From contig CM030358.1 of assembly GCA_017893485.1 (NCBI GenBank), forward strand, positions 251,079,228-251,143,227: 64,000 nt of DNA, in the 5' to 3' direction. The notes beneath the pieces were generated by a model, which saw only the letters and a program-made list of their open reading frames with translations, had not been told where the DNA came from and made no database searches. This document shows positions 1 to 64,000 of this stretch, one piece after another. The DNA is from Hemerocallis citrina (Eukaryota > Streptophyta > Magnoliopsida > Asparagales > Asphodelaceae). Both the position numbers and the translations under genes were made by a program. Within the stretch, counting starts at the first letter, position 1. Every line of letters begins with the position of its first letter.

Positions 1-159
1 TTACTTGTTCATGCCATGTTATTCTTGCTCTGTTTTGTGACACGTACATGCCTGTTTGATAATAATAATAACAAATAACCAAGCCGGGGTTAAGGGAAAG
101 ATCTAGTAGTGGAAAATATAGAAATGTGTACTTGGAAGAAGGCCCATATTTCCCACCTG

Positions 160-640
160 ATTATCTGTTATCTGTTACCTGTGATATGATTATGCATGAT
201 TCTGATTATCTGTTATCTGATTCCTGACTACATACTTCCTACAGGAGGGTGTACTCAGAAGGGGGCCCGTGTTTCCCACCTGTTACCCAACTACATACTT
301 CCTACGGGAGGGTGTACTTGGAGGGGACGTAGTCTTACCTGATGCATGATTTCCTATTACATGATATTTGTACCTACACCTGTTTACCTGATGCTTGAGT
401 ACATGGCCCTATAGACTCAACTACAAAATTTAAATGCAAACTTGTTTGAATGTAGCAACCATGTGGTAAAAACCTGGGACGCATGAAGTGCTACCTAGAT
501 AGTAATAAATACAAGACTTGACATGACATAATACCTGTTACATACTTACCTGTTACATGATTACCTGTACATGCTACCTGACACCTGTTACATATTTACC
601 TGCTTGCATGATACCTGTTACCTGCTACATGTCACATACA
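160..640. repeat. Degenerate short tandem repeat rich in CCTGTTACATGA
   Basis: Variants of ACCTGTTACATGATT recur many times between about 160 and 640, with two longer copies of a CTACATACTTCCTACRGGAGGG stretch at about 230-310. An open frame over 557-817 is just read-through of this repeat and is not a gene. Confidence 0.5.
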
Positions 641-1230
641 CCTGTTATCTCACCACATTACTTGATTCTGTTCATGATTCATGTTAGTTGTTCTATTTTG
701 TTGCTATGTCTATTCCATGCTATGTTGTTTATTCTTTTTCTGTACTTGTGCCTGCACTACAAGCGGCCCATAACTTGCATTGACGGGTGTCTCATTTTCT
801 TTTTCCTCTTCCTGTAATTTATTAAATTGCAGATTATGGTGATCAGCTGACAGATGGAGTAGGTGATCTGAGATTCTAGTTCCTGGAGTTCTTGCTGTTA
901 TTATTATTATTATTTCCTACTGCTTATTTAAATAATTGTATCTGTTACTTGGAGTATTTTGTAGTGGGCAATGTGACCCAGAATTATTGATTTGTTCATA
1001 TCTGGTTTATTTGAGATTTATTAAGTTTTAGTTTCAAGTAAATTCCTGTTGGTATATTGATTCATATATGCATGCGTGGTTGACTTCTCTTGTTTCCTAC
1101 TCTGATTATTCCTGTGAAATATTGTAAAGATCCTAACAGCTTATGGATGATGAAAATCATTCACTGGACTTAGTCACGTATCTATATTTCGTATTCTCTT
1201 TTCGGGAAGTGAGGCATGACAATCAGTTGA

Positions 1231-1335
1231 GTGCTTTGGCCTTGGTGGCTAGCGCGTGTGTGTCAACGTGTAGCGTGTTGCCTTGTGGCGACTGGGGGTG
1301 TCCTCTGGTCGCGGGTTCGAGCCTGGGGTTTGGCT
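1231..1335 (+). other. tRNA-like module (A/B-box) in older LTR
   Basis: An A-box-like GGCCTTGGTGGCTAGCGCG is followed about 65 bp later by a B-box GGTTCGAGCC. The spacing is longer than in a normal tRNA gene and no clean cloverleaf can be drawn, so this is a tRNA-related pol III promoter-like relic and not a tRNA gene. Confidence 0.45.
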
Positions 1336-1417
1336 CTGTTTGTTTAATTTTTGAGATAAAATCAAAAGGGGTGTTTTGGAGTATTGAAATAACTCAGTGA
1401 ACTTTCATACACAAATT

Positions 1418-1489
1418 GTGAGCTAGCTCACTGGTTTGAGTGGGGGGGCTTGGTCGCTTTCGGTGCTGGTTCGAGCCCGGGCATGCACA
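1418..1489 (+). other. tRNA-like module (A/B-box) in older LTR
   Basis: A good A-box match (TAGCTCACTGG) at about 1424 is followed by a B-box GGTTCGAGCCC at about 1468. It lies about 190 bp downstream of the first module, repeating the paired arrangement seen in the other long LTRs of the window. Confidence 0.45.
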
Positions 1490-1830
1490 TTGGGTTTTAA
1501 CTTTCATTTTTATATGATTTCGAGTTTCAAAAAATAGGGAAAACATCATAGAAAATTTATATAATATTATTATAACATATGGGAGTTATTTCATGTTATT
1601 CTAAAGATATTTTTTTGAACTTGAAGGTCATGCTTTATATATTAGTTGAGTTGAAGATCAAATTTAAAATAAAGATTATATCCATGGTTAAACATATTAA
1701 GAGTTGGTTTTAAATGAAATTAAAGAAAACTTGTGATTTGGAATTAAAGAAGTTCTAGTGATGATCTTTAAAGAAGATTGGTATTAAAAATAGTGATCTA
1801 AAGAAAGAAATGAGTTTTGTATTAATATAC

Positions 1831-1835
1831 TTGAT
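1831..1835. repeat. Target site duplication CTTGA, left copy
   Basis: Five bases immediately before the TG of the Tekay 5' LTR. They match 13673-13677 immediately after the CA of the 3' LTR. Confidence 0.93.
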
Positions 1836-1878
1836 GTAATGCCCCGATTTTTCATTTAATGAAAAATTATTTTATTTT

Positions 1879-1898
1879 GCACGTAGTGTGCACGTGCA
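1879..1898. promoter_or_regulatory. G-box cluster (CACGTG) in U3
   Basis: GCACGTAGTGTGCACGTGCA contains a perfect GCACGTGC palindrome and a near copy. CACGTG is the core site of plant bHLH and bZIP factors. Binding is inferred, not shown. The 3' LTR has the same cluster near 10391-10410. Confidence 0.45.
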
Positions 1899-2187
1899 AT
1901 ATTTTTGGTTGAATTAAATCTTATAATTATTTTCACTGTGATGAGTATAGATATTTAAATATGTGTTTTTAATTATTTTTATACAAATCCTTCTTTCAAT
2001 TAGACAAAAAGCCTTTTTCTTAAAGCCCAAAATTTAATTCATTTACATTATTTTAAAATTGTTATCTGGGCCCATAAACTAAAGCCCATGAGTTAATTTA
2101 TTTTTAAATACAACTTGTAATGTAGAATACAATTTAAAGTTTATTTTTATATAAAATTTAATGTACAATTTTTGGACCTAGTTGCTT

Positions 2188-2213
2188 GCACGTGCATTGC
2201 ACGTACACGTGCA
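2188..2213. promoter_or_regulatory. Second G-box cluster in U3
   Basis: Two CACGTG/ACGT-core sites spaced by about 10 bp (GCACGTGCATTGCACGTACA and then CGTGCA), about 180 bp upstream of the TATA box. It is repeated in the 3' LTR at about 10700-10726 and, reversed, near 61907-61931 in the solo LTR. Confidence 0.45.
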
Positions 2214-2392
2214 AAATGCACATGTTGAGTAGGCCGGATTGCATCTTTTGGAGGGAATGGAAAAATTTTGAGTGGGATCATGGTGGAGTGGTTACTTGAT
2301 CATGGGTAGTTAGTGTAACTCCTCCTTAGATCTAAGCCATTTGTTCCTAACTCCCACTTCAATCTTAGCCATCCATTTCCCTAGATTTTTAG

Positions 2393-2400
2393 TATAAATA
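2393..2400 (+). promoter_or_regulatory. TATA box of the Tekay LTR promoter
   Basis: TATAAATA followed at once by a C run. Transcription would start about 25-35 bp downstream, near 2425. The identical box is at 10906-10913 in the 3' LTR. Confidence 0.6.
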
Positions 2401-3340
2401 CCCCCCCCCCCCCTAGCCTAGTTATTCTTGTGCTAATTAATCCCTCCAACCTATAGTCTAAAATACAATTACCTAGTAGTTAGTAAGTGAGTTAAAGATT
2501 GAGAGTTTGTGTGGGGATTGTGCTTGCATCATCAAGAAGGGGAGAGGCCGGCTACCATCAAGGAGCTCTCGGTTGGTGTGCTTGGAGGCTTGTGTGCGCG
2601 TGTTCAAGGAGGAGGATTGCTCTCGTTTACAAGGACATTGTTTAGGGGGTGTTGCTAGTTGTTTTCTCTCCAATTAAGGTGGGTAAATTTTCTATATTTC
2701 TAAATAGGAATACATGCTAGATTGGAATGGAAAAATGATGCATGAAAAAGATTAATTAGAGTACACATTTAAATTGGAGGATTGATCTATAAATTGATTG
2801 GAATGTGGGTGTGCAATGGTATGTGATTTGATTAGTAAAAGTCTAAATTTTGTGTGAATTAATTATGGCCATGGATTTTTGAAGAAAGTTTCATTTTCTA
2901 CTTCATGAATTATAGACACAAAAGTTAGTAGATTAACAATGCTACATTATGTGTTTAATTGAATCTTTGTGTTGCATTAAAATGAATGGATTAAGATATA
3001 AATTTGTATGCTTAGTAAATGATTAAAAACAGGAAATTAATATGGAGATTGCTAATAAAGAGGTTTGAGATATTCATTGTTAAGAAATGTCGAAAAAAAA
3101 AAGAAATGTGGTAGTGATAGTTTACAATTCGAATTAATTGCATGAAAAATATGTTTTAATTGTTGAAAAAATTATTTTTCATACTGGGGTATAATTTATG
3201 ATGATATTAGTCAATCTGAACATTTACAGTAGAATTTTATAAAAAAAAAAGTGAAATGAGAGATTGTTGAACACCGAAATATTTACTAAACAGAGAGGAT
3301 AGATCTAACTAGACCACGGGTTGAAATATGACAACTTGAG

Positions 3341-3413
3341 CGCAAGTAGCCAGATGGCTAGGGCGCGTTGCTGTATTCTCTTGAGTCGCTGGTTCGAATC
3401 CCCTTAGCACCAA
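3341..3413 (+). other. tRNA-like module 1 in Tekay 5' LTR
   Basis: The 73-bp stretch has an A-box-like TAGCCAGATGGCTAGGGC and a B-box GGTTCGAATCC at tRNA-like spacing and ends TAGCACCA. D and T stems pair only partly, so it is tRNA-derived or tRNA-mimicking, not a functional tRNA. It is conserved in the 3' LTR at 11856-11928. Confidence 0.55.
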
Positions 3414-3491
3414 ACTGTTTATATTTTTTTGAAAAGGCATAAATACTACAACCGAGAGTATTTAAAGCTCTCAACCCCCCTTTATATCGAT

Positions 3492-3566
3492 TGGCACACT
3501 CGGCCTAGTGGCCAGAGCGTGCGGCTTGCTTCTTGGTGGTTGTTGGTTCGAATCTGGGCTCGGCCA
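3492..3566 (+). other. tRNA-like module 2 in Tekay 5' LTR
   Basis: An A-box-like CGGCCTAGTGGCCAGAGCG and a B-box GGTTCGAATCT within 75 bp, about 150 bp after module 1. The T arm pairs mainly by wobble. The 3' LTR copy is at 12007-12081. Confidence 0.55.
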
Positions 3567-4650
3567 GTATTAAACTTTTGGGGAAAAATTATTTTTTTGG
3601 TGTTTTCGATGATTGAAAAATTATGGAAAAAAAATATGGTTATTATTCTAAAAATATATGGGACTTATGAAAAATAATTTGGGAATTATTTACATAAAAT
3701 AAAACATGATTTGAGAATAAATGTGTAAATAGAACTATGGTTCTACATCTACATTTCTATGAAAATTATATCTTGCAAAAAGAACTTGAAATGAAGGATT
3801 AGAAAATTAATATGGCAAAGAAAGAAATTATCTTAGGTGATGTGATGTAAATTATTCTCATTTGAGAATAGTATGGAAATTATGAAGTGTAAATGTCCAC
3901 CTTTGATTGAATAATTAGTGACGTGGGTTTTTTTATGTGAAAATAACATTTCATGAGATACATGATGAATAGTTGAATTTCATGTATAGTTATGGACTAT
4001 TTGAACGATTTAGAAATCATTATTGGAAAAGAGAAATATTCTGAGTATGACAACTCAACATGTGAACTTATGAGTTGGAAACACTCAACTTTAGAATTTG
4101 TGAATGGGAATTGAAACAAAAGAGTAGCTAAGTCTCCCCCGGCAATTGGAAAGAAACGAAATGAAATTTGAAATGAAAGACCAAGGTTGGTCATGTTTGA
4201 ATGAATGAATAAGTCCGGTTAGTGGAGAGGCTAACTCTAGTGCTTTGATTTTGTTCATGATTCTAATTCATTAGAATTAAGGATTAGTTACATAGTGAAG
4301 ACGTGATGAAAGTAAGAGAAAAACATTGAGTATGAGGGCCATTGGATCAGCGGCGAGAGCGTATCCCAGGATGTCCCATGACGAGTCAGGGCGAGGATAC
4401 TGCTCCAGAGTACCGTCCCGGTGGCGACGCTCGTGGGATGTTTGAAGACTACGGGTGGTGTCATGTCTATGGTAGGAGCTGAATTACCACAGAATGCCTG
4501 CATGATGAGTCATGTGTCAGTGCGTTAAGTTTCCCTACAGGGCGCCTAGACATGAGTTCGTATGTCAGAAAACATCTAGGATACTTACCATAGTTACAGT
4601 AGTAGATTAAATCATGACGAGGGATTGAACCCTACAAGATGAAGAACGGT

Positions 4651-4727
4651 TAAGGGCTTGCCCTCGGACCTATGTAGTATGGGATGCATAGAATCCGAAC
4701 AAGTGCGCATTAGTGTCATGCAATATA
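4651..4727 (+). promoter_or_regulatory. Block conserved among all long-LTR families in the window
   Basis: TAAGGGCTTGCCCTCGGACC followed by TATGTAGTATGGGATGCATA and GAATCCGA. Recognisable copies occur in the other long LTRs at about 13165, 14489, 21912, 46020 (minus), 59404 (minus) and 63053, always some 450-600 bp before the LTR 3' end. The function is unknown; position in R/U5 makes an RNA role conceivable. Confidence 0.6.
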
Positions 4728-5161
4728 AATAACTGCATTAAGGACTAAGTGCACAATCACAACACGACATCCATAGGGTAGTCCCTTTAATTTGATATGT
4801 GACAAGTTTGTGTTTGTTAAATATGGAAAATAAGTTATACTATTTCCGGCATAGAGAGGATGACCATGTATAATGTTCGTCGGTTGAATAAATTGACGTA
4901 CCCACAGTCTTATATGCAGGCAAGTGACATAATAAAGATTAAAGAGGAACAGATGCTTAAAGATTATTCAATGTTGTTGTACATTTATTTCAATGTTGTA
5001 AATTTACTTCCGCTGTGCAATGTAAAGTGTAATGTTTTTATGTAAACTCTGATGTAAACTGAAAAGTTCAAATTTCCTTGTAAAATTATACTAAATGAAG
5101 TGGAAAGATCCTGTAGAACATCTCAAATTCAGCTATATTTGGGATTCGGGGCGTTACAGAG

Positions 5162-5174
5162 TGGTATCAGAGCC
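5162..5174 (+). other. Primer binding site, initiator tRNA-Met
   Basis: TGGTATCAGAGCC starts 3 bp after the LTR end and is the standard complement of the plant initiator methionine tRNA 3' end used by many plant retrotransposons. Minus-strand cDNA synthesis would start here. Confidence 0.93.
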
Positions 5175-5317
5175 ACGCTTCACACTTGTACAAATTTATA
5201 AGGAACGACACCCTAGAAGTGGACATTAGAGTGTATGTTTGAGTCTAGAGATTTAAATGTAAGTGTCTTACATTTGTGTTGCTCTATGACTTATGCTTCT
5301 TCCTCTCTATTTCTAAG

Positions 5318-5710
5318 ATGGCTGATCACTTCGACCCTGCTGGAGACGACGACTGGCATATCATCGAGGAAGAGTACCATCTTGGACAAGCAGATTCTGA
5401 CGGAGAAGAATGGCCTGAATCCCGAGAGATCACCCCACCTCCGGATTCATCTGATGACTCTTCTTCTGACGCAGAAGAAGAACCAGTTCTGAATAGTCTT
5501 GTGACATCTCTTCAGAGGCAGGTAGAAACACTGTGAGAGAGAGTCAGATTATTGGAGGCTCAGCTGGCAAAGCGCAAGGATGACTTTTTTGTTCTCAGTC
5601 ATCGAGTATGGGAACTCGAGAAGAGGAAGAATTTGACCAATGTGCTGAAGGAAGAAGTTGATGAACTGCAGGGAGAACTTCGAGAAGCGAAGAGGAACCG
5701 TAGGAGTTAG
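5318..5710 (+). pseudogene. Pre-gag ORF, acidic N-terminus plus coiled coil
   Basis: A frame lying between the PBS and gag, separate from gag, with the ATG at 5318 and stop TAG at 5708. About 130 codons long, broken once by TGA at 5534-5536. Residues 1-55 are strongly acidic and serine-rich; the rest is a heptad-like, Leu/Glu/Arg-rich coiled coil, continuing in the same frame beyond the TGA to a basic end (KRNRRS). The TGA sits in a CTG-TGA-GAG context and is a plausible CGA to TGA change. I do not recognise a family. The position ahead of gag is unusual for a Tekay element. It may encode an accessory protein, or be an out-of-frame relic of a longer Gag N-terminus. Confidence 0.55.
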
Positions 5711-5792
5711 ACTATTGTAGCTTCTACTATTTTCATTCTGATGTCAAGAAATGTTTTTCAATTCGAATGTATAAAGTGTGGAATTCAATGAA

Positions 5793-6846
5793 ATGCAAGT
5801 TGATTTAAAATTCATGTCTTATACTTCGAATTTAATGGATCTTTTGCATCAGAATATGTCTAGAAGAGGAGCTAGAAACGGTGAAGGTCTGGATCTGGAA
5901 ACGGAACTTGCGAGGGTCTATCATACCCTCAACGCCGTGGCCATGAATCAGAACCAAGGAAGGATACCTGCGAATCCGGTGCCCGAAGCGATTAAACTAG
6001 TGGAATCGTTCAAACGAATGAAACCACCTGTGTTCGAAGGGAAGTCAGACCCTGATGCAGCTGACAATTGGATTCGTCAAGTAGAGACAATCTTTGAAGT
6101 GCTGGAGACCCCTGAAGGCAGTAAGGTGAAGTTGGCGACTCTGCAACTTGAGAAGGACGCGGCTGTGTTGTGGCAGTCGATGAAGAGGACAATGGGAGGC
6201 ATAGTTCTCGGCTGGGAGGAATTTCTGGAAGAATTCCACAGTCACTACTTTCCCTCCGACGTTCAAGAGAAGAAGGCTATGGAGTTTCTGTCACTACAGC
6301 AAGGTGGCATGTCAGTTAGAGAGTACGAGACCAAGTTTACTCAGCTCTCTAGGTATGCTCCGGAATTAGTGATGGATGAAGCTAAGAAGGCTCGTAAGTT
6401 CGAGCATGGATTGAGGCCGAGCTTGAGGTTCCGGATGATACCTCTTGGTATCAGAAGATTCGACAAGTTGGTCAAGAGAGCAGCAGCGACGGAAGCAGAT
6501 ATGGAGCAGTTCCATGTTGTTCAGAACCGGAGGAACAACTGGCAGTCTGGAAAGAGGCCTGCACATTTTGGGAGTTTCAAGGGACAACCATCTGCACAAA
6601 GGTTCAAACCGACAGGGGCGAACGCTATTAGTGTGGCTGGAGGACCTGGGAATAATGTGGTGAGACCTCCTGCGGTAACTTGCTTCAACTGTGGTGAAAC
6701 GGGACATTACAAATCTCATTGCCTCAAGCCACGGAATGGTAATAGCAATGTACCAATGCAGCAGACTGGGAAGAGACCGTATCAATCAGGGCGAGTATTT
6801 GCTTTGACAGAAGCTGATGCTGATGAGGTTGATCATGTCATCACTG
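5793..6846 (+). CDS. gag: Tekay Gag (capsid and zinc-knuckle nucleocapsid)
   Basis: Gag packages the element RNA in cytoplasmic virus-like particles. The frame holds the retrotransposon Gag domain (W-I-R-Q-V-E-T-I-F and [13 protein letters not shown] segments) and a CCHC knuckle, [14 protein letters not shown], at about 6690-6721. The ATG at 5793 is the first in frame; the ATG at 5856 (MSRRGARN) resembles usual Tekay Gag starts and may be the real one. The frame runs to TAG at 6864-6866, but family-like sequence ends at about 6846, where a candidate splice donor begins. Spliced to 6936, gag and pol form a single frame. Confidence 0.88.
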
Positions 6847-6935
6847 GTACGAGGGTGGATGTTTAGAGGTTTTTGTCATTTCTTTTTCCCGCTGTTTAGT
6901 GAACTGTTACGTAATGAGTGTGTATTATGTAACAG
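6847..6935 (+). other. Candidate 89-bp spliceosomal intron between gag and pol
   Basis: The segment begins GT (G|GTACGAG), ends AG (TATGTAACAG|G), is T-rich and has two gag-frame stops. Its length is not a multiple of three. Removing it joins the gag frame to the protease frame, giving V-I-T-G-E-L-Y at the junction, which fits the usual Tekay gag-protease linker. The joined frame from 5856 to 10249 is 4,305 nt, a multiple of three. The 3' end of the segment also encodes Y-V-T-G, echoing V-I-T-G just before it, so a duplication origin is possible. Frameshifting or simple decay are the alternatives. Confidence 0.55.
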
Positions 6936-9900
6936 GAGAACTTTATCTTAATGGAATGAAAGCTGTTGTGTTGTTCGATACTGGATCCTCTCATACTTTT
7001 GTGTCTCCTAAATTCGCTAAAGTGTTGGGAGTTGAACCGAAGATTTTTCCAAGCAAGATCTTAGCAGTAGCTACTCCATCAGGGGAAACTTTAACCACTG
7101 ATCGGTATTATGCGAATTGCGAGATTGTGATTGGGGATAGAATCTTCGAAATTGATCTGATCGAGCTAAATATCTTGGGAGTCGATGTTATCATTGGCAT
7201 TGATTGGATGTCGGTGTACAGTGCAAGCATCGAGTGCAAGACCAAGACGGTAACAGTGAAGGCTCCAGGTGGACCTGAAGTCACTTTCCAAGGAAAGAAG
7301 AAGTGTTTTAGGCTGGTGGCAGCTATCCGCAAGGAAGAGATTCCTGTGGAAGTGCAAGGGATTCCTGTGGTTCGGGACTATCCGACTGTGTTCTTGGATG
7401 ATTTTCCTGGGTTACCCCCGCATCGTGATGTAGAGTTCAGCATCACTGTTCAACCGGAAAGTGCACCCATTTCTAAGGCACCGTATAGGATGGCTCCAGT
7501 GGAACAGGATGAGGTAAAACGACAGATTGAGGAACCGTTGGAGAAAGGCTTTAGTCAACCTAGTGCGTCACCTTGGGGAGCACCAGTGCTTTTGGTAAAG
7601 AAGAAGGATGGATCGATGAGAATGTGTATCAATTACCGAGAGCTGAATAAGGTCACTATTCAGAATAAGTATCCTATTCCCCGAATTGATGACTTGTTCG
7701 ATCGTCTACAAGGAGCAGCTGTTTTCTCCAAAATAGATCTTCGATCAGGATATCACCAAGTTCGAGTGAAAACTGAAGATGTGCACAAAAATGCATTTAG
7801 AACTCGACATGGGCATTACGAATTCTTAGTTATGCCATTCGGAGTGACGAATGCACCCGCAATCTTCATGGATTTGATGAACAGAGTTCTGAGGCCATTC
7901 ATTGATTCTTTCGTCGTGGTGTTTATCGACGATATCTTCGTGTACTCCAAGTCAGAGGAGGAGCACACCGAGCATCTGGCAGCAGTTTTGAAGAAGCTGG
8001 AAGAGCAGAAGTTGTATGCCAAGTTATCCAAGTGTGATTTCTGGAAATCTGAAGTGGCATTCCTAGGTCACATCCTTTCTAAGGAGGGAGTGGCAACTGA
8101 CCCTCAGAAGATAGAGGCAGTGAGAGATTGGGCTAGGCCTACTACAGTGAAGGAAGTCAGAAGTTTTCTTGGAATGACTGGATACTACAGGAGATTCATT
8201 CAAGGTTATGCTCAGATAGCCGTGCCACTTATTGGACTGACCAAGAAGAATACGAACTTCAAGTGGACTGTGCAATGTGAGGCGAGCTTTCAGGAGTTAA
8301 AAGAGAAGCTGACTACTGCACCTATTTTGGCTTTGCCTAGAGCAGGTGTTGAGTATGATGTTTACAGCGATGCTTCACATCGTGGGCTTGGTTGTGTCTT
8401 AATGCAAGAGGGAAGAGTAATCGCTTATGGGTCTAGGCAACTACGACCGCATGAGAAGAATTACCCGACTCATGATCTGGAGTTGGCTGCGATTATCTTT
8501 GCCCTGAAGCAATGGAGGCACTACGTGTACGGTGAGAAATTGAACATGTGCACGGACCACAAGAGTTTGAAGTACATATATCAGCAGAGGGATCTGAATT
8601 TGAGGCAGTGAAGATGGTTGGAAGTGCTTGAGGACATTCGACCTGAGATTAAGTATCATCCTGGGAAAGCTAATGTTGTTGCTGATGCACTTAGTCGCAA
8701 GAGTAGTTTATCCAGTTTGATTACAACTCAGAAGCATCTGATTGAGGAATTGGATCGAGCAGGTATTGAAGTTGTCTTGCAAGGATTGGGAGCATCTTTA
8801 GCTCAGTTGAGGCTTCAGCCTACTTTGAATGCAAGGATCATTGCAAGTCAGGAGGTTGATGCTGATATCTTGGAGATGAAGGAGCAGGTTGGTGCTGGCA
8901 GGTTGTGCGGATTTCAAATCAAGGATGGAGTGCTGTGGTTCGGAGAGAGGCTATGTGTTCCGAATCAGGCGGACCTGAAAGAGAGTATTCTTCAGGAGGC
9001 GCATGCTACTCTTTTGTCGGTACATCCTGGGAGTACTAAGATGTATAGAGACATCAAACCGCATTTCTGGTGGTCAGGTTTGAAGCGGGATGTGGCTGAA
9101 TTTGTGGTGAAGTGTGAGGTTTGTCAGCAAGTCAAAGCCGAAAATCAGAGACCCGGAGGTCTATTACAGCCGTTACCTATTCCGGAATGGAAGTGGGATA
9201 ACATCAGTATGGATTTCATTATGGGTTTGCCTAAGAGTCCTAAAGGCAATGATGTGATTTGGGTTATAGTCGATCGACTAACCAAGTCCGCTCACTTTTT
9301 GGCGATGAAACTCACTGCTTCGATGGACAAGTTAGCTGAGTTGTATGTTGGCGAGATTGTCCGGCTTCATGGTGTTCCGTCAACTATTGTGTCTAATCGA
9401 GATGCGCGGTTTAGTTCGCATTTCTGGAGGAGTCTTCAGACAGCTTTGGGTACCAAGACGGATTTCAGCACTGCTTTTCATTCACAAACCGATGGGCAGA
9501 CCGAGAGAGTCAACCGTATTCTTGAGGATATGCTTCGGTGTTGTATACTAGACTTTGGAGGCAGTTGGGAAAGGTATTTACCCTTGGTAGAGTTTGCCTA
9601 CAACAACAGTTTTCAGACTAGCATCGGGATGGCGCCGTACGAAGCTTTGTATGGTAGGAAATGCAGGACACCTGTTTGTTGGTTTGAAGTTGGGGAGCGC
9701 CAATTGTTTAGTCCTGAGCTTGTGCAACAAACCTCTGAGAAGATTGTTCTGATCAGGAAAAGGTTGGTAGAAGCTCAGAGCAGGCAGAAAAGCTATGCAG
9801 ACGACCGGAGAAGGGACCTTGAATTTGAAGTCGGTGACTTCGTCTTTCTGAAAATATCACCCAGCAAAGGTGTGGTTCGATTTGGCAAAGGTGGGAAGTT

Positions 9901-10249
9901 AGCCCCGAGGTTTATAGGCCCGTACAAGATATTGAAAATGATCGGAAAAACTGCTTACCGGCTTGAGTTTCCAGAAGAGTTATCTCAGGTGCACAATGTC
10001 TTTCATGTGTCTATGCTGAGAGGTTACATTCCAGATCCGAGTCATCATTTGTCTGAAGTGCCGGAAGGTTTGCAGTTGGATCAGAATTACATCGAGTCTC
10101 CTGTCGAGATTGTTGATCGTCGAGAAAAAGTCTTGAGGAATAAGACGATACCGATGGTCAAGGTAGTCTGGAGAAACCATTTGGTTGAAGAGACTACTTG
10201 GGAGTCTGAGGAGAGGATGTTGAAGGATTATCCTGAGCTTTTTGCGTGA
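6936..10249 (+). pseudogene. pol: Tekay Pol: protease, RT, RNase H, integrase, chromodomain
   Basis: The polyprotein carries protease (FDTGSS near 6974), RT (FIDDI at about 7924-7938), RNase H ([10 protein letters not shown] near 8360), an integrase zinc-binding region with HPG and CEVC near 9025-9120, an integrase core with DFIMGLP, SNRDARF and TDGQTERVN carrying the D, D and E residues, and a C-terminal chromodomain-like tail (VKVVWRNHLVEETTWE) that in chromoviruses targets insertion to marked chromatin. The only break is TGA at 8609-8611, in the RNase H-integrase linker before RWLEVLED. Relatives have Arg there, so CGA to TGA is likely. Full length would be about 1,100 codons. It lies in a different frame from gag unless the 6847-6935 intron is removed. 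Confidence 0.92.
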
Positions 10250-10334
10250 TTTGTATTTCTGTATTTTTCTTGTGCTTGTTGTGAGTGTTTGTTTTTCTCA
10301 CTCTTGACTGTAGTTCCGGGGACGGAACTATTCT

Positions 10335-10344
10335 AAGGAGGGAG
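10335..10344 (+). other. Polypurine tract
   Basis: AAGGAGGGAG, 3 bp before the 3' LTR, is the plus-strand primer site. The related minus-strand element has the same purine run next to its LTR (49844-49856). Confidence 0.9.
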
Positions 10345-11855
10345 TGTTGTAATGCCCCGATTTTTCATTTAATGAAAAATTATTTTATTTTGCACGTAGT
10401 GTGCACGTGCAATATTTTTGGTTGAATTAAATCTTATAATTATTATCATTATGATGAGTATAGATATTTAAATATGTGTTTTTAATTATTTTTATACAAA
10501 GCCTTTTTTCAATTAGACAAAAAGCCTTTTTCTTAAAGGCCAAAATTTAATTCATTTACTTTATTTTAAAATTGTTATTTGGGCCCATAAACTAAAGCCC
10601 ATGAGTTAATTTATTTTTAAATACAACTTATAATGTAGAATACAATTTAAAGTTTATTTTTATATAAAATTTAATGTACAATTTTTGGACCTAGTTGCTT
10701 GCACGTGCATTGCACGTACACGTGCAAAATGCACATGTTGAGTAGGCCGGATTGCATCTTTTGGAGGGAATGGGAAAATTTTGAGTGGGATCATGGTGGA
10801 GTGGTTACTTGATCATGGGTAGTTAGTGTAACTCCTCCTTAGATCTAAGCCATTTGTTCCTAACTCCCACTTCAATCTTAGCCATCCATTTTCCTAGATT
10901 TTTAGTATAAATACCCCCCCCCCCCCCCAGCCTAGTTATTCTTGTGCTAATTAATCCCTCCAACCTATAGTCTAAAATACAATTACCTAGTAGTTAGTAA
11001 GTGAGTTAAAGATTGAGAGTTTGTGTGGGGATTGTGCTTGCATCATCAAGAAGGGGTGAGGCCGGCTACCATCAAGGAGCTCTCGGTTGGTGTGCCTGGA
11101 GGCTTGTGTGCACGTGTTCAAGGAGGAGGATCGCTCTCGTTTGCAAGGAAATTGTTTAGGGGGTGTTGCTAGTTGTTTTCTCTCCAATTAAGGTGGGTAA
11201 ATTTTCTATATTTCTAAATAGGAATACATGCTAGATTGGAATGGAAAAATGATGCATGAAAAAGATTAATAAGAGTACACATTTAAATTGGAGGATTGAT
11301 ATATAAATTGATTGGAATGTGGGTGTGCAATGGTATGTGATTTGATTAGTAAAAGTCTAAATTTTGTGTGAATTAATTATGGCCATGGATTGTTGAAGAA
11401 AGTTTCATTTTCTACTTCATGAATTATAGACACAAAAGTTAGTAGATTAACAATGCTACATTATGTGTTTAATTGAATCTTTGTGTTGCATTGAAATGAA
11501 TGGATTAAGATATAAATTTGTATGCTTAGTAAATGATTAAAAACAGGAAATTAATATGGAGATTGCTAATAAAGAGGTTTGAGATATTCATTGTTAAGAA
11601 ATGTCAAAAAAGAAAAAAATGTGGTAGTGATAGTTTACAATTCGAATTAATTGCATGAAAAATATGTTTTAATTGTTGAAAAAATTATTTTTCATACTGG
11701 GGTATAATTTATGATGATATTAGTCAATATGAACATTTACAGTAGAATTTTATTAAAAAAAAAAAAGTGAAATGAGAGATTGTTGAACACCGAAATATTT
11801 ACTAAACAGAGAGGATAGATCTAACTAGACCACGGGTTGAAATATGACAACTTGA

Positions 11856-11928
11856 GCGCAAGTAGCCAGATGGCTAGGGCGCGCTGCTGTGTTCTCTTCA
11901 GTCGCTGGTTCGAATCCCCTTAGCACCA
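11856..11928 (+). other. tRNA-like module 1 in Tekay 3' LTR
   Basis: Copy of the 3341-3413 module, with a few substitutions between the A and B boxes; both boxes are unchanged. Confidence 0.55.
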
Positions 11929-12006
11929 TATTGTTTATATTTTTTGAAAAGGCATAAATACTACAACCGAGAGTATTTAAAGCTCTCAACCCCCCTTTAT
12001 ATCGAT

Positions 12007-12081
12007 TGGCACACTCGGCCTAGTGGCCAGAGCGTGCGGCTTGCTTCTTGGTGGTTGCTGGTTCGAATCTGGGCTCGGCCA
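12007..12081 (+). other. tRNA-like module 2 in Tekay 3' LTR
   Basis: Copy of the 3492-3566 module. The B-box GGTTCGAATCT and A-box-like stretch are intact. Confidence 0.55.
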
Positions 12082-13672
12082 GTATTAAACTTTTGGGGAA
12101 AAATTATTTTTTTGGTGTTTTCGATGATTGAAAAATTATGGAAAAAAATATGGTTATTATTCTAAAAATATATGGGACTTATGAAAAATAATTTGGGAAT
12201 TATTTACATAAAATAAAACATGATTTGAGAATAAATGTGTAAATAGAACTATGGTTCTACATCTACATTTCTATGAAAATTATATCTTGCAAAAAGAACT
12301 TGAAATGAAGGATTAGAAAATTAATATGGCAAAGAAAGAAATTATCTTATGTGATGTGATGTAAATTATTCTCATTTGAGAATAGTGTAGAAATTATGAA
12401 GTGTAAATGTCCACCTTTGATTGAATAATTAGTGACGTGAGTTTTTTTATGTGAAAATAATATTTCATGAGATACATGATGAATAGTTGAATTTCATGTA
12501 TAGTTATGGACTATTTGAATGATTTAGAAATCATGATTGGAAAAGAGAAATATTCTGAGTATGACAAGTCAACATGTGAACTTATGAGTTGGAAACACTC
12601 AACTTTAGAATTTGTGAATGGGAATTGAAACAAAAGAGTAGCTAAGTCTCCCCCGGCAATTGGAAAGAAACGAAATGAAATTTGAAATGAAAGACCAAGG
12701 TTGGTCATGTTTGAATGAATGAATAAGTCCGGTTAGTGGAGAGGCTAACTCCAGTGCTTTGATTTTGTTCATGATTCTAATTCATTAGAATTAAGGATTA
12801 GTTACATAGTGAAGACGTGATGAAAGTAAGAGAAAAACATTGAGTATGAGGGCCATTGGATCAGCGGCGAGAGCGTATCCCAGGATGTCCCATGACGAGT
12901 CAGGGCGAGGATACTGCTCCAGAGTACCGTCCCGGTGGCGACGCTCGTGGGATGTTTGAAGACTACGGGTGGTGTCATGTCTATGGTAGGAGCTGAATTA
13001 CCACAGGATGCCTGCATGATGAGTCATGTGTCAGTGCGTTGGGATTCCCTCCAGGGCGCCTAGACATGAGTTCGTATGTCAGAAAACATCTAGGATACTT
13101 ACCGTAGTTACAGTAGTAGATTAAGTCATGACGAGGGATTGAACCCTACAAGATGAAGAACGGTTAAGGGCTTGCCCTCGGACCTATGTAGTATGGGATG
13201 CATAGAATCCGAACAAGTGCGCATTAGTGTCATGCAATATAAATAACTGCATTAAGGACTAAGTGCACAATCACAACACGACATCCATAGGGTAGTCCCT
13301 TTAATTTGATATGTGACAAGTTTGTGTTTGTTAAATATGGAAAATAAGTTATACTATTTCCGGCATAGAGAGGATGACCATGTATAATGTTCGTCGGTTG
13401 AATAAATTGACGTACCCACAGTCTTATATGCAGGCAAGTGACATAATAAAGATTAAAGAGGAACAGATGCTTAAATATTATTCAATGTTGTTGTACATTT
13501 ATTTCAATGTTGTAAATTTACTTCCGCTGTGCAATGTAAAGTGTAATGTTTTTATGTAAACTCTGATGTAAAGTGAAAAGTTCAAATTTTCTTGTAAAAT
13601 TGTACTAAATGAAGTGGAAAGATCCTGTAGAACATCTCAAATTCAGCTGTATTTGGGATTCGGGGCGTTACA

Positions 13673-13677
13673 CTTGA
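13673..13677. repeat. Target site duplication CTTGA, right copy
   Basis: Matches 1831-1835 and marks the end of the Tekay insertion. Confidence 0.93.
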
Positions 13678-14971
13678 AGTATGGATAAATGTAAGAAAGG
13701 TTGTATTAATCGAGAGAACTTTGAGAATCATGAAAATGATTAGTTTGGTTTGCTAATTAAGATGTTGTTTACAAGAAATTCGATTTGGGAAATTGTTATT
13801 GAATGTGAATATAAGAAGTGTTTACTTCATGATTGATAAATAAGAGAAGGGATGAAAGCCTCCCCACCCTTGCTTAGCGTTCCACTTGATAAATGAAATT
13901 GAAAACATGAATAATGAGGGTATGAGTACCCCATAATGTTGAACATGAAAAGTTGTTAATTCTAGAGGCTAAGTGAGACCTAGGTACCAGCAAGTGATGA
14001 AAGTGATTAATTGATTTTGAGAAGTTGCCAATATGGACTATCGTTCTAGGTATATGGTTTAAGACTGGTAGAAGGGTAAGCTAGCTCTAGGTGGTAAAAA
14101 ACGACGAACATGTCCGTTAAAGAATGTGCAGCTCCTAGGGGTTCGAGATCGAAGTGTACGCCCAGTAAATCCATGTATATGGGCTAGGGGTATGACCGTC
14201 TATCATCGGAAAGGTTGGAAAAGTGACTGTAGTTCCTAGGAATGTTCGGGACGGACAGGATATGCCTGGTAAATCCACTGAGGCGGGCTAGGGGTAGGCC
14301 TAGTTTGTAGTTGTGAGAGATCAACTTGCTAGGGTTTGTGGCTGAGGATACGCCCGGTAAATCCACTGAGGTTGGCTAGGGGTAAGCCGGTAAGGTCCAA
14401 ATCCTGGGGGTGTGACTACGCATTGGAGTATATTCATCGGGTTAGGTTGTATGACGTGGGATGTAAACCCTATAATGAGGAGTAACTTAAGGGCTTGCCC
14501 TCGGACCTATGTAGAATGAGATGCATAGAATCCGAACAAGTATGCGTTAGTGTCATCATAGTATAACATCTGCATTAGGCATTTAAGTCATATCATATAC
14601 TGACATATTTAGGAGTCACTTTTTATACTTTATTGTGCATTCAAGTTTGTATTTGCTAAAGTAAGGAAATCGCTATTTTATAGTATTGCGTCAGTTGTAT
14701 GCAATTGACGTGCCGAGAGTTTTCCAGTGCAGGGCTTGGATTGGCAAAAAGACATAAAGACGAATTGATACTAAAGATTATTTTCAGATTTAAGTTGTTG
14801 ATGCTAAAGTTGTATATAACATGTTGTATTCATTTAAATTCCGCTGCGTTGATATAAAGAACAATGTTGTATAAATGAAAAGTTTTAATTTCTTTGTAAA
14901 ATTGTATGAATTTAAATTAAAAGATCCCGTTGTGCTACGAATTACATGTAAATGGAATTCGGGGCGTTACA
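13673..14971 (+). repeat. Right part of the older long LTR
   Basis: Continuation of the LTR interrupted at 1835. It ends GGAATTCGGGGCGTTACA, the typical long-LTR terminus of this window, and has the conserved block at about 14489-14560. A diverged internal repeat, GGTAAATCCACTGAGGYNGG plus CTAGGGGTA, occurs near 14165, 14270 and 14357. Directly after the LTR the sequence is Tat gag, so this older element inserted into the old Tat element. Confidence 0.75.
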
Positions 14972-16040
14972 CTCCGGGGTCGAGATCTCTGTTAAGTTAT
15001 CAACAACAGACAGTTGGGGCCCGATCTACGAATCCGTTTGAATGAGAGGTGTGCCTGGGGCGTGGCCTCCCGCTTGGAACATCAGGCAAACTGGAGAAAC
15101 AACTCTACCCAAAGGCAGAAATTAAGACGCTCCTCCTCCTATACGGGGCACAGTGAAAAAAGAAGCCCGACTCGTGAAAGTCAAAAGCATCTTGAGAAGA
15201 ACAAAGAGACATAGGTCACCATCACTAGGGCTGAACTTGAAAACTTCAAGCACGACATCCTCAAAGCCATCCAAGGCACTTATAATCAAGGTCAACACTC
15301 GTGGAGCCACCACTCTTCTCCATCAAAAGAAGAATCCAGCGACTCAACTAGGTCTATGGGGAGGGACGACCAAGTCCTTTGCCGAATCCAAGAAGTGAAG
15401 GATTATTTGGAGCAAATAAAACATAAGGGAAACCGTTCTAGTAGGGCTTACTGTCCCAGTCGGCCACCTTTCAGCAAATACATCATCGATGCACTAATTC
15501 TAAAGACCTCCAAAGCCCCTCAATTTGAATCTTAAGATGGTGAATCTGACTCGGTTGACTATATTGAGAGTTTTAAAAGTCTCATGATGGTCTATAATGC
15601 CACCGATGTGCTCATGTGCCGAAACAACTTTAAAAGGATCAACGAGGGAATGGTTCTCTCGCCTTACTCCAGAGTCAAAATTCTCCTTCGACCAACTTGA
15701 GAAACTTTTCATAGCACACTTTGTCACTAGCCACAAGGCTGAAAAGACAAGTGCTTCACTATTGAAATTAAAGCAAAAGAATAGAGAACTGCTAAAATAT
15801 TTTGTCAATCACTTCACAGCTGAGGCAAGGTCCATCTCTTCTGTGGACTTATTGGTGGCGGCTGCCACTTTCCGCCATAATGTCGCTCACAAAGACCTGA
15901 AGGTCTTTCCAACGAAGAAGTCTCCTAAAGATTTTATCGAGCTCCTGGAAATGAGTGACAAGTATATCAGAGTTGAGTAATCTCTTTATCCTCAAGGCCA
16001 AAAGGATCCACCTTCCGAGAAAAAAACGGAAGAATACGAG
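14972..16040 (+). pseudogene. gag: Old Tat element, decayed gag
   Basis: From just after the LTR end the translation follows Tat Gag as seen in the composite at 29130-30200: an N-terminal NRQLGPDLRIRLNE segment near 15005, then DYIESFKSLMM (about 15555), STREWFSRLTPESKFSFDQLEKLF (15625-15695) and FTAEARSI (about 15815). At least two frame changes and a TAA at about 15534 break it. The frame over 15597-15980 is the longest open piece. The gene stops at 16040, where an Athila LTR begins, and its pol resumes near 41899. The N-terminus is lost under the older LTR. Confidence 0.8.
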
Positions 16041-17458
16041 TGATGAGTGTAATTTTTACTTAATTTTTATTACTCTTTTTACGTATTAAAGTTGTAAGTT
16101 CTCATTTATTTCGTTAAATTTTATCTTCTTTTAACTTATTTTATTTATTTGTTTGTTTTTGAAGAAATGAGATGGATAAGTGCAAAAGGTGAACATTTTG
16201 ATAAAATCAAGGAAGAAAATAAGGATAAAGATTTTAAAATTCAAATTGATTCTATGTGAAGATTTCTGGGAAATTGGAGCACTCAAATGCATGTTTTTAC
16301 AAATGGCCATTTGAACCAATAAAAAATATATATTCCGGTCAACTAGGGGGTGGAATGAAATTTGTGAATTTTTTTTAAAAAAAATTAAAGAAATTGTTGG
16401 ATTGAATTGTGTTTGGATAATGATTAGTTTGATGATTAGTTTAAAATTCAAAAGATTAATCTTAATCTTTGAGATTTAACTAATTAAATATTTAAACATA
16501 TCCTAATCCTATTTAAATAACAACCTCCTTCTCCCTATATAATAAAATCCCGAGACTTTGCTGGAAAGGGAGATGAGGAGAGTTATCTTGCTGTCGAAAC
16601 TTTGATTTGCCGCGAGATTGATTTTTTTTGGCCAAGACTTGATTTTTTGGAGGAGAAGTCCGAGCAAAACGAGTTCTTTCTTCTCTCATCTATTTTCTAT
16701 TATTATTATGCAATCCAATAAGATATTTATTAGTTGCACATTTGTCATAAACTAATTTTAAATTTCTAGGGCTTCGATGTAGCCTAGTTTTGAAAACACA
16801 ATTTGAATTTCATGTTATTTTATTCTTCTACTTTTGCATGGTTGTATGTTTAACTTTTGTTATTAATGCTTGCAATTGTCTCGCCAACTATTATTTGATT
16901 TATTGAATCATAGGGGATATCGAGAGGTGACTTGTGATTTAGAATTATAGAATCAAACACCATTGATTGAGCAAAATTATAGATAATTTATCGCAATTAA
17001 TGTGATTGTAGAGAAATCCATAGAACTTAATGAATCTTCAAATAATTAAATTTGAATAGGGATATGACGAATTATTAGTTGGGGATATGTTTGGTGTTAT
17101 CCGGGAGAAGACATTGAATAATTAGGGGATTTTAGTTTACAACTTGGAAGTAGAGTTTTGAGTTTCATGGAATTATGAATTGTGTAGGAATAGCCAGGTG
17201 AAACCGAAAGCCCTAGAGTTAGTTTTTCTATTAATAAACCCTAAATTTTTAGATTTTGTTAATTTTTATTAGGTTTAGTTTAGCCTTTAGTTTAATTTAG
17301 ATTATTTGTTATTTTTATCAAATTTTTTATTCTTCAAACAGTAGATAATTTAGTGAATTTCGGTACTTAATAAAATAATTAGTCCTTGTCGGTTTGACAC
17401 TCTTTTCTTTTAAAACTAAACTACTTGTGATTTTGTGCGTTTGTGAATTATTCCATCA
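16041..17458 (+). repeat. Athila 5' LTR
   Basis: Starts TGATGAGTGTAA and ends TTCCATCA, 6 bp before an Athila-type PBS. A TATA-like TATATAATA lies at about 16536-16544. It inserted in the old Tat gag; the left flank is ACGAG (16036-16040). No matching 3' LTR is found, because the right half of the element was deleted at about 41900. Confidence 0.8.
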
Positions 17459-17464
17459 AGTTTT

Positions 17465-17482
17465 TGGTGCCGCTGCCGGGGA
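17465..17482 (+). other. Athila primer binding site
   Basis: TGGTGCCGCTGCCGGGGA is a close variant of the tRNA-Asp type PBS typical of Athila elements. Confidence 0.85.
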
Positions 17483-17616
17483 CTAATTATTCTTTTATTG
17501 ATATTGATAATAGCTATATTGTTACTAATTTGGATTTTATTTTGTTTAGAAAGATATGTTTGATTAGTTTTTCTGTTATTTAATAGCCAAGTTTCAGAAC
17601 ATAGAAGTGTATCACC

Positions 17617-18255
17617 ATGGCGAATGAGGGTAATGGATTGGAAAATAAGACTTTGAGAGACTATGTTATGCCCTCAGTTAATGGAGCAACTTCAAGCATA
17701 AAGAGGCCAGCTACACAAACTAACAATTTTGATATTAAACCAGTGATCATTCAAATGATTCAACAGACTGTTCATTTTAAGGGACTGTCGTCGCACGAGG
17801 GTCCTAATGTTCACATTGCAAACTTTTTAGAAATTTGCGACACTTCTAAGCACAATGGAGTGTCGGACAATGCTATTCAGTTGAGATTCTTTCATTTTTC
17901 ACTTAGAGGTAAGGTGATGGCTTGGCTAAATTCTCTACCACCAGGTGTCATCACTACTTGGGAGGGATTAGCACAAAAAATTATGGCTAAGTATATCCCC
18001 TCCGGTAAAGACATCGAAGCTAAGGAACGACATTACCATAGTCACTTAATTTGAGACTGAATCTTTGTATAATATGTGGGAGAGTTATAAAAATTTATTG
18101 ATAATGTTTCCTCATCATGAACTTCCAAAATGGCTGCAAGCCCAAACACTCTATAACGGTTTGGGAGCAACACATCATTATATGGTAGAGGCAACAGCTG
18201 GAGGAGCTCTTATGAGTAAAACTCAGGAAGCGGCGTATGAGCTTTTGGAGGAGAT
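17617..18255 (+). pseudogene. gag: Athila Gag, N-terminal part
   Basis: The ATG at 17617 opens MANEGNGLENKTLRDYV, a typical Athila Gag start, followed by the capsid-like region (FKGLSSHEGPNVHIANFLEI, SLRGKVMAWLNSLP). A frame change near 18050 interrupts it; the frame resumes in MWESYKNLL, WLQAQTLYNGL and AGGALMSKTQEAAYELLEE. At 18255 a 4.26-kb solo LTR interrupts the coding sequence, which continues at 22514. TAA and TGA codons make this copy non-functional. Confidence 0.88.
18251..18255. repeat. TSD GAGAT, left copy
   Basis: Identical to 22514-22518. Reading from one copy into the other restores continuity of the Athila gag frame (LLEE then MVSNNYQW). Confidence 0.92.
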
Positions 18256-20526
18256 TGTAAAACCCCAAAAAATAAAATAATTTATTTTGCATTGTTAAAT
18301 AATATTAAATTGGTAAAGCTGACTATTTTGACTATTTTCTTGAAATTGTAATTTTACACATGCAACACACGTGCAAAGTTAGAAAATTATGAATTCTTAA
18401 AATTTTATGGTTAATGATTTATTTTTCTCATTTATTTATGATATTTTATTTTTTTAGATTTATTTAAATTAATTTGACTATTTTATGAATTTGTGAATTT
18501 TACACGTGCAAAACACGTGCAAATATTTTTTTGGGTGAAAATCTTCAATTTTAAATTTCTGAATAAATTCTCCTATTTATAATTAATTATGTCCTAAATT
18601 TTGGGGTTTTTTTGAATAAAGAAACTATTTTTATAAATACTTCGAAAGAGAGAGGCTTTTATGTAAAAAGCCGATTGGATCTCAAACAAATAATGAAAAT
18701 TCATTTTTTCTGCTTTTTGAGCTGGCCTAGATCAGTATTAAATATTATTTTTATTTAAAATTTATTTAGATTTGGTTTGGTAAATATTTAAACAAATATG
18801 GTATTTTTGCAAATATGGAATTTAAGTTGAACCTTGTGCAAATATTTTTCTTGGAAACTAAAATTCAAAAATTTTGTTTGGAAAATCTAATATTTATTAG
18901 TATGTATTATTTATGAATTTTGTGGATTTTTATGATATTTATTTGACATATTTGCAAATATTACAAAGAGATGGACTTTTGTGCCAAATTACCACTTGGA
19001 ATACAAATCTGAATTTTTTTTAATTTCTGGGCTATACTTGTGATGGCTGGATAACTCAGTAGTAAATGGATTTGGATTTATTTTAATTTATTTATCTTAT
19101 TTAACTACTTTATTAAAAAAAAATCTATATATATAAAGTAATAATTTATTAAGGGATGTTTCCATATAACTTGTAAAACCCTAAAAACTCCAGATTTCGG
19201 CCTATTAAAGAGCCACTACAGCCGCCCCTCTCCTCTACAAAAACAAAATATTATTTTACTATTGGTTTTCTTGGAGTTTCGAAGCGATGATCTTGGTTTT
19301 TTTTTGCAAAAGAAGGGTTTTTTCTTATTCTTTATTAATTTGGTTGATTCTTCAATATGTTGAGTGACATATGTTTGATTTCTTACTGTTGTATGCATGT
19401 TGTATGTGATGATTTGTCTATTAGAAAACATGTTAGGGGATTGTGTGATGATATAATGAATTATTGAAGGATGGATGAATAAAGATTGAATCTTTTTATG
19501 AAAACTATGCTATTGATGATTAAAATTCTATATAGATGATTTAGAATGATAAAGAACCTAATAGAAATCATGGGTATGTTGCTTGCTTACTGAATTGATG
19601 GGTTATAATGATTATGTATGTTGTGTAATGCACAAAATTAATTAAAGATGAATTCTTCACTGTGTGTATGAAGATATAATCTGTTCTTGATGTTTTAATG
19701 AGAAAAACTTGATGAATGATGGTTATAATTGCACATATTCATGGGTAAACTATTGTAAGTAGTGGTGTTTAATAAATTACAAGAGGGGTTCTTGGATAAA
19801 AAAGATCAAGTTTTGAGGGTTGGAGTGTTTCTTGATTTTCGGGACTGAAGGGTTTCAGCCAAAATTAATTTTTGTACAGTAATTTCAACCCTGTTAGCAT
19901 CAGTAAAATAAATAAATTTGTGAACATGATATGTAGGTTTTGTTTTCTAGTTTTCATAATTTTCAACGGATCTGAATTCTGATTTTCGATGCATGAGTTA
20001 TTGCTGTTTTACTGCAGTCATATCGTATATTCCAAATTCTAAACTATGTGATTTCTGAATGAAATATTATTTTAAAATTAATATTAAAAGTAGAATTTGA
20101 ACTCTATATTTTGCTGAGTATGTTTAGACATGATTGGGATCAATCCCTAATTTTTGTGGAATTAATTAATGACTTTTGTATCTCATTTTATGCTTATGAA
20201 ATCAATCGATATATCCCCAAACTGCATGCTGTTCAGTAAAGAATTATGTTTTCAACCTGATTTTATTCGTTTTTTATGAAAACTTTGTGAATATAAACTG
20301 TAGCCTGATTTTTCTAGTTTTCTATCCTTTTGATGGATCTGGATTTTGAACTGTATTTTGTGAATTATCTCTGTTTTGGTACTGCTGTGTCTGAACATTT
20401 TTATATATATATACACACACTTTCATATACCCCGTTTTGAAGCAGTTGCCGAAAATTGACGTTTTGTGAAATTTCGATTGCTACTCCTATTTGATGGATC
20501 TTAATACTTTAACTAATGCTTAAACA

Positions 20527-20529
<3 letters not shown>

Positions 20530-20585
<56 letters not shown>
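20530..20585. repeat. (TA)n microsatellite
   Basis: About 28 uninterrupted TA units inside the solo LTR; the surrounding open frame is repeat read-through. Confidence 0.95.
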
Positions 20586-20591
<6 letters not shown>

Positions 20592-21611
20592 CTACTTTTA
20601 CTGTTTTGAAGAGTTTTTATGAAAATTTGCTCTTTCATGATCTTGATGTGGTTTTAATTTGTTTTATAAACTCCAGTATGTTGTACAAGTTGTATTTGAT
20701 CATCTTTGGAATTTTGTTTTGCAAATTTATGATTTTACGAAGATTTAACGAAGTATCAGTAAAAAATATGCACGAATTTCAAAGCTGTATTTTTCATAAT
20801 ATGACAGATGACTGCCATATTTTTATACTAGAATGACAGTCGAATATCAATTCTTGGGTTTTCGGATTTTTGCCTGACAGTCGACCGTCGTGTTTTGCAC
20901 TATCTTTGACAGTCGACTATCAGCACTTTGGCTGATTGTTTTCTGGAGTTTTTCTTCGTTTTTTTTGAACGATCGTTTCTTCGATATCATGGATTATTGA
21001 TCTACTATTTTAGATGATGTTTTTGCTACAGATTACAGTATCTTAAAGAGAGCTATATTTTGTTTATGATTGAATTTAAATTGTATTTCTATGACTTTAT
21101 AAAGTGGAATATATATGATTTTTGAAGAAATTGATGTTTTATGACTTTCTACGACTTTAAAACATAATTCTCAGTTATTTATTGGATTTAATATTTTATT
21201 TTAGTTCTGGAAATTTATGAGTATATTGAATAGACTTGGATTTTGTTGATTAAAGAATTTTTCTCGATATAAACATTTTGATGATGAAATAAGGAGTTTT
21301 ATTGAAAGTTTTGGTGTTGATATTCGATACGTGAGTCTCTAGGAGTTGAGTGGGAGTCCTGTGAACCGGCAGTTGAGATTTGTGAATTATAAACAGTTGG
21401 GTCTTGGGGTTGTTGATGTGGAATTAAGTCCGGCAGGATACACTAACTCTAGAGAAGGGAAATTTGTGTTTTAAAAATAAACAACTTAAGGATAGGCACT
21501 AATGGAGATGTGATAAAACTTAGGAAACATAAGTTTATGCTCTAGGGGTCTAGTCCAACGGATGTGTTCCAGGATTGTGTGTTGTTTTGTCTCGAGAGGA
21601 CATTTGGTATG

Positions 21612-21830
21612 TTCGCGTGTCGAGGGTCTACAGGCCTATTCACGGAGCATACATGTGCATTAGCGTGTCGAGGGTCGACGGGCCTATTCACGGATTGTAC
21701 TAGTGTATCTGCATGTTGAGGGTTTCGCAAACCTATTCATGGGGTACACGTCAGAGAGGTGATTTCTTCCTGGGGGTCAGAGCTATTCTTACATGATGCT
21801 TACGCATCGAGGGTTGTGATGCCTATTCGC
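21612..21830 (+). repeat. Diverged ~60-bp tandem repeat inside the solo LTR
   Basis: Four units, each with CGTGTCGAGGGT followed by GCCTATTCACGG and variants. A related GAGGG / CCTATTCGCGG stretch is in the minus-strand LTR near 46140-46330. Confidence 0.65.
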
Positions 21831-22513
21831 GAAGTATTCTGGATCTTATTTCTATCACCGTAGTAAGATTATTTGCATAACGAGGGATCTCACTCTATAA
21901 AGTGGAGGACGATAAGGGCTTGCACAGGACCTATGTAGTATGGGATGCATAGAATCCGACAAGTATGCATTAGAGAGTCATCATATTACATTTGTGTTTT
22001 CTTGACTTGGTTTTATGTATGTTTGTTTTCTTGTTTTCCTACACTTGACACTTAATCTAGTACCACTTGATGTTTTCATGTTTTATTTACTGTCATTTCA
22101 TATTTCATCTGTTACTACTGTAGGTATGTATTGTTTATAACTTTATTCTTTGTTTTATTTATGTTGTATTTCTTTTGATGTCACTCACACCGTTATGGCG
22201 GACCCCTGTAGTTTTGGGGATTAGGGTTATCTCTAGCCTCATGTTTTATAGGTAAGAACCATTAGCTTGGGACTGGATGCATGTGGTAGAATGATAATAT
22301 GGCTTAGGAAAATTGTAAAAGAATGTGTTGTAAAAGAAAGAAAATGTAAATCAAGGTGTTTAATTTTTCGCTGTACTTTGTAAACAATTGATGTAATAAA
22401 AAATTTTAAATTTTCCTGTACTTGGTTGTTATATTTATGATTACATTGAAGTTGATTTTGAAAATTGTGCCACGTATTTCTAATTTTATTTATTGGAAAT
22501 TCTGGGCGCTATA

Positions 22514-22518
22514 GAGAT
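22514..22518. repeat. TSD GAGAT, right copy
   Basis: Matches 18251-18255 next to the solo LTR end. Confidence 0.92.
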
Positions 22519-23025
22519 GGTGTCTAACAATTACCAATGGTCGTAAGAAAGAGCAATGTCAAGAAAAGTGGTTGGAATTTTTGACCTTGATCGTATTATC
22601 ACATTTGCGGCACATATTACTACTTCATCTAAACAACAAGGAAATATGTATGTTAATGCTATTCAAACTAATATTATTTTTGCAGGAAATCACTCAAGTA
22701 TTGATTATCAAGTGGGAAATCCATTTGCTCAACCAAATTCCAAACAAGCAAACTATGTGTCTAACTTCCAACGACAAAACAATTCTTATTCGAACACATA
22801 TAATCCAAGATGGGAAAATCACCCAAACTTTTTATGGAATAACAATCAAAGGGCAATTAGACCACCTCAAAATTTTTCGCATCAAGAAAAGAAGTCAACA
22901 CTTGAGGAGATGATTATACAATATATGCAAAAGACAGATTTGGTGATCCAAAGTAACATAGCTTCAATTCGCAACCTTGAAATTGGTCAGCTTTCAAATA
23001 AGTTTACAGAGAAGACAACAGGAAC

Positions 23026-23030
23026 CTTAC
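23026..23030. repeat. TSD CTTAC, left copy
   Basis: Identical to 40883-40887; it lies inside the Athila G-T-L-P-S-N-T coding sequence. Confidence 0.93.
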
Positions 23031-23632
23031 TGTTGCTGCTAATTTTGGTGTGGGAGCAAACAAATGAATTTGTGGATTCTTAGAGCAAACGATAAAACAA
23101 ACCGGTTGACCTGTTGACCTTCACCAATGTGTTGACTTGGTCTCTTGCCGCTGCTACGAACCTACAAAAAGTGCGAGACACCGGGATGGATCCCGGCGAC
23201 GTACCCTCCGACGCTCTTGTCAGTAATTTGAATGATTAAGCAAGAACTTAAAACTGGAAAAGTATTGATTACCTCTTAATGGTGGTGGATGGGGGGTATT
23301 TATAGCCGTCGTTGGGATCAGATTAGAAATGTTATCCCTGTGATCAGATTAGGAATGTAATCCCTGATCCCCAGTGAAAGGATAGATGTGAATCAGGGCC
23401 GTTGATTAGTATTAATCAGAAATCCTAATTCTATCCTGCTGGACCGGGTTCATTTCGGGTTGGGACCCGTACCCAGTTGAGGTGGATTCGTTCATGGGTT
23501 ATTGGGTCTTAAAGAAAGACCCAGTTCCCATTTCAGACCCGTTTGTAGGTGAAATTACCGTTTTACCCCTGAGCTTTAAGATTCGTGTCCGATTTGAACG
23601 ACCCCGATTTAATCCCATTTTTAGCCATATCA
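23031..23632 (-). repeat. Tat LTR, left end of the composite, minus orientation
   Basis: On the minus strand it runs TGATATGGCTAAAAATGGGA ... AGCAGCAACA, 602 bp, with TATAAATA at 23297-23304. It pairs with the plus-oriented LTR at 40293-40882; divergence between them is obvious by eye, so they are not a freshly duplicated pair. Confidence 0.9.
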
Positions 23633-23652
23633 AAAGCCCCCCACTCCTGTAG
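23633..23652 (-). other. Polypurine tract of the left half
   Basis: On the minus strand AGGAGTGGGGGGCTTTT abuts the LTR. This is the same purine tract as at 40276-40289 and 54773-54784. Confidence 0.85.
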
Positions 23653-24054
23653 ACTGAGTTTTACAGTCTTCGAGGAGTAGTTTTGTTGTTCTAATGGCGT
23701 ACGGGATTTTATCTGTGTTCTTAAGGGAGTTCGAATCTTGCTCGGGGTGCCACGGTGTTATTCTGGACTTGTAAAATGCCCAAAAATATCCTTAGAATTT
23801 TCTTGATTTTTGGTGATTTTTCCAGATTTTTCTGAATTTTTTCTCATTTTTTATTCATTTTCCGAATTAAATAATTAATTATCAAAAATATTAATTAATT
23901 ATTCTAATTAAATAATTATATTTTTCAGAATTTTAAAATAATTTTTCTGAATTAATAATTATTTTTAGAATTTTTAATTAATTTTTTTCGATTTTTAAAT
24001 ATTTTTTCGGATTTTTTAAATAATTAAAACAAATAAATAAATAAATAAAATATT

Positions 24055-24240
24055 ACCTGGACACGTGGCACATTTCTGGACGTTGATCGTGATCAGATGG
24101 CGCACATCGCAAAGCAGATCATGCTCTGGACACGTGGTGCGTTTCTGAGCGTCGATCATGATCAGATGTGCGCGCATCGTAAAGCAGATCACGTTCTGGA
24201 CACGTGGTGCATTTTTGTGCGTCGATCGTGTCGTGATGCG
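24055..24240. repeat. ~70-bp tandem repeat, three copies, with CACGTGG
   Basis: Units starting CTGGACACGTGG occur at about 24057, 24126 and 24196, each followed by GCGTCGATCGTGATCAGATG-like sequence. It lies in the 3' UTR of the left half. Confidence 0.8.
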
Positions 24241-24359
24241 ATTTTTTAGAAGATCGGATGGATTGTATGGGTCGGTGAGTTTTTTCTCCAATTTCAGGGT
24301 CGGTACTTCGGCACCTCGGCAACTGTTGAAGACCACTTTGGGATGAAGCCACGTGGCAT

Positions 24360-25260
24360 TACCACGTGGCGAAATTTTTTTTTTCGTGCTCTGGCCTTCT
24401 TCTTTCTTTCCTTCTTCTTTGCTCTGTTCTCTCTTCTTCTCCTTCGTCTTTAACTATCGTCCCATTCCTTCGGCGCCACCTCAACAGCGAGAGGAGCTCG
24501 CGTCGAAGAGGAGCTCGGCGTGGGTGAAAGGAGATGGCAGGGAGCGGGCTCAAGCTCGGCGTCGGTGAGGGTGGAGCTCATTGTTCGACCGTGGGGGAGC
24601 TCGGCATTGGCGCTCGAACGTTGAAGATGAGCTCAGAGATTGAAGATGAACTCGGGGATAATGGAGCTCGACGAGAGAGACGTCGGAGCTCGGGGGTTCG
24701 TCGAGGGAGTCGAGCTCGGCTATGGGTTCGATGGAGATGGAGCTCGCATAGGGGGAGAGCTCGGTGTTCGACCATGGGGGAGCTTGGCATCGGCGCTCGG
24801 ACGTTGAAGATGAACTGGGAGGTTGAAGATGAACTCGGAGATAATGGAGCTCGACGTGAACTCGACGAAGGAGGACGGAGTTTCGAGAGAAGTGCTCGCG
24901 ACGCGGAGGTCGACGTGGAAGGACATCGGCTGGCGCTCGGTGTTGGAGAAGTTGGCCATGGCGGAGCTCGCCCGAGGTGGGAGCTCGACGGAGCTTGGTT
25001 GCGATCGGAGCTCGCGCCGTGGATGAGCTCGCCACTGGAGCTGGAGCTCGGAAGTGGAGGCGTGGAGGTGAAGCTCGGTTCGATGTAGGTTAGCGAGGTT
25101 GGGAGCTCAGTGGAAGTGGTTCGGAGCTCGTCCATGTGGTTGGTCGAGGGAAGCGTCGGAGGTGGAGCTCGGCCATGGAGGTGGCGAGCTCGGTTTTCTT
25201 TCCTCCGGTTTTGGCGCCAAACCGGTTGAAGAAGAGGAAGGGGATGGGTGTTCGGGTTAG
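24360..25260. repeat. GAGCTCGG-rich stretch with a 183-bp internal duplication
   Basis: A segment with GGGGGAGCTCGGCATTGGCG, GTTGAAGATGA and ATAATGGAGCTCGACG at about 24592-24672 recurs at about 24776-24855. Long open frames exist on both strands because of the GC-rich periodic composition; none shows a known domain. It occupies the place where the right half has its antisense gene, so it may be a replacement or a much-altered relic of it. Confidence 0.55.
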
Positions 25261-25286
25261 GATCCCTTAACGGGTCCGAACCCGAA

Positions 25287-25315
25287 CCCCCCCCCCCCCC
25301 CCCCCTTTTTTTTTG
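25287..25315. repeat. Poly-C followed by poly-T run
   Basis: About 18 C and then about 10 T; a likely site of assembly length error. Confidence 0.85.
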
Positions 25316-25439
25316 GCTTCCTCGCTGGTTCTTGTTCGGCGAATCCGAGCACGGATTTTGAGGCGCATTTTTCGCCACTTTGCAGTTTGGTAGATCGGTA
25401 GTTTGGATTTCAGATCCGAGCAACGTGGCTCCATCTGGA

Positions 25440-25660
25440 CGGTTGATCACGATTGTGGGGCGAATCACGAGACAAGAGGCTCAAATTTCGAGAAAACGTT
25501 GTCTTGTCATTTTGTGGAGACGTGGCAAGATCTGAGCCGTTCATCATGTTCTAGCACGTTTTTTGAGACAATCTGACGGTGAAACTGGCTCAGCAATATT
25601 TTTCTCCATATGTGGAGGTCGGTACCTCGGCACTTCGGCTCGGTAGAACGGCCTTGGCGG
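25440..25660 (-). other. Left-half 3' UTR segment shared with the right half
   Basis: Matches, in reverse orientation, the stretch 35290-35560 of the right half (CCGAGGTACCGACCTCCACA and the ACGACAAGAT-type motif). The match shows that the two halves are homologous Tat elements. Confidence 0.7.
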
Positions 25661-25899
25661 AGCTCATCGAGGTGGGTTCATTGAGGTGAGCTCGACGACG
25701 AAAGAGGGGTCGAAGCTCGACGAGGAAGGGGGTCGGCATATGGGAGAGGTGACAAGCTCCGAAGCTTGGTGATGTGCTTTTTGGTTTTGGAGATTTTTGA
25801 AGAGGGGCTCCACTCCTAGGGGTGAAGAAGAGGTGCTAGGAAGATCCTCGTACGAGCCATGGGAAGACCCATTCTTTGAAGTGAGTGCAAGGAGCAACT

Positions 25900-26855
25900 C
25901 TATGGGAGAGTTTTGAGCTCCGAACTCGCTTAGAAGAGGCCCACTTTGGAGATGAGCGGAGTGAAGAGCTCGGCTCTAGGAGAGAGCCATCTGGAAGACG
26001 AGTTTGAGGATCAACTCTAAGAGAGAGTTTTAGGTTCGAACTGGCTGAGAAGAGGTCCGCCTTGGAGGTAAGCGGAGTGAAGAGCTCGGCTCTAGGAGAG
26101 AGCCATCTGGAAGACGAGTTTAAGGAGCAACTCTAGAGAGAGCTGTGAGCTCCAAACTTGTTGAGAAGAGGTCCGCTTTGGAGGCGAGCGGAGTGAAGAG
26201 CTCGGCTCTGGGAGAGAGCCATATGTGAGACGAGTGTGAGGAGGAACTCTAGGAGAGAGTTGTGCTCCGAACTTGTTGAGAAGAGGTCCGCTTTGGAGGC
26301 GAGTGGAGTGAAGAGCTCGGCTCTGGGAGAGAGCCATTTGTGAGATGAGTGTGAGGAGGAACTCTAGGAGAGAGTTGTGCTCCGAACTTATTGAGAAGAG
26401 GTCCGCTTTGGAGGCGAGCGGAGTGAAGAGCTCGGCTCTGGGAGAGAGCCATTTAGGAGACGAGTTTGAGGAGAAAATCAAGGGGAGAGCTATGCTCCGA
26501 ACTCGTTGAGAAGAGGTCCGCTTTGGAGGCGAGCGGAGTGAAGAGCTTGGCTCTGGGAGAGAGCCATTTGGAAGAGGAGTGTGAGGAGGAACTTCTAGGA
26601 GAGAGTTGTGCTCCGAACTCGTTGACAAGAGGTCCGCTTTGGAAGGCGAGCGGAGTGAAGAGCTCGGCTCTGGGAGAGAGCCCTTTGGAAGACAAGTGTG
26701 AGGAGCAACTCTAGGAGAGAGTTGTGCTCCGAACTCGTTGAGAAGAGGTCCGCTTTGGAGGTGAGTGGAGTGAAGAGCTCGGCTCTGGGAGAGAGCCATT
26801 TGTGAGACGAGTTTGAGGAGCAACTCTAGGGGAGAGCTTCAGCTCCGAACTCGCT
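25900..26855. repeat. ~116-bp tandem array A, eight copies
   Basis: The marker GAGCTCGGCTCT occurs at 25966, 26082, 26198, 26313, 26428, 26543 (variant), 26660 and 26775, giving a period of 115-117 bp. It is the 3' UTR array of the left Tat half. The apparent proteins over it are periodic artefacts. Confidence 0.93.
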
Positions 26856-27290
26856 GTTTAAGTGAGAGAATCAACGGTTGTGGGAGCAGTTTCGAATGGC
26901 GAACCACTTCTAACTCGCTTAAGAGCAAGTTATTTGAAGCGGAATCGAGCCAAGTGTTGGACTCCGAACTCGTCGTTTAAGAGAGTATCAACGGTTATGG
27001 GAGCAGTTCCGAATGGCGAACCACTTCTAACTCGCTTAAGAGCAAGTTATTTGAAGCAGAATCGAGCCAAGTGTTGGACTCTGAACTCGTCGTTTAAGAG
27101 AGTATCAACGGTTGTAGGAGCAGTTCTGAATGGCGAACCACTTCTAACTCGCTCAAGAGCAAGTTATTTGAAGTGGAATCGAGCCAAGTGTTGGACTCCG
27201 AACTCGTCGTTTAAGAGCTTAGTGAGTTGCGGGAGCAGCCATGTAGAAGAATCTGGACTCCGAACTCACCATTTAACGAGTCGTAGATGT
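26856..27290. repeat. ~117-bp tandem array B, three to four copies
   Basis: TCAACGGTT recurs at 26871, 26988 and 27105. The unit includes CTCCGAACTCG, shared with array A, so both come from one ancestral monomer. The reverse complement forms the right-half array at 34802-35265. Confidence 0.93.
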
Positions 27291-27552
27291 GACTCGAAGA
27301 GATAGAGAAGAGGCAAGAGCAATAATTTTCAATGAAAAATGTAAAGTTTTATTGAGATAAACTAAGTGGCCGCTTCAATAGGGCAAGCCATTATTACATG
27401 CTATTGTCCGAGTTACAAGCATCGGCCTTATTGAAAATCAAGATCCTACTTCTACAATAAGGTGAAGACCTCTTGGGAGGAGCTGGGTCTTGAAGCTCGA
27501 CGGGCCTTTCTGTTCGTTTGTTGGCTCCTCAGGGGGGAAGCTCGGCCCCCTC

Positions 27553-28734
27553 TCATTGGATGAACTTGGTCAGGTGCCCCCTCTGTATGAGTTCTTTGAT
27601 CTCCTCCTTGAGAGCCCGACAATCCTCCGTGTCGTGGCCGTGGTCCCTGTGAAAGCGGCACCACTTATCTTTGTTCCTCTTCTTGCCAGGGGTATTCATT
27701 CTAGGGGGAGCGCGGAGTAGTCCTTCCTTGTCCACCTCCATAAGAACTTTTGATATATTAGTAATGAGGGTCTTAAAGCTTTCGATGTGGTCTACGGGGT
27801 CGGTCTCCCCGGAATAGGTCTCGAACTGTGGAGGCTTGAAGCATATTGGAATGGGTGCCTCCATGATGGTATGAGAGAAAGGAGGTCGGCTCGGACGGAG
27901 GGTCCTTCCTCTAATCTCTTCTTCTCTGTCTAGCTGACCCAAGCGCCTCTCCATTTCGTGGAGACGACGGTAGACGGTGTCATCCCTTCGACGGTATTCA
28001 AACGAGCCTCTGGACTCATCTTCGTACGAGGGAGAGCGGGGGCTATGACGACGGTAGTCCCGAGAGTGGCGAGGACTAGGAATGTGCTGGGGGTTGCTAG
28101 GAGCTGGAGGAGGAGTCAGGGAATGTCGGCGAGGACTTTGGATCGGAGGAGGAGTGGGGACCCTTCGAGCATCATTATGGTTGGGTCGGTGATGGAGGGC
28201 ATGCAAAATGGTTGCTTGGAATTGCTGGAATTCGTCTCGGGTGAAAGGGGCATTATCACCCCTCGGTGAGCGATGCCTTCTTCTATAGTGCTCGGGGGAC
28301 TCTCTCCGTCTTTGGTGAGGCGGGGACCTCCTATGTTCTCGGCGACGAGGAGATCGCTCATTTGGACGTTGTTGGCGGAAGACTCCCTCTCGGGCCCGCC
28401 TTTCATCCAAACGGCCGCGAAGATCCTCTTCCTTATGTCGATTGTTAAGGGTGTTACGGAGGTCATTGGAGGCTCGGAGATTGTGAGATGCCATGGAATT
28501 AGTTGAGGGGTTGTGCACGGAGACGTGATCGTGTTGAAGAGGTTGTTTCTGAGGATTGGGATGGGAGCCCCCCGCACCGGCGTTCTGTGGAGGAGGTTGG
28601 TCCTGCCGCGGGGCCTGGTTAGGTTGAGGGATAGGTCCTGTTGGCTGGACGATTTGGAGGGGGACCTCCTGCTGTGGTTGAGGAGGAGTGGGTCCACGGT
28701 TGGACCCTCTGGATCTTAGCTGTCGGGGAGGCAT
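27553..28734 (-). CDS. gag: Shortened Tat Gag of the left half (393 aa, open)
   Basis: The ATG at 28734 opens MPPRQLRSRG, 50 bp after the PBS, as in the other Tat copies. The frame is uninterrupted: a Pro/Gln-rich start, a long Arg/Ser/His-rich region, the conserved YRRLHEMERRLGQLDREEE segment, then DHIESFKTL. At that point the capsid-like core found in the right half (STREWYSRL to FTAEARSI) is missing, and the frame passes straight to MNTPGKKRNKDKW and a zinc knuckle C-x2-H-x4-H-x4-C. The deletion kept the frame. Downstream there is no protease, RT or integrase, so this RNA would need proteins from another element. It may still bind RNA but probably cannot form particles alone. Confidence 0.8.
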   Translation of the reverse strand: MPPRQLRSRGSNRGPTPPQPQQEVPLQIVQPTGPIPQPNQAPRQDQPPPQNAGAGGSHPNPQKQPLQHDHVSVHNPSTNSMASHNLRASNDLRNTLNNRHKEEDLRGRLDERRAREGVFRQQRPNERSPRRREHRRSPPHQRRRESPEHYRRRHRSPRGDNAPFTRDEFQQFQATILHALHHRPNHNDARRVPTPPPIQSPRRHSLTPPPAPSNPQHIPSPRHSRDYRRHSPRSPSYEDESRGSFEYRRRDDTVYRRLHEMERRLGQLDREEEIRGRTLRPSRPPFSHTIMEAPIPICFKPPQFETYSGETDPVDHIESFKTLITNISKVLMEVDKEGLLRAPPRMNTPGKKRNKDKWCRFHRDHGHDTEDCRALKEEIKELIQRGHLTKFIQ

Positions 28735-28783
28735 GGCTGGGCAGACCTGACCGATGGGAAGAGGAAGGGCTGTTATTCGCTGT

Positions 28784-28801
28784 TTCCCACAGACGGCGCC
28801 A
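28784..28801 (-). other. PBS of the left half
   Basis: On the minus strand TGGCGCCGTCTGTGGGAA, the Tat-type PBS. The matching tRNA was not assigned. Confidence 0.88.
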
Positions 28802-28804
28802 ATC

Positions 28805-28844
28805 TATTGCTGCTAATTTTGGTGTGGGAGCAAACAGATGAATT
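28805..28844 (-). repeat. 40-bp remnant of a U5 end between two facing PBSs
   Basis: The stretch TATTGCTGCTAATTTTGGTG ... CAGATGAATT matches the outer 40 bp of the LTR at 23031-23072. Beyond AATT (28841-28844) the sequence is no longer LTR but the PBS of the plus-strand half. No complete 5' LTR exists for either half. Confidence 0.88.
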
Positions 28845-28861
28845 GGCGCCGTCTGTGGGAA
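28844..28861 (+). other. PBS of the right half
   Basis: TGGCGCCGTCTGTGGGAA, identical to the left-half PBS but facing the other way. Confidence 0.88.
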
Positions 28862-28910
28862 TCGAAAAAGCAACCTGACCTAACTTCATCAACGATACTA
28901 GTTTCAAGTC

Positions 28911-30572
28911 ATGCATCTAAAACAGAAGGGGAAGGCAGTGGTCTCCAACCGAAGAACCACTTCTCTTCCTCCTCTCCCTCCTCCGGTTCAAGGTGCTCCT
29001 ACTCAACAGGCCCCTCAAGGGTCTCGGGGGGCTCCCGTCAGAGTCATCCGAAGCAACATCCTCCTCACGACCAAGTCACGGGTCCCAATCCTTCAGTTGA
29101 ATCCCTGGCTTCTCAAAGCTCTCCCGAGCGGGATCTTCGTCAAGTAATTGCCGACCGCCAAAAGGGGGTCGACCTTAGAACTCATCTGAATGGATGGCGG
29201 GCCCTTGGTCGAGTCCATCAACCCGAGAACTCACGGGCTTCAAGAATTCGAACCCCCCGACGACCGAGGACTAGAAGATCCCCTCCCCCAAGGAGGCAAA
29301 GAGAGTCCCCTCAGCATCATCGGCGGAGAACTCATTCTCCAGTAAACCGAGCCACACATAGGGACCGCCAAGCTGGAGAGGCACTAGTCACAAGGGCATA
29401 TCTTCAATACTTCCAAGCGACAGTCTTAAGGGCCCTCAATATCGCCCCAAAGAACGACCAGAGGCCACCTACTCATGAGCTAGCTAGGACCCACTGCCTT
29501 CACACTCTCAGTCCTCGTCCTTCTCCAAGCTACCATCGCCGCAGCCCCAGTCCATCCTCGTACGAAGATGAGTCCCGGGGCTCGGCAAGATATGATCAAA
29601 GAGAAGACTCAGTCTACCGCCGTCTCCATGAGATGGAGAGGCGCCTCGGCCAAATTGACAAGGAAGAAGAGCAACGGGCGATAAACCTCCGCCCGAGCAG
29701 ACCTCCATTCTCCCGCACCATCATGGAGGCCCCCATCCCAGAGAACTTCAAGCTGCCTCACTTCGAGACGTATACCGGGGAGTCGGACCCTGCAGATCAC
29801 ATAGAGAGTTTCAAAACTCTCATGATGATCCACCATGCTTCAGACGCCATCCTCAACAAGATCTTCCCTGCCACGCTGAAGGGGTCTGCTCGAGAATGGT
29901 ACTCTCGACTCGTCCCGGCCTCCATCTTCTCATTTGATCAGTTCGAAGGGCTCTTCCTTACTCATTTCGTGAGTAGCCGCCGAGCTGAGAAAACAAGTGT
30001 ATCTTTGGTGACCCTCAACCAAGAAAAGGGTGAACGCCTAAGGGATTACGTTCGACGCTTCACCGCCGAAGCCCGGTCCATTCCCCCCCTCAACCAGTCA
30101 GTAGCCTCTGCCGCATTCGAGCGCAACGTCACTAATGCCAACCTCAGGGCCATCCCTTGCCAAGAAGCCTCCTCGGGACTTCTCAGAGCTCTTACTTAGG
30201 GTGGAGAAGCACATACGGGCGCAAGAGGCTCTCAACCCCCTTGCTCTTGAGGAGACATCTTCCGAGAACAAACGGAAGAACACAAGTGAAGAGGGGTCCC
30301 AAGAAGCTCCAGAAGGACAATGGCGGACAGCGCCGACCTCCCCCCAGATTCGAAAAGTTCACTCCTCTTAACGCCAACATTTCCACAATTCTCATGGAAG
30401 TTGAGAAGGAAGGGGTGCTACCCCCTGCCCCGAAAATGAACACCCCCGGCAAAAAGAGGGACAAAGAAAAATGGTGCCGCTATCATCGGAACCATGGCCA
30501 CGACACCAATGATTGTAGGGCCCTGAAGAACGAGATAGAAGCCCTCATCCAGAGGGGAAACTGGCTAAATTC
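28911..30572 (+). pseudogene. gag: Tat Gag of the right half, frameshifted
   Basis: The ATG at 28911 (MHLKQKGKAVVSNRR) lies 49 bp after the PBS and matches the other Tat starts; the upstream ATG at 28838 overlaps the PBS and is rejected. The protein has the basic N-terminal region, YRRLHEMERRLGQIDKEEE (about 29615), the capsid-like core (ESDPADHIESFKTLMM, REWYSRLVP, FTAEARSI) and a zinc knuckle CRYHRNHGHDTNDC near 30475. Frame changes occur between about 28950 and 29050, near 30150, between about 30250 and 30330, and near 30558 at the junction with pol. No working Gag can come from this copy as it stands. Confidence 0.88.
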
Positions 30573-33500
30573 GTGAGAAAGGACCGAACTGACCTTCCGC
30601 CTCCTCCTCGGGGGGCTAACAAGCGTACCGAACAACGCGATGAGACGCCCGAATTCGAAGAGGAGCGTGTCCTGCACCTCATTCATGGGGGCCCGATGGG
30701 GGGCCCCTCCAACTCCTCTCGAAAGGCGTTTATAAGAGAAGTTAATTCGGTTCGCGGCACACCTCCTCCTAAAGGCCTCGGAGTACCTGTCACATTCTCA
30801 GATGAAGACCTTGAGGGTGTCCGAACCCCCCATTGTGACGCACTTGTCATCAACCTCCATATGGCAAACTTTAAAGTGGAGAGGATCCTGGTGGACAATG
30901 GCAGCTCCGTTAACATCCTCTTCCTCGCCGCTTTCAAAGGTCTCAAACTGTCCCGAGACAGACTTAAGCCCGTCGGCTACACACTCCATGGGTTCACGGG
31001 AGTGCCTGTGACTATTGAAGGGGTGATCACCCTGGATGTAACCGCTGGCAAAACTCCTACTACCCGAACGGAGCCGATGGACTTCATGGTCGTTGATGTC
31101 CCTGCTGCTTATAATGTGATACTGGGCCGACCTGGCCTAGCTGCCCTCGAGGTCGTCCCTTCCGCTTATCACCTCAAGATGAGGTTCCCCACCCGGGCAG
31201 GAGTAGGGGAAGTAAGAGGCAGTCAGGAAATGGCGCGCAAATGCTACATGACCTCTACTGAGGGTCCAGTCCTCTCTCTCGAAACTCTTGAAATCCCCCA
31301 AGATGGTGTCCGGCCAACATCTGAGCCAGTGTATGAATTGGAGGAATTGCTCTGTTCTGAGCAAGATCCGAGCTGCAAGTTCTTTATCAGCAAGACCCTC
31401 CCATCAGCCCTAAGCTCGGACATAGTTCAATGTATTAGAAAGAACCGCGACCTCTTTGCCTGGTCAGCCGCCGACATGCCTGGAATTTCGGAAGAGCTTC
31501 TCGTCCACCATCTGAGTGTTGCACCGGGGTCCAGACCGGTTCAACAGAAGAGGCGCAAATTTGCTCCCGAGCGCCAACAAGCTATAAAAGAAGAGGTGGA
31601 CAAGATCCTCAAGGCTCGGTTCATACAGGAGGTCAATTATCCCGAATGGCTCTCAAATGTTGTAATGGTAAAGAAGACCAATGGGAGTTGGAGAATATGT
31701 ATCGACTTCACCGACCTCAATAAAGCATGTCCCAAAGATCCATTTCCTCTCCCAAGTATCGACACCCTGATCGACGCAACTTCGGACCATGAACTCCTCA
31801 GCTTCATGGACGCCTTCTTCGGCTACAATCAGATTCGTATGTTTCCCCCGGATATCTCGAAGACCTCCTTTGTAACCGATCAGGGCCTCTACTGCTACAG
31901 GGTAATGCCTTTCAGATTGAAGAATGCAGGTGCCACTTATCAACGCCTCGTCAACAAGGTTTTTCAAGCACAGATCGGCCGAAATATGGAAGTATATGTT
32001 GACGATATGCTTATGAAGAGCATCCATGGGGCCGATCATGTGGCCAATCTGCAAGAGGCGTTCGATGTACTCAGGAAGCACGATATGAGACTCAATCCGA
32101 ACAAGTGTGCGTTCGGAGTCTCGTCGGGGAAATTCCTAGGCTTTATGGTCAGCCAAAGAGGAATCGAAGCGAACCCCGAGAAGATTAAGGCCATATTGGA
32201 CATGGCTCCCCCAAAGAATGTTAAAGAGGTTCAAAGGATAACAGGTCGCCTTGCTGCCATAGGGAGATTCCTTTCTAAGTCAAGGGAAAAGTGTCTTCCC
32301 TTCTTCAAAGCTCTCAGAGGGGCAAAAGGCTTCGAATGGGGACAGCAGCAACAAGACTCATTCGACCAGCTGAAGGCTTACCTAGTCAATCCTCCTTTCC
32401 TCAGCAAACCTGTTCCCGGGGAAGCCCTCTACCTCTATACTTAGCCGCCTCCGAACAGACCCTCAGCACTGTCCTTGTAAGGGAAGAAGATAAGACTCAA
32501 AAGCCCATCTATTACGTGAGCAAGGTACTTCGGGATGCCGAGCTCCGCTACCCAAGGATAGAGAAGATGGCATACGCCTTAGTTATGGCCGTAAGAAAGC
32601 TTCGCCCATATTTCCAGTCCCACTCGGTGGTCGTTCTTACCGACCAACCGTTGAAGCAAGTCCTTCACAAGCCGGAGACTTCCGGTTGTCTCATGAAATG
32701 GTCTATCGAGTTGAGCCAGCATGATATAACATATCAGCCTCGAACCGCGATCAAGGCTTAGGCCTTAGCTGAACTCATAGTTGAAAGCACCATTCCCGAG
32801 GTCAGTCAAGCGTCAAACGGACCTCCTATTTGGACAGTATATGTTGATGGATCCTCTTGTACCGAAGGGAGTGGAGCCGGGTTTATTCTGGCCGGCCCAG
32901 ATGACTTCATCCTCCAATACTCCCTCTGCATCAACTTCAAGGCCTCCAACAATGAAGCAGAATATGAAGCCCTTATAGCCGGTCTTGGAATGGCCCGCAA
33001 GGCAGGGGCACAATGCCTCCGCATATTTAGTGACTCTCAGCTAGTCGTGAATCAAGTCCTGAGCGAGTATGAAGCGCGAGATGACCGAATGGCTAAGTAT
33101 CTAGCCAAGGTCCAAAATCGAATGGCTAAGTATCTAGCCAAGGTCCAAAATCTCATGGCTCTCTTCGAAGAGGCACTTATTCGGCGAATCCCGAGGGAAG
33201 AAAATGCCCAAGCAGACGCTCTCTCCAAGTTAGCCTCTTCCTCCCTCCAAGGTCTCGAGCGGACCGTTTTGATTGAAGTGCTCCTGAAGCCGAGCATAGA
33301 AGAAGAAACTCCCGACTCCATGGAGTCGCTGCCGGTCCAACTTCAAGATAATTGGATGAAACCCCTGGTAGAATTCCTAAGGGATGGGCTCCTCCCCGAA
33401 GACCCTAAGGAAGCTCACCGTGTCAGAACCAGAGTGGAGCGGTACACCATTGTAGAGGGGGTCTTGTACAAACGCTCCTTCACACAAATTGACGACAGAC

Positions 33501-34605
33501 CTTATCTGAGGTGCCTCTCCCTCGAACAAGCCACATACGCCTTGCAAAAGCTTCACGAAAGCATAGGCGGAGCACATTCAGGGTCCAGGTCCCTTGCTCG
33601 GAAGGTGTTGAATTATGGATATTTCTGGCCTGCCCTCTTACAAGACGCCGAGCGACATGTTCGGTAATACAGCTCTTATCAAAAGCACTCCAACATCCGT
33701 CGCCTCCCACAAGCTCGGCTCGCCACCCTATTAAGTCCTATCCCATTCGCAATGTGGGGGATGGATTTACTAGGACCGTTCCCGCCAGCTCCCGGCCAAC
33801 TCAAATTTTTAGTCGTGGCAATCGACTATTTCTCGAAGTGGATAGAGGCCGAGCCCTTGGCCGCAATCACTGAGAACAAAGTACTCCAGTTCTTTTGGAA
33901 GAACGTCATCTGCAGGTTCGGCGTCCCTCGAGTCCTCATAACCGACAATGGAACACAGTTTACAGGGGCCTCCTTCCGAGCTCTGTGTGAAGACCTCGCC
34001 ATCCAACAACGCTTCTCCTCTGTCTCCTACCCTCAATCAAATGGCCAAGTGGAAAACGCCAATCGACAGATCCTCTCCGGAATCAAGAAGAGGTTGGATA
34101 AGTCCGCTAAGGGTTTATGGGTTGATCAGCTCCCGAACGTACTGTGGAATTACCGCACTACCAAACGGACCCTCACAGGAGAGTCGCTGTTTAACCTCAC
34201 CTACGGGGCCGAGGCTGTAATCCCCCTGGAAGTCGGTGTAACCTCTCCTCGTCTTATTGCTTATGAAGAAGAGCAGAATGCCAGAGAGCTCCGAGCAAAT
34301 CTGGACTTGATCGATGAGCTCCGTGAAAGAGCTGCCATTCGTCAGCAAAGCTATCGGAGAAGGATCGAGCTGGCCTATAATAAGAGAGTCCATCCTACCG
34401 ATCTCAAAGAAGGGGACTTAGTCCTCAGAAAGTTAGCTATCTCGTTCCCCAGTCAGAAGAGCAAGCTAGCTCCAAATTGGGAAGGACACTACAAGGTCAC
34501 CAAAGTAGTTCAGCTAGGAGCCTACCGTCTAGAAGACCTGAAGGCAGAGAGATTCCCAGGACTTGGAATGCCGACCATCTCTTGAAGTACCAAGAGAGCG
34601 CATGA
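30573..34605 (+). pseudogene. pol: Tat Pol of the right half: protease, RT, RNase H, integrase
   Basis: Protease has [10 protein letters not shown] near 30893; RT has [11 protein letters not shown] and YVDD at 31995-32006; the RNase H pieces include YVDGSSCTEGSGAG near 32838 and SDSQLVVNQV; integrase has DLLGPFPP, ITDNGTQF and SNGQVENANRQ. Breaks are a 2-nt gain near 32435, TAG at 32759-32761 (relatives have Gln), TAA at 33665-33667 and a frame change near 34553 just before the end (WNADHLLKY, stop at 34603). The integrase zinc-site cysteines are now Tyr (YSSYQKH). A 33-bp in-frame tandem duplication lies at about 33086-33151. Gene order PR-RT-RH-INT with no chromodomain fits Tat. Confidence 0.92.
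33086..33151 (+). repeat. 33-bp in-frame tandem duplication within Tat pol
   Basis: The unit encoding RMAKYLAKVQN occurs twice in a row with identical sequence. The duplication adds 11 residues next to the archaeal-type RNase H region without shifting the frame. Confidence 0.95.
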
Positions 34606-34801
34606 ACGCCTCTCCAAGTACCATCAGATGTCGAACCATTCCTTTCCCTTCACTTGTATTTTACTTTTGCTTTTTTATTTCTCCCATGTAATAACGGCTC
34701 GCCACTTAGAAGCAGCCGAGTATTAGTTTTCAATAAAGAACATTTTTTCTTCATATCTTACTTGTGAATTGCTTGTATCTTTCTTATTTTACCTTCTTTA
34801 T
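34606..34801. other. Short pol to array spacer
   Basis: AT-rich spacer of about 200 bp between the pol end and the 116-bp array. No gene is seen. Confidence 0.6.
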
Positions 34802-35265
34802 ACTCTAACGACGAGTTCGGAGTCCAGCACTTGGCTCGACTCCGCTTCGTAGGCTCGCTCTGAAGCGAGCTAGAAGTGGTTCGCCATTCGGAATTGCTCC
34901 CACAACCGTCGAAACAAACTCTAACGACGAGTTCGGAGTCCAACACTTGGCTTGACTCCGCTTCGTTGGCTCGCTCTGAAGCGAGCTAGAAGTGGTTTAC
35001 CATTCGGAATTGCTCCCACAACAGTTGAAACAAACTCTAACGACGAGTTCGGAGTCCAACACTTGGCTCAACTCCGCTTCGTAGGCTCGCTCTGAAGCGA
35101 GCCAGAAGTGGTTCGCCATTCAGAATTGCTCCCACAACCGTTGAAACAAACTCTAGCGACGAGTTTGGAGCCCAACACTTGGCTCGACTCCGCTTCGTAG
35201 GCTCGCTCAGAAGCGAGCTAGAAGTGGTTCGCCATTCGGAATTGCTCCTACAACTGTTCGTCAAA
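34802..35265. repeat. 116-bp tandem array, four copies (right half 3' UTR)
   Basis: GACGAGTTCGGAG or its variant starts at 34810, 34926, 35042 and 35158, an exact 116-bp period. It is the reverse complement of array B (26856-27290), as expected for the inverted right half. Confidence 0.95.
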
Positions 35266-35776
35266 AATCACATCATTGAACCCACCTCGATGAGCTCCGC
35301 CATGGCCGTTCTACCGAGCCGAGGTGCCGAGGTACCGACCTCCACATATGGAGAAAAATGCTGCCGATCCAGTTTCACCGACAGATTGTCTCAAAAAACG
35401 TGCTAGAACATGATGAATGACTCAGGTCATGCCACGTCTCCACAAAACGACAAGATAATGTTTTCTCGAAATCTGAGCATCTTGTCTCGTGATTCGCGCC
35501 ATGATCATGATCAACCGTTCAGATAGAGCCACGCAGCTCGGATCTGGGATCCGTACTATCGATCTAACGAATAACAAAGTGGAGAAGAATGCACCTCAAA
35601 ATCCATGCTCGGAATTGCCGAACAGGAAGCAACACACGAACACCACAAAAAAAATAAAAGAACTTTTATTAAGGACAAAAACATCCAAGTTATTACAACG
35701 GACAAAAAATCCAAGTTACAAGCCCAAGCTATTACAACAAGGTGCTACAAAAATTCTAAAGTATAATACAACTCTT

Positions 35777-36493
35777 TCAACGCCTCTTCGGGACAGGGAC
35801 GTTCTGGTTTAAAGAGACACGAGGGCGGCGCCGCTTCACCTCCGAGCTCGTCTCTACACCCACAAACCGAGACGCTTCCTCGGCGCTGCCTCTGATAGTG
35901 GCTCCAACCGAGGCTCCGCTAGACGAGATGGCTACGCCACTCTGGGCGTCGGCCGGGCTCCGACGAACGATAGGTGGACGAGTCGCGAGTTCGTAGAAAG
36001 AGATTCCCTTCTCACTTTCCTCGCGGGTGCACGAAGTGCTTCGGACGTTAATCCTCATGGGCTGAGGTTTAAGGCGAGCAACTTCCTCTTCAAGTTCGAC
36101 GATTCTATCCTTCAAAGTATCGTCTTTCACTGACATCTTGAACCGAGGAAGTTTTGCTGAGCTCGTGTCCCCGGCACAATCACTTATGATTCGGCGAAGG
36201 TTGGTCACTTCGATGCTCTTGTCGACCGTAACCCTCTTTAGCTGCTCAACCTTCGAAGCTAGCTCGTCGCGCTTGGCCAGGGCCGAGGTTAACTCGTCCT
36301 CCTTCGCCGAGAGTTCTCCTTTGACTATCTGCAAGTGACGAATCTCAGCCAATAACTCGCTGTTCGTCTTCTCCACGTTGAATAGCACCCTCTGATTAGC
36401 TCAACCTCGCCCTCGAGACGAGCTTCGTGCGATCGCTTGAATAATTCCGTTCGCTGCCGAGCCGCTGCGGCATCCGAACCAAGTTCGACAATC
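35777..36493 (-). pseudogene. Second antisense coding block, coiled coil
   Basis: The minus-strand open frame ends at 35777. It has heptad-rich coiled coil (LLAEIRHLQIVKGELSAKED, LASKVEQLKRV, IVELEEEVARL), then a Ser/Arg-rich tail ending VPVPKRR. The frame listed from 36388 starts at GTG, not ATG. Upstream, from about 36493, another frame (IVELGSDAAAARQRTELFKR) follows a good acceptor TTTTTCAG; the two frames differ by one nucleotide near 36390. It could be an additional exon of the antisense gene upstream of it (38826-36661) or a separate broken gene. No family recognised. Confidence 0.5.
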
Positions 36494-36660
36494 TGAAAAA
36501 CCAAAGCATTCTATTGGGAGATGAGTTCCGAGCCAAACACTTAAACGAATTCAAAGAAAAAAAATTCTTTCATTCATGTCGAAAAGAAGTGGTGGCTAGT
36601 CCGCTATAAGGCTTTACAAAAAAAAAAGAGAAAAAGAGATTCATGCAAAGGACGGGGAGA

Positions 36661-38826
36661 TCAAGGATCCACCTGAGGCGACGGGTCGATCACAGACGCC
36701 TCGCCAAATGGTCCCTCGGCCCCCGTCGCCCCGGCTTGGGGGTCGGCAGCCACGGTCACGGGGTCCGCAGGCACCTCCTCGTCCCGCTGGTCGCCCTCCT
36801 CCCCTTCTCCTTCCTCTACTTCGCTCTCCACCTCCTCGCCGGGCCACAGGCGATATCCCACTCTTTTGAAGCCGGGGACACGTGCCTCGACGTGGTCAAG
36901 CGCTCTCGCATAGGACAGCTCCATGTTCCTGGCCATATGCTTCTTCGCCTCGGCTTCAACCTCCTTCCTGGCCACCTCCGCCGCGGAGTCCCTCTCCGCC
37001 TTCGCCGCCTCCAAGGCCTTCGCCGATGCGGCCAGCTCCTCGGCAGCTTTAGCGACCTTGGCGACCTCCGTGGCGAGCTGCTCATCAGCTCGCTCCAAGG
37101 CCGTCTCAAGATCGGCAACCCGAACCTCCAAGTCCTCCGAGCAGCGCCGCTCCGCCTCGAGCTGCTTCACCGCCCTCGCCTTCTCCGCCCTGTCCTTATC
37201 ACAGAGGGCTTTCAGCTCCTTCTCCTGCTCGGCGAACTCCTGAACAAGGTGGCCGAAGTGGCAAGTGGCCTGCAATGAATGAGCGTTAGGTGGTTGTAAA
37301 ATCCGAGCTATGGACTTAAAGAAATTTTTAAAGAATGATGCTTACCGACATGAGCGACCGAGCAATCTCGTAAGTGTCATCCCTGGTCGTCCCCGCCTTC
37401 AGAGCGGCTCGGTCCTTTGGGGTCGCGAGATGCTTGACGGCCTGCATACACATCTGCGAATCACTAAGAAAGCCGTTGTGGTTCTTCACCCGCCAGTCGG
37501 GGACGAACAGATTCTTGTGAGCCTCGGTCAAAATCTGCTCGGCCTGAGGCGTCAAAGGCGGGGCCTGCAGAGCCAGCGCCGCCGAAACTGAAAAGGCCTC
37601 ACTGGCCGGGGCAGAAGAGGCCGGAGCAGGTGGGTCTACAAGGACGACCATCGACGGAGATGGTGCCTGAAGAGCAGGGGTAGGGCAGGCAACTACCGAG
37701 GGAGTCTTGGAAGGTCGTCCGGATGTGAGCCCGGTGCTCGGCTTCTTCCTCTTCCTACCATCGGCAACCTTGCCTCGCTCGGACATCATTGCCGTGAAGT
37801 CCATCTTCAGCGCCTCTGTTCCAAACAACGAAAACCAAAAGACAACAAGTTAGAAGATCGCACAAGAAAGAAAGAAAAAAAAATGCAGCGAGATGTCAAG
37901 AGCATACTCGGGTCGATTGGACTAAGGCCCGACCCGTGTAGCACCTCCTCTGTCATTCCTCTCCAGCTTAACATCGGGAGAGCAATGAGCTTCGCCGCCA
38001 CCTCCTCCTCGTCCGGACTCAGCACTGGGTCGGCCCTCGAAAACTTTGGCACTTCTTCCTTCCACCGAGTCGGAAAGTCCAGCCTCGAGGGTCCCTTCAA
38101 CAGAAAAAACTTCTCCTTCCAACCTTTTATCGAATCCGGATTCTCTATGAGCTTAACGCCTCTCCGAGGTGACAAGTAGTAGCGAGGCTCGCCCTTCGTC
38201 ATCCAGTTGATCCGATACAGACTCCGAAGGATTACCAGGTTTGGCTTGACCTCGGCGATGCGACATTGCAGCAAAAAGGCGAGCACGTGGTGCCAGGTGT
38301 TCGGCATAAATTGCATCGGTGCCAGACAATACCAGTGGAGAACCTTCAACACGAAGGGATGCAGTGGGAAGCACAAGCCGCTGCACAAAGAGTCGAAGTC
38401 GAACACGCACGTGTCCGGCGACAGCACGGTGTTTGCTCGCATCCCAGGGCCGGAGAGGATCAGTTTGTACTCCGGAGGGATGACGAACCCCTTTCTGATC
38501 CGGAGGAGATCCCTCTCAGATAACACCGAAGCAAGCTCGTCCACCTCGGTGAACTCCCTCGGGGCGTTCTCCTCGTAAACTGCTGACCGACCAACGATCG
38601 CCTTCTCCAGCATATCACCCTCGTACTGCCTAATGCCGACGTGTCCAGACAGCACACCAGGATACTGACCCGACTCAGGGGCTCGCCTCTCTGGCTCTAC
38701 GATCTCCTCGACTATGGACGACCCTACCACTTTCTTCCTCTTTCTCCGACTCGCTACTTGAATTCTCTCCTCGGCGCCACTATCTCCAGAGGACGATGCC
38801 TCACTTCCCGAGTTTACCCTTGACAT
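36661..38826 (-). CDS. Three-exon antisense gene of the Tat element (putative gypsy-type transposon protein)
   Basis: Exons on the minus strand are 38826-37908, 37815-37346 and 37269-36661. The introns are 92 bp (37907-37816) and 76 bp (37345-37270), both GT-AG with T-rich 3' ends. The exons total 1,998 nt: 665 codons and a stop, with no interruption. Start MSRVNSGSEASSSG. The first exon resembles the plant family annotated as putative gypsy-type transposon (Pfam PF04195, from memory): YKLILSGPGMRANT, CFPLHPFVLKVLHWY, LAPMQFMPNTWHHVLAFLL. Exon 2 is Pro/Ala-rich. Exon 3 is a long Glu/Ala/Lys coiled coil. Antisense ORFs between pol and 3' LTR are known in some Tat elements such as Grande. Its function is unknown. 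It is open while the sense gag-pol is ruined. Confidence 0.8.
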
Positions 38827-39046
38827 CTCTAAAAAATATCTTAGGCAAAAACACTGACCTTGATGTGACGTAAACTTGGAAGTGACGTGCACGGTCGGAA
38901 TTTCTTCGCCGGAAATTGCCTAGCCCACGCGATAGCTAACACCACCACCGTGGAGCACAAACCACCTCTAGCAGAGCAAAACTGAGAGTAAAAGTAAAAA
39001 TTCAAAGTGAAAGAGAGAAATGTGCTAGGGGGTGGGGAGAGTGGGG

Positions 39047-39053
39047 ACTTATA
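39047..39053 (-). promoter_or_regulatory. TATA box of the antisense gene
   Basis: On the minus strand CTTGGCTATAAGTCCCCACT, then C-rich and CT-rich leader sequence, about 220 bp before the ATG at 38826. The decayed second copy has a TATA box and C-rich stretch at the same place (53088-53095). Confidence 0.55.
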
Positions 39054-39189
39054 GCCAAGAGAGCGACGTTTGGGCTCCCTAGGCATTTAGGGGCCCACTA
39101 AAGGAAGGCAAAACGACAAAACGGAGAGTTGCGACAATTCAAGACAAGAACTCGTCAAAACGCTCAACTCCATCACTAGGCGACCAGCG

Positions 39190-39850
39190 CCTCGACGTGC
39201 CACCGAACCGCCGTTCTACCGAGCCGAGGTGCCGAGGTACCGACGTCCACATATGGAGAAAAGTTCTGCCGAGCCAGAATCACCATCGGATCGTTCCAAA
39301 ATCCATGTCGAAACTTGATGGACGGCTCAGATCGCGACACACCCACAAAATGACAAGATAACGTTTTCTCGTGATCTGAACCTCGTCCTCGTGATTCGCA
39401 CCGTGATGGATGCTCAGGATCATGCCACGTACCTCGGCAGATCCCAGCGCTCCGAGCCGAGCTGCCGAGGAGCCGAGCCGAGGTGCCGAGGTACCGACCT
39501 CCACATATGAAGAAAAATTCTGCCGAACCAGAATCACCTTCCGATCGCTCCAAAATTCGTGTCAAAACTTGATGGACGGCTCAGATCGCGCCACGCCCAC
39601 AAAACGACAAGATAACGTTTTCTCGTGATCTGAACCCCGTCCTAGTGATTCGCACCGTGATGGACGCTCAGGATCATGCCACGTAGCTCGGCAGATCCCA
39701 GCGCTTCGAGCCGAGCTGTCGAAGAGCCGAGCCGAGGTGCCGCGGTACCGACCTCCACACGCGGAGAAAATACTAGCCGACCCACTCAGATCGTCCGATC
39801 CCCCAGAAAATCGCACTCGGCAACGATGAAGGGTCCAGATCGCGTCACGT
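39190..39850. repeat. ~254-bp tandem repeat, about 2.5 copies
   Basis: GAGCCGAGGTGCCG recurs at 39221, 39475 and 39729. The unit also includes GACCTCCACATATGGAGAAA and GATCATGCCACGT motifs. The open frames in it are repeat read-through. Confidence 0.92.
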
Positions 39851-40275
39851 CATAATTCGGTATTAAAAATTAATTTTTATTTATTAAAATTATTTTATTT
39901 ATTTAAAAATTGCAAAAAATTGGTTAAAAATTGGGGAAAATTAATTAAAAATTCTAGGAAATAATTATAAATTCGGAGAAATATTTTGATCCCCTGAGAA
40001 AGTAATTATTGCCTAGAATGGCTGATTAAGACCCCCGGACGACGAATCAACACTTCGCAAAATTAAATAAGTGATCCGAAAGATAGATAAAAATTAAGGA
40101 AAGATGCCAGAAAACCAGAAGTGCTCAAGAACGTCTTAGAGCATGCAACTAACCCGGAAAATCACCATACTGCCCCATGCAAAGAATCGTCACCCCTCGT
40201 TCGGACTCCGATACAACTCTGAAAGCCATTGAAACAGTAAAACTACTCCTCAAAGACTGAACCATCTCAGCCTTT

Positions 40276-40289
40276 AGGAGTGGGGGGAC
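40276..40289 (+). other. Polypurine tract of the right half
   Basis: AGGAGTGGGGGGAC immediately precedes the plus-oriented LTR. Confidence 0.88.
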
Positions 40290-40292
40290 TCG

Positions 40293-40882
40293 TGATATGG
40301 CTAAAAAATGGGATTAAATCGGAACCATCCAAAGCGGGCCCGATTCTTAAAGCCTAGGGGCAAAATGGTAATTTCACTCCACAAACGGGTCTAAAGTGGG
40401 TTCTGGGTCTTTTCCCCAAAGGCCCGATAACCCACGAACGGATCCACCTCAACTGGGTACGGGTCCCAACCCAAAATAAACCCGGTCCAGCAGGATAGAA
40501 TTAGGGTTTCTGATTAATACTAATCAACGGCCCTGATTCACATCTATCCTTTTACTGGGGATTAGGAATTACATTCCTTATCTGATCACAGGGATTACAT
40601 TCCTAATCTGACCTCAACGGCGGCTATAAATATCCCCCATCCACCACCATTAAGTGGTGATCAATCTTTTGCCAATTTACGCTCTCTCATAATCTTTTCT
40701 GGTTATTGACTTGAGCGTCGGAGGGTGCGTCGCCGGATCAACCCCGGTGTCTCGCACTTTTTGCAGGTTATGGCAGGTGTAACGGCCAAGCTCCGGCGGA
40801 ACAGGTTTCGGGTTTGCTGTTTAAGTTTTCCAAGAATCCACAAATTCATCTGTTGGCCCCCACACCATATTTAGCGGTAACA
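40293..40882 (+). repeat. Tat LTR, right end of the composite, plus orientation
   Basis: TGATATGGCTAAAAAATGGG ... TTTAGCGGTAACA, 590 bp, TATAAATA at 40625-40632. U3 and R match the left LTR, but the last ~150 bp after CGCACTTTTTGCAGGTT differ strongly except for the terminal 40 bp. Confidence 0.92.
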
Positions 40883-40887
40883 CTTAC
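40883..40887. repeat. TSD CTTAC, right copy
   Basis: Matches 23026-23030. Confidence 0.93.
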
Positions 40888-41905
40888 CTAGTAACACTGT
40901 GACCAATCGTAAGGAGCATGTCAAAGCAATAACACTGAGAAGTGGGAGAAAAATTGAGCAACCACAAGAATAAATTGCCAAACAAAACGTGGTTGAAAAG
41001 CAACTTGAGTCCAAGCCAGTTTTGGAGGAACAAAGTACGTGGCCAACCATCATGTTGGGAATTCCAAGGAGATGATACGAGCTTCAAAACCCATGATTTC
41101 CACGAAGTTTAATTCTGAAACTAATTCTAAATCTCCTTATGATCCACTGATTCCTTTTCCACAAAGACATAAAAAGAATAATCTCGATAATCAATTCTAT
41201 AATTTTAAAAGCATTTTAAAAAATTTTCATATTAATATTTCTCTTATTGAAGTTTTAGAACATATGCCTAAATATGCTAAGTTTTTTAAGCATATTTTAT
41301 CAAACAAGTGGAAGTTGGAGGAGCATGAGATGGTTATGCTAACCGAAGAGAGTAGTGCAATTTTACAAAAGATATTGCTTCCTAAACTTAAAGATACATG
41401 GAATTTTATGATTCCTTGTACTATTGGAAATTCTTATTTTGATGAAGCCTTGTGTGATTTAGAGGCAAGTATTAATCATATGCCTTGTTTAGTTTTCAGG
41501 AAACTTGGTATTGGAGAAGCAAAACCCACTATAATTTCTTTGCAATTGGCTAACAGATCTATTAAGTAACCAAGAGGTATAATTGAATATATTTTGGTGA
41601 AGGTAGAAAAGTTCATATTCCCAGCTGATTTTATAGTGCTTGACATGGAGAAAGAGGAACAAATTCCATTAATTTTGGGGCGACCTTTTCTAGTTACGGG
41701 GAGAGCTTTGATTGATGTCCAATACGAAAAACTTATTTTGATGTTTGATGATGAGCAAGTCATGTTTGATGTTTTTAAATCCATGGAGTTTTCTACCGAA
41801 GTTCACTCATGTTTTAAAGTTAGTGAAATTGATTTAGTTGTGAGTGAGACACATAGGGCTGGAGTTGAAAAGTTACTGCTAGATAAGATCTTTAAAAGTC
41901 ACCTA
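40883..41905 (+). pseudogene. Athila Gag C-terminus and protease
   Basis: From 40888 the frame continues the Athila Gag (P-S-N-T, then EHVKAITLRSGR), with TAA near 40970 and frame changes before 41100. The protease region includes PYDPLIPFPQRHKKNN, MLTEESSAILQ, FMIPCTIGN and CDLEASINHMP. Athila proteases normally have D-L-G-A-S here; the Gly is Glu in this copy, so the active site is ruined. A TAA near 41567 breaks it again, then VLDMEKEEQIPLILGRPFL. At about 41900 the sequence switches abruptly to Tat RT. Confidence 0.85.
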
Positions 41906-44480
41906 TCAACGTTTGGTAAATAAGGTTTTTAAAATTCAAATCGGCAAGAACATGGAGGTGTACGTAGACGATATGTTAGACAAAAGTATCCAAAAAGAGG
42001 ACCACGTAACCGATCTCCAAGTAGCATTTGAGGAATTGTGGAGGCATAACATGCAATGGAATCCTTCAAAGTGTGCCTTCGAGGTATCCTCAAGTAAGTT
42101 CTTAGGCTTCATGATTAGCCAGAGGAAAATTGAAGTCAATCCTGAAAAGATTCAAGCAATTCGCAACATGTCCTCCCCAACCACTATTAAGGAAGTGTAG
42201 AAGCCCACCGTGCGCTTAGCCACCATTGGTCGATTCCACTCTAAGTCTGGGGAGAAATGCCTCCCGTTTTTCAAAGTTCTATGGGGAGCAAAGGGTTTCG
42301 AGTAAGGATAGGAATAACAAACCGCCTTTGAACAACTCAAAGCATACATCGTCAATCCCCCTCTCATAAGCAAGCTCGAGGCTGGTGAAATTCTTTATCT
42401 CTACCTGGCCACCTCAGACCAAACTCTTAGCGCCGTCTTGGTTAGAGAAGAGGACATGATACAAAAGCCAATCTACTATGTGAGAAAAGCACTCCATGAC
42501 GTCGAACTCCGCTACTCTAAGATGGAAAAGATGGCATATGCGTTGGTCACGACTGCACACAAACTTCGCCCTTACTTCTGGGCACATTCTCTGTGCGTTC
42601 TCACCGATCAACCCCTTAAGCAAGTACTCCTCAAACCAGAAAAGCTCTAGTAGGTTAATGAAGCGGTCTATCGAACTAAGTCAACAGGACATCAGCTACC
42701 GCCTAAGAACGGCCATCAAAGCCCAAGCCTTGGCTGAATTCATCATGGAAACCACTATTCCCAACTCCCCTGAGGTAGAAGAAAACCCCCCCACTCTGGA
42801 AGGTATATGTTGATGGGTCCTTTTGTCTCGAAGGAAGCGGATCTGGAATCATCTTGGTTGGACCTAATAAGTTCACACTTCAATATTCACTATGCCTCAA
42901 CTTCCCCGCCTCCAATAATGAGGCCGAATATGAAGCACTAATTGCCGATTTCCGGTTAGCATGCAAAGCAAGCGCACAAACAGTCGAAATGTTTAGCGAC
43001 TCTCAATTAGTTGTCAACCAAGTCCAAGGAGATTATGAAGCCAGAGATGGTCGTATGGCCAAGTACTTGTCACATGTGAATAAACTGCTAATGTCGTATG
43101 GCCAAGCCAATGTCACTCGCATCCCCGCGAGCAAAACGGGCAAGTAGATGCCCTCTCCAAGCTAGCTTCCTTATCTCTCAATGGGCTTGACCGCACAGTC
43201 CTCAATGAGGTCCTACTCAAGCCAAGCATCGAGGAGGAAGAGTGGGAGCTCATGACCTTCACCCTTACAATTCCTGAAGAATGTTGGATGAAATCCATGA
43301 CCGACTTTCTCAACAAATGAATCCTCCCTGAAGACCGCAGAGAAGCAAAGAAGATTCAGACAAGGGCTGAAAGATACAATCTCGTGGAAGGACTCGTTTA
43401 TAAATGATCCTACACTCTAGTCGATGACATGCTCTACTTGAGATGTCTCTTTCTTGAAGAAGCACAGTATGTCATCAAAGGACAACACGAAGGAATCAAC
43501 GGTTACCACCAAGGAGCGAGGTCCCTCGCACGCAAGATCCTTAATCATGGGCATTATTGGCCCACACTACTCTATGGTGCCCAAGAATATGTCCGCCAGT
43601 GTAGACCTTGCCAGAAGCACTCGGCCATCAAGAGAGGGTCCCAAGCAATCCTCAGTTCCATGTCAAACCCTATCCCTTTCACCATGTGAGGAATAGACTT
43701 GCTTGGACCATTTCCACCCGCAGCCGGACGGAAACTTTCCTAGTGGTAGCCATCGACTACTTCACAAAGTTGGTCAAAGCAGAACCACTAGCCACCATCA
43801 CTGAGCAAAAAATTCAGTAGTTCTTGTCTACAGGTTTGGTATTCCCCTCATACTAGTCTCTGAGAACGGGACACAATTCATCAGTAAAGGATTTCGCCAG
43901 TTCTACACTAAATTGGGGATCACTCAACGCTTCTCCTCTGTTGCACATCCCAAACCAATGGCCAAGCTGAAACTAATCAACAGATTCTAAACAGCCTCAA
44001 AATGAGGTTAGGCGAGGCTGGAAGGGGATTGTGGCTCGAATAATACCAAGTGTACTACGGTCCTACAGAACAACAAAGCGAACCCCAACTAGAGAATCAC
44101 CATTCAACCTCATCTACGGCTCAGAAGCACTCATCCCCTTGGAGGTCGGATTGCCATCCCCCCACATCCTCTCCTTCAGTGAAGAACAAAACTCGAACAA
44201 TCTTCAAGCCAACCTCGATATCATTGACAAAGTATGGGAAAAACCAGCTATACAGAGGAACATTTACCTACAAAGGGTCAAAAGGTTGCCCTATTAATCT
44301 GAAAGAGGGGGACCTTGTTTTGCAAAAACATGAAATATCAGACCCACAAATGAAGGTAAAGCTCACTCCCAACTGAGAAGGGTCGTAGAAGGTCTCCCAA
44401 ATGGTCCGCCCAAGGGCCCAGCAACTTGAAGACCGAGGGAGGAAGAAGATACTGAGAACCTGGAATGTCGAGCACCTTAT
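41899..44480 (+). pseudogene. pol: Old Tat element: RT (C-terminal part), RNase H and integrase
   Basis: Begins inside RT at [19 protein letters not shown] with VYVDDM (about 41960), then RNase H (DQTLSAVLVREED; VLTDQPLKQVL; SNNEAEYEALI; FSDSQLVVNQV) and integrase (YHQGARSLARKILNHGHYWP, CRPCQKH, SENGTQF, NLIYGSEALIPLEV). Many stops and frame changes: 42198, about 42300, 42650, 43145, 43317, 43407 and 43688 among them. The order matches the composite pol at 31930-34600. The zinc-site cysteines are kept here (C-R-P-C). This is the pol of the same old Tat whose gag is at 14972-16040; what lay between was deleted together with the Athila right half. Confidence 0.88.
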
Positions 44481-44654
44481 GAAGTACAATGAGGCATCTA
44501 AAACGTCCTCTCTTAGTAGTAAAAGTTCTTTTATTCTTTCAATTAAAATTTGCCATTAATTTTTGAAAAGATCTTCTACAATTCTCCGGATGCAACAATG
44601 AGTTAAATGCCAAGTTTACTCCTAAAAATGACACCAAAAACTCATTAAAATCTC

Positions 44655-45300
44655 CTTGTAAGACGAGTTTGGAGTCCATACCCATGGCTCGGAGTTGCTC
44701 AAGCAACTTGCAACGAAGCAAATTCAGAGCTCAACTCGCCATTTGACCTGCTCCTGCAACCCGTCAAACCCTTCAACGACAAGTTCAGAGTCTACACACA
44801 TGACTCGGAGTTGCTCTAGCAACCTGCAAGCACATTCAGAGCTCAACTCGCCATTCGATATGCTCCTACAACCTGTTAAATCCCTAAAACAACAAGTTCA
44901 AAATCCACACACATGGCTCGGAGTTGCTTTAGCAACCTGCAAACAAGCAAGTTCAGAGCTCAACGTCATTCGACATGATCCTGAAACTTGGTAAAAACCA
45001 TTAAAGACGAATTACAGGTCCATAATCGTGGATTGCAGTTGCTCCACCAAACTTGTAAATAAACAAGTTTGGAGCTTAACTCGCCACTCGAAGTGACTCA
45101 CAATTTTTTGAGGACCCATACAGCAAGTTCGGAGTCCAACTCTTCCCTAGAGACGCTCCTACAACTAGCTAAGCACAAAACAACAAATTTAGAGTACAAC
45201 TCTTTCCTAGAGTTGCTCCTACAACTAGCTAAGTACAAAACGATAAGTCTGTAGTCCAAATCTCTCCTAGAGCAGCCCCTACGACTAGCCAAACCCCAAG
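44655..45300. repeat. Diverged ~116-bp tandem array of the old Tat element
   Basis: Units beginning GACGAGTTTGGAGTCC or variants start at about 44662, 44778, 44891 and 45006, then denser and more diverged to 45300. Period and core motif are those of the arrays in the composite. Confidence 0.85.
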
Positions 45301-45503
45301 ATGACGAATTACATAGCAAGGATCAAGCATATAAAAGAGATTTCATCGCACAAACAACAAGTTTCTCTACAATGGCGGGATTATCACATATCTATGTCTT
45401 GGATCCAATATCACTACCGAAATTTACGAGTACAAAATTATTATCCTTGTTACAATTTCCGAATTACCATGAGCCTGTAACTTCAAATAAATGCATCACT
45501 ACA
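45301..45503. other. Old Tat spacer up to the Tekay-like insertion
   Basis: AT-rich, no gene. It ends CTACA (45499-45503) right before the inserted LTR; the matching TSD on the other side is lost. Confidence 0.6.
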
Positions 45504-47399
45504 TGTAGCACCCCAAATTTCCAATAAATAAAATTAGAAATAAGTGACACAATTTCAAGAATCAACTTCAATCGCAATCATAAATACAATATCAAATATA
45601 GGGAAAATTTACAACTTTTTATTACATCTTCTCTTCTTACAAAACACAGCGGAATTAAACATATTAATTACATATTTGTACAACACATAGAATATTCAAT
45701 TTGCATTTATACTCCAAGCTTTATTGGCATCGATGCTATCCATAACTGAAAGCCTGCAAAAGATTATTGAAAAGTTGGCACGTCAGTTAAATATAACTGA
45801 CGTCAACTATAGTAATAGTGATACTTCTAAATCTCACAATCACAAACTTGATGCATATTAATAAAGCAATAATAAATGATGCATAAATAATAATAAATAG
45901 AACATAGAACAACAAGTGAAGCTAGGCTAAGTGTCAAGTGTATGAGGTGAAAATAGAAAACGAGCATGCATAAAATAAGTCAAGAAACACAAATTCATAT
46001 GATGATTTCACATGCATACTTGTCGGATTTTATGCATCCCATTCTACATAGGTCCGGTGCAAGCCCTTATCGTTCTCCACTTTATTAGGTTAAATCCATC
46101 ATTATGCAACTAACCTACTACGGTGATAAAAACAAGATCTAGATACTCCGCGAATAGGCCTACGTCCCAGTATCTACCCGCCAGACTAGCACCCTCAACG
46201 CGCAAGCATTATGTAAGCGTTGCTCTGAACATTCCATTCCCGATATTCAACGAATATGTCACAACCTTTGGAATAAAACCGCCCAACTGTACAAGACCCT
46301 CGACGTGCGAACCCGGAAAATGTCATGATAATCGTAGCCTTCGGAATCAAACCACCCAACTATGACTATAGTCACGAATCCCATCTGTCGACTATACAAA
46401 GCCCCCCTACTTACGTTTCCCAAGATCTATCACATCTCCACTAGTGCCTCTCCTTATGTTTATTATATTCAATTAATTATAGGCTAAATTTGAAAGAAAA
46501 AAAATCCTTGAACTATCCCTTTTATGCAGAACACCTCACTGAACTCTTTTTTATGCAGAAACCAACACTTAAGTATGGTTGCAAAAAACCCACTCCAATG
46601 GTGTGAGCTTTCTGCTAAAGTTGAGTGAGGTTTTTTGACAATAATGATAAAGATGCATGATATTTTCTGAACCAACTTGCAAAGATGAATGAGGTTATCT
46701 AATACAAGCATAAAAGTTAGATGTGATTTTTTGAAAATATACTTCAGGAGTTTTTTAGAAAACATACTTTAGAGGGGGTTTCTGCGTAAAAAATAGTTCA
46801 GTGAGATTTTCTGCATAAAGGGGATAGTTCAATGAGGTTTTTTCAAATTTAGCCCTAATTAAATCACAGTCCCCCTACAGTTGGTGTACCCTACCAGACT
46901 TAACTTTACCAAACCAGGAACGAAGGCCCCACTGGCCAACTTCCATAAAAAGATCTCATTTGCCGGTACGCTAGGGTCCCACTCAACCTCTAGATTCCCA
47001 CCACATGCTTTCTTTTAATTCCTTGAATTCGTATACAACTAGTTCACAGTGAAATTTCATTTCTAGTCAATATCAAGATGAAGCACCTCTAATAACACAC
47101 AAAGTATATGTGACTAGTATAAGAAATATGAAACTAAACAGTATTTAAACTGAGATTTTACATCTTCGGAACAGTAGAAAAATCTGAAATATAATACTCC
47201 TCGAAATCTGAGGATTTTACTTTCTAAAATCGTGGAAATTTCAAATTAAATTCTATTGAAAGTTAAGAATACATACTCTCTGAAATAGTAAGATCTGAAT
47301 TTAAATGCTACAGAAACTGAAATCATTGTTTGCAAATTCTGAGAATAATCATTCCAGGAAAGAAAGATACAATAAATATAAAAAAGAGCACCTAGTCAC

Positions 47400-47560
47400 G
47401 GCAGTCGACCGACCGCAGCAAGTACAAACACTACAGTCGACCGACTGTAGCAAGGCTGCAAGTAGCCCACATTGCAGTCGACCGGCTGTAGACTAAGACA
47501 ACATTGCAGTCGACCGGTTGCACTCGACTGCTGCAGTCGGCTGACTGCAGCCCGTAACCA
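47400..47560. repeat. CAGTCGACCG(A/G)CTG palindrome cluster
   Basis: Five or more copies of CAGTCGACCG(A/G)(C/T)TG or close variants in 160 bp. Each is a near-perfect palindrome around GTCGAC. The solo LTR has the same motif at 20833-20930. Confidence 0.7.
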
Positions 47561-47603
47561 GCGTGACCAGAAGCGCACGACTGCACTCAAATGCCACAAC
47601 CTC

Positions 47604-47607
<4 letters not shown>

Positions 47608-47667
<60 letters not shown>
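47608..47667. repeat. (TA)n tract
   Basis: Uninterrupted TA units flanking foldback element 1 on its left. Confidence 0.95.
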
Positions 47668-47669
<2 letters not shown>

Positions 47670-47840
47670 GTAATACTCAGTTGAAAACGCAAATGTCAGT
47701 GAAAACGTGAAAACAAGCCTAGGCCGTTGTTTGAAACAATGGCCTAGGTTATAATGCATTATAACCTAGGCCGTTGTTTCAAACAACGGCCTTAGTGGTT
47801 TTCCACGTTTTCACAGACATTTGCGTTTTCAACTGAGCAT

Positions 47841-47845
<5 letters not shown>
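47668..47845. mobile_element. MITE-like foldback 1 in (TA)n
   Basis: Starts GGGTAATACTCAGTTGAAAA and ends with the inverse TTTTCAACTGAGCATTACCC. The arms (including GCAAATGTC and CCTAGGCCGTTGTTTSAAAC) pair over almost the full 178 bp. There is no coding capacity. (TA)n on both sides is consistent with a MITE that targets TA microsatellites, as known for Micron in rice. Confidence 0.85.

Positions 47846-47902
<57 letters not shown>
47846..47902. repeat. (TA)n tract
   Basis: TA units between foldbacks 1 and 2. Confidence 0.95.
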
Positions 47903-48171
<269 letters not shown>

Positions 48172-48699
48172 CTGTGTTAAGCGACGAAAGCACTGAAAAT
48201 CCATATTATATATGTATATGTATGCCCTGTGTTGAACAACGAAAGCACTGAAAATCCATATTTACACACCTAGAATAAACTCTAAATCGACAATATTGAA
48301 CAATGAACTTAAAAAAGAAGAAGTTTGCATGAAATCTGTGTATATGCTAAAACAAGTATCCACGGTTCTTCTTCATAACAAAACAGGTATATAAACATAT
48401 CCTATCCAAATTATTTTAGTTCATATATCAACCAAATCCAATCATACAAGGATTTTTCACAGGAATTCCCAAATTTCGATTTTTCCCAACCTGTACATGC
48501 ATATTTGAAACACTTCTTATCTTTAATGCATAAAGCTTTATACTTACTCCAAAATCCAATCTATATGATCATCATACATAGAAGAATTCATTGCGCAAAC
48601 AAGATTTGTTCCTACGTATTAGTTTCTAACCCAATCGATGGCCAAAACTCACTTTTCTAAGCCAAAACATAGTACAAGAAGGGAAAGAAAGCTACTATG

Positions 48700-48702
<3 letters not shown>

Positions 48703-48759
<57 letters not shown>
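48703..48759. repeat. (TA)n tract
   Basis: Pure TA run inside the minus-strand LTR. Confidence 0.95.
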
Positions 48760-48762
<3 letters not shown>

Positions 48763-49389
48763 CGAATGGCAATTAAAATTTTCTGACCTAACATGATGTG
48801 CTTGAGGTGAAGATTACCAGTAATTCAAAAAAATTATATATATATCTTCACTGTTCATGGAGTATGAAGGGTGGTCTACATATAAATTTATAAATCTCAA
48901 AACAACATCTATTATCTACTATTGCATATATGATCATTCAAGCATAATATAAGAAAAGCGAGAATTTCAGTGCATGACTGCTCTCTAAAATTCTTAAACA
49001 ATCTATGCATAAAATCACTCATCAATTAGGATCATTATTCATGAAAGTTATTAAATAACTACACATTCATTGAGATTCATTCACTAGTATGACCTTATTA
49101 ATTATATATAACCATACAACTTCTAGCATGCATCTTACTTGATCAATCATCATATCCTACAAACATATAACAATACAAGAGACAAGATAGTATCACCCAC
49201 CTTAAGAAGATCCAACGAAGAAAAATAAGAAAAGAAAAAGAGCTCCTCCCTCCAGCAAAGATTAAAAAGATCCAAGCCTCCAAACTCCAAGAATGAGATA
49301 AAATATTTGTTGAAAACCGGGAAGAGACTGCTGGCTACTGCTAATATAGGCCAGGGTCTGCTCTTAGGGTTTCTTGACGAATTTTACAA

Positions 49390-49411
49390 CCCCCCCCCCC
49401 CCCCCCCCCCC
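49390..49411. repeat. Poly-C run (about 22 nt)
   Basis: Homopolymer in the minus-strand LTR; on the coding strand it is poly-G. The true length is uncertain in any assembly. Confidence 0.9.
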
Positions 49412-49839
49412 AAAAGAAATTAAATCTTGACAAATATGTAGATCTACCAAATTAAGTAGTTAATCAAATCAATTAAGGTAAGATTCTATCCCCCTAATCT
49501 CTCCTGATTTGGTCGGTCCTCATGAGCAGCCAAGGGGTTTCAAATTTCGAAATTTTGCCTCTAAGTGGTAATTTTACATAAAAGTCATTCACTTTGAAAT
49601 ATTTGCAAACATGCCATAACTTATTCATAAAAATCTAGAAAATTTCGAATTATTTCCTACTATAAAATATTAGATTTTGCAGATGAAATTTCTGATTTTT
49701 TATTTTCCAAAAAAATATTTGTACGTGTTTTGCACGTGCAAAAATGACAATTTTCAGAAAAATGCTTAATAAATCACAAAAATTCATCACAAATCATTTA
49801 TTAATTCCAAAAACATATTTAAATTTCCAAGATGTTACA

Positions 49840-50750
49840 CTACTCCCTCCTTAGAATAGTTTTTTCCTCAGAACTACTGCTAGTAGGAAAAAAACAATTT
49901 CAAATAATAAGAAAATATTACACGAAAAGTTCAGGAAAATCACTCTTCATGCTGTCCTCCGGCTCCCAAGTGGCCTCCTCGAACAACTGATTCCTCCACA
50001 ATACCTTCACCATAGGTATGACTTTAATCTGTACACATTCTCCCACCGATTAACAATCTCCACAGGCTGCTCCTTATAGCTCAAGTTTAGCTGCAATCCA
50101 TGGGGCACTTCCATCAACTGGTGACTCTGATCTGGAACATACCTCAACATCGATACATGGTACACTTCATGCACTTGTGCCAATTCTTCGAGTAATTCCA
50201 ACTTGTACGCCGTCTTACCGATTCGCCTCAAAAGTTTGTTAGGCCCAATGTACCTTGGTGCCAACTTGCCTCCTTTCCCAAATCTAATTACTCCCTTTGT
50301 CGCAGATACTTTGAGGAAAAATGTATCCCCAACATCAAACTCCAAGTCCTTACACCGAGTATCTGCATAAATCTTTTGTCGTCTTTGAGCTTCGGCAAAT
50401 CTCTTTCAAATCAGCTCGATCTTCTTTGACATCTGCTGCATAATCTCTGACCCAAACATCTGCCTCTCTCCAATCTCGTACCAACAGACGGGTGTTCTGC
50501 ACTTCCTCCCATACAAAGCTTCATAAGATGCCATACCGATGCTTGCATGGTAACTGTTGTTGTAAGCAAACTCAACCAATGCCAAGTATCTCGCCCTGAC
50601 ACAAAAATCCATGACGCAAGATCTCAGCATATCCTCCAATACTCGATTCACCCTCTCTGTTTAACCGTCGGTTTGTGGATGAAAAGCAGTACTGAAGTCA
50701 GTTCTGGTACCTAGAGCCGTTTGCAAACTCCTCCAAAATCTCGATGTGAA
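49840..50750 (-). pseudogene. pol: Tekay-like integrase C-terminal half and chromodomain
   Basis: Reading the minus strand from 50750: [23 protein letters not shown], a TAA near 50663, then NRVLEDMLR, LVEFAYNNSYHASIGM, EALYGRKCRTPVCWYEIGER, KGVIRFGKGGKLAPRYIGP, VHEVYHVSMLR and finally the chromodomain-like VKVLWRNQLFEEATWEPE, stop near 49920. A frame change lies near 50020 and stops near 50400. The PPT CTAAGGAGGGAG is at 49844-49856 next to the LTR. The element is cut off inside integrase at about 50750, where Tat antisense-gene sequence begins. Confidence 0.88.
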
Positions 50751-52849
50751 CCTCGCATCCCTGTCGAGCCACTCTTTGTACCCAGCAGCCTCCTTCACAT
50801 TGCTCTTCTTCCCCGAGCCACTCTTTGTGCCCCCCACAGGAGTGCTGCCCTCGTTGGCATCCGCCCTGTCTCCGTCATCCCCATGAGCCTCTCCAGGACG
50901 GAGCATCCCGTGGTACCCTTTCCCGGTGAAGCCCGGAACACACTTTGCCACAAGAGAAATAGCCCGAGCGTAGGACTTAATGATCACACTCTGCAACTTG
51001 ATTTTGGCCTCAGCCACCACCTTGGCCTCTGCAGCCTTCACCACCACGATCGTCTTAGCTTGTGCCTTCTCCAACTCCAACAGAAGGTTGACCACCCTCT
51101 TCTCTGATGCCTCAAGCCTTAGATGTGACTCTTCCTCCCTCTTCTTTGACGCCTCCAAATTCGTGCGTAATTTCTCCCCCTTGTTCTTCAACACCTCTAA
51201 CTCCATATTGAGCCTCTTGAAAACCCTCTTCTTGTCCCTCTTGGCACAAGAGACATGCGCCCTTAGTTCCTTCTCTTCGGCGACATAAGAATCGACCAAG
51301 TGGCCTAAGTGACGTGCCATCTATAGAAAAAGAAAAACGTTCAAGACATTGTACAACAAAGGGAAAACTTGAAAGTCACACTTAAAAAAACACTAGATGT
51401 ACCATCATCTGTGCTCGAGCAATCTCTAAAACGGACCTTTCAGCCTCTCCGGATCATTCAGAGTAAGGAAATGGTGAACCCCGTCCAAGCAAGCAGCTGA
51501 GTTGCCAAAAAAGCACTCTTGCTGCTTCATGCTCCAATTGGGAATGTGAATCATCTTCTGCTTGCTGCTAAGAATCAATGCAGCCTGGGCGGTTAGAGGG
51601 AGAAGCATAACACCCACTATGATAGCCTATAAGGGAGAAACCCCTGCGGTGAGATCAGGCATCTATGTCGGAACGATCGGGGCCTGAGCATAGGAATCCT
51701 TTGACATCTTCAAAGTAGGGGTATGACTCGTCGTCCTCTTGAGCTTCTTAGGATCGTTGGTCCTTTTGTTGTGGAGGGTCTCCTAATCAGAGATTAAGTC
51801 TTCAAAGTCAATCCGTACTTTCCCTGCAAGATGAAACAGGAAGAGATGAGAACTCACAATGCAAAAAAATGCAAGAAACAAAGACATCAACTAAGCAACA
51901 AAGTATGGAAGGAAACAAAAAGCAATAGATCATACTAGGATCTACCTGGCTAAGACCACTCTCAAAGGGAACTTTGTCAGTGATATCTTGCCATGCAAAC
52001 ATCTTCTGTGCGAAAGAGCATCACTAAAACTCTTCTCCACAAAAGTCACCACTGATTCTGCCCTCAGTGCCGTCAGAACCGTCCTTCTCCATATCGTGGG
52101 AATTCCCCCACGGTTCAAGACTATAAACGATGAAGAACTTCTTCCTCTAACACTTGATCGAGTCAGGAGGCTCGATCACCTCCCAATTACTACGAGGCAA
52201 AGATACCACTGTTCCTCCTCTTGTTTAGCTGGGTGATCTTGAAGTGTCGCCTAAAAATGTTTAGATTGGGTTCAGCTCTGAGCCTATGACAATGTAGGAT
52301 GAATCCCACTATGTGCCTCTACGCGTTCAGCATAAGCTGCATTGGACACGGCCTATACCAACTGAGCACCTCTCTGACAAAAGGGTGAAAAGGCAAACAA
52401 AGCCCTGCGTAAAAGGCATCGCAAGGAAGAAAAAATACTCGTCGGACATCGCATAACACGCCCTAACTCTGAGACCCGCAAGAGTAACCCATACTCGGAA
52501 GGCATCTCAAAGGCCGCCCTGATCATGCCAAGTGCTTCCCTTGTGAGAAAAATGATGGCAAAATCAGCCTCAGTGGTGTGAACTGTCCCACTCGGCATAC
52601 TCCATGTCAATACTAAGTAAATCCTGATCTACTTCGGGGTATTCCTTAATAAACTTGGGAACTAGAAACAACAGTGTCTTAAGTCCACTCCCCCTATATC
52701 TCCGGCTCAACGACCGTCTCTACTATAGTAGAACGACCAGCCATAGCTTTTCTATTCTCCTCTCCAGTAAAATAGCTCGATTCTACGTCCCTGTCTACCT
52801 TTAAACAAACCACAACAGAAGAAGAGTCGCTTGATGAAATGCTAGACAT
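50751..52849 (-). pseudogene. Old Tat antisense gene, decayed copy
   Basis: Diverged homologue of the open antisense gene at 36661-38826. Exon 1 starts at ATG 52849 (MSSISSSDSSSVVV) and is full of stops and shifts; its end (WQDITDKVPFESGLSQVDPS) meets a donor at 51935. Exon 2 begins at 51823 and includes PLTAQAALILSSKQKMI and NWSMKQQECFFGNSA. Exon 3 begins at 51320 ([20 protein letters not shown]), a long coiled coil, cut at about 50751 by the Tekay-like integrase. Both introns are GT-AG, at the same places as in the open copy but longer in intron 1 (112 bp) and about 80 bp in intron 2. Confidence 0.8.
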
Positions 52850-53087
52850 GACTGACAATGATCGCAAATGAGTTATCTGATCAAGCTCATAAGAACTCCA
52901 AAGATGCAATGGCCGCTAGAACCATCGTCAAAATACCAGAAAAACCACCAGCACCACCCGGTAAACCACCAACACCACCCGGTAAACCACCACAAGCGCT
53001 AGAGAGAAGCTCTCCAAAAATTTGTAAAGAGAGAAAGTAGAAGAAGTAAATGAGCAAATGTGAGAAAGATGGGTGGGGTTGGGTCTT

Positions 53088-53095
53088 TATTTATA
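53088..53095 (-). promoter_or_regulatory. TATA box of the decayed antisense gene
   Basis: TATAAATA on the minus strand, followed by ACCCAACCCCACCCATC, some 240 bp before the ATG at 52849. The same layout precedes the open copy. Confidence 0.55.
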
Positions 53096-54772
53096 GGAAA
53101 ACCAAGATCAAATTACCACGTGGCAACATCTGAGCCATCCACAAGTTCCAACAGTATAAGCACTCAGCACCTAAATCAACAAGAACACTCGTCCAACAAA
53201 GAAATTCACGATTGACAAAACAAGCGAACAACACAACACTTGGTCGACGAAAGAGCGATTCGATGAGCTAGATCGCTCAACAAACACTTGGTGGGTGGAC
53301 ACAAGACCTTCAAACCAAGCTCAACAAAGCCTGCGACCAGTCCAACTTGACACAAGCTTTAAAGTCGAAAAAAGCTACAAAGTCGAACCCGCCAAAACTT
53401 CTAGCTCGGCCAAAACTTTAAACAAACAAAGCTTCAAAGACTGCTACAACTCGAGATCAACTATGGCTCCAAGATCAATAAAAAACCCAAACTTGACTTC
53501 AAGCTTCTAACTTGAACCCAATGATACTCCAAAGACCCGAAGGTTGGTCAAACCCCAACTCGACAGAAGATCCCGAAGTCAGTGGAACCAAACTCAACTA
53601 AAGCTTCGACGACGACCAAGACTCAAACTCGATGAAAGAGCTAGGTCAACGAAAGAAGCTCGCCCGAAAACCCTTGGTCGTCCAAAGAGCTAGGTCGACG
53701 ACAAGAAACTTGGTTGTGGCATGGGTTGGTCGATAGAAGATGGTCGCCCAAAAACTCTTGGTCGACAAAAGACTTAAGTCGACGATCGAAGGCTTGGTTG
53801 ATGCTCGAAGTTGGTCGGCGCAAGATAGTCGCCAAAACCTTAGCTCACCAAAACCAAGAGCAAACCCCGCAAGCATGAAAGCTTGGTCAACGGAGTGGTT
53901 GGTCGACAAACTCTAGCAATGAGAGGCTAGGTCGACGAAACAGTAGGGTTAGGCGATGAGGGGATAGGTTGATAATTTAGGGGAGTTGGTCGCCTAAAAC
54001 GGTCGAGCGACCTAGGGTATGCTTGCAGCGCCTTCACAGCCCTCCGCTCGCCTGGTGATGCGTGCACGCATCGTTGCAACCTTCTGGTCACCCCAAAACA
54101 CACGAGAGCAGGTCTGGAAGAAGTAGGTTGACCCAAACATGCTCTATTGACCCCCCAAAATAATTAGGCAGCCAAGTGAGTGCTCCCAGTAGTCGTCGAC
54201 CATCGGATCACTCAGATCCGTGAGCTCCCTCTTAATGGATGCACACGATCGCGACAAGTTGCCGATTCATCCCTGTAATACCCAATCCGCCTCTCAGCCG
54301 CTCGATCACCCCAAAAAGCGAGCCAGCGCAAGATCGACGCGTGGGATGTCGCCACGTCACCTCTACTGCCTTGCTATGCTTCTCAGCAACTCCTTCCACT
54401 CAACGCACGATCCCGAGCCTGATTGACGCAGACAATCGCTCCAAAAATTGCGTTAGGTTTGATAAATAAATATAAATCCCCAAAAATCATTTAATATTCA
54501 AATTTTTAATTAAATATTCCAAAAAGAAATTAAAATTGGGATAATTAATTAAAAAATTTGAAAAAGCAATTATTAATTGGGAAAAATTTATTAAAATCTG
54601 AAAAATTCTGGGAAACTCCAGAAAATTCGGAAAAGTTCAGGAAAATATTTGCCGCAGCCAGAAGCTCTGCACAAGTTTCAGGCATCATCAATTGTCCCTG
54701 AAAGCCAAGATAATACCCTAGAACTCCGAAAGAGGGCAACCTACATCTCGGAAGCCTAAAAAATCGTCTTCC
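53096..54772. other. Old Tat 3' UTR, degenerate TTGGTCGAC-rich repeats
   Basis: No gene. Between about 53640 and 53960 short GGTCGAC/GCTAGGTCGACGA motifs recur irregularly. 54180-54600 resembles the 3' UTR piece at 63614-64000 (GCTCGATCACCCCAAAAAGC; CCACGTCAC) and ends AT-rich, as Tat 3' ends do here. Confidence 0.65.
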
Positions 54773-54784
54773 AGGAGTGGGGGG
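54773..54784 (+). other. Polypurine tract of the old Tat element
   Basis: AGGAGTGGGGGG just before the LTR, as in the composite. Confidence 0.85.
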
Positions 54785-54788
54785 CTTC

Positions 54789-55429
54789 TGATAATGGTAA
54801 AAATCGCGAAAAATCAAGGTCGTACAATTTTAACACATATCTTAAAGGTTTCACAGACAATTTAACAGTAATGGACTTCTTTAACAAGTTCAAGCATCCT
54901 CTAGGCTCATTAACAAGACATGGTCAGCTTTCAAGCCCATCAAAAGTGATTGGGCTAACTAGGAGAGACACCCAATTCATCACAGTTGTAAGTCAAATCT
55001 CTTATCCCTAACAAGAGAGTAATCGATTTTATCTCATAAAAGGCGGGGAACCTACAGAAGATATCAGATTTATATCAATCTTCTAACCGATTTCTAGGCC
55101 TATAAATACCCCCCCTCCCTCCCTCCCTCCCTCAGTCAGAAGATAATTAGAAATTTCTCTCTCAAAATCTCTTCCTCTCTCTGGTTCTGACTTGAACGTT
55201 GGAGGGTTTGCCGCCGGGGCCAACCTCAGAGTTTCAGGCTTTTTGCAGGTCCATCGGCCGCATCAGCAACCGTTGGATCCTGATCAAGGTGCTTTTTCAA
55301 CTATCAAGATTTAATCTCAGGAGTTCTAACCACTTTTCGTGGTGACGGTGGTCAAAGGTCAGATCTTTAGTAGTTCCTTGAAAATATACTCACTATGTGT
55401 TTGCTCCCTCACCAAAATAAGTAGCAACA
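54789..55429 (+). repeat. Tat 3' LTR of the old element
   Basis: TGATAATGGTAAAAATCGCG ... ACCAAAATAAGTAGCAACA, 641 bp, TATAAATA at 55101-55108 before a CCCT repeat. The end matches the 40-bp U5 terminus of the other Tat LTRs. It closes the old Tat element, whose 5' LTR is not in the window. Confidence 0.85.
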
Positions 55430-55949
55430 TGGTAAAACAAAATGGTAACCATAAAAAGGTAACAAACCCGTAGCAGAATTATCTCAGATTCATTTAACAG
55501 ATCTAGATTAAAACATACAAGTAAAAGAAAAACTAGGAGAAGAATTTGTTTAGATAGCAAAAAAATCTCCTTTGACACTGCTTCAAAAGCCACATTCATA
55601 CTGGACAACCACTGAACATCTTTGGAGAGCATTAATCTTCAGTTTCAATATGGATGATATTGTCATAACTTGAAAACCCATCAGAAGTTGATGGATCACC
55701 AGCAAAGTTGAGGGAGCCACCAGAGTCAATGACCTTCAAAGTAATCCTCTGCTTCTTTGCTGTCAAGAAGAATTTGAGCCCAAAAGTTGATGTAGAAGAC
55801 AAATTTATCAATTAAATCAATAATAGATGAAATCTCGTTGCAAGTACAACTTCACCGATGGTGGGAACCTACGATGTTGCACTTCTCGTGGTTGACAAGC
55901 TCGATGGAAAACAATGCTAAAGAAGAAGAGATGAATATGAGAGCAAAAA

Positions 55950-56009
<60 letters not shown>

Positions 56010-56570
56010 CAAAAAACCTTAGCTATTACAAAATAAGAAGTCCTACTTTGGACGGCCACTCATTAGGGAATCAAACGGGAATACAAGAACTAAAGGTGTG
56101 TTGCCCGATAGCGTGTGCAGTGCATGTACAAAATAGAAAAGTAAAGAGAAATGTTAAAGGCATTAATTGTAGATTGTGCCCGGCCGCCACAAATTCCTTC
56201 CTCTCACGTTGCGCCACGTGACATATGCAACAACGTGATCGCAAAAGAACCTATCTGAAAAAAGGACTTTATTGCAAAAGCACTGGGCTAAAAAGTGCAG
56301 TTTTAGGGACTGATATTAATTGGAAGACTGAAACATGAAAAATTCTTCTACCTCGGGATCCAATGGTAACAGAAATTGAACCTGGCTTGCCTTTAACATT
56401 CCAGGATTTCATGCAAATAAACCAAATTTGCTTAGCAAAGAAACAATTAATAAAGATAATCTTGCACTGTCCTCACAGCTGCAGAAGCTGCCCTTCCTCA
56501 ATATTTTTTCCATAGTTCTCAAGATAATTAGTACGAGCGATCTTCATCTTCATATCAGAGAGATGAATGT
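55430..56570 (-). other. Low-copy-looking stretch with possible host exons
   Basis: Nothing here matches the retrotransposons of the window. On the minus strand 55759-55632 could be a last exon: acceptor TTCTTGACAG, then KKQRITLKVIDSGGSLNFAG and onward to IETED and a stop. A second candidate, 56414-56355, encodes SWNVKGKPGSISVTIGSR and ends at a donor GAG|GTAGAAG. A (TA)n tract (about 55952-56006) lies between them. I cannot name the gene, and a captured gene fragment or chance are both possible. Confidence 0.35.
55952..56006. repeat. (TA)n tract
   Basis: Pure TA run, probably intronic if the flanking exons are real. Confidence 0.95.
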
Positions 56571-56573
56571 TAG

Positions 56574-56575
<2 letters not shown>

Positions 56576-56614
<39 letters not shown>
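56576..56614. repeat. (TA)n tract
   Basis: Left border of the foldback cluster. Confidence 0.95.
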
Positions 56615-56619
<5 letters not shown>

Positions 56620-56726
56620 ACCTTCCGTTGTGCACTACCCCTCCGTGTGCACTCGTGTGCATTCGGCCTTCCCGCCTTCGTATCGACGATCCGAACCGTT
56701 CGCATTGATCTACACATCTAAATTAG

Positions 56727-56735
<9 letters not shown>
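56615..56735. mobile_element. (TA)n-flanked element, left inverted copy
   Basis: The segment CGTATCGACGATCCGAACCG and TTCGCATTGATCTACAC is repeated inverted at about 57030-57122. No coding capacity; probably a MITE-like sequence or one arm of a larger foldback. Confidence 0.6.

Positions 56736-56755
<20 letters not shown>

Positions 56756-56787
<32 letters not shown>
56756..56787. repeat. (TAA)n microsatellite
   Basis: About ten TAA/AAT units, with a few more after the MITE at 56959-56969, so the MITE sits inside the microsatellite. Confidence 0.9.
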
Positions 56788-56790
56788 GGG

Positions 56791-56956
56791 GAAAAGGGGT
56801 ATGAGCAACTTGCTCATTTAGTAAATAAGCAATTGATGATGTGGCATACATGTGATTGGAAAATCCTTAAAAGAGTTAGTTGTCCAATGTATCACATGTA
56901 TGCCACATAATTAATTGCTCATTTACTAAATGAGCAAGTTGCTCATATCCCTTTTC
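56791..56956. mobile_element. MITE with ~65-bp terminal inverted repeats
   Basis: GAAAAGGGGTATGAGCAACT at one end and AGTTGCTCATATCCCTTTTC at the other; the arms continue through ACATGTGAT / ATCACATGT. About 166 bp, no ORF, flanked by TAA units, so a TAA or TA target duplication is possible (PIF/Harbinger-like), but the microsatellite makes this undecidable. Confidence 0.85.
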
Positions 56957-57029
56957 TATTAATAATAATAACGATATTCAGTCATACAATTTTGTAACAC
57001 TTCAATGAATTGAGAAACAAATCTCAAAT

Positions 57030-57122
57030 AGCTTGATTTTATATATTTAGATTATTTTAGACGTGTAGATCACTGTGAACGATTCAGATCGTCGATACGA
57101 TGGCTAGAATGGAACATCTCCT
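57030..57122. mobile_element. (TA)n-flanked element, right inverted copy
   Basis: Inverted relative of 56615-56735 (GTGTAGATCACTGTGAACGA, CGTCGATACG). Confidence 0.55.
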
Positions 57123-57184
57123 ATATATATATATGGGATCTTTGGTTGCAAACGCACTGTATGGGATATATATATATATATATA

Positions 57185-57355
57185 TAGGGCTATCTTCCAT
57201 TGCAAACGCAAATGTTGTGCAAACGCGTGCACACCACTTAACCCGTCATTGGCGATGACGGGTTAAGGCAAAACACATAACCCGTCATCGCCAATAACGG
57301 ATTAAGTGGTGTGCACGTTTGCTAACACTACAGTAGCGTCTGCAATGGAAGAAAG

Positions 57356-57358
<3 letters not shown>
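57185..57358. mobile_element. MITE-like foldback 3 in (TA)n
   Basis: Outer arms CTTCCATTGCAAACGC / GTCTGCAATGGAAG and inner arms GTGCACACCACTTAACCCGT / inverse pair over most of the 174 bp. (TA)n is on both sides. No ORF. Confidence 0.82.

Positions 57359-57399
<41 letters not shown>
57358..57399. repeat. (TA)n tract
   Basis: Right border of foldback 3. Confidence 0.95.
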
Positions 57400-57401
<2 letters not shown>

Positions 57402-57765
57402 TAACTCTTCAGTTGCGCATCGCGTGTGCACTCGAGCACAGCCGCAGGATCTTGATCATGATCATTATCAAGATCGGGTGACTCTCCTTTCTCTCGCTTA
57501 CTCACTTAATCGGATGGGGGTAAATGAGTCTTTTCACTCCTTCACTCATTCCCCTCTCCTTCTCTCCTTCCCTCTCCCAACTTCTCTCCCCAAATCGCCC
57601 TAAACCTTAGCTCCAAATCAAAACCCAGTATTCTAAATCTCTCTCTAATTTTTCTTCCTCGACGACCCCGATGCTCCTCCCCGACATCCTAAATCTCTCT
57701 TTCATTTCTCCCGCTCTCGAAATCCCCCCAAATCTGAAACCCTACCTCTCTCAACTCCGAATAGT
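57400..57765. other. CT-rich unique-looking stretch
   Basis: Contains CTCCTTCTCTCCTTCCCTCT and several AAATCTCTCT motifs, the sort of sequence seen in plant 5' leaders. A short frame from ATG 57671 has no known domain. It ends where Tat gag similarity begins at about 57766, probably the site of truncation. Confidence 0.4.
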
Positions 57766-58953
57766 CCTTCAGTCGTTCGTCATTCCTTTGGCCGAGGAAG
57801 AGCAAAGAGGTGCTAGTCTTCTCAGAGCGGCGACTGCTCACGAAGGGGGTGAGGACGAGACCTTCAAACTGGTCGAAGGAGAAAGTGGAGGCCGAAGCAA
57901 GTCTGGAATACCACTCCCGAGTGGGCCCCTTGAGTGTGGCTGGAAAAGTTTTGCAGAGAAGGGCATCAGAGGCGTGGTGGGTCATCATGAGAGTTTTGAA
58001 ACTCTCAATGTGATCAGCGGGGTCCGACTCCAGCGGAGGTTTGAAGTTCTCCGGAACGGGGGCCTCCATGATAGTTCTAGAGAACAGGGGCCTGCTCAGG
58101 TGAAGGTTCCTTGTCCGTTGTTCTTCATCTCTATAGAGTTGGCCAAGGCGCCTTTCAATCTCGTGGAGATGGCGGTAGACCGAGTCCTCCCTTCAGTCAT
58201 GTCATGCTGAGCCCCGAGACTCGTCTTCATGTAGAAGAGGGCTGGGACTGCGGCGGCGATAGCTTTGAGTAGGTCGTGGACTGGGAGCATGCTAGTCATT
58301 GTTTGGGGCACCATTGGGTGCCCGTAGGACCGCCTCCTGGCCGATGATTGGGAGCCTGTTGGTCGTTGTTGGGGGTGACATTGAGTGCCCGTAGGACCGC
58401 CTCCTGGAACTGTTGGAACACCGCCCTTATTACGGGGGTCTCCTGCTCCCGATGGGCTCGGGCTGCAGGACGGGCAGCCAGGGAGCGACTTCTTCTCTGG
58501 CGATGCTGAGGTGACTCCCTCTGCCTCCTGGGGGAGTTGGACCCTCTGCGATCCTGTCCTGTGGGGTGAACAGTCCCTCTGAAGTTCCCGACAGGGGTTC
58601 CCATCACGGGTCCGCCTGTCGTCCAAGCGGATCCGAAGATCTGGCTCGTTCTACTAGTTGTTGAGAACATCTCGTAGATCTTTTGGTGTTGGAGGGCTAT
58701 GGAAGGCCATGGAGTGGGAGGAAGGGTTTTGTACGGAGATATGGACCTGATGAAGGGGTTGCTTCTGGTGACTTTGACGAGAGGGTTCTCCAACAGCTAC
58801 TTGAGGCCCTTGAGGTTGCTGAACGGATTGAGGGATCTGTTGTTTGAGCTGCTGGGCCGGTTGGACAGGCAGAGGGAGATCCCCTGGAGGCGGAGGAGGG
58901 ATGGAAATTGTTCTACGGTTGTAGGCCGCAGACTTCTCTTTCTTCGGAGGCAT
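57766..58953 (-). pseudogene. gag: Tat Gag of the right-side minus element, truncated
   Basis: The ATG at 58953 opens MPPKKEKSAAYNRRT, clearly related to the two other Tat Gag starts. It continues in pieces in different frames: a Pro/Gln-rich start, an Arg-rich middle (RQRESPQHRQRRSRSLAA), MEAPVPENFKPP, SDPADHIESFKTLMMTHHAS, TREWYSRLASASTFSFDQFE and RSEKTSTSLL, ending at ERLKDY near 57766. At least three frame changes. The rest of the element (pol, 3' LTR) is absent to the left. Confidence 0.85.
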
Positions 58954-58965
58954 AGCTAGGAGTGT

Positions 58966-58970
58966 CTTTT
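58966..58970. repeat. TSD CTTTT, left copy
   Basis: Matches 62272-62276 on the other side of the solo LTR. Confidence 0.9.
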
Positions 58971-60547
58971 TGTAATGCCCTGAATCCCAAATACACTGAA
59001 TTCGAGATGTTCTACAGGATCTTTCCGCTTCATTTAGTACAATTTTACAAAGAAATTTGAACTTTTTACTTTACATCAGAGTTTACATGAATACATTACA
59101 ATTTACATTGCACAGCGGAAGTAAACTTTACAACAATGAAATAAATGTACAACAACATTGAATAATCTTTAAGCATATATTCCTCTTTAATCTTTATCAT
59201 GCCATTTACTTGCATATAAGACTGTGGGTACATCAGTTTATTCAACCGACGAACATTATACACGGCCATCCTCTCTATGCCGGAAATAGTATAACTTATT
59301 TTTCATATTTAGCAAACACAAACTTGTCACATATCAAACTAATGGGACTACCCTATTGATGTCGTGTTGTGGTTGTGCACTTAGTCCTTAATGCAGTTAT
59401 TTATATTATATGACACCAATGAGCACTTGTTCGGATTCTATGCATCCCATACTACATAGGTCCGAGGGAAAGCTCTTAATTGTTCTTCATCTTTGTAGGG
59501 TTCAATCTCTCGTCATGACTTAATCTACTACTGTAACTACGGTAAGTATCCTAGATGTTTTCTGACCTACGAACTCATGTCTAGGCGCCCTGGAGGGAAT
59601 CCCATCGCACTGACACATGACTCATCATGCAGGCATCCTGTGGTAATTCAGCTCCTACCATAGACATGACACCATCCGTAGTCTTCAAACATCCCACGAG
59701 CGTCGCCACCGGGACAGTACTCTGGAGCAGTATCCTCGCCCAGACTCATCATGGGACATCCTGGGATACGCTCTCGCCTCTATCCAATGGCCCTCATACT
59801 CAATGTTTTTCTCTTACTTTCATCATGTCTTCACTATGTAGCTAATTCTTAATTCTAATGATATAGAATCATGAATAAAACCAAAGCACTAGAGTTAGCC
59901 TCTCCACTAAACCGGACTTATATATTTGTTCAACATGACCAACCTTGGTCTTTCATATTTCATTTTATTTCTTTCCAAATGCCGAGGGAGACTTAGCTAC
60001 TCTTTTGTTTCAATTCTCATTCACAAATTCTAAAGTTGAGTGTTTCAACTCATAGGTTCACATGTTGAGTTGTCATACTCAAAATATTTCTATCTTCAAA
60101 TCATGATTTCCGAATCATTCAATAGTCTATAATTATACACTAAATTCAACTATTCATCATGTAACTCATGCAATAATATTTTCACATAAAAAACCACATC
60201 ACTAGTTACTTAATCAAGGATGAATATTTATACATCATGAATTGTCACACCATTCTCCATTGAGAATAATTCACATCACTTCATATAATTCACATCTTAT
60301 TCGTATTTTTTTCTTCTAATATTCCATTTTAAATCTTTTGTAAAGTACCACTTTATACAAATGCAAGTGTAGAACTTATAGTTCTAAATTATACTTTTAC
60401 TCCTTAAACATACTCCACTTCATACGAATAATCCTCAAATTATTTTTCATAAACTCCACATGATTTTAAACTAATAAATATATTTTTTTCCCACATTTTT
60501 GATCACTAAAACACCCCAAAAAAAATTATTTTTCCACAACATAAACA

Positions 60548-60625
60548 CAGCCGAAGGCCACGGATCGAACCAGCGACCACTAGGAGAAACAACCAAAGCA
60601 CAGACCACTAGGCCGAGTGTTGCCC
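60548..60625 (-). other. tRNA-like module 2 in the solo LTR
   Basis: On the minus strand GGCCTAGTGGTC (A-box-like) and GGTTCGATCC (perfect B-box). It corresponds to 3492-3566. Confidence 0.55.
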
Positions 60626-60706
60626 ACGCATAGAAGAGGGCGCGAAAGCATTAAGTGTTCTTCGGCCGCATTGTTTATATAATTTTTGAAATGAAAATTA
60701 AAAGTA

Positions 60707-60788
60707 TGGCAACCCGGGAGTTCGAACCAGTGACCTCAGACCACTGTAGCGCTCTAAGGCTATCCCGACCACTTGAGCTACGTGCTCA
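60707..60788 (-). other. tRNA-like module 1 in the solo LTR
   Basis: On the minus strand GAGCACGTAGCTCAAGTGGT at the start (the best A-box in the window) and GGTTCGAACTCCCGGGTTGC at the end. It corresponds to 3341-3413 but is better preserved. Confidence 0.6.
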
Positions 60789-62271
60789 GGTTGTCAAAGT
60801 TACAACTCGAAATTTATTTAACCAATTATTCTCTGTTATTTAGAGTACATTGATGTTCATCAATATCTTACTTCAATTTGCTCTTACTAATATACTATAA
60901 CAATTCCAGATTTATCATTTCCATCATGAATTTTACTCCAGTATATAAAAAATAATTTTCTCAAATAATTAAACATATTTTTCCCCATAAATAACACATT
61001 TCTGCCATACAAATTGGTTAATTTAATGTACTACCACTAATACATTCCTTTTTCGACATTATAGTTTCATTAGTCTCTATACTAATTTTCTGCCATTATT
61101 CATCTCATAAATATAATGACTGCATCTTAATTTATTCGTTACAACAACATAACAAAATTTCTAATTAGCACATAATGCGACATTGTCAACTACTAATCTT
61201 TGTGCATAATTTTCATGCTACTAACGAAAGTTCATTTACACAATTCATAACCATATTCATGTTGCACCCAACTTGAATTTTAATAGTAGAATCACACACA
61301 ATTTTCATATCAACAATTCAATCAATTATAGCTCATTTTTCCAATTAAATACGCACTCTTATTAATCATTTTCATGCATCATTTTTCTAATTGAATCTAG
61401 CATGCATTCTTATTTAGAAATAGGGAAAATTTACCCACCTTAATTTGGAGAGAAAAATACAATTTAGCAACCTCCTAGACGAATGTCCTTGCAACGAGAG
61501 TGCTCCTCCTCCTTGAACACGCGCACACAAGCCCCCCAAGCACCAAACCGAGAGCTCCTAGTTGATGGCCGGCCTCCTCTTCTCCTTGATGTTGCAAGCA
61601 TAATCCCACACACTCTCAATCTTTTAACTCACCAAATCACTACTAAATAATATAATTTAGACTATAGGTTTGGAGGGATTAATAAGCACAAGAATAACTA
61701 GCCCGGGGGGGGGGGGGGTATTTATACTAAAAATCTAGGGAAATGGAGGGCTAGGATTGAAGTAGGAGTTAGGAACAAATGGTTTAGATTTAATGAGGAG
61801 TTACACTAACTACCCACAATCAAGTAACCACCACACCATGATTTCCACTCAAATTTTCATTTCCCTCTAAGCTCACAACCGGCCTAGCTTGGAAAAGTGC
61901 ATTTTGCACGTGTACGTGCAATGCACGTGCAAGCAACTAGGTCCAAAAATTGTACATTAAATTTTATAAAAATAATCTTTAAATTGTATTCTACGTGACA
62001 AGTTGTATAAAAAAATAAATTAACTCATGGGCTTTAGTTTATGGGCCAAAATAATTAGTTTAAAAGAACATAAATGAATTACATTTTGGGCTTTTTTTTA
62101 AAAAAAAGAAAAGGCTTTTATCTAGAAGAAGGCTTCATATAAAAGCACATATTTAAAAATCTATACATCATCATGATGAAAATAATCATAAAATTCAACC
62201 AAAAATATTGCACGTGCACACTACGTGCAAAATAAAATAATTTTTCATTAAATGAAAATTGGGGCATTACA

Positions 62272-62276
62272 CTTTT
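62272..62276. repeat. TSD CTTTT, right copy
   Basis: Matches 58966-58970. Confidence 0.9.
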
Positions 62277-62310
62277 GTTGATGGAGTAGGGTCGGATTGC
62301 TATTCGAGTT

Positions 62311-62328
62311 TCCACAGACGGTGCCAAT
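62311..62328 (-). other. PBS of the right-side Tat element
   Basis: On the minus strand TTGGCACCGTCTGTGGA, a Tat-type PBS with one change (GCGCC to GCACC), 1-2 bp from the LTR end. Confidence 0.85.
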
Positions 62329-62329
62329 T

Positions 62330-62902
62330 TGTTGCCGCTGATTTCAGTGTGGGGGCATTCAGATGAATTTTTAAGTTCGAGAGGAATCGAATGGGTCAAA
62401 CCTGACCACTTCCACCGTTGTTGGGCTGACTCCTAGCTGCTCCCATTGACCTGAACGAAGTTCGAAACACCGGGGTTGATCCCGGCGACGAACCCTCCGA
62501 CGCTCTTGTCAGAACTCAGAAAAGAATATGAAAGAGCTTTAGGTAGGCAAAGAGTGATCACCTTATAACGGTAGGAGGTAGGAGTTTTTATAGTCGCCGT
62601 AGGGATCTGTTTCGAGATAAGAACGAATCTCTACTCGGTGTGGCTGGATAGAAGTGGTTAGAACCACCTCCCAGGGATAAGGGCAAATCAAGATTTCTCC
62701 ATATCCTTCGGAACTGGCTCTTAACGGATTGGGACCCGTACCTAGTTGAACAGATCCGTTTATGGGTTATTAGGCCCTAAAGAAGAGATCCAGTTCCCAT
62801 TTCGGATTCGTTTGTAGGTAAAATTACTGTTTTCCCCTGTAAACTTTAAGATTCATGTCCAATTTGAACGGCTTTGATTTAATCCTATTTTTAGCCATAT
62901 CA
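62330..62902 (-). repeat. Tat 5' LTR, minus orientation
   Basis: On the minus strand TGATATGGCTAAAAATAGGA ... CAGCGGCAACA, 573 bp. It is the intact model of the LTR-PBS junction used to read the composite. Confidence 0.9.
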
Positions 62903-63613
62903 GTTGATTTTAAGAAGTTTTCTTAATATGAGAGTATTGATAATGGGGTTAAGATTTTTAATGAAAAATTTTGTGTTGATGATTGAGTTGTGAGTCTCTA
63001 GAGGGTGTGTGGGACCCTAGTATACTGGCAGTTGAGATTTTTGTGATTTGGCTAGTATGGTATGCATAGAATCCGACAAGTATGCATTAGAGATTCATCA
63101 TCCTGCATTTGTGTTTTCTTGACTTGGTTTTATGCATGATGTTTTCCGTTTTCCTACACTTGACACTTAGTCTAGTTTCACTTGATGTTTTATATTTTAT
63201 TTATTGTTATTTCATATTCCATTTGTTATTACTGATGATATAGGTTGTTTTATGTTTTATTCGTGTTGTATTTCTTTTGATGTCACTCACACCGATATGG
63301 CTGAGCCCTGTAGTTTTGGGGGTTAGGGTTATCTCTAGCCTCATATTTTATAGGTAGGTACTGTAGCTTGGGATTGGATGCTTCTGATAGAATGATAATA
63401 TGGCTTATATAAATTGTAAAAGAATATGTTGTAAAACAATAAAAATGTAATTCAAGGTATTAATTTTTTGCTGTGCTATGTAAAGAATTAATGAAATAAA
63501 AAGTTTTAAATTTTCCTGTATTTGGTTTCTGTGTTCATGATTACAATTGAAGTTGATTCTGGAATTGGTGCTAGGTATTTCTAAATTTTTTATTGGAAAT
63601 TCGGGACACTACA
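62903..63613 (+). repeat. LTR fragment of the 4.3-kb LTR family
   Basis: Matches the last ~1.3 kb of the solo LTR 18256-22513 with an internal deletion (it jumps from CAGTTGAGATTTTTGTG straight to the conserved block). It ends GGGACACTACA. The 5' part is missing, cut by the Tat LTR at 62902. Confidence 0.8.
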
Positions 63614-64000
63614 GTCAGATCTCCATGAAGGACATGCGCGCATGAGATGGACACACATGATTCATCCATGTTGCCCCGCTTCATCACTGAGCCTTCACTT
63701 CAAAAATCACCCGCATCCGCTCGATTGCCCAAAAAGCTACGTTGTCGCGAGATCAGAGGTCCAGATCAAGCCACGTCACTCGATACCTCCGCAATCGCTC
63801 GCTTCACTCAACGGGCAAGCTAGCCCGTGATCAACGCTTCAGATGGCTTCAACAAGCGTGCATGTATGATAATTCGTTTTAAAATCCCCAAAATTCATTT
63901 TTAATTCAAAAAAATAATAAAAAATTCCAAAAATAATTATGTAATTTAGAAAATTAATAAAATTACCAAAAAACAATTTAAATTTGGGATTAATAATTAA
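63614..64000 (+). repeat. Tat 3' UTR segment
   Basis: Resembles 54180-54600: CCGCTCGATTGCCCAAAAAG, CCACGTCACTC, then AT-rich AAAATTCC repeats. Its LTR would lie right of the window. Confidence 0.6.

Follow-up and report, generated by a model that had tools for sequence, protein, structure and literature searches.

Two incomplete retrotransposon copies, mutually recombined and head to head, within one target-site duplication in Hemerocallis citrina

Insertion by two equivalent ends lies outside the standard life cycle of retrotransposons. Recombination within LTR retrotransposon families during bursts reportedly gives ordinary products with direct LTRs, one per insertion, and DIRS elements are not known to make a target-site duplication (TSD). 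In the Triticeae, 20 recombinant complexes were recognised in ~7 Mb of sequence, and the template-switching complexes described by Sabot and Schulman in 2007 are in direct orientation, with three LTRs of which the outer ones are highly similar (PMC1950507). These complexes contain two element bodies within one 5-bp TSD pair and are explained by co-packaged RNAs (PMC1950507). The passages cited here on recombination between family members during bursts place it during transposition, as we propose below (PMC5668417). Retroviral 2-LTR circles arise by host end joining of cDNA ends and, in the part of the account used here, are circular, unintegrated and formed from one self-joined molecule (PMC3148978). 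DIRS-1 and other tyrosine recombinase elements, as the cited sections describe them, have inverted LTRs, a tyrosine recombinase and circular intermediates (PMC5633606). In the accessible parts of the open-licence literature searched for inverted or head-to-head LTR structures, the form described below was not found; what the literature offered was DIRS-1, a locust gene that contains one inverted LTR, and work on copy number and rearrangement in yeast.

We analysed a 64,000-nucleotide stretch of Hemerocallis citrina DNA (the window, in whose coordinates all positions are given). A 17,852-bp unit at 23031-40882 sits in an Athila-like gag and is flanked by CTTAC on either side, at 23026-23030 and 40883-40887 by direct reading. 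The unit is composed of two incomplete plant retrotransposon copies, mutually recombined and arranged head to head, and it is bounded by two LTRs in opposite orientation, each with its U5 end outward, one on the minus strand at 23031-23632 and the other on the plus strand at 40293-40882, where the outer end at 40882 reads ..TAACA. The preliminary description of this DNA had reported a 17.85-kb insertion with inverted LTRs, outward U5 ends and a 5-bp TSD, and all of this holds with these coordinates. It had also stated that the Athila gag codons resume when the unit and one CTTAC are removed. This empty-site reconstruction indeed restores the target gag frame, and the joined flanks read ..KFTEKTTGTLPSNTVTNRKEHVKAITLRSGRK.. 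in a single uninterrupted frame, from which it appears that no base is missing or extra at the target site. Identity of 5 bp at two fixed places has a chance of ~0.0011, calculated from the window composition. The gag frame across the joined flanks is evidence independent of the TSD match. The composite has the 5-bp TSD of an ordinary LTR retrotransposon insertion, and it lacks the pair of direct LTRs that gives such an insertion one U3 end and one U5 end.

When the composite is set against ordinary copies from its own genome (3.78 Gb), two parent families emerge, X, in which pol is present, and Y, which contains gag only; 40 of the 3,399 to 4,501 candidates were scored in each genome search. 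Five of six ordinary parent copies examined have direct LTRs and TSDs matching with 0-1 mismatch, and the 3' LTR of the sixth (L003) was not found within 20 kb. Parent Y resembles what we take TR-GAG elements to be in having two LTRs and gag without pol. Judged from 26 elements, ordinary copies keep LTR type together with gag type, a rule that both halves of the composite break. The LTR was closer to the right LTR of the composite in nine of ten X-gag elements (with one tie) and closer to its left LTR in all seven Y-gag elements, nine elements with other or partial gags being uncounted. A second tally, which compared the first 330 nt after the primer-binding site (PBS) with the middle LTR part, gave agreement between LTR and gag type in 6/6 and 13/13 cases; its elements are partly those of the first, and 7 of the 26 were uncounted. 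One element, L042, is a mosaic of an X LTR with a Y body.

The left half, on the minus strand, joins a Y LTR and body to an X gag at 27764-27768. Its LTR (23031-23632, U5 end outward at 23031) matches the 5' LTR of the Y element L009 at 95% identity and the X element L003 at 83%. The Y-derived body (23633-27767) lacks pol and contains tandem repeats of 115-117 bp at 25900-27217, and its part at 24431-25230 matches the genome copies compared weakly or not at all. The X-derived gag (27768-28784) is 96% identical to X29 (L029) and 94% to X31 (L031) over 1,038 nt, and the left-half gag ORF (27559-28803, minus) has no Pfam match. The right half, on the plus strand, joins a Y gag to an X pol at 30299-30302 and ends in an X-type LTR. 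Its Y-derived gag (28861-30298; Retrotrans_gag, PF03732, 1e-13) is 93% identical to L035 over 1,449 aligned nt. The X-derived pol (30303-35230) encodes reverse transcriptase, RNase H, a second RNase H-like domain and integrase (matches to RVT_1, RVT_3 and rve, the last at 1.2e-15), and no tyrosine recombinase match was found among the 10 proteins scanned. The domain order is RVT_1, RT_RNaseH_2 (weak, below the cut-off), RVT_3/RNase_H and rve, as in Tat-type Ty3/gypsy elements, whose mark we take to be the second RNase H-like domain before the integrase. Identity of pol to X elements is 92-98% in all 200-nt bins from 30431 except one (81%). The 3' region (35231-40292) mostly has no match in the ordinary copies fetched and contains reverse-strand ORFs at 35783-38919; in two parts of it (35231-35630 and 39231-39830), Y (L035) is the best match, at 78-93%. 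The right LTR (40293-40882, U5 end outward at 40882) is 94% identical to X element L003 and 83% to Y element L009, the X assignment being less clear-cut in its first 340 nt. For the final 5 kb of the right half, which we leave unassigned, an X origin is suggested by the pol and the LTR; the fetched X copies lack this region and two parts of it are nearest to Y, a weak point that we count against our best reading.

At the centre of the composite, two PBSs face each other across 42 bp, of which 39 bp are a U5 stub. The order is the minus-strand PBS of the left half (28785-28801), a spacer, 39 bp of U5 (28805-28843, minus) and the plus-strand PBS of the right half (28844-28860), which has no 5' LTR ahead of it; both PBSs were located by reading the sequence. 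LTR comparison assigns the stub to the missing 5' LTR of the left half, of Y type: it differs from the left half's own LTR at 1 of 37 positions (C/T in CTG) and from the right LTR at 6 of 37, and against this assignment stand the shortness of the stub and a similar U5 end in X element L007. The head-to-head join (28842-28844) has a 3-bp common sequence, ATT, which it shares with the putative GAT-PBS border of the right half. Fourteen genome matches that span both query PBSs were considered as further facing pairs and rejected, as 14/14 have one PBS only, with an ordinary LTR-PBS border. A self-primed hairpin of one cDNA was also rejected, since the sequence past the join is Y gag and not a copy of the preceding X gag.

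Like the complexes of Sabot and Schulman, the composite has two element bodies within one TSD pair. In contrast to them, its bodies are in opposite orientation, U5 is found at both ends, the two LTRs are unlike (their parts are 82-87% alike, the U5 part being compared over 54 nt only), and where they have a third, internal LTR in the same orientation as the others it has only the 39-bp U5 stub. It may share host end joining of cDNA ends with 2-LTR circles, and differs from them in being integrated, not circular, and probably made from two molecules. It shares inverted LTRs with the DIRS-1 group, but has an rve integrase in place of a tyrosine recombinase, as well as PBSs and a 5-bp TSD. Because of the TSD, the exact empty site, the U5 at both outer ends and the centre without a full LTR, it is strongly supported, and almost certain, that a head-to-head molecule entered the chromosome through two U5 ends, as the preliminary description had proposed.

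By comparison with ordinary copies, both halves are X/Y chimeras in reciprocal arrangement, with sharp borders. The left switch from Y to X occurs at a common CTCAT (27764-27768, minus) in non-homologous places, with position 1038 of X joined to position 1536 of Y, and the right switch, also from Y to X, at CCAA (30299-30302, plus) in homologous places. Two stretches are absent from both halves: in X, the one from nt 1038 to an end at 1278-1529 that varies with the X copy, and in Y, ~80 nt at 1457-1536; nothing was thus copied twice. The halves had earlier been described as different subfamilies; they do differ, but this picture was incomplete, as each combines parts of both X and Y, reciprocally. 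Because both halves are chimeric, two RNA templates are better supported than when first claimed. An ordinary-looking element on C3 (L061/L062), with a different X-like gag and an X-type U5, has the left switch point identical to the base; the left chimera may therefore predate the insertion, or the switch place could be a hot spot. The right switch point was not recognised a second time, either in the 40 scored places or in the 26 elements. A crossed first-strand transfer only, with the LTR swapped and the body unchanged, was dropped when whole-element comparison put the exchange in gag.

We consider it probable, though by a good way short of certain, that the composite reflects one integration of a head-to-head cDNA dimer from co-packaged X and Y RNAs with template exchange. 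The exchange likely occurred within one particle, and it is the mosaic that suggests that both RNAs were present together. The chances are about even that a single particle with an autonomous and a gag-only RNA produced two cDNAs with reciprocal exchange, both kept in one two-U5 integration. In such a series of events, autonomous X RNA and gag-only Y RNA would be packaged together, and two minus-strand cDNAs would be made, one begun on each RNA. Near the 3' part of gag, the cDNA begun on Y would move to the X RNA and the one begun on X to the Y RNA, whereby the 5' part of each RNA would be copied once; RNase H loss of the X RNA 5' part behind the first switch would force the second. For the left cDNA, the second strand transfer may then have been intramolecular, with synthesis ending after 39 nt of its own U5, and the right cDNA may have ended at or just beyond its own PBS. 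The join of these unfinished 5' ends over 3 bp is present in the sequence, and template switch or end joining may have made it; the earlier proposal of a head-to-head cDNA from two RNAs stands as to its two templates, but head-to-head synthesis by reverse transcriptase is not required, as end joining of two unfinished cDNAs fits equally. That integrase used a normal U5 at each outer end, producing the 5-bp TSD, is shown by the ends themselves, by the TSD and by the target frame.

The join might also have a different origin, in which the U3 ends of two full-length cDNAs were linked, their U5 ends served for integration, and the central LTR palindrome was later deleted to the stub. End joining of retroviral cDNA is known from 2-LTR circles, in the account cited (PMC3148978), and a short common sequence is present at the join, but the extra deletion would have to stop within 3 bp of the right PBS; we regard this route, otherwise the same by sequence, as doubtful. 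It concerns the joining of the 5' ends alone, and its odds overlap those of other readings. A later inversion is less probable still. Here a pure-Y/pure-X head-to-head dimer would have integrated by two U5s, followed by inversion of the central 2.5 kb and a deletion at the left border. Parts of the two halves are inverted repeats, and such an inversion yields the same reciprocal, non-overlapping pattern with each sequence used once, so that the subfamily difference, earlier offered as an argument against it, loses its force. It would nevertheless have placed the exchange in gag at ~70-75% identity despite an 88% block of 364 bp (25326-25689 / 35268-35631), and with the right border at exactly homologous places and the left not, a second event is required. 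The Y-type U5 before X gag would further require a plus-strand start transfer between molecules, and the stub agrees with the LTR of its own half, the left.

We find it unlikely, more so than an inversion, that the chimeras came first, that is, that unfinished cDNAs of two ordinary chimeric sources were joined and integrated by two U5s with no exchange in that cycle. The left switch point shared with L061 and the mosaic L042 speak for such sources; yet L061 differs from the left half in LTR type and in its gag, no further copy of the right switch point was recognised in the set given above, and the exact reciprocity would be a coincidence. An assembly error fusing two ordinary insertions is very improbable, as unrelated insertions in two Athila copies would rarely share a TSD and an exact gag position, and the join has no LTR. 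We give hardly any credence to two neighbouring ordinary insertions later fused by deletion: recombinant complexes are described in plants (PMC1950507), but such complexes have no shared TSD, and the U5 at both outer ends, the TSD and the exact target frame contradict this origin.

Our preferred reading, a dimer from co-packaged RNAs, implies that the composite may record the joint copying of two different element RNAs. Should the chimeras date from the cycle of the insertion, the composite also shows that one co-packaged pair can give two cDNAs, that these can exchange reciprocally, and that packaging brought a gag-only element together with an autonomous relative; if the single-particle reading is true, the locus would amount to the recovery of both products from a single recombination between retroelements. 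The combination of facing PBSs, outer U5 ends and one TSD is a simple signature, open to counting in any genome assembly. The composite provides genomic evidence that, in vivo, a plant retrotransposon integrase can carry concerted integration through with two U5 ends.

The unit at 23031-40882 of the window (C1:251079228-251143227) consists of a left half on the minus strand and a right half on the plus strand, joined head to head. Its two LTRs are oppositely oriented, both outer ends are U5, and CTTAC is found on each side, a target site duplication (TSD) with a chance probability of ~0.0011. When the unit and one CTTAC are removed, the joined flanks form a single reading frame, ..TGTLPSNTVTNRKEHVKAITLRSGRK.., which we take to be Athila-type gag. 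This exact target position is evidence for integration that is independent of the TSD match. A single insertion, bounded by two U5 ends and one TSD, occupies an exact target site, and both borders, together with the restored target frame, bear out the preliminary description of a Tat insertion with inverted LTRs, outermost U5 ends and a CTTAC TSD.

The center of the unit contains, in plus-strand order, a reversed PBS (28785-28801), ATC, a 39-bp reversed U5 stub (28805-28843), and a PBS (28844-28860). The join, with ATT common to both sides, links two bodies, each without its own 5' LTR. The stub differs from the left outer LTR at 1 of 37 compared bases and from the right one at 6 of 37. Its sole difference from the left LTR is CTG/TTG, a C to T change at a CHG site, and TA replaces the terminal CA before GAT at the stub end, also C to T at a CHG site. 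CHG sites are frequently methylated in plants. The 5' LTRs of three other loci in the genome (L009, L010, and L011) also terminate with TA ahead of GAT, and CA is kept in their own 3' LTRs; this likely reflects recurrent C to T change at a CAG site. The stub is the left half's own type of U5, which fits a second strand transfer inside the left cDNA.

A junction probe searched against the genome (3.78 Gb, 701 contigs) gave 46 matches, and among the 40 scored of 3,399 candidates only the window was complete, with no other full-length match (219 bits, next-best 124 bits). The neighbors fetched with this probe (L002-L028) all have ordinary LTR-PBS borders. A direct-orientation 3' LTR and a 5-bp TSD (0-1 mismatch) were present in 5 of 6 elements examined; for the sixth, L003, no 3' LTR was found within 20 kb. 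Two parent families were identified: X (L029, L031, and L033, hereafter X29, X31, and X33), with gag and a pol matching the right half, and Y (L035, hereafter Y35, L037, and L039), with gag followed by repeats and a 3' body matching the left half, and without pol at the place after gag.

The two halves are reciprocal X/Y mosaics. In 50-nt bins counted from the PBS, the left half matches X up to position 1038 (X31 86-98%, X29 92-100%, X33 72-94%), and beyond it Y35 is best at 84-98%, with a single bin at 78%. The right half matches Y35 at 86-100% to ~1450 and X31 at 88-100% beyond. A map in 200-nt bins agrees with these borders in both halves. The left switch (27764-27768) lies inside CTCAT and connects position 1038 of X to 1536 of Y, places that are not homologous; the right switch (30299-30302) lies inside CCAA, at homologous places. 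Neither half contains roughly 80 nt of Y or the X stretch that runs from 1038 to 1278 (X31), 1488 (X29), or 1529 (X33). The 3' portion of the right half, up to its LTR, does not fit neatly into the two-family pattern and is assigned to neither X nor Y: in 200-nt bins, Y is the best match for both 35231-35630 and 39231-39830 (78-93%), and most of 35631-39230, like 24431-25230 in the left half, has weak or no matches. The 3' portion also carries long reverse-strand ORFs at 35783-36400, 36667-37341, and 37813-38919, the last with a Transposase_28 match (PF04195, 1.4e-9). Arrays of 115-117-bp repeats are located at 25900-27217 (left half) and 34802-35374 (right half), with 80-87% identity between halves.

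The gag-LTR linkage of ordinary copies is broken in both halves. In a set of 26 elements, the LTR is closer to the right LTR in 9 of 10 X-gag elements (one tie) and to the left LTR in 7/7 Y-gag elements, leaving out 9 with other or partial gags, including the mosaic L042. A second set of 26 partly overlapping loci, typed on the initial 330 nt downstream of the PBS, gave 6/6 and 13/13, with 7 uncounted. Both sets were chosen by likeness to the junction and are non-random samples. L042 (C6:268220250-268225150) is a further mosaic with a different border, comprising an LTR nearer X, a weakly X-like gag (68%), and then a Y-like body (80%).

For the left switch, the 40 scored of 4,130 candidates comprised the window, one C3 place matching full length at 86%, 37 Y-side-only matches, and 1 X-side-only match; among the 26 elements compared, none matched across this border. 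The C3 element (L061 and L062, C3:191238000-191245960), read as two pieces 3.9 kb apart and ordinary-looking on those pieces, has a left border identical to the base but another X-like gag. Across 1,438 aligned nt spanning both border sides it shares 76% identity with the left half; Y35-like sequence (93%) lies past the border, and its U5 is X-type. Its second piece contains a direct LTR, 96.9% identical to its 5' LTR over 224 nt. The left border may be either a hot spot, for which the presence of CTCAT-GCTAAT in both families offers ground, or inherited with later gag and LTR exchange. For the right switch, among 40 scored of 4,501 candidates, the window alone reached 100%; the other 39, at 82-88%, are by identity alone at the level expected for uninterrupted Y (Y35 81% in the 26-element comparison). 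Matches across this border among the 26 elements were 71-85%, the level that X or Y copies without an interruption would give.

Another two LTRs, related in type, are located at 54789-55429 (+) and 62330-62902 (-) and have inward-facing U5 ends. A PBS (62310-62326, -) comes after the latter, which shares its strand with a gag-like stretch (57762-58287). They are probably two separate elements rather than a second composite. Elsewhere, a direct pair of repeats of >3 kb (1832-5132 and 10345-13646, 8.5-kb spacing) encloses ORFs at 5775-10246, and an inverted third copy is located at 58996-62094; these look like a long-LTR element, presumably of Tekay type, plus a solo LTR.

We favor, with some reservation, a single integration of a head-to-head cDNA dimer by two U5 ends after X/Y exchange. 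X and Y RNAs would have been co-packaged, templates exchanged while the minus strands were synthesized, and the unfinished 5' ends of the two cDNAs joined. The first cDNA would use up the 5' part of the X RNA and force the second onto Y, so that nothing is duplicated. Work on retroviruses describes minus-strand starts that may transfer to either RNA and RNA breaks able to force template switching (PMC3187697), as well as host end joining of cDNA ends (PMC3148978). It is unlikely that the center was instead inverted after integration, within a dimer of pure X and pure Y halves: such an inversion would have used a 70-75% region although an 88% block was present, and a second event would be required at the left border.

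In a limited literature search, we found no description of opposite-orientation units with two U5 ends, and within that scope the novelty claimed for Tat in the preliminary description holds. Complexes with a single TSD are already on record and attributed there to template switches involving co-packaged RNAs (PMC1950507); those are in direct orientation, whereas the halves here are in opposite orientation with two U5 ends.
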